A stretch of DNA of 36,606 bases, taken from Lachnospiraceae bacterium. GTDB taxonomy: Bacteria > Bacillota > Clostridia > Lachnospirales > Lachnospiraceae. Within the stretch, counting starts at the first letter, position 1. Each line of letters opens with the position of its first letter. The DNA lies in contig JAJQFO010000320.1 in assembly GCA_021201095.1 (NCBI GenBank), positions 1 through 36,606 of the forward strand, given 5' to 3'. The translations under genes were made by a program, and so were the position numbers. This document shows positions 1 through 36,606 of this stretch, piece by piece. The notes beneath the pieces are model-generated. The model saw only the letters and a program-made list of their open reading frames with translations. It had not been told where the DNA came from and did not search any database.

Positions 1-1
1 C

Positions 2-172
2 GACATCACAGTCGCAGACGAAATCTATATCGTATGCGGCTATACCGACATGAGAAGAGCAATTGATGGACTTTGCGCAATCGTCCAAGACAAGCTCCAT
101 ATGGATCCACGCCGCAGTGCGCTGTATCTTTTCTGCGGGAAAAGGTGTGACAGAATAAAGGCGCTGCTTTAA
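2..172 (+). pseudogene. tnpB: IS66-family TnpB (Orf2) fragment, cut by RIT-1
   Basis: The plus strand reads in frame from the window edge as a stretch containing IYIVCGYTDMRRAIDGL, then LDP-like HMDPRRSALYLFCG and ending RIKAL. This is the hallmark pattern of the small IS66 accessory protein TnpB (CGYTDxRxxIDGL ... LFCGxxxDRIKAL). The normal continuation (LYWEGDGF or LLWEGDGF) is absent: after KAL the frame enters the RIT-1 terminal palindrome and stops at the TAA formed by CTGCTTTAA. The N-terminus lies outside the window. TnpB assists transposition together with TnpA and the DDE transposase TnpC; this copy is broken and cannot function. Confidence 0.88.
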
Positions 173-195
173 TTCCGATATCGGAATTAAAGCAG
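164..195. repeat. RIT-1 left terminal 32-bp perfect palindrome
   Basis: Half-site CTGCTTTAATTCCGAT followed immediately by its exact reverse complement. The same 32 bp occur at 3657-3688. The centre contains the element-specific motif AATTCCGAT in both orientations. It supplies the stop codon for the truncated tnpB. Confidence 0.97.
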
Positions 196-277
196 TTATT
201 CCGATTTTTCAATTATTCCGATAGAATAAGTTTTGGCTACAAGACTACATGCTTTTTTTCTGATTCTATCGGAATAA
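196..277. repeat. RIT-1 left subterminal box array
   Basis: Box TTATTCCGAT occurs at 196-205 and 213-222 in direct orientation and inverted (ATCGGAATAA) at 268-277, just before the ritC stop. Relative to the palindrome the boxes begin at offsets 0, 17 and 72. The right end of the element has the same boxes at the same offsets. Probable recombinase-binding sites (inference). Confidence 0.85.
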
Positions 278-282
278 GTAAT

Positions 283-1329
283 TCAGGCAAGGCCATAAAG
301 TTTCTTGATCAGTTCTTCATTTGTCTGCCATTCTGGAGATGAATCATCAGTCCTGTCCTTATTATCTTTATTCTCACTCTGGCATTTTTCAAGTGCCTTT
401 CGCTTCATTTCTGTATCGGCGTATGCATAAATCTGTGTTGATACAGTAGAGGCGTGCCCCATATACTCCGCAAGCAGCTGAAGCGGCATACCATTTCGGT
501 AAAGGTGCATTGCCCGTGAATGTCTGAACTGGTGAGGCGTAACTTTTTCAGGAACTTCACTACATTCAAGCCTTGCTATTGCGGAATATTTTGCCAGAAA
601 TCTTGCTACATTATCATCTGACATTTGATTTCTCTTCCCATGAGATACTGTATAGAATAACCATCCGTCGTTTTCACTGTCATCAGCGTGAAAGACTTGG
701 AGATATCTCTTCAAATGAAGGACTGTCTTTTTCATCAGGGGGACATAACGCACCTTATTTCCTTTCCCGTCAAGGCGTACTTTCGGACAACTGGATTTCA
801 AATCAAGGGAATTAACCTTCAACCCAAGCATTTCGCAATCTCTGGCGGCTGTATCATACATCGTGACCATAAAACACATATCCCGAAGTCCGATCTTTTT
901 TGAGTCATCTGGCTGCCTTAAAAGGACGCCCATTGCATCTTCGCTCAGGAAAGCGACAGGTTCTTTTGCTTCTTTTGCTGGTGCTATACTTGCTGCATCC
1001 ATAGATAACGGCATCAGTTCCGGGTTCAGGATTCTGGCATATTTCAGAAAGGCCCTGAGTGCAAACAAACGCTGGTTTCTTGTTGAAGCGCTAACGCTGC
1101 GGTTTTGTTCTAAATACACAAGAAATTTCCCAATCATATCCGCTGACCAATCCTGAAAAGTAATGTCTTCATATTGAATATTTTTCTGTTCAGATACAAA
1201 CATAAGGAACTGGTTAATCGCCTGCTTGTAAGACACAACTGTATGATCGCTCAGCCCTCGCTGCTTCGGCATATACACTAAAAGGAAGTCCCTTATTTTT
1301 TCAAACATTCTTTTGCTTTCTTCATTCAT
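283..1329 (-). CDS. ritC: RIT-1 third tyrosine recombinase (RitC)
   Basis: Phage-integrase-fold site-specific recombinase, 348 aa from the ATG at 1329, chosen because GGAGG lies 9 nt upstream and the start overlaps the ritB stop by 8 bp (ATGAATGA). A longer frame would begin at 1374 but lacks this signal. The N-terminal half is a SAM-like core-binding domain (DHTVVSYKQAINQFL region). The catalytic half shows Arg in DTAARDCEML, HQFRHS (H-x-x-R), the GH of EYMGHAS and a Tyr in QIYAY. Third gene of the trio, translationally coupled to ritB. RitA, B and C are thought to act together on the element ends; the separate role of RitC is not known from sequence. Confidence 0.88.
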   Translation of the reverse strand: MNEESKRMFEKIRDFLLVYMPKQRGLSDHTVVSYKQAINQFLMFVSEQKNIQYEDITFQDWSADMIGKFLVYLEQNRSVSASTRNQRLFALRAFLKYARILNPELMPLSMDAASIAPAKEAKEPVAFLSEDAMGVLLRQPDDSKKIGLRDMCFMVTMYDTAARDCEMLGLKVNSLDLKSSCPKVRLDGKGNKVRYVPLMKKTVLHLKRYLQVFHADDSENDGWLFYTVSHGKRNQMSDDNVARFLAKYSAIARLECSEVPEKVTPHQFRHSRAMHLYRNGMPLQLLAEYMGHASTVSTQIYAYADTEMKRKALEKCQSENKDNKDRTDDSSPEWQTNEELIKKLYGLA

Positions 1330-2293
1330 CCCCGTGTACCTCCGGTATGAGATTTGAAAAGCGTTCAAAATCATATCCCGCCATATCTGAGAATAACTCC
1401 GGCAAAAAATGGAGATAATACAGCGTATGAGAATACTTGCTATGTCCCATGTATGCGCTGAGGCCAGGAAGACATGTATCTATACTTTTTCCGTCCTTAT
1501 ACCATTTATAAATCCGGTGAGTTGCAAACGAATGCCGGAAACTGTACAGGTTTGGCTGTCTTGTTCCTGCTGCTTTGATCCCGGATCCATCCCGACAGAC
1601 TTCAAAAAGATACTGGTGGCTGCTCTGTGAGAATGATTTCCCCTTCCTGTCAACGAACATCGCCTCGCTGTCAGGAAAGACTAAGGTTATCCGCCTGAGA
1701 TAATCTATAGTAAGTTCCATCAGATCTACTGGGGCATAAACAATCCGTTCTTTATTATATTTTGATTCGCTTATAAATATCCTGCCCGAATCAAGGTTTA
1801 CATCGCACTTTTTTAAACGCCTGGCCTCTATCGGACGCAATCCACAGCAATACATATATCTGAACATCACAGGAGCCACAAGATGTCTGACAGGTGACTG
1901 GTAGTATCTTTCCATGGAATCAGTAAATCCGAAAAAGGCTTTCAGCGATTCCTGCGTGAAAATATAAGGCATAAGCGGCATATCTCCACCTCTCAAACCG
2001 TCCGGAAGAACAAAAGCATCTTCGCCAAGCATACACAGATATTTTCCAAACTGACGGACTACACTGATTCTTGAAAGATAGCCGTTAGAATTTTCGGTTG
2101 GTTTTATCACAGCCCATTTCATTGCGACTTCTTCTGTCAAATACTCTGCCTCTGGAAATTTATCCTGGCAGAAACGGTCGAAATCCAACAGATGATAAGT
2201 TTGTGATTCATAATTATGGCCAAAATTCTGCTTAAAGTTAATGAAGTTTTCTTCCTTTTCCCTGAAGGCACTGCCAAAACTTATCTTAATCAC
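1322..2293 (-). CDS. ritB: RIT-1 second tyrosine recombinase (RitB)
   Basis: Tyrosine recombinase of 323 aa. It starts with GTG at 2293, overlapping the ritA stop as GTGA, with GGAGG 6 nt upstream. Catalytic signature: Arg in CCGLRPIEA, YSFRHSFATH, then AYMGHSKYSHTLYYLH, which carries the GH and candidate nucleophile Tyr. The wording 'YCCGLRPxEARRL' is shared with the RitB of the neighbouring RIT-2 (YCCGMRNNEACSL), so the two are clearly orthologous subtypes, although diverged. Middle gene of the trio; tight overlaps on both sides indicate one transcript and coupled translation. Confidence 0.88.
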   Translation of the reverse strand: MIKISFGSAFREKEENFINFKQNFGHNYESQTYHLLDFDRFCQDKFPEAEYLTEEVAMKWAVIKPTENSNGYLSRISVVRQFGKYLCMLGEDAFVLPDGLRGGDMPLMPYIFTQESLKAFFGFTDSMERYYQSPVRHLVAPVMFRYMYCCGLRPIEARRLKKCDVNLDSGRIFISESKYNKERIVYAPVDLMELTIDYLRRITLVFPDSEAMFVDRKGKSFSQSSHQYLFEVCRDGSGIKAAGTRQPNLYSFRHSFATHRIYKWYKDGKSIDTCLPGLSAYMGHSKYSHTLYYLHFLPELFSDMAGYDFERFSNLIPEVHGDE

Positions 2294-3534
2294 AGCACAC
2301 CTCCATTTTCTTCCGAAAACTCAGGCATATCCAGTGGACATGAACGCAGCATCTTTTCAGAGATAGTAATATAAAGTTTTGTAGCCTCTTTATCTTTATG
2401 TCCAAGTACTTGCGCTACCGTTTCAAGATCTTCTCCTGAATTGATTAATGCTGCCCCCAAGCTTCTCCTGAAAGTATGCATACTGATTTTTTCTGATTTT
2501 GGATGCTCTATCCCGGCTTTTTTCAGATATTTCTTTAATCTCATACAGAGCATGGAAGAAGTCATCGCGGTATCGCAATACGATTCCTTTAAAAATACAT
2601 ATGGAAGTTCCGATTTCCCTCTGACATTTAAAATATAATCCGCCAAAGCATTTCCTGTGTCCATTGAAAATGGTACGGAAAGTCCGTTTTGTGTTTTTTG
2701 TTGTACAATACGAACCGAGGCTGTTTTCCAGTCAATCTCGTTTAATTTTAAATGACAGATATCAGAACTTCTCAACCCGCAATCCATAGCAAGCATGATA
2801 AACGCTTTGTCCCGTTTTCCGGTATTACTGTTATCGTCTATTACTTCTAACAGCTTCTTTTTTTCCTCCTTAGAAAGTATGCCGTATACCTTTTTATGAG
2901 GCAGCCCCCACGGTTTTATCGCCAACAGGATAGCAGGATCAACCAGTTCTTCATCTACAAGATACAAGTAAAAATGTCTTAATGCAGAAGCAACACTTTT
3001 TATTCCAGCCGGCCGTCTCTTTTTCATATATGCCAGGAAATCCAACATTTCCTGTACATCCACATCTTCGACATTCCAGCCGTTCTCTTCTATAAAGAGA
3101 ATAAACTGACGGATAATGTTTTCATCACGGTAGATAATTGATTCCGCATGTTTCCCCCCTTTTTTCTCAGAATTCACAAAGGACGACAGCAATGCTTCGT
3201 TATGGCGATTTCCAAACTTCTTTCCATAAACAGGCGCTGCTTTCCATGAAATAGAACCAGTCTCGATAAGCTGCAACAAGCGAAAAGCCAGCCTCCTGAT
3301 TCTCAAAAGCTTATCTTTGGATATTTCTTTATTTTCGTAAGCTTTGTTTACATATTCAATACCATTTTTCAGAACAATCTCTGGTGTATTGCCTCCTTCA
3401 AAAGAACAATAATTCTGCGTAAACACCTGATAAGTATATCGTGTCCTTTCAAGAGTGGAACCAGAATACCCAAGCCCCAGCTGTAATTGTTCCGCAACCT
3501 TTTCCCATTCTGGGAATGATTTAGTAGTTTCCAT
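2290..3534 (-). CDS. ritA: RIT-1 first tyrosine recombinase (RitA)
   Basis: Tyrosine recombinase of 414 aa, first gene of the trio. The start at 3534 has AAGGAGG 7 nt upstream. An N-terminal SAM-like domain (roughly residues 110-215, e.g. IIRQFILFIEENGW) precedes the catalytic core: Arg in DCGLRSSDICHLKL, HTFRRSLG (H-x-x-R), VLGHKD and Tyr in TKLYITIS. The block GLRSSDI is identical in the RitA of RIT-2. The stop overlaps the ritB start. The gene lies about 40 bp inside the rightmost subterminal box of the element, so binding of recombinases at the end could also repress the operon (inference). Confidence 0.88.
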   Translation of the reverse strand: METTKSFPEWEKVAEQLQLGLGYSGSTLERTRYTYQVFTQNYCSFEGGNTPEIVLKNGIEYVNKAYENKEISKDKLLRIRRLAFRLLQLIETGSISWKAAPVYGKKFGNRHNEALLSSFVNSEKKGGKHAESIIYRDENIIRQFILFIEENGWNVEDVDVQEMLDFLAYMKKRRPAGIKSVASALRHFYLYLVDEELVDPAILLAIKPWGLPHKKVYGILSKEEKKKLLEVIDDNSNTGKRDKAFIMLAMDCGLRSSDICHLKLNEIDWKTASVRIVQQKTQNGLSVPFSMDTGNALADYILNVRGKSELPYVFLKESYCDTAMTSSMLCMRLKKYLKKAGIEHPKSEKISMHTFRRSLGAALINSGEDLETVAQVLGHKDKEATKLYITISEKMLRSCPLDMPEFSEENGGVL

Positions 3535-3574
3535 AATGCATCCTCCTTGTATTTTGATACAGATAGGAAACTAC

Positions 3575-3688
3575 TTATTCCGATGTTTTTCAAGGACTTT
3601 CATCAAATCTCCAGCTCTGTTGATATACTATCGGAATAATTAAAAAATCGGAATAACTGCTTTAATTCCGATATCGGAATTAAAGCAG
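3575..3688. repeat. RIT-1 right end: box array plus terminal palindrome
   Basis: Mirror image of the left end: ATCGGAATAA at 3647-3656 and 3630-3639, inverted TTATTCCGAT at 3575-3584, then the 32-bp palindrome 3657-3688. Offsets from the palindrome are 0, 17 and 72, exactly those of the left end. The outer half of the palindrome also supplies the last codons and stop of the neighbouring ritC. Confidence 0.93.
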
Positions 3689-4675
3689 AGCCTCAAATGA
3701 TTCAGCGTCAGGACTCCCACTCTTTTCCATTTCCCGCCGCAGCATCTCAACGGAGGGACTTGTGTAAGATTTACGGGTTGTCAGTGTGCTGGAATGCCCA
3801 AGCAGAACAGCGATCGTTTCAATTGGGACTCCATCTCTGTACCAGCCTGTGGCTCTTGTTCTCCGAAGCATATGTGGGTATATTTGTGGCGGTAAGTCCG
3901 GTTTAGATTTTCGCACTATGTCACTGTATTTCTTCACGATTCGCTCAAGGTTTCTTTCCGACATTCGCCCCATTTGTCCTTTAATTACAGTATAGATAAA
4001 CGGAGTGGCCTTCTGCCGATGTTGCTCGTGATAAAGCTCCATGTACTGTCTGATCAACGGAACCGTTTTTTCTGACAGTGCCACAATGCGCTCCTTGTCT
4101 CCTTTGCCATGTATGCGGAGATACGGTTCTGAGCAGGTGAAATTTACATCTGTCACATCAAGTTCGATCAGTTCATCAGCGCGTATCGCCGTGTCATAGA
4201 GAATTACAAGGATCACTTGATCTCTGATCCCAATCTTAGATGGACCAGGTGCTGACAGAAGCATGGCAAGTGCTTCTTTATCATCAATGGTCTCTCGTAT
4301 TCTTGACGGCACAGTTACATAGGGTACTTCCGAAACATTCATGTAAATCTGAATCAGATCTGGCTTTCGTGTCGCAACGTACCGCATGTACGCAGTTATG
4401 ACAGTCAGCCGGTGGTTCACGGTTCTTGGCTTATAGCCTTTGTTTTCAAGAAAAATCCGGTAATCCAAAAGAAAGTCATAGGTAAGATCCGCGAATCGGA
4501 AGTGTTCAATCGGGATTCCACAGTTATCTGATAAATATCGGCGGAAGATTGTCAATGCATCTGCATACGCTTCTGCTGTCTGGGGACTGTCCTGGTGCTG
4601 GGACGGAAGGAAGATGTTCAGATAATCCCATGTCAGGGAAAAGAAGAGCTCTTCTTTTAAAATCTTTTTCTTCAT
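3680..4675 (-). CDS. ritC: RIT-2 RitC, C-terminus probably replaced by RIT-1 end
   Basis: Tyrosine recombinase, 331 aa as it stands. It starts at ATG 4675, overlapping the ritB stop as ATGA, with GGAGG upstream. Catalytic motifs: Arg in DTAIRADELIEL, HMLRRTRAT (H-x-x-R), VLLGHSS and a Tyr in RKSYTS. The last two codons and the stop (LL-stop) come from the RIT-1 palindrome, so the natural C-terminal tail is probably lost. The RitC of RIT-1 has a longer tail ending NEELIKKLYGLA beyond the comparable point. The catalytic core is intact, so activity may survive. Confidence 0.83.
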   Translation of the reverse strand: MKKKILKEELFFSLTWDYLNIFLPSQHQDSPQTAEAYADALTIFRRYLSDNCGIPIEHFRFADLTYDFLLDYRIFLENKGYKPRTVNHRLTVITAYMRYVATRKPDLIQIYMNVSEVPYVTVPSRIRETIDDKEALAMLLSAPGPSKIGIRDQVILVILYDTAIRADELIELDVTDVNFTCSEPYLRIHGKGDKERIVALSEKTVPLIRQYMELYHEQHRQKATPFIYTVIKGQMGRMSERNLERIVKKYSDIVRKSKPDLPPQIYPHMLRRTRATGWYRDGVPIETIAVLLGHSSTLTTRKSYTSPSVEMLRREMEKSGSPDAESFEALL

Positions 4676-5655
4676 CTGCGTCTCACCTCCGGAATCACAC
4701 TGGCTGCCACGGTATCTTTCTGTTCGATGATCCGGAAAGCTTCTGAAACCATGTGGTAGTAATAAAAACTCTCATCCGGGTCACGATGCCCCAGATACTT
4801 GCTTAAATATGGCAGCATCACGTCGACATCGGCACCTTCCAGAATCCATTGGTTAATGCGGTTGACGACAAAAGTATGCCTGAGACAGTGAGGTGTCGGC
4901 TTCCTGTCACAGCTTTTTGAGTACGGCGTTGCATTCCAGAAAGCTTCAAACTTCTTGTCAATCTGAGTTTTTGAGACATGGTTGGCCGGATTCCTGCCAG
5001 GGAAAAACCAGACAGGTTCAAAGCCAAGTGTTCTCTTTAAGTGGCTGAAATATTTCCCTGCCAGAAGCCGCAGATCTTCCGGCAGATAAACCAGCCTGTC
5101 CTTATGGTTCTTTCCTTCTTTTATCGTCAGGATACCATTTTCAAGGTCCACATCGGAGGTCTTCAGGGAACATGCTTCATTGTTCCGCATACCACAGCAA
5201 TAATAAAGGCGGAAAATAACCGGGTATTCGTCGGCCATTCTGAGAAAAACAGCTGCCGGGGCTTCGGGATAATATCCATCAATCACAAGAAAAAGTTCGC
5301 GAATCTCATCATCACTGAGGATGTGGATTACCGGATGGTCATCACCGATGCGAATGAGCGGCACGTAGGCCTGGATGCCGAGCGTGTTCATATAAAAGGC
5401 AAGAGATCGCAGTGTGCTGACTCTGCCCTGCTGGCTGCTTTTGCCTTCGGAAGGAAGACAGCACAGCCATTCGTTGACCCTTTCCGCTGTAATGGCTGCA
5501 TCGTCATATCCATGGGCAATCCAGTAATCATCAAATCGTTTGAGGTTATAGGCCTGGACATTGTAGATAAATCCGAGCTTTCTCTTTTCAGATACAAGCC
5601 CTCCCATGTAAGGAGCAAGGGCACTGCGATAAGTATAATTCCTGTAATCAGTCAT
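4672..5655 (-). CDS. ritB: RIT-2 RitB tyrosine recombinase
   Basis: Tyrosine recombinase of 327 aa from the ATG at 5655, which overlaps the ritA stop by 8 bp and has GGAGGG 8 nt upstream. A longer frame to 5841 is rejected because its extra 62 codons lie inside ritA in another frame. Motifs: YYCCGMRNNEACSLK (Arg), CLRHTFVVNR (H-x-x-R, preceded by PH), YLGHRDPDESFYYYH with GH and candidate Tyr. Same gene order and overlap lengths as RIT-1, which supports the assignment. Confidence 0.87.
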   Translation of the reverse strand: MTDYRNYTYRSALAPYMGGLVSEKRKLGFIYNVQAYNLKRFDDYWIAHGYDDAAITAERVNEWLCCLPSEGKSSQQGRVSTLRSLAFYMNTLGIQAYVPLIRIGDDHPVIHILSDDEIRELFLVIDGYYPEAPAAVFLRMADEYPVIFRLYYCCGMRNNEACSLKTSDVDLENGILTIKEGKNHKDRLVYLPEDLRLLAGKYFSHLKRTLGFEPVWFFPGRNPANHVSKTQIDKKFEAFWNATPYSKSCDRKPTPHCLRHTFVVNRINQWILEGADVDVMLPYLSKYLGHRDPDESFYYYHMVSEAFRIIEQKDTVAASVIPEVRRR

Positions 5656-7615
5656 AACGTCTGCCCTCCATTGTAAGATTTGCCTTTTCCAAAGAAATCG
5701 GGCATAGGCGCATCCGTTCCGGATCAAGGTTAAGATAGCGGGAAACCGATGATGTTCCCCGATGCCCAAGCAGATCCGCCACAGTGTCTCGTCCAACATT
5801 CCGCTGAAGCTGCTCTGTTGCAAAGGTTTTTCGCGTGACATGAAAGCCAGAGCCTGGGCAGTTGCGGTCCGGAAGCGTATGCTTCAATGCATAACGGCAG
5901 GCTGCAGGGGACAGTGAGTCATAGGGAGCCCTTACTTTCACAAAAACAGAACAGCAGGCGGTTTCCGGACGGCCATTTTTGATGTAGAGATAGATGGCGT
6001 TTCCAACATCCGTTGGCATGGGCAGTTCAATCTCATGCCGGGTTTTCTGCTGCATAACCCGTATCGTCTGCTGCTTCCAGTTGATATCCTGGAACGTCAG
6101 CTTTACGATATCACTGCTGCGAAGTCCCATTTTCATCCCCAGAAGAAGGATTGCATGGCTGCGGAGTTCTGTAGAAGTGGATGCCTGTTTCCCAGCCTGT
6201 TCTATTTCTGCTTTTTCATCTTCTGAGAGGGTGATGACGGCATTTTCTTTCGGTGCAACTGTACAGGCAAGGGAAAACGACACTCCATAAGGGATCAGAT
6301 TTCGCCGCTCGAGGAATTGAAGAAATCTTCGAATTCTTACATTATAAGCATTCTTTCCCTCAATGGTCATATGCTGATCGGTCTGGTTAAACATTTTTAT
6401 AAGTTCCACTGTTATGTCAGAAAAAGAATTGACATCCTGCTCAACCAGAAAAAGGCTAAACCTTGTGGTCGAAGACCTGTACATGGAAAGCGTGGACGGT
6501 TCCCAGCCTTCTTTTGATTTTAATTCCAAAAAGTCCTCCAGCGTTTTCCGGCACCATTCAGGAAGCGAATTACACAGCAACGGCTGATTTCTAAAAATAA
6601 CTTGCGGGATTATATCCCCTTCTTTTGTATATAATTCGAAAAGATCCAGAATACGCCGTTTCTGTTTCCACCCAGCACCGTTACTGATAAGTATTTCGGG
6701 CTCCAGCCATACAGCAGCAATCTCACGGTGGTAGCCCAACCCGTGCATTTCTAAAAATAGCAGAAGATTATAAAGAGTAGATTTTGCGGCTTTACAGGGG
6801 CTGCTGCTGTAACCGAGAGAGCGAAAACGTTCCATAAAACCAGGAATAAGCTCTGCGTACTCTTCTGAAGGAAAGGCCAGGCTCTCATTCCTCAGCGATT
6901 CAATTCTGCTGTTCTGTTCAGGCGAAAGATCCTGCATATGCAGAACGCTTCCATGCATCCTGAAATAAGGATACCAGCCAAGTCCATGGCTGCACATTCC
7001 TCTGGAGGCCATGAAGAGGAGGATATCTCCAATCACATACGTGTATCTGGCATCGGAATTGTGAGATCTGTGGGCGTCATCTTTCATGTATGATTCCAAT
7101 ACCTGAAACGTTATCTCCGACGGATTTGTTATGCCATTGGTCTGGATGCTATGTAAAAATCTTGCAGCGCAGTTCCTTACCTGTGTCAGCGAGCGTTCTT
7201 TTTGATCAAGGGTGGAAAGATAATCGTCCAACAGACCCTTCCACAACTCGCATAGGCTGGCATAATGTGAGACAACGGCAGGAAACGCATTTATCGGCTG
7301 GACATTCCCATAACGAAAGAAATCATCCAGCCTGAGTAATGCAGACAGGAAACCTTTTGGATGCGGACCGGTATCCCGAAACCATTGGCCAGCCACATCT
7401 GTAGTATAGCACTGACCGCTCTCGATAAGAAACACACGAAACTTTTCCAAACAGCGGACCGTGCTGTAATAGAGTGTGGTTCCTACGCCACGCTGTACCA
7501 GATAATTAACGACGTTTCTGCAGTTGCTGTCATAGATTGCCAGCCATTTGTGTGTGAGGTAGAGTTTCTCGTTGCACTCACACTCATAAAATAAATCACG
7601 TTTTGGTCTTGCCAT
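5648..7615 (-). CDS. ritA: RIT-2 RitA, long form with extra N-terminal domains
   Basis: Tyrosine recombinase of 655 aa, about 240 residues longer than the RitA of RIT-1. The start at 7615 has TAGGAGGTG 8 nt upstream. The C-terminal third is the catalytic core: Arg in GMKMGLRSSDIVKL, HVTRKTFATE (H-x-x-R), LLGHRG and Tyr in SRYLNLD. A SAM-like domain (about 360-450, STLSMYRSSTTRFSLFL) sits directly before it. Residues about 1-330 are additional and contain at least one more core-binding-like segment (RSLTQVRNCAARFL, about 140-215). No frameshift is visible. First gene of the RIT-2 trio. Confidence 0.85.
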   Translation of the reverse strand: MARPKRDLFYECECNEKLYLTHKWLAIYDSNCRNVVNYLVQRGVGTTLYYSTVRCLEKFRVFLIESGQCYTTDVAGQWFRDTGPHPKGFLSALLRLDDFFRYGNVQPINAFPAVVSHYASLCELWKGLLDDYLSTLDQKERSLTQVRNCAARFLHSIQTNGITNPSEITFQVLESYMKDDAHRSHNSDARYTYVIGDILLFMASRGMCSHGLGWYPYFRMHGSVLHMQDLSPEQNSRIESLRNESLAFPSEEYAELIPGFMERFRSLGYSSSPCKAAKSTLYNLLLFLEMHGLGYHREIAAVWLEPEILISNGAGWKQKRRILDLFELYTKEGDIIPQVIFRNQPLLCNSLPEWCRKTLEDFLELKSKEGWEPSTLSMYRSSTTRFSLFLVEQDVNSFSDITVELIKMFNQTDQHMTIEGKNAYNVRIRRFLQFLERRNLIPYGVSFSLACTVAPKENAVITLSEDEKAEIEQAGKQASTSTELRSHAILLLGMKMGLRSSDIVKLTFQDINWKQQTIRVMQQKTRHEIELPMPTDVGNAIYLYIKNGRPETACCSVFVKVRAPYDSLSPAACRYALKHTLPDRNCPGSGFHVTRKTFATEQLQRNVGRDTVADLLGHRGTSSVSRYLNLDPERMRLCPISLEKANLTMEGRRYD

Positions 7616-7668
7616 AATCAGCGCACCTCCTAAAATTTGATGTGCTGATTATATCGCGGAGATAAAGA

Positions 7669-7781
7669 TTATCCGCATCTTTTTTCGAGAAAGACCCGAC
7701 AGGTGGGTGCTTTTTCAAAAAGATGCGGATAAGTAAATGCTTCGGATAAGCTCAATTATCCGAACATTCGCATAATTGAGC
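7669..7781. repeat. RIT-2 right end: box array plus 32-bp imperfect palindrome
   Basis: The palindrome at 7750-7781 has 10-bp perfect outer arms (GCTCAATTAT / ATAATTGAGC) and a CGAA-CA-TTCG centre. Inward, TTCGGATAA ends at 7749 and GATGCGGATAA ends at 7732, a 17-bp step. An inverted TTATCCGCATC begins at 7669; the 16-bp pair 7669-7684 / 7717-7732 is a perfect inverted repeat. Layout equals that of RIT-1 but with different box sequence. Confidence 0.88.
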
Positions 7782-8030
7782 GAGAATTCAATCCGTCCAT
7801 TTACCGTGGGCCGCAAGAACTGGCTATTCAGTGACACACCCAAGGGTGCGGAAGCAAGCGCAACAGTATACACCATGGTCGAGATGGCAAGGGCACATAA
7901 CTTGAACATTTACAAATACCTGAATTACTTGTTGGAGAAGCTTCCTTCCGCAAAAATGACAGATGATGACTTTGCAAAACTGGTACCGTGGAATAATGAA
8001 GTAATCGCAGAATGTTCAGGTGCGATGTAG
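7776..8030 (+). pseudogene. tnpC: IS66 transposase TnpC, C-terminal remnant
   Basis: Eighty-four in-frame codons starting at the RIT-2 boundary: LSENSIRPFTVGRKNWLF followed by SDTPKGAEASATVY and a short IS66_C tail (YLNYLLEKLP ... LVPWN). NxxxENxIRPFxxGRKNWLF is the end of the IS66 DDE domain and includes its catalytic Glu. Everything upstream is missing, replaced by the RIT elements. The first codon (TTG) is native Leu, not a real start. Together with the tnpB piece at the other side it shows the RITs sit within one or two IS66 copies. Confidence 0.9.
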
Positions 8031-8066
8031 AGTAAAATGCTTGCAGTTGATAAATGAAATATAATC

Positions 8067-8113
8067 AAAATCTAGCAGATCCTGATTTGTCATTATGGAA
8101 TCTGCTAGATTTT
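8067..8113 (+). terminator. Hairpin downstream of IS66 tnpC
   Basis: A 14-bp stem (AAAATCTAGCAGAT at 8067-8080 pairing with 8100-8113) around a 19-nt loop, ending in a T run. Probably the IS66 transcript terminator. Confidence 0.75.
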
Positions 8114-8118
8114 TAGCA

Positions 8119-8142
8119 CACGCTACTTTATTAAGCGCTTAC
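8119..8142. repeat. IS66 right terminal inverted repeat (right end)
   Basis: The sequence ends ...AAGCGCTTAC at 8142, the complement of the GTAAGCGC start typical of IS66-family ends, 112 bp after the tnpC stop. The left end lies outside the window, so the target duplication cannot be tested. Confidence 0.6.
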
Positions 8143-8168
8143 AGAAAATCTGTGCTATAGTCTTGATA

Positions 8169-8210
8169 TAGAAAAAAAGTGCTACCCGTACAGCATGACG
8201 GCTAGTTCCC
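8169..8210 (-). terminator. 3' element of toxin mRNA: hairpin with T tract, complementary to the leader
   Basis: Read on the minus strand this begins GGGAACTAGCCG, ends GGGTAGCAC and is followed by TTTTTTTC. An internal stem (CTA-x-CCGT / ACGG-x-TAG) plus the T tract fits an intrinsic terminator. The arm 8179-8210 is also largely complementary to the leader arm 8438-8470 of the same transcript. Confidence 0.5.
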
Positions 8211-8231
8211 AAATGTTTAGTTATTATAAAA

Positions 8232-8269
8232 ATAACCGCCAAGTTTGGAGACTGAGGGCGGTTATTTTT
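8232..8269. terminator. Bidirectional hairpin at the toxin stop codon
   Basis: ATAACCGCC (8232-8240) pairs with GGCGGTTAT (8257-8265), with T runs in either direction. It overlaps the toxin stop codon on the minus strand and could end a short convergent plus-strand RNA (starting near 8170) that would be an antisense antitoxin. Confidence 0.6.
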
Positions 8270-8357
8270 GTGTCTTGTTGCTACCAATCGTGTAGCCAAG
8301 ACCAAATGAGGTTAAGCAGAGACTAAGCACTGCAATCAAGTCACCGATTGTAAGCAT
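8262..8357 (-). CDS. Small hydrophobic peptide, candidate type I toxin (holin-like)
   Basis: A 31-codon frame too short for usual gene callers: starts MLTIGDLIAVLSLCLTSF, continues GLGYTIGSNKTQK. One transmembrane stretch followed by a short polar, basic tail is the form of the small holin-like / type I toxin peptides common in Firmicutes. The ATG at 8357 has GAAAGGAGG 8 nt upstream, a near-perfect ribosome site. A promoter (8478-8506), a structured leader of about 110 nt and a hairpin at the stop codon complete the unit. It lies between the IS66 end and the pilin operon. Toxicity is inferred from form and context only. Confidence 0.68.
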   Translation of the reverse strand: MLTIGDLIAVLSLCLTSFGLGYTIGSNKTQK

Positions 8358-8437
8358 ATGCAAGTCCTCCTTTCTTTCGATTTCCCGAATGAGGGATTTC
8401 TATATGTAATCAGAGGATCACAGTTCCCCTGGTATCA

Positions 8438-8470
8438 GGGAACTAACCGCCACTACCGTCTGGGTAGCAC
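8438..8470 (-). promoter_or_regulatory. Toxin leader arm, complementary to the mRNA 3' end
   Basis: On the minus strand the leader begins GTGCTACCC and ends TTAGTTCCC. The 3' element at 8179-8210 reads GGGAACTA at one end and GGGTAGCAC at the other, so about 17 outer bases pair and the middle pairs partly. The leader also forms local hairpins (CTACC/GGTAG and GTTCCC/GGGAAC at 8423-8443). Such end-to-end pairing is known to hide the ribosome site in type I toxin mRNAs. Confidence 0.55.
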
Positions 8471-8477
8471 CGACATC

Positions 8478-8506
8478 ATTTTACAATTCATGGCATAATA
8501 TGCCAA
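8478..8506 (-). promoter_or_regulatory. Sigma-A promoter of the toxin gene
   Basis: Minus strand TTGGCA, 17-nt spacer, TAAAAT. Start of transcription would fall about 110-115 nt before the toxin ATG. Confidence 0.6.
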
Positions 8507-8836
8507 TTATTTTTTTTGCATAATATTTTTTCAGCTGCACCAAATCACTTTTTCTGACAGCCATTTTATCTTTTTATTTTATTTTAACAATACAATAATT
8601 TGCATGCAAATTTGTTATAAAAAATCTCCCCGGCCTGTCAATGACAACCCGGGGAAGCTCTTTTGAAGCTATTCTTTCTTTTTCACTCGCCTTTTGGGAA
8701 GCGACTGTTTCAATATCATATCGCAGTCACCTTGAAGTGTGAATCATCATAAGGCAGTTTTGAAAAACTATCCAACTGAACACTCCATTCAAGTTCAACC
8801 TCAAAGATTCAGTAAAGCTATTTCACGGAATGACAC
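8507..8836. other. Non-coding gap before the pilin gene end
   Basis: Very AT-rich to about 8620, then a terminator (8621-8655), then about 180 bp in which no gene, repeat or strong signal was seen. Confidence 0.5.
8621..8655 (-). terminator. Terminator of the adhesin/pilin operon
   Basis: Minus strand TCCCCGG (8649-8655) pairs with CCGGGGA (8627-8633) across a 15-nt loop, followed by ATTTTTTAT. Lies 180 bp after the pilin stop at 8837. Confidence 0.8.
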
Positions 8837-10456
8837 TTACGCCTGCTTTCTCTGCTTCTTCGTGTAGACGATGAACATGATCGCCGCAAGGATTACGAGG
8901 GTGAGGCCGCCGAAGGTGAAGATTGTCGTACCGATGCCACCGGTGCCCGGAAGGGTGGTACCTTTTTTATTGTTGATATCCACCGCATGAGCTGTTACTT
9001 TGCCAAATGTAGCATTTTTAGTATCAACTCCATTAACGGTATAACTTCCATCGTACTCTCCACTAGATATATTCGGAGAAGTGGCTATTGTAATTGTCTT
9101 ATCAGAACCAATTGAATATCCACTGGGAGCTTTTGTCTCTTTTACAGTATAAGAGCCAGCATCAAGACCCTTAATCGCATAGCTACCATTATCCGTCTGT
9201 TCATCTGAATACAAAACATCATCAGGTTCTGCCGATGCTTTAGTGCCATTATAAACGGTAATGATTACATTGCCGTTTGTAGCCGAAGCCATGATTGTTG
9301 CAACGAGATTACCAGACGCATTATAGATTTCAAATTCTGCACCAGTCAAAGGATCACTACTAGTTTCATCAATCTTATTGATACCAAAGCCGAATGTATA
9401 CGTTTTTACCTCATGGCCAATCTCAGAAGTTGTTCCCTCATAGTAGTTGTTTGTATACTCCAAAGTAACTTCATTATCATTCGAAACATTTATTTCCGCA
9501 TCCTTGTTCAATTCGAATGTAGCCTTGATTGTTATCTCTTCTCCTGCCGTCAGCTGATCATAATTAAAGGTAAGCACAAAACCATGTTCCGATGTGGACA
9601 TCGAGTAATAAGTATTATCAACGGTTCCTGTTCCAGCCGATTTATCTTTAAGATCCACATCGTCCGGCGTGCCGCTCATTATTACCGAATCAACGCTCAC
9701 AAAATCCAACGTATCATCCGCTTCATCAGTGATGGTATAGGTAATCGTTGTTTTGTCTACATCCTCACCATAGTCAGGAATCAAAGATGTGATTGTGTAA
9801 ACAACAGTTCCGCCGATGGCTACTGTTGAAGAATCTCCTGTTGACGAGATCGTTGTAGCTGTACTTCCACCGGTGATATCTTTATCAATGGTTGTCTTTG
9901 ATGCTTTTGGAGTTACCGTGACAGCCTTGGAATCATCTCCTTTTGAACCATCAGAATCTACGGTCGCAGCACCCGGTACCGATACAAGGCAAGGACTTGT
10001 TACTGTACCGCCGTCCGCTGCATCACTAACAGGGACAATCAGATAATATCCTGGAAGCACATCTATTGCGGTTCCAGCCGTCATTTCCGAATAAGTAGCC
10101 GTAGGTGGTGTTGTTTTGTTTACGATACTCATAGCATCTTCAATCAAGTCTTCCAGATTGCTATCGGTAATCTTCAAAGCATCGGCTCCATAATCATCTG
10201 TAAGACTTGTAAAATCTGTTGTTATCGCGTAGTTTACTCCAATTGTGCTATTAGAGTCTGTTACTGTTGCGTCATAAATGCGATATAAATTATACTTCGT
10301 ATTTGCGTTATATTCACCATTTTCAATGGTAATCGTATATCCAGTAGTAGAGGATTCCCCCTGTGCCATAACTGTTGTTGCCATTGAGAACAGCATCATA
10401 GCCGTCATCACAAGTGCCAGCCATCTCTTGACTGACTTTCTGATATTGTTTTTCAT
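8837..10456 (-). CDS. LPXTG isopeptide-forming pilin (pilin B)
   Basis: Secreted, wall-anchored pilin of 539 aa. The ATG at 10456 is chosen over 10486 because GAGG lies 8 nt upstream and a clean signal peptide follows (basic KNNIRKSVKRW, hydrophobic LALVMTAMMLFSM, cut near VMAQ). An N-terminal domain runs to about 180, where TPKASKTTIDKD resembles the pilin motif whose Lys is joined by sortase C. A D2-type isopeptide domain follows, then a SpaA/Cna_B-like domain from about 359 (INKIDETSSDPLTGAEFEIY ... GSYTVKETKAPSGY). The C-terminus is LPGTGG (about 504), a membrane helix and KKQRKQA. Last gene of a three-gene minus-strand operon; a paralogue of pilin A with near-identical sorting signal. 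Confidence 0.88.
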   Translation of the reverse strand: MKNNIRKSVKRWLALVMTAMMLFSMATTVMAQGESSTTGYTITIENGEYNANTKYNLYRIYDATVTDSNSTIGVNYAITTDFTSLTDDYGADALKITDSNLEDLIEDAMSIVNKTTPPTATYSEMTAGTAIDVLPGYYLIVPVSDAADGGTVTSPCLVSVPGAATVDSDGSKGDDSKAVTVTPKASKTTIDKDITGGSTATTISSTGDSSTVAIGGTVVYTITSLIPDYGEDVDKTTITYTITDEADDTLDFVSVDSVIMSGTPDDVDLKDKSAGTGTVDNTYYSMSTSEHGFVLTFNYDQLTAGEEITIKATFELNKDAEINVSNDNEVTLEYTNNYYEGTTSEIGHEVKTYTFGFGINKIDETSSDPLTGAEFEIYNASGNLVATIMASATNGNVIITVYNGTKASAEPDDVLYSDEQTDNGSYAIKGLDAGSYTVKETKAPSGYSIGSDKTITIATSPNISSGEYDGSYTVNGVDTKNATFGKVTAHAVDINNKKGTTLPGTGGIGTTIFTFGGLTLVILAAIMFIVYTKKQRKQA

Positions 10457-10660
10457 GCTCTTTTCCTCGCTTTCAAAAAATGTCATCTTACTAAGTTTCG
10501 TTTTCCGTTCGTCTTGTGCTGTTCTCTCACATAGTTCTGTTCATTGAAGTCTGCACAAAAGAAACATTGCATTGCCATCCGAATTTGACCAAATATCACT
10601 TCATTGCATTGGGGTCGGTTGGCTTCCAGAAAACAAACTGTTCGATGCCATTTTGTCTCA

Positions 10661-10688
10661 CTCCCGGCCCGGATTATTGAGCCGGGAG
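10661..10688 (-). other. Hairpin between the two pilin genes
   Basis: CTCCCGGC (10661-10668) pairs perfectly with GCCGGGAG (10681-10688). No T tract follows on the minus strand, so it may stabilise or process the mRNA rather than terminate it. The rest of the 283-bp gap holds no visible gene. Confidence 0.55.
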
Positions 10689-10739
10689 GTGAGGAACCTG
10701 AAATGCTTCAGAATCGAGCATTTTTGTATGACATTTTCT

Positions 10740-12410
10740 TTATGCCTGTTTTCGCTGTTTCTTTGTGTATACGATGAACATTACCGCTGCAATAATTACC
10801 AGCGCAAGTCCGCCAAAGGTGAAAAGTGTGGTACCGATGCCGCCGGTACCCGGAAGGGTCTTACCCTGTGTATTTTGAATCTGTTTTGTTGTACCATTCA
10901 CGCCATTTACTGCCCAGGTTACTGTATTTCCGTTAGCAGTATTCGTGTTTCCTTTCGTGCTGACTGGGTCGCCTGTCGTCTCAAGCGTTAAACCAGAATT
11001 ACCTGAAACTGTCAATTCCAGCTTCTGCTTAGTAGAATCCACGCTGTAACCTGCCGGGGCTACAAGCTCGACTGCGTAATACGTATCTGCATCCAGGCCA
11101 TCAATGGTAGCTGTACCCAAAGTTTCATCATTATCTGAAGAAGTCGTTACGGTTGTATAGTAATAGTACGTAACCGGGTCAGAATCGCCAACTGTAATTG
11201 TCGCAGTCTCGCCCTTGTTATCATCTCCTGATGGAACAGTCTTTTTGTGATCCTTAGCACTATAGATTGCAAATGTCGCCCCACCAAGCTTTGTAGTAGT
11301 ATTTGTACTGTCCACTTTCTCAATGGTCAGCGTACCAGTGTAAGTAATAACACTGTCTTCATCAGTTGTGTATGTGGTTTTCTTATCCCAGTTGTTCGTA
11401 TAAGTCAACTTCACGGAGTTCGGATTGCCTGTCGAACCAACGGCTGCGTCTTCATTAAGTTCCGCAGTAAATGTTACTGTTACGGTCGCTCCGACATTCG
11501 CAAGTACAATATCCGGCGGAACTGTGATAGTAAAGTACCTTCTTGCATCATCGACATGTGTTGTATCAATCCAGTCAGCACAATTGTTTTGGGTTCCGCC
11601 AACAGTATAGGTAGCCGAAGCTCCAGCCGTTGTTGTGATCACTATGGATGTAACTCCAACATAGTCCAGTCCAGTTGAAAGAGTATCAGTAATTATATAA
11701 GTGATATCTTTTGCATCAGCAGGATAGTTCGGAATTTCCGACTCCAACTTATATGTCACTGTGTCGCCAATGGCTGCTACGTTCGCATCTACCAAATCAT
11801 CTTTAGAACCGGCCACATTCGTCGATGAGTCCTCAAGCACAATCTTCTTCGTGACAGTCGCATCCGTCTCTTTCAGAGTAACATTGTTATATTTTCCATC
11901 ATTGACGTCGTGCTGACCGTCTACAGCGACCAGAATCACATCAGTCGCTATGTAAGCATCTGTTGTCGCATGTGCTGTTTCAACAAGCAAATAATAGCCA
12001 GACGCAAGGCCTGTGACTATACCATCGTCAATATCCGATGCCACACATACAGGAGCAGAAGTACCTGAATCTAAAGCAATATTTTTCAGTGTCACTGCAA
12101 GTGCTTTCATATTTGAGTCATTATCACTATAAGCACTGATTGTTTCAACACTAAAGCTATCTTTATATGCTTCATTTACAACAATGTTCGTATATACTGT
12201 CTTTTCATTAAGTGTCTCTACATCAAACTTGGCAATCTGATACAGACTATAGGTATTACCAGATGCATTTCCTGTGTGATCATAAATATTAAGGGTTAAA
12301 TCACCTGTACCCCCCCCGCTTGCCGTTGTGGCCGATACCGACATGGTCATCGCGAGCATCATGATGACTACTGACGCCAGCGCGATCCATTTCTTCAATG
12401 TTCTTTTCAT
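10740..12410 (-). CDS. LPXTG isopeptide-forming pilin (pilin A)
   Basis: Secreted pilin subunit of 556 aa. The ATG at 12410 is preceded by AAAGGTG at 6 nt; a GTG at 12419 is a possible alternative. Signal peptide: KRTLKKW then IALASVVIMMLAMTMSVSA. The first domain (about 35-175) resembles the N-terminal domain of Gram-positive backbone pilins. VTKKI near 180 opens a D2-type domain (DTVTYKLESEIPNY ... ITDTLSTGLDYVG), and LTIEKVDSTNTTTKLGGATF near 364 opens a SpaA-like domain. Ends LPGTGG (about 520), hydrophobic helix, KKQRKQA. Lys and Asn residues for internal isopeptide bonds are plausible but not proven. Middle gene of the operon, 380 bp after the giant adhesin. Confidence 0.88.
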   Translation of the reverse strand: MKRTLKKWIALASVVIMMLAMTMSVSATTASGGGTGDLTLNIYDHTGNASGNTYSLYQIAKFDVETLNEKTVYTNIVVNEAYKDSFSVETISAYSDNDSNMKALAVTLKNIALDSGTSAPVCVASDIDDGIVTGLASGYYLLVETAHATTDAYIATDVILVAVDGQHDVNDGKYNNVTLKETDATVTKKIVLEDSSTNVAGSKDDLVDANVAAIGDTVTYKLESEIPNYPADAKDITYIITDTLSTGLDYVGVTSIVITTTAGASATYTVGGTQNNCADWIDTTHVDDARRYFTITVPPDIVLANVGATVTVTFTAELNEDAAVGSTGNPNSVKLTYTNNWDKKTTYTTDEDSVITYTGTLTIEKVDSTNTTTKLGGATFAIYSAKDHKKTVPSGDDNKGETATITVGDSDPVTYYYYTTVTTSSDNDETLGTATIDGLDADTYYAVELVAPAGYSVDSTKQKLELTVSGNSGLTLETTGDPVSTKGNTNTANGNTVTWAVNGVNGTTKQIQNTQGKTLPGTGGIGTTLFTFGGLALVIIAAVMFIVYTKKQRKQA

Positions 12411-12431
12411 ACTTTTCACCTTTTCCTCTCT

Positions 12432-12599
12432 AAAGATTTCCCGGTCGTTGCCGGAGTATTGCTTTGCCCAAAGATTTCCTTCATCGGGGTGTTGCTCTGC
12501 CCGATGATTTCTTTTATCAGGGCATCGCTCTGCCCGATCTTTTCCCTCATCGGGTATTACTTTCCTGGTCTTTTCCTTTGCCGGGGTGTTGCCTTAGCC
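12432..12599. repeat. Imperfect 32-38 bp tandem repeats between adhesin and pilin A
   Basis: Five degenerate copies (12432-12469, 12470-12502, 12503-12535, 12536-12567, 12568-12599). Most share AAAGATTTCC-like starts, a TCGGG core and GCTCTGCCC-like ends. Copies 2 and 3 run into the next as ATCGGG...CCCGAT and ATCAGGGC...GCCCGAT hairpins. Non-coding. Confidence 0.8.
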
Positions 12600-12627
12600 G
12601 GGCTCTGGAACTGCCCTTGTGCTGTTT

Positions 12628-12644
12628 GACGGCGGATCGCCGTC
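12628..12644. other. Strong short hairpin in the adhesin-pilin gap
   Basis: GACGGCG-GAT-CGCCGTC: 7-bp perfect GC-rich stem with a 3-nt loop. No T tract. It may block RNA decay or polymerase between the giant gene and pilin A. Confidence 0.6.
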
Positions 12645-12789
12645 CGCTGTCTGCTGCGGTTCTTTTGCGTTCGGCCACAGGTTTTCCAAGAACCTTTTTA
12701 TGTGGGTAGTTCCCGGAATGACTTTGTTCAGCCGTTTTCAGCTATTTACAGCCGCTCGCAACTGTTCCGCGTCTGGCAGCTCCATTGGA

Positions 12790-15700
12790 TTAAGAACTGT
12801 CTGCCGTTTCTCCTCCTTTCCCAGCGTATCTGTATTTCTTTTTCTTTTTAAAGGCGTAGAGCATCCATGTCGTCGATACTAGTAAGAAGCTCAGCCCTAA
12901 GCCATAAAAGATCAATGGATATTTCGAGCCGGTGCCGGGGAGGGTAATGCCCTGGCTCTGTTTCGAATTTGTTATTGTGATAGTTCCTGCTTCAGAAACC
13001 TTAACCTCTGAGTATGTGCTGCTTGTAGTACCTCCATAGCTATACTGCACAGAATAATTCTTCACATCCTCATAGCTGTCATAAGTGCCGTCATAGTCCG
13101 TGTCGGTTCCAGCCTGTACAGACACTTCTTCGACAGAATAATTGCCGCCTTTCTCTACCTTCCAATAACAGGTCCAATCATTGTCACTGCTTAATACAGT
13201 TTCAGAGCCTGTCACCTCGGTGCCGTTATTGTAGAGCTTTACAGTCACCACATAATTGGCATATTCATCTGTGTCGAAGCTGCTGTCCCACACTTTTTTT
13301 GCCCGGACTTTTACAACTTCTATTGAGTTGGTTACGGTCACTTTCTGAATCATTCCGGATGCAGCATCTGTTTCGTATTCATAGGATGCCGAATACCCAT
13401 CCTTGCCGGAGATTTCAACCACATAGTAATAATATTGGTTCCCTGATGAGTCATACAAATCAAGGTTTGACCACGTATATGACCAGGAGCCAGTACCGCC
13501 GGATGAGGAATTGCCCAGCTTCACAGAGCAGCCATCCACTGCTTCTCCATTCGCTGATAATCTGATTCCACTTCCGGTCTGCATATCCGTTGTACTAACT
13601 CCGTCCGTGTAAGTCACACTTGATCCTGCGCTCGTTCCTGTACCCGAATAGCCTGATGCGTACGTAACCTTTAATCCGATCTCAATATTTCCCGCGAGAA
13701 CTACTGTTTTAGAGCCTCCTGTTGTTCCGTCGCTGAACACCACGCTGCTCAATGCATTTCCCCACGCCGCAAACTGGACATAATATGTTTTCCCCAGAAT
13801 CACATCACTGAATGTATTAGTCCAATCATTGTCTACTGCCAGATTGACTGACTCTAACATATCCCAATCTTCATCATACAATCCCAGCCAGATTCCGCCG
13901 TCCCATGTTGTCAGCGGTGCTGACGAAGCACCAAAAGAGTCCAGCCATTCTTTTACATCCACAGTAATACTTCCAGATTCCGGAGCGGTCGTGGAGCGGT
14001 ACAGCTGCATTGTTACGGTGTCATCCGTGTGGCTGCCTGCATCATCCCCCCATTTTTTCTCTACCGATATTTCTGTCGTCTTCTTTGTGTTTGTGACCGT
14101 AATCTCGCCATCATCGCTAAGTATGCTATAAGTCACATCAAACGTGTTCGTGATATCCGTCCCGCTTCCATTTTCAACAGCTGTCTCTACTACCGAATAG
14201 GTATAGCCAGCTTCCAAATCTGTCCATGATGCCGTCCAGCTGTTATTAGAATCCAGGGTTTTAACAGATCCTGTCTCCGCGCCGTCTTTGCACAAAGCCA
14301 CGCTGACTGCGTAATCTGCATATTCACTCTCTGATGAAAATCCGCTCCACTTCTTTTTTACAGTAACTGCTGATGTTTGCTCTGTTGAGTTTTTAATCTT
14401 TATCGACTGTATCGTTCCGCCACTGTAAACGTAAGAGTAATATGCCGTATATCCATCCGGAACTGCTGTCTCAACAACATAGTAATAATACAGATTACCA
14501 TCCGCATCGTACTTGTCCAGATTACTCCAGGTATTGCTCCAGGAACTACTGTCATTCAGCGTTACCACATCGCCAACCTTCACTCCATCTGTCGCATAGC
14601 GTAATCCGCTGCTTGCAGCGAGTACCTCACTGTCAATGCCCGTCGCAGAACCTGTCAAAAGAGGCTCCGCAATTTCATTTGCACTGGCTGCAGCTGTCTG
14701 CACAGAAAATTCCACTGTAGTTCCTGCCACGGTCGAGGTCGCTTCAATCGTTCCTGACTCCAGGTAGGAATCCCCGCTGTCTTTCACTTTTGCCAGAGCA
14801 GTTTCATCCGGATTAGTGGATATACAGGTATATCCAATCATATAAGTCTGGTTCGCTGTCAGATTCTCGAACGTGTAACTCCATCCGTTTGATTTTGACA
14901 AAGCAGCTGAACCAACTGCATTTCCGCTCCCTGATTCATACAGCGTAAAAACAAAGCTTGCATAGCTGCTGACATTACTGGGAACCAAAGCACTTCCGCT
15001 ATCATCCACCCATTCAGAAATGTCTACAGTAATGCTTCCCATTACCTTTGGTGCAGTCGTCGAGCGATACAGCTGCACAGTTACTTCCGTAGGTCGAGTT
15101 GCAGAGCTTCCGTCGCTCCACGTTTTGGTAACTGTAATTTCCGTATCCACCTTCTTGTTTGTGATGATATAATCGCCGCCGTCAGTTGCTGCCTGACAAG
15201 CACTTGAATACTCAGTACTGTCAGTCTTATTTTGATAAACAGTAGTATACAGACCTTCCGTCACCAATTCCTCTACATAATAGTAGCCAACCGGCAGATC
15301 CGTCCACTCATATGACCAGTTATTAGCAGAAGATAAAGTAACCGTTGTTGCCTCATAAGGAGAGCCTGTATCTCCGTTTTCGCTGCCTGTATATAGCTGT
15401 ACGATCAGGCTTTCTGGACAATCGGATGATTCCTGTCCGGATGCATCCAGCCACTTCTTTGTGACGGTAATTGATGTCGTCTTCGTATTCGTAATAATTA
15501 ACGATCCATCCACTCCGGTGCTATAGGATATCAGATAACTACTGTCAATGTCAGTTCCGCCCGAAGCTGATGTCTTCACAGACAGTTCTTTTACCGTATA
15601 AGTATATCCGCCCTCCAAATCACCCCAGGTATAGCTCCACCCGTCCGCTCCATACGAACCGTCGCTATCTGTCTTATCTTTGTAAGTAGAGTTCAGTATG

Positions 15701-18700
15701 ACGGTTTTTCCGGTCGCTTCACCATCTCTGTACAATTCTACTATTACGTAGTAATCATCATATTCATAAGTGGTATCTCCGCCCTGATTGACCGTACTGC
15801 TCCAGTCTACCCATTCCTTCGTTACCGTGATGCTTACCGCGTCAGCTTTTCGGTTCGTTACAGTTACAGACTTAATAATACCAGTTTTCGAAGTATTTCC
15901 CCCGGCATCTGTCTCCGTCTCGACTTCATATTCATAAGAAGAAGTATATCCGGGAACATTCTTTTCCACAAAATAGTAATAATACAGGTTCCCATTCGAA
16001 TCATACTTATCCAGGTTATCCCATGTGTAGGACCATCCGTTCGAATCATACCCAGCTTCTGTCCCATAATCCGAGCCAAGGGTTACCGTTCCAAGTGATG
16101 TTGCATCCCATGTATCTCGCATACCATTCGAAACCGACGGCTCATCATTGGAAGAAGTCGTCAATATACTGGTATTCTCTACCAGATTCGCTGTCATAGT
16201 TCCTTCAAGCGAAGCCGAATTAAGAGAAGCTGTGGTAACCGGATAATCGGAATACGAATAATAACCGATAAAGTCATACGACACCACATTTCCGCTGACA
16301 GTCACAACCTGGTCCGTTTCAAGCGAAATACTCAAACCACTTCCGCTCATGGAAACGCCACCATAATATGCAAACACATCGCCCTGTGATGTTGGAATAT
16401 CAATATACCCTACCCATCCGCTGGAATAATCAAACTGAATTGAAAATGCATTCCAGGTTGTAAAGCTATAAATAGTAAAATATACAATTAAGCTTTTATT
16501 TGTAAGCGGGACACTTCCTGATGCAGAATTATAATCCCATGCATTCGAACCATCTCTCCATTCTGTGATTCGCATATAAACACGATTATATCCATCCGCC
16601 GGTGCTTCTAAATCTGAGCTTTCTTCCGCCTTTTCTACCAGAGTCGCACTGAAAGCAAATCCATACGCTTCCTGATCTCCTGACACGATTTCAGATCCAC
16701 TGGTCAATTCTATCGACTGAATCGTATTAGTAGCATCCGGATCACTTGATAACAATGCCTCGCTGTATATAATCTTATAATACTTTGTTTCCTGATCTTT
16801 TACGCCTGGCAGGGTAACTGTATATTTCCAGTCATTATCCGCCGACAAGGTTACTTCTGTCTCAGTTCCGCCACTAACCTCGACACCGCTCTGGTCGCAT
16901 TCGACCAGTTTGGCCGTCATCCAGCCTCCGTCCGCATCATCGGCCGTGGTATACACTCCTTCACTGGTTTTCCATCTGGAGACCTCGACAGTAATGTCAA
17001 TATCCGAATCCGGTATTGTCGGAACATCTTCTGTCAGAACCGCACTCAATGACAGTACATTTTCAGTGTCTGAAACTCCGGCTACTGTATAAATACCACC
17101 AGACTCCGAAATGGTTGTCTTATCACCATTCACATTCAAGGTATCAATGTCATCACTGTGACTGTAAAGGATCGTATAAGTCTGCTCCGCTCCGTCGGCC
17201 TTATTCGGCACGTACGCCGTCCAGGACATATTAGAGGATGTCAGTGTGGCGGAATCAACCACCTGCCCACCACTGAAAATTGCCACCCACACCCAACTGT
17301 CGTCGGCAGCAGCCAAACCATCCGTCGCACCGTCGCTGTAAAACCAGTCGGAGATTTCTATGGTTATCGGATTATAATAGCTCTCCGTCAAAACAGCTGT
17401 AAGATCTATTTCCACATCTGTACCGCCGGATGTATCTACCGTAGTAAAAATCTGTGTGTATCCATTCGAAACCGAACTATAGGAAGAGCCGTTTACTACA
17501 CCATCTGTTATACTGTCAATGCTGTAAAGGTTCCCCCATCCCGAACCGACCGTATAGAAAACCACATAAGACTGTGAAACACCGGAAGAAGATACTAATT
17601 CAGCATCATCCCATGTAAATGTCCAATTATTTCCAAGGGTCAGAGTATCTCCTTTCTGTGACCAGCCACTGTTTGTATTATTAGCCAATCCAATCCAGAT
17701 TCCTGTACCGGTATCAGTTGGCGCCTCTGCTTTTACACCGTCACTGTAGACCCAATCAGTAATCTTGACTGTAATCGAGCCTGTTTGAGCCTCATCCGCT
17801 GTAGATTTTGCGGAAAGTGTCGCGGTAAGAGATACTGTTTCTCCCGCGCCCGCAGTCGGCCATGTACTGACAAAATCTGCGCTGTCAGTCTGCAAAGAAG
17901 CGATTCCGCCCCAGCACGACGCGTTTATAATATAGCTGCGTGTCTCACCGTTTACTTCTTTTAATACCTCCGATGTTTCCCATGTCCATCCGGTTTCAGA
18001 AGTCAGAATCGTCGATTCAATAAAGTTCCAGTTGCTGTCGTAAATCGCTATCCACATCTGTCCAGTGCCGACATCATTCACACTGGCCGTCTCTCCGTCG
18101 CTAAAAAGCCAGGTGCTCACATCAACGGTGACGCTTCCATAGGTCGGCTCTGTTTCAGAAGGTACTTCCGTGGTACGGTAAAGCTCCATCACCACAGTCT
18201 CCGGCGTTGTTTCACCTGCTTCTGTCTCCCAGATTTTCTCAACAGTGATCTTCGTAGAATCTTTCTTATTAACGATTGTAATCGTACCTTCAGTAACAGA
18301 AGCATCCGCAGGATCACTTTCTCCCCAAGATGTCACCAAAGATGTATCTGCATTCTTATAATAAGCCGTATACCCGCCCACGGTCACGTAATCTTCTTCA
18401 ACGTAATATGTTCCTGATGGCAAATATGTCCATGTGTAGGTCCAGCCATCCGCAGAATAATATCCCGTATCGGTAGACACGCCTGCATTCGCAGTTCCTA
18501 AAGCGATTTTTTCTGTGTAATATAAGTTCCCTGTCGTAACTTCTGCACCATATGGATCGGTCACTGTTTCCAGCCGGTAGAGGTTCATATATGCCTTCAC
18601 AGAATCCGAAATAATCTGCTCGGTCTCACCAGCAGCATCCAGCCATTCCTTAGTCACGGAAATGTCTGTCGTAGTTACTGAATTAAGAATCACTTCCGAT

Positions 18701-21700
18701 GTACCGCTTACGCTGGAACGTGTAATCGTATAAGCTGCATTGGTGGAATCTGCCTCAGTAATCACTGATCCGACTGTTGTCTCTATCTCTTTAACATAGT
18801 AGTAATAAAGATTTCCAAGATCATCCGCCACCGGAAGATTTTCCCAACTGAAAGTCCAATCATTACTGTTCGACAGTTCAGCTGTGTAAACCTCTGTTTC
18901 TCCCGCAACAGAAACAGATTCCGTCGTATATGGCTGCGCATCTGCCGGAATAGTTTCTGTCTGGCCTGTTGTATTTGACGAAGTCGAATAATAAAGCTGT
19001 ACAGTCGCGCTCCATGTCAGCTTTGCCGCATCTTCATCGGATAATATCCCGCCATTTACTTGCCAGTTCTTTTTTACTGTAACACTAGTGATGTGACTTG
19101 CGGTATTGGTGACTATAACCTCACTGATTTCCGTCGAGCTTCCATTCACATAGGAATATGCGTATGTCGCCACATAACCTTCAACAGAAGATTCCACAAT
19201 ATAATAATAATAGTTGGTACCCGAACCGTTAGATACCGGAAGCTCTGTCCATAAAGCTGCCCAGTTCCCGTCTCCATCATCTGAGAGCGTTCTGTCATAG
19301 GAAGACCCCATATACTGTGCATCCGAGGGAAGCAAAAGGCCAGTATCATCCGTATTTGATGAAAGAGTATCTGGACTGCTCTCAGAACGATACAGCTGCA
19401 TGGTTATAGAACTGGGTCTTGTTCCTAATTCATTATTATTGTCAGCCCAACTTTTCGTGACAGTAAGTTCTGTCGTATCCGGGCTGGTATCTTTCGTATT
19501 CGTAATCGTTACTGTTTTAATATTGCTTGCAGAATCGCCGCCGTCCTGGTATTCATATGTGTAGGATGAAGAATATCCATCAATGACACCATTTTCACCC
19601 TCAACCACATAGTAAAATCCATCATCCGGCAAATCTTCCCATTCATAAGTCCAATTATTTGAACCACTAAGAGTGACAGTGCAATCAGTAATGCCCGTCA
19701 CAAGAGAAGCATCCTCCGGCAACTCTGCCATACCTGTAATTTCATCCGCATTTTCCACACTTGCGCTATAAGTACCGCCATAAATGTAGTTTACAGTCAC
19801 ATACAGTGCCACATCTCCAGTCACATTCGGTATCAGAAACTCTATACCATCATCTGTCTGCATGCCCAGGACTGACATTTTCTCTGAACCATCCACAGTA
19901 TAAGAGGCCGACTCATAAAGCGTAACCCAGCTTTCTGTATTGGATACAATATATTTCACTGAACTTCCGCTGGATTTTACTGTAACCGTATAATTTCCAT
20001 TGGAGTCATCACCGCGAGACTGCGTCCCATCCGCTGAAACATAGTAAACATACATATTAGCAACCTCTGTCTCTTCAACCTCCGGCGCGATTGATGACTT
20101 ATACAGGGACACTTCTACGCTTGTCTCAGATTCCGCATTATCAGCCCATTTTTTGGTCACGGAGACATTGATTTTATCTGGATTTTTTGTATTCGTAATC
20201 GTCACTGTGCCGGAGGAAAGAGCCATTTCGCTGTCTCTGGTCACAGTATAGTTCTCAGATAGTGTCTTCGCTGTCACATCTACCGTATTTCCGTTTGAAT
20301 CTGTTGCTGTATACTTTCCAGTCTCTACAACATAATAATAGTATACGTTCTCATCTTCATCCTTATCATCCAGATTATTAAACGAGTAATACCAGTTTCC
20401 TCCATCATCCGGCGTAATATATGTCGTTTTTTCCGACACTAGCTTCATGGAACCAATATCCGTTTCTGTTTCGTCCGTCGTTCGATACAGAGCCACCTCA
20501 ATACTCGTTATAATATTTCCGTCTCCGTCTACTACCGATGAGCCAGTCAGCGTATTTCCTTTTGCATCCTTCCAGTTTTTCTGGATTGCAACAGAAGTAT
20601 AGGTGGTTGTGTCCGCCTCATCCTTGAATGTGATGGTCATGTCACCCTTTAACGCATTTATTACATTCTGAAGTCCTTGCGGCCAGGCAGCAATCTGGGC
20701 ACTTGTAGCGCTGTTATAATAGAAATAATAATATCCCGTGTTTAGCTTATAGTTCGTCGGAGCCTCTATCTCCTTCAGGCGATAGGCTGTTCCGCTCTTC
20801 AGCTCACTGATTAATACTTTCCCGGTACCATTTTGCCCGGTCACATATGTTTTTATTGTTTTCCATTTACTATCATCTTCATAATTATCTGAGTTGGTGC
20901 CTATGTATGCCTGCAGTTCAAAAATCGCTCCAGAAAGATAAATAATCTGATTGTCTTTATCTACCTTTGCCAAAGTAACATACTTATTCGTCTGAGCTGT
21001 CGCACTGCTGTCTCCAGCCTCCTGTTCATCCGTAACCTTGCTGCTGGAAGATTCCATGTAAGAGCCGCTTAAAGTAATGGTGTTGGTAACATAGAATTCT
21101 CCTTCTTTTCCATTATCAGCCATAAAGGTGTCTTCATCCACCGTAAAGCTGTATTCATATTCCAGCACATAAGCAGTAGAATCGTTCAGCGTAATGGTCA
21201 TAATAAACTGCGATCCAGTATCTTCGTAAGTAACGGTATACAACGATGTACTGATTTCACTGCCCATAGTTCCATCTGATTTCAGCTTATATAAATGGAA
21301 AGATCCCTGTACCAGAGCAATTGCCGTGATATATCTGCCATAATTAATCGTATCTGTCACCGTAATCGCTTCACCGTTATTCAGCGTAGCCGCGCTCGGA
21401 TTAATCAGAACCTTATAGGCCTTCTCCTGGTCACCCGTCGTTACATCTGAATTGATACTCTTGGAAATATTCGATGATGTAACAGTATCTGTCACACTGT
21501 CCGAATAAGTCGATCCGCCCATCGACATCTCCACATGATTCGTATAGTCTTTACTCGTATTCTTCCCCAGAACATCTGTAATCTGAGCTGCATAGTAAAT
21601 GGAAATAGGCAAGGACACTTTCTGTGTCGAAGTATCCAGATATCCATAATACGTATCCTGTGGAATGGTAATGGTCAGCTCTCTGGTTTCCTCGTCATAG

Positions 21701-24700
21701 GTAACCTTGACATCCGTATTCACATCATAGTCTGCCACATACGGATTATACAGGTTTACCGTCTGATACATACTTGCGCCGAGACCATAATAAAGCTTTA
21801 CATGACTCGAAGTATCATTTACGTTAGTACCAGTTACAGAAGCATCATGATTTGAGCCTGTCGCAATTTCATAGTCGGATGTGTACAGTGTCGTTCCTTC
21901 CGGCAGCGTATCTTTAATCACAATCGTGCCGTTATCCTTAAATGTACTGTTTGTATTGATCTGGAGACGGTAATACAAGATTCCCTTGCATTCATCATAC
22001 GCGTAAGTATGAGTACTGCTTCCGCCCATGTCTGTTTTAATAATGTAGCCGCCGCTCGTCTCCCTGTTCGAATCGGTTGAGGACACATAAGCTCCATCCT
22101 GAGAGAAGGTTGCTGAATTTGTGAATGTCCAGACATCGCCATTGCTCATTTCGTTCAGATCCGCTGTTGTCTGATAGGAAATGGTAAGTGACTTATATTC
22201 GTCTGCCGACAATGTGTCATTAAAATAGATTCGGAAAGATGTATACTCTGCAGCAGAATTCGCAGAAGTATATGTCTCCCAATCTCCGTCACTGTTCTTT
22301 ACCTGAATTGTATAAGCACCAGAATCAAGCGTATTTCCGGAAATACCACTACCATTCGTATACGTAACAGTAAGTGCTTCCAGCTGTGCGCCTGTAATAT
22401 AGTGAGCCACAATATCTATTCGTGTTCCATATTGGTTTAGCTCGTCTGAATATGCATCGTCTGTTATATTATCTTCATAATAAGACCCTGTCTTAATTCC
22501 ATCTGACGGCACGCTGATCACAGATGTCCAGGAGTAATTCCGCAGACCACTGTCTGTTGTCGTCTCATCTCCATTCACGTCCGTTTCATATACGATTTCC
22601 TCACTGCTGTCATCCGGTGACACATAGCTCTTATCAAGGGTCCCGCTGTCATGCTTCACCGATTGCTCGTGTACTTCGGTAAAAGTATTAGTGCCGCCAT
22701 CTCCCAGCGTTGCCGTATTCTCATATGCGCTGTAAAAGCCGTCTTCTGACACATCTGTACTGTAGGTAACTACAAATTTATCGGTGGTATCATTAACATA
22801 AAGGGTGTTACCATTCTGCGTACCTGCAGAATATGTCCCATCCACTTTCGCAATTGTGAAAGGCAGAGAAATCCCTGACCAGGTCACTGTCGAGCCATCA
22901 CTCAAGTATTCCGTTACAGAAACCGCGCCGATCGTTTTCGCCTCGTCTGTCCCGCCGGTTTCAGATGCCTCTTTCACGAGAGAATCACTAAGCGTATATC
23001 CATTGAGGTCTCCGCCAAAATTGTTCAGCGTAATCGTCCAGATTATCTGATCACTCGAAGAACTATAGGAACTGGTTTTGCTGATATACGTATGATCCAG
23101 ATTGATGTCTGTTGAATCAGAGCCGTTGTTTTTAGATGTACTTGCGTATGCACTGTTCTTTAAATCAATTGCTCCATTCAAGGCTTCTGTTCCAGAATAT
23201 TCGACTGTATAAGTAATTGTATAATAACCACCTTCGGACAATGCCGGAAGAGAGCAACCACTGTTCAGGCTTAACTGGCTATTACCACTATCATAGCTTA
23301 TATAATCCGAATAATCTGTCCCACCTGCATCTTTAACTACAATGTCCTTTACATTCATGGTAACAGAAGTCACCGATGAGTTATTCAAATAATTTGTCAG
23401 AGAATCAGTAAACGTAGTAATAGCATTTCCATCTGTTCCATATAAAGAACCGATTACGACAGTATAATAAGCGATTATCTTGTCATCACTCGTTGTCGAA
23501 CATGTATAGGACTTATCTACATACAGATCCGTCTTTTTGGATGTCTCCGTCTGGTCACTTTCTGCCTCGGTTTCTTTTTTTATAACAATAGAAGTCGTAA
23601 CTTCGTTTTCTTCTGAAAAGCTAAAAGTAAGGGTTGTATCTTCGTCACTGGAAGATGATGTAATGGTAGACCAAAACGAAATATTACCAGTGATGGTACT
23701 GCCGCTGTTTACAAAAGTATCATTGAATACAATCGTAATCTTACCGTCTTTTGTAATTGTATAGGTACCTACCTCAGTCGTTCCATCATATACCTTACCA
23801 GCAAATTCGCTGATAGGATTAATACCTGTCGGTAACTGATAAGTTAAGGTCGTTGTCCCGGCAGAAGTAAGTATCTGAGAATAAATCTGGTAATCAATAG
23901 ATACTTTCACTACACTTCCTGACTCTATCTCAGACAAACTAAACGAAGCGCCGGTAATATATTCAGACATATCTATTGATGAAGCAGAATTTTCCGATGC
24001 TACGGTAGCGATTCCTGCATTTCTCAGCAGCGAGTTTCTGGCCGCTGTCCCGGTCACATCCGCAGTCACGCTCGCAGCATACGGATCCTCAGTCTCGGCT
24101 TCTGATTCCATTTTTGTGTCTGTTTCCGAACCTGCTTCTTCTATTTCATCTTCGTCCGTCTCAGGCTCGGATGTTTCGTTATCTATTTCACTTTCGCTTT
24201 CGTTTTCATTTTCTGTTTCAGTTTTAGTTTTTATCTCGTTCTTTGTCTCAGTCACATTTTCTGTATCTGCTTCTGTTTCACTTTCCGTCTCGGATTCTAT
24301 ATCAGTCTCGTCTACGCTTTCCGCCGCCTCTGTTTCCGTGTCGGCTTCATCTTCTTCGCTTTCTACTGTCTCAGTTTCTGCGTCGCTCTCATCTTCTACG
24401 CTTTCTGCCATCTCAGTTTCTGCGTCGGCCTCATTTTCTTCGCTTTCAGCTATCTCGGATTCCGTGTCGGTCTCTATTTCTTCACTTTCAGCCGTCTCAG
24501 TTTCTGCTTCTGCTTCAGCCTCAGTTTCCGCACTGTCAAATGTAAGCAGTATTTCCTCCGCATTTACCCATGCGTTCTCACCTGATGCACTGCTCTCATC
24601 CGTCGTGTACGCATACTCTGCCGCCAGGCTCCCAATGGTCGTCCCGGCTGTTGCTGAACCTGCTGTTGCTTCTGTTGTCGTATCTGCCGCTGTGTTTGCT

Positions 24701-25701
24701 GTCGTTTCAATGTCGGTGCTTTCGTTCTGAATCGTTTCACTCTTAATCGCGAACTCCCACTCCAGGCTGTTCAGACTTTCATTTTCGTCCGTCGTGTATT
24801 CACATGACAAGCGAACCATGCCTTCCTCCGGCACGGTTTTGTCAAAGGAAACCATCGTTCCGTCTGTCATTTTTATTACGCAGGTGGCTGTTGATGTCGT
24901 CTCAGGCTCGCTTCCGCTGCCGTTCAGTAAATTACTATAGATGGTTTCGTCCATGCATAATGCCAGCAATATCTCGTTATCACCGAGATTGCTGAGCTGC
25001 CAGTTCACATGGATCTGATATTCATTTGTCTTACCGGATACAGCTTCTGCGGTCAGGCTTGCTGTTACAGATGCTTCCTCAGCATTACCGTTCTCGGCAT
25101 TCTCAGACCTGCCGTCTTCTGTGTCTGTATTGTTCTCAGTTTCAGACATTTCCTCGTCTGTATCGTTCCCAGCTTCAGCCGTCTCCGCATCTGTATCGTT
25201 CGCGGTTTCAGCCGTCTCCGCGTCCCTATCATTCCCGGCTCCAGCCGTTTCCGTGTCCGTATCGTTCCCGGCTCCGGCTGTTTCCGTGCTCGTGACGTTC
25301 TCGATTGCTTCTATGATAAGGCCGCTGCCGGAAGTGCCGGATTCTGCTGCCTGCGTTGCTGAGCCCGCATCCAGAGTGTCTGCATCCGTGTCTGTATTTT
25401 CCGCATCAATATCTGTCACAGCCGCATCTGTTATATCTGCATTTCCCGATATTGTATTTGCGGATATTGCATTTGCGGATATCGTATCTACATTTGATGT
25501 ATCAGCACTTGAAGCTTCTGTATTTGCATCGCCAGTGTCTGTCGTTCCGGCTGCTGTCGCTTCTACGTCCTGCTCCAGTATGAGATCACTTCCGATGTCA
25601 GCTGCGGCAAGATGAGTGGACGGCATCAAAAGCTGGCTTCCCGTCAGGGAAACTGCAAGGAGCATCGCTATGCACTTTTTAAAAATGTTGTTTTTCCTCA
25701 T
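12790..25701 (-). CDS. Giant LPXTG Cna_B-repeat surface adhesin (4303 aa)
   Basis: Wall-anchored giant adhesin, probably the tip or long stalk protein of this pilus operon. Start ATG 25701 with GAAGGG 6 nt upstream. Residues 1-34 are a signal peptide. Residues 135-195 are 11-aa acidic repeats; about 205-330 a small globular segment; 388-538 a Glu/Thr/Ser-rich 14-aa repeat region. About 575-1570 holds adhesin-type beta domains (ITGASFSLSEIESGSVVK onward), about 1570-1697 a SpaA-like domain (LSGAIFELQAY ... YRLKEIEAPTNYK). Twelve Cna_B domains then begin near 1699, 1841, 2076, 2203, 2344, 2480, 3287, 3406, 3517, 3774, 3874 and 4128, each with VTKxW, WxYxW, YYYVVE and VTNTK, which supply Lys, Glu and Asn for isopeptide bonds. 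Domains 2, 6, 9 and 11 carry other domains inserted inside them. The anchor is LPGTG near 4252, a helix and KKKKK. No frameshift seen. Confidence 0.9.
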   Translation of the reverse strand: MRKNNIFKKCIAMLLAVSLTGSQLLMPSTHLAAADIGSDLILEQDVEATAAGTTDTGDANTEASSADTSNVDTISANAISANTISGNADITDAAVTDIDAENTDTDADTLDAGSATQAAESGTSGSGLIIEAIENVTSTETAGAGNDTDTETAGAGNDRDAETAETANDTDAETAEAGNDTDEEMSETENNTDTEDGRSENAENGNAEEASVTASLTAEAVSGKTNEYQIHVNWQLSNLGDNEILLALCMDETIYSNLLNGSGSEPETTSTATCVIKMTDGTMVSFDKTVPEEGMVRLSCEYTTDENESLNSLEWEFAIKSETIQNESTDIETTANTAADTTTEATAGSATAGTTIGSLAAEYAYTTDESSASGENAWVNAEEILLTFDSAETEAEAEAETETAESEEIETDTESEIAESEENEADAETEMAESVEDESDAETETVESEEDEADTETEAAESVDETDIESETESETEADTENVTETKNEIKTKTETENENESESEIDNETSEPETDEDEIEEAGSETDTKMESEAETEDPYAASVTADVTGTAARNSLLRNAGIATVASENSASSIDMSEYITGASFSLSEIESGSVVKVSIDYQIYSQILTSAGTTTLTYQLPTGINPISEFAGKVYDGTTEVGTYTITKDGKITIVFNDTFVNSGSTITGNISFWSTITSSSSDEDTTLTFSFSEENEVTTSIVIKKETEAESDQTETSKKTDLYVDKSYTCSTTSDDKIIAYYTVVIGSLYGTDGNAITTFTDSLTNYLNNSSVTSVTMNVKDIVVKDAGGTDYSDYISYDSGNSQLSLNSGCSLPALSEGGYYTITYTVEYSGTEALNGAIDLKNSAYASTSKNNGSDSTDINLDHTYISKTSSYSSSSDQIIWTITLNNFGGDLNGYTLSDSLVKEASETGGTDEAKTIGAVSVTEYLSDGSTVTWSGISLPFTIAKVDGTYSAGTQNGNTLYVNDTTDKFVVTYSTDVSEDGFYSAYENTATLGDGGTNTFTEVHEQSVKHDSGTLDKSYVSPDDSSEEIVYETDVNGDETTTDSGLRNYSWTSVISVPSDGIKTGSYYEDNITDDAYSDELNQYGTRIDIVAHYITGAQLEALTVTYTNGSGISGNTLDSGAYTIQVKNSDGDWETYTSANSAAEYTSFRIYFNDTLSADEYKSLTISYQTTADLNEMSNGDVWTFTNSATFSQDGAYVSSTDSNRETSGGYIIKTDMGGSSTHTYAYDECKGILYYRLQINTNSTFKDNGTIVIKDTLPEGTTLYTSDYEIATGSNHDASVTGTNVNDTSSHVKLYYGLGASMYQTVNLYNPYVADYDVNTDVKVTYDEETRELTITIPQDTYYGYLDTSTQKVSLPISIYYAAQITDVLGKNTSKDYTNHVEMSMGGSTYSDSVTDTVTSSNISKSINSDVTTGDQEKAYKVLINPSAATLNNGEAITVTDTINYGRYITAIALVQGSFHLYKLKSDGTMGSEISTSLYTVTYEDTGSQFIMTITLNDSTAYVLEYEYSFTVDEDTFMADNGKEGEFYVTNTITLSGSYMESSSSKVTDEQEAGDSSATAQTNKYVTLAKVDKDNQIIYLSGAIFELQAYIGTNSDNYEDDSKWKTIKTYVTGQNGTGKVLISELKSGTAYRLKEIEAPTNYKLNTGYYYFYYNSATSAQIAAWPQGLQNVINALKGDMTITFKDEADTTTYTSVAIQKNWKDAKGNTLTGSSVVDGDGNIITSIEVALYRTTDETETDIGSMKLVSEKTTYITPDDGGNWYYSFNNLDDKDEDENVYYYYVVETGKYTATDSNGNTVDVTAKTLSENYTVTRDSEMALSSGTVTITNTKNPDKINVSVTKKWADNAESETSVEVSLYKSSIAPEVEETEVANMYVYYVSADGTQSRGDDSNGNYTVTVKSSGSSVKYIVSNTESWVTLYESASYTVDGSEKMSVLGMQTDDGIEFLIPNVTGDVALYVTVNYIYGGTYSASVENADEITGMAELPEDASLVTGITDCTVTLSGSNNWTYEWEDLPDDGFYYVVEGENGVIDGYSSSYTYEYQDGGDSASNIKTVTITNTKDTSPDTTELTVTKSWADNNNELGTRPSSITMQLYRSESSPDTLSSNTDDTGLLLPSDAQYMGSSYDRTLSDDGDGNWAALWTELPVSNGSGTNYYYYIVESSVEGYVATYAYSYVNGSSTEISEVIVTNTASHITSVTVKKNWQVNGGILSDEDAAKLTWSATVQLYYSTSSNTTGQTETIPADAQPYTTESVSVAGETEVYTAELSNSNDWTFSWENLPVADDLGNLYYYYVKEIETTVGSVITEADSTNAAYTITRSSVSGTSEVILNSVTTTDISVTKEWLDAAGETEQIISDSVKAYMNLYRLETVTDPYGAEVTTGNLYYTEKIALGTANAGVSTDTGYYSADGWTYTWTYLPSGTYYVEEDYVTVGGYTAYYKNADTSLVTSWGESDPADASVTEGTITIVNKKDSTKITVEKIWETEAGETTPETVVMELYRTTEVPSETEPTYGSVTVDVSTWLFSDGETASVNDVGTGQMWIAIYDSNWNFIESTILTSETGWTWETSEVLKEVNGETRSYIINASCWGGIASLQTDSADFVSTWPTAGAGETVSLTATLSAKSTADEAQTGSITVKITDWVYSDGVKAEAPTDTGTGIWIGLANNTNSGWSQKGDTLTLGNNWTFTWDDAELVSSSGVSQSYVVFYTVGSGWGNLYSIDSITDGVVNGSSYSSVSNGYTQIFTTVDTSGGTDVEIDLTAVLTESYYNPITIEISDWFYSDGATDGLAAADDSWVWVAIFSGGQVVDSATLTSSNMSWTAYVPNKADGAEQTYTILYSHSDDIDTLNVNGDKTTISESGGIYTVAGVSDTENVLSLSAVLTEDVPTIPDSDIDITVEVSRWKTSEGVYTTADDADGGWMTAKLVECDQSGVEVSGGTETEVTLSADNDWKYTVTLPGVKDQETKYYKIIYSEALLSSDPDATNTIQSIELTSGSEIVSGDQEAYGFAFSATLVEKAEESSDLEAPADGYNRVYMRITEWRDGSNAWDYNSASGSVPLTNKSLIVYFTIYSFTTWNAFSIQFDYSSGWVGYIDIPTSQGDVFAYYGGVSMSGSGLSISLETDQVVTVSGNVVSYDFIGYYSYSDYPVTTASLNSASLEGTMTANLVENTSILTTSSNDEPSVSNGMRDTWDATSLGTVTLGSDYGTEAGYDSNGWSYTWDNLDKYDSNGNLYYYYFVEKNVPGYTSSYEYEVETETDAGGNTSKTGIIKSVTVTNRKADAVSITVTKEWVDWSSTVNQGGDTTYEYDDYYVIVELYRDGEATGKTVILNSTYKDKTDSDGSYGADGWSYTWGDLEGGYTYTVKELSVKTSASGGTDIDSSYLISYSTGVDGSLIITNTKTTSITVTKKWLDASGQESSDCPESLIVQLYTGSENGDTGSPYEATTVTLSSANNWSYEWTDLPVGYYYVEELVTEGLYTTVYQNKTDSTEYSSACQAATDGGDYIITNKKVDTEITVTKTWSDGSSATRPTEVTVQLYRSTTAPKVMGSITVDISEWVDDSGSALVPSNVSSYASFVFTLYESGSGNAVGSAALSKSNGWSYTFENLTANQTYMIGYTCISTNPDETALAKVKDSGDSYLESGTIEATSTVAGTTVEFSVQTAAASANEIAEPLLTGSATGIDSEVLAASSGLRYATDGVKVGDVVTLNDSSSWSNTWSNLDKYDADGNLYYYYVVETAVPDGYTAYYSYVYSGGTIQSIKIKNSTEQTSAVTVKKKWSGFSSESEYADYAVSVALCKDGAETGSVKTLDSNNSWTASWTDLEAGYTYSVVETAVENGSGTDITNTFDVTYSILSDDGEITVTNTKKTTEISVEKKWGDDAGSHTDDTVTMQLYRSTTAPESGSITVDVKEWLDSFGASSAPLTTWDGGIWLGLYDEDWDMLESVNLAVDNDWTNTFSDVILGKTYYVQFAAWGNALSSVVFSDGTTGGSKTVVLAGNIEIGLKVTYASGYSGTGTSAGSSVTYTDGVSTTDMQTGSGIRLSANGEAVDGCSVKLGNSSSGGTGSWSYTWSNLDLYDSSGNQYYYYVVEISGKDGYSASYEYETDAASGMIQKVTVTNSIEVVKVRAKKVWDSSFDTDEYANYVVTVKLYNNGTEVTGSETVLSSDNDWTCYWKVEKGGNYSVEEVSVQAGTDTDYDGTYDSYEDVKNYSVQYSYGGTTSSTYSEVKVSEAGTITITNSKQSQGITLPGTGSKYPLIFYGLGLSFLLVSTTWMLYAFKKKKKYRYAGKGGETADSS
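16180..18143 (-). other. Five tandem beta modules nested inside Cna_B domain 6
   Basis: Protein residues about 2520-3175. Each module of 120-140 aa starts with a variant of ITVxVSxWxxSDG, then W-I/V plus a variable stretch, a TLxxxxxW strand, a Y-x-I/V-x-Y strand, and ends LxAxL. Starts are near genomic 18143, 17782, 17373, 17010 and 16592. The host Cna_B domain begins before them (IWETEAGETT ... LYRTTEV) and resumes after them (WSYTWDNLDKYDSNGN). Single related modules sit in Cna_B 9 (about 15045-14690) and 11 (about 13975-13640). I do not recognise the module family. Confidence 0.72.
24290..24510 (-). repeat. 42-bp in-frame repeats coding an acidic region
   Basis: About five 14-residue units of the form ETExAESEExExDA inside the giant adhesin, within a longer Glu/Thr/Ser-rich stretch (24090-24540). 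A likely extended, highly charged spacer between the N-terminal segment and the adhesin domains. Confidence 0.75.
25120..25300 (-). repeat. 33-bp in-frame repeats coding 11-aa acidic units
   Basis: Units DTDTETAGAGN, DRDAETAETAN, DTDAETAEAGN and DTDEEMSETEN follow each other near residues 140-190 of the giant adhesin. They differ from the 14-aa units further on. Confidence 0.75.
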
Positions 25702-25787
25702 GTCAGCCCTTCGCCAGTCCTTTTATGCCAGAGTTTTTACGAGATCCGGATCCTTGAAATTTTCTAGATCAAAGCTTCCACTTATCC

Positions 25788-25860
25788 CATCGACTTTTCT
25801 GTCGATGAAGAGTCGCAAACAGCGGCTTGATATGACCGATGTTCTATCTCGCCGCCTGTT
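25788..25860 (-). promoter_or_regulatory. Two stem-loops in the leader of the giant adhesin
   Basis: Within a leader of about 225 nt: CATCGAC/GTCGATG at 25788-25807 (6-nt loop), and AACAGCGGC (25818-25826) pairing with 25851-25860 through one bulged base. No known riboswitch was recognised. Possible translational or attenuation control (inference). Confidence 0.5.
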
Positions 25861-25931
25861 CTTTTTTCTTTCCTTATCATTTGTTTGCGTTTGTTAATTT
25901 TGACAAAATCACGTTTCTGTATTTGCCTTTC

Positions 25932-25960
25932 ATTATACACTTTGACAATTTTTGTTTCAA
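25932..25960 (-). promoter_or_regulatory. Sigma-A promoter of the adhesin/pilin operon
   Basis: Minus strand TTGAAA, 17-nt spacer, TATAAT preceded by TG (extended -10). Transcription would start near 25925, leaving a leader of about 225 nt. Confidence 0.72.
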
Positions 25961-25984
25961 TGATTACTCCGTGGGGCTTTCTTT

Positions 25985-26126
25985 TTTTCGTAAGTCGGCT
26001 CTTTTCTGTTGATTTCGCGGTATTTAAGATGGATTTTACATTTTTTCACGAAGTTTTGGCCGCTTACGAAACTCGTTTTCGTTGAAACGAAACAATTTTC
26101 GTAACTTTTTTGAAGGGGTTTTCGTG
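25985..26126. promoter_or_regulatory. Cluster of TTTCGT / ACGAAA boxes upstream of the adhesin promoter
   Basis: TTTCGTAAG near 25986, CACGAAG near 26047, TTACGAAA near 26065, the inverted pair TTTCGTT-GA-AACGAAA at 26077-26092, TTTTCGTAAC near 26096 and TTTTCGTGA near 26118. They lie 25-165 bp upstream of the -35. A regulator-binding array is likely but unproven. The rest of the 26130-26280 stretch shows nothing. Confidence 0.45.
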
Positions 26127-26280
26127 ATTTTTGTTAAGTTACAAATAGGATGCCGGTCGGATAAAGTCAATGCAGACATCAAGTATGAAACAAGGCACTT
26201 AAGGTTAGAATCTTGCAGCGAAAAAGATACAGCTATAAAAGACCTGGACTAGATCGAGCAGGAACCTACGCAGGGCGCGT

Positions 26281-26304
26281 AAAAAACCGGGCGCACTGGC
26301 CCGG
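26281..26304 (-). terminator. Terminator of the abi gene
   Basis: CCGGGC-GCACTG-GCCCGG hairpin (26287-26304) followed on the minus strand by TTTTTT, 8 bp after the abi stop. Confidence 0.9.
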
Positions 26305-26311
26305 CATTTTC

Positions 26312-27175
26312 TTAATTTTTTAACATAGATTTCCATCTGTATGGAAAATCTAAATGTTTTAGTGAAATATACGACTTATACTTTCTTGTCAGCCTTATTA
26401 ATGATTTTAGATAATAATCGTTCCATTTGCTGCTATCAGGATACATGAGCTTCAGCATATATAACTGAGCAAAAAGCCTTCTTGTCGGAACATATGTAAT
26501 TCCTTTTGGCATTTTGGGAGTTGCCGGAAATACCCAGTAATATATTCTAGAGTAATGTGCACACTTATTTCTGAGGTCAGTGATGCAGCGCATCCAACTC
26601 TGAAGGATTTCAGGTGTTACACCATACAATTCTTTTGCTATAATTTTTTGGTCCTGAGTAACGAAACTTCTATAAAAATGCGACAGCATTCCAATGGAAA
26701 AGAATTCTATCATAACCCAAAGCGGAAAACGTCCATCGTATTTTTCATTGTGATGCTGCACTACCAACGTCTTTCTATTTTCATATATACAGTTTGAAAT
26801 GCGCTTAAGAAAATCGTCATGATTGTGTCTCTTATTATAATTTGTCGATATCATATAACCATCCGATCCGTATTTATGAGCATGGTAATATGCAATTTTC
26901 GTTCGAATATGTATCTCGATATCTTCTATCATTTCAAAAATAAGTGCGCGTAAGCTTTGATCAAAATAGTATATCTGCTGTATTCTTTCAAAATTTATGC
27001 CGTCAAAGCACAATTCTGTCGATTTATCTAAAAACGGCAGGAAATATGCAGAAATGCGATAATAGTTTACTTGTGACAAAAACAACTCGCACGCTTGCAC
27101 ATCGGTCACAATAATGTTTTTTCTAACAAGCAGATTTACTTGCTCCTGAAAAGTGGTTGGTTTTTTTAAATCCAT
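26312..27175 (-). CDS. Abi_2-family (AbiD/AbiF-like) HEPN abortive-infection protein
   Basis: A 287-aa protein of the Abi_2 family. Typical features are the N-terminal FQEQVNLLVRKNIIV, QVNYYRISAYFLPF near 50-60, IEIHIRTKIAYYHAHKYG near 100, and the HEPN-type motif RNKCAH (Arg202, His207) in DLRNKCAHYSRIYYW, the expected RNase active site. The ATG at 27175 has AGGAGA 5 nt upstream. It is a single-gene unit with a strong promoter (27271-27299) and terminator. Between promoter and gene lies a short structured RNA ending in a T run (27215-27264). AbiF-type proteins are known to be paired with such an upstream RNA. Probable role: RNA-cleaving toxin held off by the RNA, giving phage defence. The target is not deducible. 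Confidence 0.85.
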   Translation of the reverse strand: MDLKKPTTFQEQVNLLVRKNIIVTDVQACELFLSQVNYYRISAYFLPFLDKSTELCFDGINFERIQQIYYFDQSLRALIFEMIEDIEIHIRTKIAYYHAHKYGSDGYMISTNYNKRHNHDDFLKRISNCIYENRKTLVVQHHNEKYDGRFPLWVMIEFFSIGMLSHFYRSFVTQDQKIIAKELYGVTPEILQSWMRCITDLRNKCAHYSRIYYWVFPATPKMPKGITYVPTRRLFAQLYMLKLMYPDSSKWNDYYLKSLIRLTRKYKSYISLKHLDFPYRWKSMLKN

Positions 27176-27180
27176 TTTTA

Positions 27181-27214
27181 TCTCCTGAACAATGCCGTCT
27201 CCTGAACAATGCCG
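27181..27214 (-). repeat. Perfect 17-bp tandem duplication carrying the abi ribosome site
   Basis: Minus strand CGGCATTGTTCAGGAGA occurs twice in direct succession (27198-27214 and 27181-27197). Each copy includes AGGAGA; only the second is at working distance from the ATG. Confidence 0.92.
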
Positions 27215-27264
27215 AAAAAAGTGCTCCCTGGGACACTTCGTAGAGAGGTGCGGGAGCTTCTGTT
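27215..27264 (-). ncRNA. abiF-type pseudoknot RNA upstream of abi (candidate antitoxin)
   Basis: With transcription starting near 27264, the RNA of about 50 nt can form an H-type pseudoknot. Stem 1 is CUCCC (27256-27252) with GGGAG (27228-27224); stem 2 is AAGUG (27238-27234) with CACUU (27223-27219). The 3' strands abut, allowing coaxial stacking, and the RNA ends in a run of six U. Stem 1 can extend by G-C (27257/27223). It thus acts also as an intrinsic terminator 40 nt before the abi ATG. Position and form fit the published abiF RNA motif; I could not align it to that motif here. Confidence 0.7.
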
Positions 27265-27270
27265 AAGTGT

Positions 27271-27299
27271 AGTATATGCGAATCCGTAAAGATTGTCAA
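27271..27299 (-). promoter_or_regulatory. Promoter of the RNA-abi locus
   Basis: Minus strand consensus TTGACA, 17-nt spacer, TATACT. Near-perfect sigma-A promoter, suggesting strong constant production of the short RNA with limited read-through into abi. Confidence 0.85.
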
Positions 27300-27442
27300 T
27301 CCCATAATTTTTACCATTTTTTCCATTTTATTCGGCCCGCTTTTTTCGTTTAACTCTTGCGCCTGGTTTTTGCCACTTAAGCTCTTATCTCTATTGCCAC
27401 TTTCTCCCCCCATATTGCAATGTTTCCATCCAAAATCACTGC

Positions 27443-27471
27443 TTGTGCTTTCATTTTTTGCATGGTAAGAT
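27443..27471 (+). promoter_or_regulatory. Possible promoter of the LytTR gene
   Basis: TTGTGC, 17-nt spacer, TAAGAT. Weak match; leader would be about 160 nt. No terminator or other gene was seen in the 27300-27638 gap. Confidence 0.3.
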
Positions 27472-27638
27472 ACAGGCAGGTAAAACGCTCCGGTACTGTC
27501 GGCGCGGGCTCATCAGGGCAGCGTCGCAGAAATGGACTGGTGGACAGGGGACTCACGCAGGTGCATAGAAATGTATGTGAGTGTGTGAAAATATGAGTAA
27601 AAGTGTGTATAAAACAGGGAACAGATGGAGGGTGTCCG

Positions 27639-28532
27639 ATGGCTGAAAAGCAGAAGTCCATCTCGGTGATGGTCAACCGAAAGGAGTGTAAGATTCCGCT
27701 GGAGAGTATTGTGTATGCGCAGGTGAATGACAAGCTGTGTACGATTTATTTGTATGGAAATACCCCCCCTATCCGCATTTTTTTGACTATTAATGCGCTG
27801 GAGGAGATGCTGCCGCAGGAAACGTTTGTTAAGGTCAGCCGCAGCTGTCTGATTTCGCTGAATTATTATCAGCATATGGATGATGCGGAGATTCTGCTGG
27901 CGGGGGATGTGCGGGTGCCGTACAGTCATTCTCATAAGAGTGAGATCCGGGGCGCGGTGCAGCGGTTTCAGGCGGCGAATGCCGTGGAACAGTCGAATCC
28001 GGAGGTGCGCAACCGGATTCTGGATGAGTTTCATGGATTTGATCATTTTCCGCTGCCGTTCTGTGTGGTGGAAAATATGCCGAATGGGAGGCGATCGCAG
28101 ACAGCTTCTGAGAATCTGCCGAAGGGCAGAAGGGTGCAGCGTAGTTCTGACAGTATGTCGAAGAGCCTGGAGGCGCAGCGTGGTTCTGACAGTATGCCGA
28201 AGGGCCTGGAGGCGCAGCGTGGTTCTGACAATATATCCGGAGGGAATGCTCTGCCGCGGGATTTTGTGCTGCGCTATGTGAATGATGCGTTTGCTGCTTA
28301 TGCGGGGCGGTCGGCCTGGCAGCTGGTCAATGCTTCTTTTTTCTCTGTTTTTGAATGCCCGGACGCAAGGTGGGCGGAGGTGCTCTCACAGTGCTCGACG
28401 CAGAATCAGCGGATGGATGCGTTTCTTACTGGAGTGCGTCCTGGGTCGGTCGTGAGGGCGTACTGCTACCAGCCGTATTTTTCGTTCTGCGGCTGCCTGC
28501 TGACGGAGCTGGATGTGCAGAAGCGTGAGTGA
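27639..28532 (+). CDS. LytTR DNA-binding regulator with a PAS-like C-terminal domain
   Basis: A 297-aa regulator. ATG 27639 has GGAGG 8 nt upstream; an upstream ATG at 27603 lacks one. Residues 1-105 are a LytTR domain: VNRKECKIPLESIVYAQV, YLYGNTPPIRIFLTINALEEML, ETFVKVSRSCLISLNYYQHM. There is no receiver domain, so it is not a classical response regulator. Residues about 125-290 look PAS-like (PLPFCVVEN ... FVLRYVNDAFAAYAGRSAWQLVNASF), split by four 13-residue repeats (28074-28229). Its stop is 1 bp from the convergent dehydrogenase stop, with no terminator between. Target genes are unknown. LytTR proteins often control surface genes, and the pilin operon is nearby, but no link is shown. Confidence 0.8.
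   Translation: MAEKQKSISVMVNRKECKIPLESIVYAQVNDKLCTIYLYGNTPPIRIFLTINALEEMLPQETFVKVSRSCLISLNYYQHMDDAEILLAGDVRVPYSHSHKSEIRGAVQRFQAANAVEQSNPEVRNRILDEFHGFDHFPLPFCVVENMPNGRRSQTASENLPKGRRVQRSSDSMSKSLEAQRGSDSMPKGLEAQRGSDNISGGNALPRDFVLRYVNDAFAAYAGRSAWQLVNASFFSVFECPDARWAEVLSQCSTQNQRMDAFLTGVRPGSVVRAYCYQPYFSFCGCLLTELDVQKRE
28074..28229 (+). repeat. Four 39-bp in-frame tandem repeats in the LytTR gene
   Basis: Exact 39-bp periods at 28074, 28113, 28152 and 28191. The last two copies are almost identical (MSKSLEAQRGSDS / MPKGLEAQRGSDN). They sit in a loop of the PAS-like domain. Confidence 0.93.
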
Positions 28533-28533
28533 G

Positions 28534-29649
28534 CTATATCCCATTTACCACATTCACCGGCCGCTCTCCCCTGCTGGCCTGCTCGAAGGCGGTCCAGATG
28601 CTGCGGTGGGCTTTGCGGAAGACGCCGGTGGTGACGCCGCCGATATGGGGTGAGAAAAGAAGGCGCCCTTCTGCTTCCGCGGGCAGGTGCAGCAGCGGAT
28701 GGTCGGCGGCCACCGGCTCGGGGGCTACGGTGTCCAGCCCGGCTCCGGCGATCTGCCCTTCTGTAAGGGCTTTGCAGAGGGCTGCATTTTCTACGATTTC
28801 ACCGCGTGAGGTGTTGATCAGGAAGGCGCCGCGCCGCATCTTTTTCAGAAATTCTTCGTTTACCATACCTGTCGTCTCGGGTGTCACCGGGATGTGCAGG
28901 CTGATGATGTCGCAGGTTTTCAGCAGTTCTTCGGTTTCCAGCCAGGTGACGCCGTACTCGGCCTCCAGGTCGGGAGCTTTGCGATGGGACGCATGGTAGC
29001 AGACCTCACAGCCAAATGCTGTCAGCCGTCTGGCTGTGGCTTTTGCGATATCTCCGAATCCGATCAGGCCGACGCGGCATTCGCCGAGCTCGCGGATGCC
29101 GTTGACCATCATGTATTCTTTTCTCTGGATCTGTTTGCCTGCGCGGACGGCTGCGTCTCCCGCGGTCACGCCACGCAGCAGGCCGAGCATCAGCAAAATG
29201 GTCTGTTCCGCCACTGCGTCTGCGTTTATGCCGCGGTTGTTGCAGACGTAAATGTTTCTTTTGGCAGCTGCGCCGCAGTCGATGCCATTGTAGGCCACGC
29301 CCTCGGAGTGGATGATTTTCAGGGATGGCAGCTGTGCGATCAGGCTTTCCGACACCTGCGCGATGGCGTCCGCAGCCAGAAATTCGGCGTCGCGGGCCTC
29401 TGTCAGAAGTTTTCTCACTGTCAGGATTTCTGGTGACAATGCTCCTTCGATGCGCTCGTCGGCCGAACATTCTCCCGCTGCCCGCGAGTCTGCCGATGCC
29501 GTCTCTTTCCCGTACACGTCGGCCGACAGTTCCCCCGCTGCCCGTGCCTGCTCCAGCGACAAATATACCTTCTCCACCGCATTCGCGAATGGCGTATCTG
29601 GACAGAATTTTTCAAAACGCTCCCGGTTTCCTATTAAGACTGCTTTCAT
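28534..29649 (-). CDS. D-isomer-specific 2-hydroxyacid dehydrogenase
   Basis: NAD-dependent oxidoreductase of 371 aa interconverting a 2-hydroxyacid and a 2-oxoacid; the actual substrate is not deducible. ATG 29649 with AGGCGG 8 nt upstream; the frame stays open to 30063, but that part lies in the promoter region and shows no family similarity. The Rossmann motif VGLIGFGDIAKATARRL lies near 190, the substrate-binding Arg in NTSRGEI near 281, Glu in APEP near 312, and His in FSPHIGG near 334. The N-terminal region carries a Ser/Ala/Glu-rich insert from a 60-bp repeat (29458-29548). A promoter lies 100 bp upstream. Confidence 0.86.
   Translation of the reverse strand: MKAVLIGNRERFEKFCPDTPFANAVEKVYLSLEQARAAGELSADVYGKETASADSRAAGECSADERIEGALSPEILTVRKLLTEARDAEFLAADAIAQVSESLIAQLPSLKIIHSEGVAYNGIDCGAAAKRNIYVCNNRGINADAVAEQTILLMLGLLRGVTAGDAAVRAGKQIQRKEYMMVNGIRELGECRVGLIGFGDIAKATARRLTAFGCEVCYHASHRKAPDLEAEYGVTWLETEELLKTCDIISLHIPVTPETTGMVNEEFLKKMRRGAFLINTSRGEIVENAALCKALTEGQIAGAGLDTVAPEPVAADHPLLHLPAEAEGRLLFSPHIGGVTTGVFRKAHRSIWTAFEQASRGERPVNVVNGI
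29458..29548 (-). repeat. 60-bp in-frame partial duplication in the dehydrogenase gene
   Basis: GTCGGCCGA...CCCGCTGCCCG recurs exactly 60 bp apart (from 29458 and 29518), giving RAAGELSAD and RAAGECSAD. It makes an extra loop of about 20-30 residues near residue 35-65. Confidence 0.85.
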
Positions 29650-29751
29650 CGTCTGTACCGCCTTTCTGTTTGTATCATCCCTATTTTCTGAGCGAACCAT
29701 CTGAGCGCAGTGCGCTCCAGTATTATTTGCGCGTTTCATTTCCATGAAAAA

Positions 29752-29780
29752 ATTATAACAGATTCCCTGTGCGGTCACAA
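29752..29780 (-). promoter_or_regulatory. Promoter of the dehydrogenase gene
   Basis: Minus strand TTGTGA, 17-nt spacer, TATAAT; about 95 nt before the ATG. Confidence 0.65.
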
Positions 29781-29802
29781 GGGCAAAAGAATTCTGGGGA
29801 TT

Positions 29803-29817
29803 ACAGGTCACACCTGT
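29803..29817. promoter_or_regulatory. Operator-like palindrome upstream of the dehydrogenase promoter
   Basis: ACAGGT-CAC-ACCTGT, perfect 6-bp arms with a 3-bp spacer, centred about 30 bp upstream of the -35. The position suits an activator or a divergent regulator. Confidence 0.35.
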
Positions 29818-29900
29818 AGAACGGAAAACATCGTAGATTTGGTCAAGGTAAGACTTGTAACATCTGGGTTTTGACGTTTTATCCCGCAAAGATTCTTTCC

Positions 29901-29929
29901 TTGCAGAACGTCCGCCTTTATGATATTGT
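29901..29929 (+). promoter_or_regulatory. Possible promoter of the TatD-family gene
   Basis: TTGCAG, 17-nt spacer, TATTGT. Leader of about 165 nt containing the hairpin at 29961-30000. Confidence 0.4.
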
Positions 29930-29960
29930 TTTTTTATCACAATACGCAGCTGCGGGCTAT

Positions 29961-30000
29961 GCCATAAGGGGGACCGGCTTGCCGGTGGATACCTTATGGC
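29961..30000 (+). other. Two-tier hairpin in the leader of the TatD-family gene
   Basis: Outer stem GCCATAAGG (29961-29969) with CCTTATGGC (29992-30000), inner stem ACCGGC-TT-GCCGGT (29973-29986). Both are perfect. No T tract follows. Not a riboswitch that I recognise. Confidence 0.65.
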
Positions 30001-30098
30001 TCTGGCTGCCTGGCTCATTGATTCGCGGTAATAAACACAGAAAAAGAGCATGCAGCCGAACAAGAATCATGCAATCAAACAAGAAGGGAGAACGGGTT

Positions 30099-31277
30099 AT
30101 GTACATAGACACGCATTGTCATTATGACATGGAGCATTTTAATGAGGGACGGCTGGATCTTTTGTACCTGCTGAAGCAGGAGTTTGGCATTGGGCAGATG
30201 ATTATGCCTGCCGTGCTGGCTGAGAGCAATGAGACGATGCGCCGAAAGGTGGATTTTTCCCGCTATCCGGAGCTTCTGGAGGGGACTGGCTATACTCCGG
30301 AGCAGCTCCCGAAGATCTGGTACGCCGCGGGCGTGCACCCGACGCGGATCTGGGGAAAGCATGCGGCGTCCGAGGCGCAGTGGGAAGGCTGGATTCGAAA
30401 GGCGGCGCAGGAGCCGGATACGATCGCGATCGGGGAGGCCGGTCTGGATTATCATCATCCGATGGACGAGGATATGACGGAGCGGCAGCACCGGTGGTTT
30501 GTGAAGCAGCTGCAGATCGCGGAGGAAATGGATCTGCCTCTTATTTTCCATATCCGTATGGCGTCGGAGGATGCGCTCAGGGTGATGGAGCGGTTCGCGC
30601 TGCGGCGGGGAGGCGTGGTGCATTGCTATTGTGAGGGATGGGATATGGCGCAGAAGTTCCTCGACCGGGGGCTTATGCTCGGGATCGGCGGCGCGCTCAC
30701 GCTCCCGAAGATGAGCGAGCTGCGTGAGGCAGTGAAAAAGGCGCCGCTTTCCAGCCTGCTCATTGAGACGGATGCGCCTTATGTGAATCCCATATGGGAG
30801 TTGGAGGCACTCGAGCAGAGCAAAGCGAAAGCGATGGAAGCGGCAGGAAATTCTGGTGATACCGAAGCTGCGAAAGCAGCGGCAGCGACAGTAAACCCCA
30901 GCGATACCGAAGCCGCGAAAGCAGCAGCAGCGACAGTAAAACCCAGCGGTACCGAAGCCGTGAAAGTAGCGGCGGCGACAGTAAAGCCCGGTGATACCGA
31001 AGCTGCGAAAGCAGCGGCAGCGACGGCCGCGGCAGGCGGCACCAGGGCAGCAGGTGCCGGGATTGCTCAGGCTCTCACCGGCGCACCGACCAGGCATCCG
31101 GCTGAGGCGACGCCTGCCGATGCGGAAATCTGGCGGCGCTGGAATGGAATCAACACCTCCAGAAACATCCCCGAATTTGTCCGGATCATTGCAGAAATGA
31201 AGGGAATCTCTACAGAAAAAGTGCTCGCTCAGACAAATGAAAATGCCGCAAGGCTGTTCCGGATTGATGTAGGCTGA
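30099..31277 (+). CDS. TatD-family metal-dependent hydrolase with Ala-rich repeat insert
   Basis: A 392-aa member of the TatD-type amidohydrolase fold (metal-dependent DNase/hydrolase, cytoplasmic). ATG 30099 with AAGGGAG 9 nt upstream; the open frame from 29871 crosses the leader hairpin and is rejected. Metal ligands are all visible: His6 and His8 in DTHCHYD, Glu113 in GEAGLDYH, His in LIFHIRM, His in VVHCYCEG and Asp225 in IETDAPYV. The C-terminal NTSRNIPEFV and TNENAARLF are typical. Between the last strand (VNPIWELEAL) and that tail sits an insert of about 80 residues made of four 15-aa Ala-rich repeats, where relatives have a short loop. Exact substrate unknown. Confidence 0.86.
   Translation: MYIDTHCHYDMEHFNEGRLDLLYLLKQEFGIGQMIMPAVLAESNETMRRKVDFSRYPELLEGTGYTPEQLPKIWYAAGVHPTRIWGKHAASEAQWEGWIRKAAQEPDTIAIGEAGLDYHHPMDEDMTERQHRWFVKQLQIAEEMDLPLIFHIRMASEDALRVMERFALRRGGVVHCYCEGWDMAQKFLDRGLMLGIGGALTLPKMSELREAVKKAPLSSLLIETDAPYVNPIWELEALEQSKAKAMEAAGNSGDTEAAKAAAATVNPSDTEAAKAAAATVKPSGTEAVKVAAATVKPGDTEAAKAAAATAAAGGTRAAGAGIAQALTGAPTRHPAEATPADAEIWRRWNGINTSRNIPEFVRIIAEMKGISTEKVLAQTNENAARLFRIDVG
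30849..31028 (+). repeat. Four 45-bp in-frame tandem repeats in the TatD-family gene
   Basis: Exact 45-bp periods at 30849, 30894, 30939 and 30984, coding NPSDTEAAKAAAATV and variants. Differences are mainly single bases. Confidence 0.94.
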
Positions 31278-31352
31278 AGCGTGTCTCACACCCTTGCCGT
31301 ATATATTTTTTTGCTTTTGCAGAGTTGCTGTGTGCGAAAAAATCACTTTTGT

Positions 31353-31506
31353 AAAGATGCCATGTACGAAAATTCGCTTCGCAAAGATGCCATGTACGAA
31401 AATTCACTTTTGTAAAGATGCCATGTACGAAAATTCGCTTTCGTAAAGATGCCATGTACGAAAATTCGCTTTCGCAAAGATGCCATGCACAAAAATTCGC
31501 TTTTGC
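31353..31506. repeat. Five 30-31 bp intergenic tandem repeats
   Basis: Units begin AAAGATGCCATGTACGAAAA and end in a variable TTCGCTTTCGT-type tail: 31353-31382, 31383-31413, 31414-31444, 31445-31475, 31476-31506; a degenerate unit precedes them. No spacers separate copies. TTTCGTA at a unit end pairs with TACGAAA in the next, so the array can fold into hairpins. Confidence 0.92.
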
Positions 31507-31546
31507 AAAGAATTTGCATAAATCAAAAATGCTGACTGCAGCAAAA

Positions 31547-31574
31547 CGGCGCGATCCTTCTCTGGACCGCGCCG
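31547..31574 (-). terminator. Terminator downstream of hsp20
   Basis: CGGCGCG (31547-31553) pairs with CGCGCCG (31568-31574). On the minus strand TTTTGC follows. It may also slow plus-strand transcripts from the TatD-family gene. The remainder of 31575-31751 shows nothing. Confidence 0.65.
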
Positions 31575-31751
31575 CTGGTTTATGGCTTTCTTCCTATTTT
31601 ATTATCTATAAATGAACGTCCATGACCTGCCGAGCTGACCGCCCGTCTTAAACATCATTTAACTGGACTGCCGCGCTGGCTTCTCTGTGCGAATTTCATT
31701 CACCAGCCAAAGTCTTCCTCCCGCAGATCATGGACGGAATCGCGAAAAGCA

Positions 31752-32192
31752 TCACTCGATCGTGATATATTTATTCTCCTCAACCACCGGCTGCTGTACC
31801 TTCTTCGGCACGGTCAGGATCAGGGTGCCGTTTTCAAACTTCGCTGTGATGTCTTCCTGCTTGACCGCTTCGCCTACGTAGAAGCTCCTGCTGTAGGTGC
31901 CGGTGTAACGCTCACGGCGTACGTATTTGCCGCCGTCGTCCTTCTGGTCGTTAGAGGAATCGGTGGTGGCCTGGATGGTCAGATAGCCGTCCTTCAGCTT
32001 CGCCTTTACATCCTCTTTTTTCACACCCGGGAGGTTCATCGTTAGCTCATAGGCGGTCTGGGTTTCTTTTACATCTGTCCTCATCAGATCGGCCTGTCCT
32101 CTTGCGGCATTTCCGCGAAAAACTGGTTCGTGAAAGAAATCATCAAAAAAGTCATCCCATAAATCTTCTCTGTAAATACTTGGTCTCAACAT
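31752..32192 (-). CDS. hsp20: Hsp20 / alpha-crystallin family small heat-shock protein
   Basis: A 146-aa ATP-independent holdase chaperone that binds unfolding proteins in the cytoplasm. ATG 32192 has AAGGAGAG 7 nt upstream. The N-terminus MLRPSIYREDLWDDFFDDFF is the short aromatic arm typical of clostridial Hsp20; the alpha-crystallin domain spans about 37-140 (YELTMNLPGVKKEDVKAKLKD, YSRSFYVGEAV, FENGTLILTVPKK with the conserved G-x-L). The C-terminal I-x-I motif is KYITIE. Control: its promoter overlaps a CIRCE operator, so HrcA repression relieved by heat is expected. Confidence 0.93.
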   Translation of the reverse strand: MLRPSIYREDLWDDFFDDFFHEPVFRGNAARGQADLMRTDVKETQTAYELTMNLPGVKKEDVKAKLKDGYLTIQATTDSSNDQKDDGGKYVRRERYTGTYSRSFYVGEAVKQEDITAKFENGTLILTVPKKVQQPVVEENKYITIE

Positions 32193-32277
32193 AAGTCATC
32201 TCTCCTTTTTGTTTATGATTGCCAGTGATCTGGCTTTTATTCATTTGGAACTGGAAGTTTTCCTTTGTTCTATGTGT

Positions 32278-32306
32278 GTTATAACATATATTGTTAGCAC
32301 TGTCAA
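32278..32306 (-). promoter_or_regulatory. Heat-shock promoter of hsp20
   Basis: Minus strand TTGACA, 17-nt spacer, TATAAC. The -35 and spacer overlap the CIRCE operator. Confidence 0.8.
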
Positions 32307-32320
32307 GAGGTGAGTGCTAA
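32294..32320. promoter_or_regulatory. CIRCE operator (HrcA binding site)
   Basis: TTAGCACTG-N9-GAGTGCTAA: matches the CIRCE consensus TTAGCACTC-N9-GAGTGCTAA with one mismatch. It covers the hsp20 -35 region. Confidence 0.92.
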
Positions 32321-32514
32321 TTTTTCTTTCACTTTTTTTGCCCATTTCTCGGATGCATTGATTCTACGCGGTTTTTCGGGCATCCGGACATCTTTTTTCG
32401 TCCTTCAAAAGCATTGATTTTCCTGATTTTACGCCAATTTTACGCCATTTGCGAAATCTATAATGTATCTCTATGTGGATACCATAGATGGTTCTCAATA
32501 AATTCTGGCTGTCC

Positions 32515-32592
32515 CCTGTGCCTTCCAGCTGCAGCCTGTGTTTTCTGGCTATAACCTGTGCTTTTCAGCTGCAGCCCGTGTTTTGGCTGCAG
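32515..32592. repeat. 20-bp degenerate tandem repeats upstream of glycerate kinase
   Basis: Copies at 32515, 32535, 32555 and 32575 (the last 18 bp), form CCTGTGxxTTCxGCTGCAG; each contains a CAGCTGCAG-like core in most copies. Non-coding. No gene is seen in 32330-32650. Confidence 0.8.
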
Positions 32593-32657
32593 CCCGCCAT
32601 ATTTTTCTCATTCCAATTCAATAATATTTCTTTTCCATTCCATCTGTTCATAAAACC

Positions 32658-32685
32658 TTTCCACCAATAAAATCTGTGCTATAAT
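32658..32685 (+). promoter_or_regulatory. Promoter of the glycerate kinase gene
   Basis: TTTCCA, 16-nt spacer, TATAAT. The start of transcription near 32692 means the ATG at 32694 would be leaderless, which supports the internal start at 32835. Confidence 0.6.
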
Positions 32686-32834
32686 CACAATAAATGAGAC
32701 ACGCCGGAGCCGTGCAAATGCGCCAGGAAGCGTGTAAACGCACAGGGGCACGTATCAATGCGCCGGGATCTTCGGATAAACAAAACACAGGGATACAAAT
32801 GCAGCGCGGAGGAAAAGCAGGAGGTACTCATATT

Positions 32835-34028
32835 ATGAAAGCCGTTATCGCGACTGATTCACTGAAGGGAAGCCTTTCTTCCATGGAAGCGGGAGAAGCC
32901 ATACGGGAGGGGATTCTAAAAGCAAAGCCGGACGCCGAGGTGATCATTAAGCCTCTGGCTGACGGTGGAGAGGGCACCACAGACGCGCTGATTGAAGGGA
33001 TGAATGGGGAGCGCGTTCCGCTGCGTGTCACGGGTCCTTTTGGAAATCCTGTGGATTGTTATTACGGCTGCCTGCGCGAAAGTCACACGGCCGTGATGGA
33101 GATGGCCTCCGCCGCCGGCATCACGCTGGAGCCGGTGCGGGATCCTCTGAGAGCCACGACCCGCGGTGTCGGAGAAATGATTCTGCACGCCATCGAACAC
33201 GGATGCCGGGATTTTATCATCGGCATCGGCGGAAGCGCCACGAACGACGGCGGCATCGGCATGCTGAAGGCGCTTGGCTATGAATTTTGGGCTCAGGATG
33301 GGCAGGACGTTGGCGAAGGCGGGCAGGCTCTCGCGAAAATTGCGTCCTTCTCTGAGAAAAACGTGGATCCCCGCCTGAGGGATTGCCGCTTCCGCGTGGC
33401 CTGCGACGTGACCAATCCGCTCTGCGGGCCGATGGGCGCTACTTATATCTACGGTCCCCAGAAAGGCGTCACAGAGGATTTGCTGGAGCCGCTCGATCGC
33501 GGCATGGCAAATTATGCGCGGGTGGTTACTTCTGCACCAGAGGAAATTTTTCCTGAAAAAAATCCCGCTGATGAGTCCTGCGCATCAGCAGAGCTGACAG
33601 AATGCAGCGCAGCTCCAGCCCTCGCAGAAATGCCCGGCGCCGGTGCGGCCGGAGGAATGGGATTCGCGTTCCTGCGCTTTTTAAACGCCGAACTGACGCC
33701 GGGCGTAGACCTGATCCTGAATGCCGTGGGGCTTGAAAAAGAAGTGAAGGATGCTGATGTGGTCATTACCGGCGAGGGAAGGCTGGATCATCAGACCGCC
33801 ATGGGAAAGGCTCCCATCGGCGTGGCAAGACTGGGCAAAAAATATGGAGCAAGGGTAATTGCGTTTGCCGGAAGCATCGCGCCGGGGGCGGAAGCCTGCA
33901 ATAAAGCCGGAATCGATGCATTTTTCCCCATTCTGCGGGAAGTATGTACGCTGAAGGAGGCCATGGATCCGCAGAATGCAAAGGAAAATCTGTCCCGCAC
34001 CGCCGGGCAGGTATTCCGGCTGCTGTAA
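32835..34028 (+). CDS. glxK: Glycerate kinase (GlxK/GarK family)
   Basis: Phosphorylates D-glycerate with ATP, feeding it into lower glycolysis; cytoplasmic. 397 aa from ATG 32835, with AGGAGG 10 nt upstream; family alignment (MKAVIATDSLKGSLSSMEA) begins exactly here. Family signatures: KPLADGGEGTTDAL near 40, EMASAAGITL, GIGGSATNDGGIGML near 131, RVACDVTNPLCGPMGATYIYGPQKG, PGAGAAGGMGFAF near 266, and ITGEGRLDHQTAMGKAP. Residues about 233-265 form a longer, Ala/Glu/Ser-rich loop than usual before PGAGAAGG. A promoter lies about 150 bp upstream. Single-gene unit, followed by several hairpins. Confidence 0.93.
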   Translation: MKAVIATDSLKGSLSSMEAGEAIREGILKAKPDAEVIIKPLADGGEGTTDALIEGMNGERVPLRVTGPFGNPVDCYYGCLRESHTAVMEMASAAGITLEPVRDPLRATTRGVGEMILHAIEHGCRDFIIGIGGSATNDGGIGMLKALGYEFWAQDGQDVGEGGQALAKIASFSEKNVDPRLRDCRFRVACDVTNPLCGPMGATYIYGPQKGVTEDLLEPLDRGMANYARVVTSAPEEIFPEKNPADESCASAELTECSAAPALAEMPGAGAAGGMGFAFLRFLNAELTPGVDLILNAVGLEKEVKDADVVITGEGRLDHQTAMGKAPIGVARLGKKYGARVIAFAGSIAPGAEACNKAGIDAFFPILREVCTLKEAMDPQNAKENLSRTAGQVFRLL

Positions 34029-34061
34029 GCACATTAGAACCGGGATATGCCCGCACGGAAA

Positions 34062-34161
34062 GCTTCCCATAATATAACTTATCGGAAGGAAAACGCGCTT
34101 GTGGGTTTTCTCCCGATAGGTTAACGACAGAATCGCCAGATTATGGAGCATTATGGGAAGC
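34062..34161 (+). other. Long multi-stem hairpin after glycerate kinase
   Basis: Outer 12-bp perfect stem GCTTCCCATAAT (34062-34073) with 34150-34161. Inner stem AACTTATCGG (34076-34085) with CCGATAGGTT (34113-34122), one G-U pair. Innermost GAAAAC (34089-34094) with GTTTTC (34105-34110). GGTTTTCTT follows the outer stem. Could be an extended terminator or a structured RNA. Confidence 0.65.
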
Positions 34162-34202
34162 GGTTTTCTTCGCATAACAATTTTCCTGTAAATAAAATAC
34201 AG

Positions 34203-34237
34203 AAGCCACCGGGCAGGAATGCTGCGGTGGCTTTATT
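34203..34237 (+). terminator. Intrinsic terminator
   Basis: AAGCCACCG (34203-34211) pairs with CGGTGGCTT (34225-34233), followed by TATT. Best terminator candidate for glxK. Confidence 0.75.
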
Positions 34238-34244
34238 ATGCACA

Positions 34245-34323
34245 CAGGCGCGAGTGGAAATTAACAGCTAAAGCTGCTCGCGCCTGGCGCAGCGGATAGG
34301 GGAGAGAAGCGTTCCCCTATCCG
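34245..34323. other. Two further perfect hairpins in the glxK-hydrolase gap
   Basis: CAGGCGCGAG (34245-34254) with 34277-34286, 10 bp; CGGATAGGGGA (34293-34303) with 34313-34323, 11 bp. Neither is followed by a clear T tract on the plus strand. Confidence 0.75.
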
Positions 34324-34410
34324 ATTGCACACGGCCGTCCTGCCCTGTTTGATTTCCATATTCCCCGGAAGACTGGAAATAAAATAGGCCAGTTTTTGTT
34401 AAATCCGCGC

Positions 34411-34439
34411 TTGACTTTATATTATCTATCAGTTAAAAT
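34411..34439 (+). promoter_or_regulatory. Promoter of the NlpC/P60 hydrolase gene
   Basis: TTGACT, 17-nt spacer, TAAAAT, about 55 nt before the start. Confidence 0.75.
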
Positions 34440-34499
34440 ATTAAAAAAGATTTAACGAAACTGTAAAAATTTTGTTACAAAAATGGTTGGGGAATGGAA

Positions 34500-36545
34500 A
34501 TGAAATATTCTTGGAAAAATGGTATGCATAAGGCGACAGGAGCAGAGTGTGCCGGGCGAAGGACTGCCATGGTGAAAAGTACAGGACTTGCTCTCTCACG
34601 GATGGTACTGGTAAGGAGCCTGGCTCTGACAGTATTTGTCATGCTGCTGTTTTTTGCACCGTCAATCAAGGCAGATGCGGCCTGGAAGACCACCACATCC
34701 GGCAAGATGTACACGATATCCGAGTCCCCGGGATATGCCACGGGACTTGTGAAAATTGGCTCTTACAAGTACTATTTTAACAGCAAGGGCATCATGCAGA
34801 CCGGATTCGTGACGGTCAATAAGAAGCTGTATTATTTTAACGAGAGCGGCCAGATGCAGTACGGCTGGATTACTGTAAATAAGAAAAAATATTACGCGAA
34901 TAAAAAGACCGGCGTCCTTTATGTATCCACATGGAGCGTGAGCGGGAAATATTATTTCCAGTCGGACGGCAGTATCGCGGTCAGCACATGGGTTGGCAAT
35001 AAATGGGTCAATGCAAGCGGCAAATACACGGGCAAGACCAAGACCGGTTTTGTAACATTTGAAGGGAATACCTATTATTATAAAAGCGCGACGCAGTATG
35101 TCACCGGCTGGTTTAAGGTGAGCGGCAAGTATTATTACGCAGACTCGGACGGTATCGTCCAGAAGAGCAAATGGATCGGAAAATGCTACGTAAACAGCAG
35201 CGGTGTGCGCGTGACCGGCATGAAAAAGATTGGCTCCAAGACATACCTGTTCCAGTCCAATGGTAAGATTTATTCCAAGCAATGGGTGAAGTATAACGGG
35301 AAATACTATTACTGCAACTCCAGCGGCGTTGTCCAGATGAGCAAGTGGCTCACGCTCAGCGGAAAGAAATATTATGTCAATTCCAGCGGCGTGCGTGTGA
35401 CCGGATGGAAGACGATCAGCAAGAAAAAATATTACTTCTCATCAACGGGTGTAATGCAGACCGGCGTACAGAAGATCAGCAGCAAGTTCTACTATCTTGG
35501 TTCGGACGGAGTCCTGGCCACCTCCGGTTGGGTGACCTCCAGATATTATGCGAACAGCAGCGGTGTGCTTCTGACCGGATTGCAGGCGATCGACGGGGAA
35601 ATTTATTATTTTGCCAAGGATACGGCAAAGAAAGCTCTGGGTAAGATGAAGACCGTCAGCGGCGCCACCTATTATTTCTCCTCCAGCAACGGAGCGGCGG
35701 TTCGGAGCCAGGAGGTGGAGATCAGCGGCAAGTACTATTACTTCGGCGAAGACGCCAAGATGGTGACGAGTACTTATGTTAACCAGTATTACTATGGAAG
35801 CGACGGCGCGAGGGACGACTCCAAGACGCTGAAGGCCGGATGGTATACGACCTCTTCCGGGACCTATTATCGGAACAGCAAAGGTCAGAATGTCACTGGC
35901 TGGATGTATAAAACCAACAGCGACACAGGCGAAAAGGACAAGTATTATCTGGATCCGGACAACAACGGAGCTATGGTGACCGGTGTGAAAAAAATCGGCT
36001 CAAAGAAGTATTACTTCTATTCGAGCGGAGCGATGGCGAAGTCAGTCACGATCGCGGTTGGTGCGACGGAATATACGATCAACTCAAAGGGTGTGATTAC
36101 CTCTGAATCCGGGATTACCGTAAGCGGCAGCTCGCAGGGCGCAAAGATCGCGGCATTCGCAATTCAGTATGTGGGCAATCCTTATGTATACGGTGGGACG
36201 AGCCTTACCAACGGTGCGGACTGCTCCGGATTTACCTATGCGGTGTTTGCAAGCTTCAGCATCAAGCTTTTGCGCACGGCGCAGCAGCAGATGAACGGCC
36301 CATCTTCGTCACAGATTAAATCCGGCTATGCCGAGGGGACGGAGGTCGAGGTGAGCCTTGACAGCCTGCAGCCGGGCGACCTGATCTTCTACGGGTCCGG
36401 CAGCTATGCCTCCCATGTGGCGATTTACATTGGCGACGGCAAGATAGTCCATGCCAGCAACTCGCAGGCTTATCCGGCCGGCGGCATCAAGATCTCAGAT
36501 TATGATTACAGCACGCCGATCAAGGCCATGCGGTACTGGTCATAA
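34500..36545 (+). CDS. Secreted NlpC/P60 peptidoglycan hydrolase with glucan-binding repeats
   Basis: 681 aa from ATG 34500 (GGGGA 6 nt upstream). ATG 34494 and ATG 34569 (GAAGGA 5 nt upstream) are alternatives; 34569 would give a more usual signal peptide, ending SIKADA. Residues about 60-520 are roughly 20 copies of a choline/glucan-binding type repeat (GWxxxxGKYYYxxSxGxxxxS; e.g. KYYYCNSSGVVQMSKW), which hold the protein on the cell surface. The C-terminal 135 residues are an NlpC/P60 (C40) domain: Cys575 in GADCSGF, His639 in SHVAIYIGDG, His651 in VHASNS, consistent with a gamma-D-glutamyl-diamino acid endopeptidase. Likely role: cell-wall turnover or daughter-cell separation. Single-gene unit with own promoter. 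Confidence 0.88.
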   Translation: MKYSWKNGMHKATGAECAGRRTAMVKSTGLALSRMVLVRSLALTVFVMLLFFAPSIKADAAWKTTTSGKMYTISESPGYATGLVKIGSYKYYFNSKGIMQTGFVTVNKKLYYFNESGQMQYGWITVNKKKYYANKKTGVLYVSTWSVSGKYYFQSDGSIAVSTWVGNKWVNASGKYTGKTKTGFVTFEGNTYYYKSATQYVTGWFKVSGKYYYADSDGIVQKSKWIGKCYVNSSGVRVTGMKKIGSKTYLFQSNGKIYSKQWVKYNGKYYYCNSSGVVQMSKWLTLSGKKYYVNSSGVRVTGWKTISKKKYYFSSTGVMQTGVQKISSKFYYLGSDGVLATSGWVTSRYYANSSGVLLTGLQAIDGEIYYFAKDTAKKALGKMKTVSGATYYFSSSNGAAVRSQEVEISGKYYYFGEDAKMVTSTYVNQYYYGSDGARDDSKTLKAGWYTTSSGTYYRNSKGQNVTGWMYKTNSDTGEKDKYYLDPDNNGAMVTGVKKIGSKKYYFYSSGAMAKSVTIAVGATEYTINSKGVITSESGITVSGSSQGAKIAAFAIQYVGNPYVYGGTSLTNGADCSGFTYAVFASFSIKLLRTAQQQMNGPSSSQIKSGYAEGTEVEVSLDSLQPGDLIFYGSGSYASHVAIYIGDGKIVHASNSQAYPAGGIKISDYDYSTPIKAMRYWS

Positions 36546-36606
36546 GAAACTGGAACGAGGCCATGCGGCACTGGTCATAAGGAACTGGAGCGGGAGCATG
36601 TGGCAC
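36523..36606 (+). repeat. 35-bp tandem repeat duplicating the 3' end of the hydrolase gene
   Basis: AGGCCATGCGG...CTGGTCATAAG recurs with a 35-bp period at 36523 and 36558; a third diverged copy (GGAGCATGTGGCAC) is cut by the window edge. The first copy includes the RYWS-stop end of the gene. Confidence 0.85.

Follow-up and report, generated by a model that had tools for sequence, protein, structure and literature searches.

The ends of RIT elements as probable tyrosine-recombinase attachment sites with two back-to-back cores, and a RIT-1 copy that appears to combine two insertions

RIT elements probably end in tyrosine-recombinase attachment sites derived from an attP with two back-to-back cores and 6-bp overlaps, and the RIT-1 element considered here would be a hybrid. 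This reading rests on sequence comparison of one contig of a Lachnospiraceae bacterium (the whole 36,606-nucleotide stretch, hereafter the window) with a sample of 80 RIT loci, comprising 160 ends. In its circular form, the element would have a single attP, box1'(10)-overlap(6)-W(10).W'(10)-overlap(6)-box1(10), whose two core sites adjoin each other at the palindrome centre. Further inward from each core, box2, at 17 bp from box1, and box3, which is inverted, would act as arm sites, presumably bound by proteins of the element. One of the two cores would recombine with a target T1-6bp-T2, and the 6-bp overlaps would be traded between element and target. After insertion, T1 would adjoin box1 (the bare end) and T2 would adjoin W (the palindrome end), so that the palindrome is expected at one end only, with the element in either direction. 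No circle or tandem junctions were found among the RIT loci collected, and a search of viral contigs with one exact pattern of the RIT-1 type yielded no circle junction.

RIT (recombinase in trio) elements have been described as spanning about 3.5 kb, with three tyrosine-recombinase genes that are adjacent and overlap, and with a terminal palindrome and an inverted repeat (PMC3414803). The window encodes six such proteins in two trios, all matching Phage_integrase (PF00589), and the genes within each trio overlap by 4 to 53 bases with listed or chosen starts. RIT-1 occupies positions 164–3688 (3,525 bp), while RIT-2 is longer, owing to a ritA of 655 amino acids, and lacks its left end, which was cut off by RIT-1. 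An inverted repeat and palindrome flank ritA and ritC in the window. The gene order, with ritA first, was assigned from the long first gene; the start of RIT-2 ritB at 5655 was chosen by alignment, the listed open reading frame extending to 5841. RitA is reported to have two core-binding domains and RitC an extra C-terminal helix (PMC8138268). In the PDB, a RitB profile matched 14 sequences, most of which are Xer, IntI4 and integrases; the best-scoring one is labelled a ribosome factor. Viral contigs contained 49 loci related to RitB, mostly weak matches, and a search of plasmid DNA with RIT-1 as the query gave no match.

The palindromes of RIT-1 (164–195 and 3657–3688, 32 bp each) are perfect, and 2 of 16 pairs are mismatched in that of RIT-2. 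The original prediction, which placed a palindrome and three boxes at these three ends, with the third box at an offset of about 72, agreed with the coordinates (Table 1): the offsets are 0/17/72 at both ends of RIT-1 and 0/17/71 at the right end of RIT-2. A scan of the full window on both strands recovered only these three ends, with hits in several adjacent registers; the one other hit, at 6811, was weak, of low complexity and lacked a palindrome. In 40 order-1 Markov control windows there were three hits, all of boxes only, with no palindrome in any. The two ends of RIT-1 have identical boxes (100%), while the spacers between box2 and box3 are 36% identical.

Table 1. Coordinates of the RIT-1 and RIT-2 features and their targets in the window
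Feature	Position	Strand	Remarks
IS66 tnpB 5' part, RIT-1 left target	1..163	+	92% match to uninterrupted IS66 tnpB (L137)
RIT-1 left outer 6-bp overlap	164..169	.	CTGCTT; same 6 bp in empty site (L137), then TGGGAAGG
RIT-1 left W.W' palindrome centre	170..189	.
RIT-1 left inner 6-bp overlap	190..195	.	AAGCAG
RIT-1 left box1	196..205	+
RIT-1 left box2 (+17)	213..222	+
RIT-1 left box3, inverted (+72)	268..277	-
RIT-1 ritC, third gene of trio	283..1374	-	ORF; PF00589
RIT-1 ritB	1322..2293	-	ORF; PF00589; invariant R, H and Y columns
RIT-1 ritA, first gene, adjoins right end	2290..3534	-	ORF; PF00589
RIT-1 right box3, inverted relative to box1 (+72)	3575..3584	+
RIT-1 right box2	3630..3639	-
RIT-1 right box1	3647..3656	-
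RIT-1 right palindrome	3657..3688	.	inner overlap 3657-3662, W'.W 3663-3682, outer overlap 3683-3688
RIT-2 ritC, shortened by RIT-1 near 3' end	3680..4675	-	uninterrupted in L216, L215
RIT-2 ritB	4672..5655	-	ORF; PF00589; invariant R, H and Y columns
RIT-2 ritA	5648..7615	-	ORF; PF00589
RIT-2 right box3, inverted (+71)	7669..7678	+
RIT-2 right box2	7723..7732	-
RIT-2 right box1	7740..7749	-
RIT-2 right palindrome	7750..7781	.	outer overlap TTGAGC 7776-7781, aligned with CTGAGC of uninterrupted tnpC (L142)
IS66 tnpC 3' part, RIT-2 target	7782..8030	+

The same spacing was found in other RIT elements. Box1, box2 at 17 bp and an inverted box3 were present at 108 of 160 ends in a first pass, compared with 0 of 160 shuffled stretches, and 31 of the 126 ends with room for the layout were left unanchored in this pass. 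The final set of 123 anchored ends was completed by 6 from a relaxed search run without a control and 9 from a wider search (0/52 in wrong-orientation controls); a few, namely L065 D, L123 U and L125 U, appear weak by eye. Direct repeats spaced by 17 bp occurred in 100 of 138 end regions, while shuffled regions gave a maximum of 10 at any distance. Box3 lies mostly about 71 bp from box1, and about 82 or 92 bp in some families. The spacing persists across diverged elements despite sequence change, as had been proposed for the window. Equal offsets at both ends occur in 25 loci, and the 11 of them with diverged spacers (44% identical) keep boxes 95%–97% identical. In five plasmid RITs that belong to other groups, inspection by eye showed the same 16/33 spacing counted from the centre of the palindrome; three of the 80 loci (L077, L127 and L130), perhaps truncated, had no trace of the layout by eye. 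The distance to box3 presumably has a role. Helical phasing is weakly suggested, with 19 of 24 offset clusters at 70–72; a period of 10.5 was not singled out in the Rayleigh test (R 0.86–0.92 for periods of 10–11.5), and 6 of the 123 offsets came from a search confined to chosen ranges.

Box similarity follows recombinase similarity (Spearman 0.28–0.50 for 54 loci, 0/200 permutations). This correlation fits the proposed coevolution of recombinases and sites, though shared ancestry alone would also produce it, and Mantel correlations for assigning particular recombinases to boxes differed too little to tell. A match of three boxes to three recombinases is not apparent: palindromic ends contain W, W', box1, box2 and box3, and another inverted copy, located +135 to +138, was matched 26 times over 99 ends. 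The boxes could instead be operators regulating ritABC, and one end does lie directly upstream of ritA, but the same boxes follow ritC with the same geometry relative to the target junction, making this role very improbable.

The palindrome was not a fixed part of each end, contrary to the original prediction, which did not extend to the 6-bp overlaps, the choice of targets or the hybrid nature of RIT-1. It was present at exactly one end in 30 of the 37 loci with both ends readable, at neither in 6 and at both in 1, under a loose rule by which L104 qualifies through its inner half only; a stricter first-pass rule gave 19 plus 4 partial of 29. One-sided palindromes occurred after ritC in 17 loci and before ritA in 13. 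Of the six palindrome-less loci, L086 alone clearly has one and the same target half at its two flanks. RIT-1, with a palindrome at each end, is an exception among the sampled loci. Two palindromes were also seen outside the window in L076 and L047, and these cases would fit a fixed terminal inverted repeat, with RIT-1 as a normal simple insertion. We consider this hardly credible, because the palindrome is one-sided in most loci, including the three nearest relatives of RIT-1 (L056–L058), and because the flanks of RIT-1 come from two different genes, each uninterrupted elsewhere. These flanks led to the rejection of a simple insertion of RIT-1.

The ends of RIT-1 look like products of two insertions, the left one in IS66 tnpB and the right one in ritC of RIT-2, which would explain its two palindromes. 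On the left, RIT-1 cuts tnpB in the codons of RIKA(LL)W, and an empty site with CTGCTT was found in a genome of the same genus (L137). On the right, RIT-2 copies 98%–99% identical to that of the window (L216 and L215) have an uninterrupted ritC 3' end and place the junction to within one base. Two insertions imply that either two copies of RIT-1 underwent a deletion or the sequence was misassembled. Recombination between the copies would have removed the intervening DNA, and the missing stretch corresponds to the expected loss from a deletion between direct repeats within a single IS66, since RIT-2 lies in tnpC and RIT-1 in tnpB. An assembly error joining two RIT-1 insertions of the population is the less likely origin. 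In its favour, the genome is a draft of 362 contigs with a contamination of 5.35, and several RIT elements stand alone on contigs of about 3.5–4 kb. Against it, only one RIT-1 copy was found in a search of the assembly. Such an error would concern the window copy only and is compatible with the attachment-site interpretation.

Mobility of RIT elements is suggested by the empty tnpB site and by varied targets. When flanks were joined via the 6 bp, all six loci tested, chosen from 25, gave frames matching Pfam: C5 DNA methylase (two loci), IS91 Y2 transposase, SpoVG, DDE transposase and IS66 TnpB. We read this as targets often encoding a conserved protein motif. In eight loci, the only Rfam match at the gathering cut-off was part of a group II intron in L078, which lies some 1.7 kb away from the end of the RIT. 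The assignment of other "cgtacg" targets to group II introns is by resemblance only, and the targets also included a T2 half, "caagca", with a stem after it.

The three overlap 6-mers of a locus agree at 4.4–4.8 of 6 bp, compared with 1.7–1.8 between loci (0/2,000 permutations), and all three differ in 8 of 30 loci, strongly so in some (L089, L104 and L111). Read inward, the inner overlap at the palindrome end equals the bare-end overlap exactly in 12 of 30 loci and at 5 or 6 of 6 positions in 21; in 5 of 30 the two are equal while the outer 6 bp differs. Such equality would be demanded by a paired stem if the palindrome worked as folded single-stranded DNA, a 52-base hairpin of the attP strand whose stem is the core site and of which a single strand is exchanged, and SE elements are strand-biased (PMC10214605). 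The symmetry is compatible with folding like that of integron attC, but is nonspecific. We regard folding as improbable, as the kept 6-mer had no strand bias (bare equal to inner in 5, outer equal to inner in 4) and there is no loop in W.W'. The overlaps would likewise become equal if the element inverted between its bare and inner cores, or if imperfect palindromes were corrected at replication. Within the attachment-site model, a more tentative extension, somewhat doubtful as a whole, is a palindromic attP with two heteromeric cores, W serving one recombinase type and box1 another. A hairpin or inversion step would reset the two overlaps to one sequence at every cycle, while the symmetry of the site would leave the insertion direction free. 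The element would home repeatedly to codons of conserved catalytic motifs, and its 6-bp overlap would be a record of the site last occupied.

Attachment sites of phage lambda and ICEs consist of a core with inverted binding sites and of arm sites; in RIT elements, core and arm boxes are nearly one motif and the attP would have two back-to-back cores. The attC of integrons and the attP of CTX phage are palindromic sites able to fold into a recombination core, whereas the RIT palindrome has no loop between its halves. The gene trio, size, end palindrome and inverted repeat seen here are those of the RIT elements of Van Houdt 2009/2012, one of which was reported within an IS66 transposase gene (PMC2864759). 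The 2012 work did not find convincing core and arm sites and described the cleavage of four strands by three proteins as "difficult to understand" (PMC3414803). The accessible portions of these descriptions contain no box1/box2/box3 geometry, one-sided palindrome, 6-bp overlap or target motifs. A 2023 table lists RIT target specificity, empty site and movement as not tested (PMC10214605). The layout bears on how RIT elements move: it defines a putative attP and predicts the crossover, points to candidate target motifs and offers a way of reading the last site of each element. The SE gene set, IntA, Tfp, IntB and Srap (PMC10214605), differs from the RIT trio and was not found between the RIT-1 boxes, where the three long ORFs all encode recombinases. 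The accessible part of the same source mentions no palindromic double core for SE or Tn554-type elements, and the strand bias of SE was unseen in the RITs analyzed here. Like RIT elements, SE and Tn554-type elements have target specificity and a 6-bp spacer between terminal motifs that is moved from the old site to the new one (PMC10214605).

The two recombinase-in-trio (RIT) elements of the window, RIT-1 and RIT-2, adjoin on the minus strand, and a phage-integrase domain was present in 6/6 of their proteins. Gene order was taken as ritA, ritB, ritC on this strand, which puts ritC next to the left ends and ritA next to the right ends. The original prediction of a shared end architecture, a palindrome followed inward by box1, box2 at +17 and an inverted box3 at about +72, held exactly at RIT-1 left, RIT-1 right and RIT-2 right. 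A scan of the whole window matched nowhere but at these three ends and, weakly, at a low-complexity stretch without a palindrome at 6811, and 40 Markov control windows gave three box-only matches and none with a palindrome. Between the RIT-1 left and right ends the boxes are identical, and the box2-to-box3 stretch is 36% identical. A role in regulation alone would leave identical boxes after ritC unexplained; we take them to be the core and arm elements of attachment sites. Elsewhere in the window, a 4,303-aa surface protein with an LPGTG-type end (12790-25701) adjoins two smaller LPGTG proteins (8837-12419), an arrangement that, by reading alone, resembles a cluster of pilus or adhesin genes.

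Recombinase genes and end structures of RIT-1 and RIT-2
Feature	Coordinates	Strand	Description
RIT-1 recombinase trio	283-3534	minus	phage-integrase domain in all three proteins
RIT-2 recombinase trio	3680-7615	minus	phage-integrase domain in all three proteins
RIT-1 left and right ends			perfect 32-bp palindromes; boxes at 0, 17, 72
RIT-2 right end			palindrome with 14/16 matched pairs; boxes at 0, 17, 71

The spacing recurs in RIT ends gathered across genomes. The sample comprised the best 80 loci among the matches listed when bacterial and archaeal genomes were scanned with an alignment of 12 proteins of RitB, the middle recombinase. With no motif assumed, direct repeats 17 bp apart were found in 100/138 end regions, and shuffled regions gave at most 10 at any distance. 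The first-pass anchor (box1, box2 at +17 and inverted box3 anywhere at 64-107) was found in 108/160 ends and in 0/160 shuffled 470-bp stretches. A relaxed search, confined to three chosen offset ranges and run without a control, added 6 ends, and a wider search added 9 (0/52 in the wrong orientation), bringing the total to 123/160, among which L065 D, L123 U and L125 U are weak by eye. Six loci had no anchored end: in L061 the contig end cuts inside the boxes, L094 and L095 fit the layout by eye with an altered motif, and L077, L127 and L130 revealed no trace of it by eye. RITs of L010, L061, L070, L073, L107, L122, L133 and L216 lie on short contigs ending in or near end boxes, the pattern that assembly would give by collapsing multi-copy repeats. 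The same anchor was applied to 10 plasmid RITs taken from 442 records with a match; it scored 21-22 at both ends of L149 and L152, 21 at one end of L154, 18-19 at one end of L153, L155 and L157, and 16 or less, or nothing, at the others. A 16/33 spacing was kept in five plasmid RITs (Cupriavidus pHG1, Sphingobium, Allorhizobium, Priestia and Bacteroides uniformis; palindrome centre placed by eye), and one end of L150 resembles the pHG1 end.

Box3 lay at 70-75 in 91 of the 123 ends, at 81-85 in 9, at 90-94 in 21, and at 66 and 104 in one each; by RitB cluster, 19/24 were at 70-72, 2 at 81-82 and 3 at 92-93. Since offset 71 dominates, a Rayleigh test on the 24 clusters did not separate a period of 10.5 from 10-11.5. 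Offsets at the two ends of a locus are more than 5 bp apart in 8/49 loci: six show a difference of 20-23 bp, close to two turns of the helix, and L065 and L106 differ by 7 and 9. Over 99 strong ends there were 26 matches to one more inverted box copy, at +135 to +138. Box similarity tracks protein similarity (Spearman 0.28-0.50, 0/200 permutations each, 54 loci), common descent not being removed. Box2 was nearer than box1 to box3 in 62 of 108 ends, farther in 22 and equal in 24, and in pHG1 (L148) and Priestia (L157) box1 deviates, while the palindrome half-centre W and box2 agree better. The core W-6-box1 may therefore be heteromeric.

A palindrome at each RIT end, as first proposed, was not borne out: among 37 loci whose two ends could both be classified, a loose rule placed it at one end in 30 (17 after ritC, 13 before ritA), at neither in 6 and at both in 1 (L076). 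A stricter first pass gave one end in 19 plus 4 partial of 29, and in L056-L058, the three nearest RIT-1 relatives, the palindrome stands after ritC and nowhere else. A circle with a single palindrome (box1'-6bp-W.W'-6bp-box1) that integrated into a target T1-6bp-T2, leaving T2 beside W and T1 beside box1, would give such one-sided ends. We infer this circle, as well as the proteins that bind and the strand order. The T2 half recurs outside palindromes while element direction varies: 'caagca' lies before ritA in L080, L096, L098, L110 and L111 and after ritC in L093, L099 and L118, and in the methylase motif the palindrome is on the ritC side in L062 and L071 and on the ritA side in L067 and L068. 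The symmetry of the proposed circle site would explain either direction. In several of these unrelated loci a short stem follows 'caagca'; the target may be an oriT-like structure belonging to mobilisable elements.

The 6-bp overlaps of 30 one-sided loci were compared at the bare end (N) and at the inner (I) and outer (E) sides of the palindrome end. Mean agreement of 6 was 4.77 for N-I, 4.47 for N-E and 4.40 for I-E, against 1.7-1.8 for pairs of different loci, and 0/2000 permutations reached any of them; all three were equal in 7 loci, N=E only in 6, N=I only in 5, I=E only in 4, and all differed in 8. Because overlaps next to boxes are so often alike at both ends, a folded single-strand attachment site stays a live rival. 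Read by eye in the target reading direction, the 6-mers of L056-L058 and RIT-1 encode two residues of IS66 tnpB, Leu-Leu or Leu-Ile; the element therefore seems to bring along codons from a previous target of this type.

For 25 loci the flanks were joined through the 6 bp; seven of these yielded no spanning frame, and the frames of the rest ranged in length, some being short or unconvincing. Six clear frames picked from these loci all matched Pfam (6/6): C5 DNA methylase twice, IS91 Y2 transposase, SpoVG, DDE transposase and IS66 TnpB. Both methylases are cut at PCQ motif codons, and the joined frames of L062 and L068 contain the same motif. Rfam identifies a single fragment of a group II intron in L078, some 1.7 kb away from the end of the RIT. 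The RIT-2 target, aligned with uninterrupted copies in other genomes, is IS66 tnpC. From these cases we infer that conserved motifs may be the rule for RIT targets. A further genome carries, at the tnpC codons that RIT-2 entered, what by eye is a RIT-2-like end with a palindrome of its own (L143/L233; G266:C23, about 51.8 kb).

RIT-1 itself is, judging by its junctions, a hybrid of two insertions. Its left junction reads AAAGGCG-CTGCTT, as in a same-genus IS66 without interruption (AAAGGCG-CTGCTT-TGGGAAGG), and its right side adjoins ritC of RIT-2. In the RIT-2 copies L216 and L215 (98-99%) ritC is uninterrupted at this position, and RIT-1 begins, to within one base, after their GAGGCT. Neither flank continues across on the opposite side. 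Each of the two is a T2-type half and so brings its own palindrome. In the simplest history, an IS66 with RIT-2 in tnpC would have received two RIT-1 copies, one in tnpB and one in ritC of RIT-2, and a deletion between these copies would have produced the hybrid and removed the RIT-2 left end as well; a misassembly would look the same. Locus L086 contains a RIT without a palindrome, flanked on both sides by copies of one target half, as would be expected of the reciprocal of the RIT-1 double palindrome. In L224 (G280:C46, about 3360), a RIT-1-like remnant (88%) lies in an apparent IS66 tnpB with the T2 side joined directly to a box, as though the palindrome had been lost from between them.

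This end layout is not shown in the covered parts of the papers PMC3414803, PMC2864759, PMC10214605, PMC5385486 and PMC8138268, and its novelty is claimed relative to those parts only.
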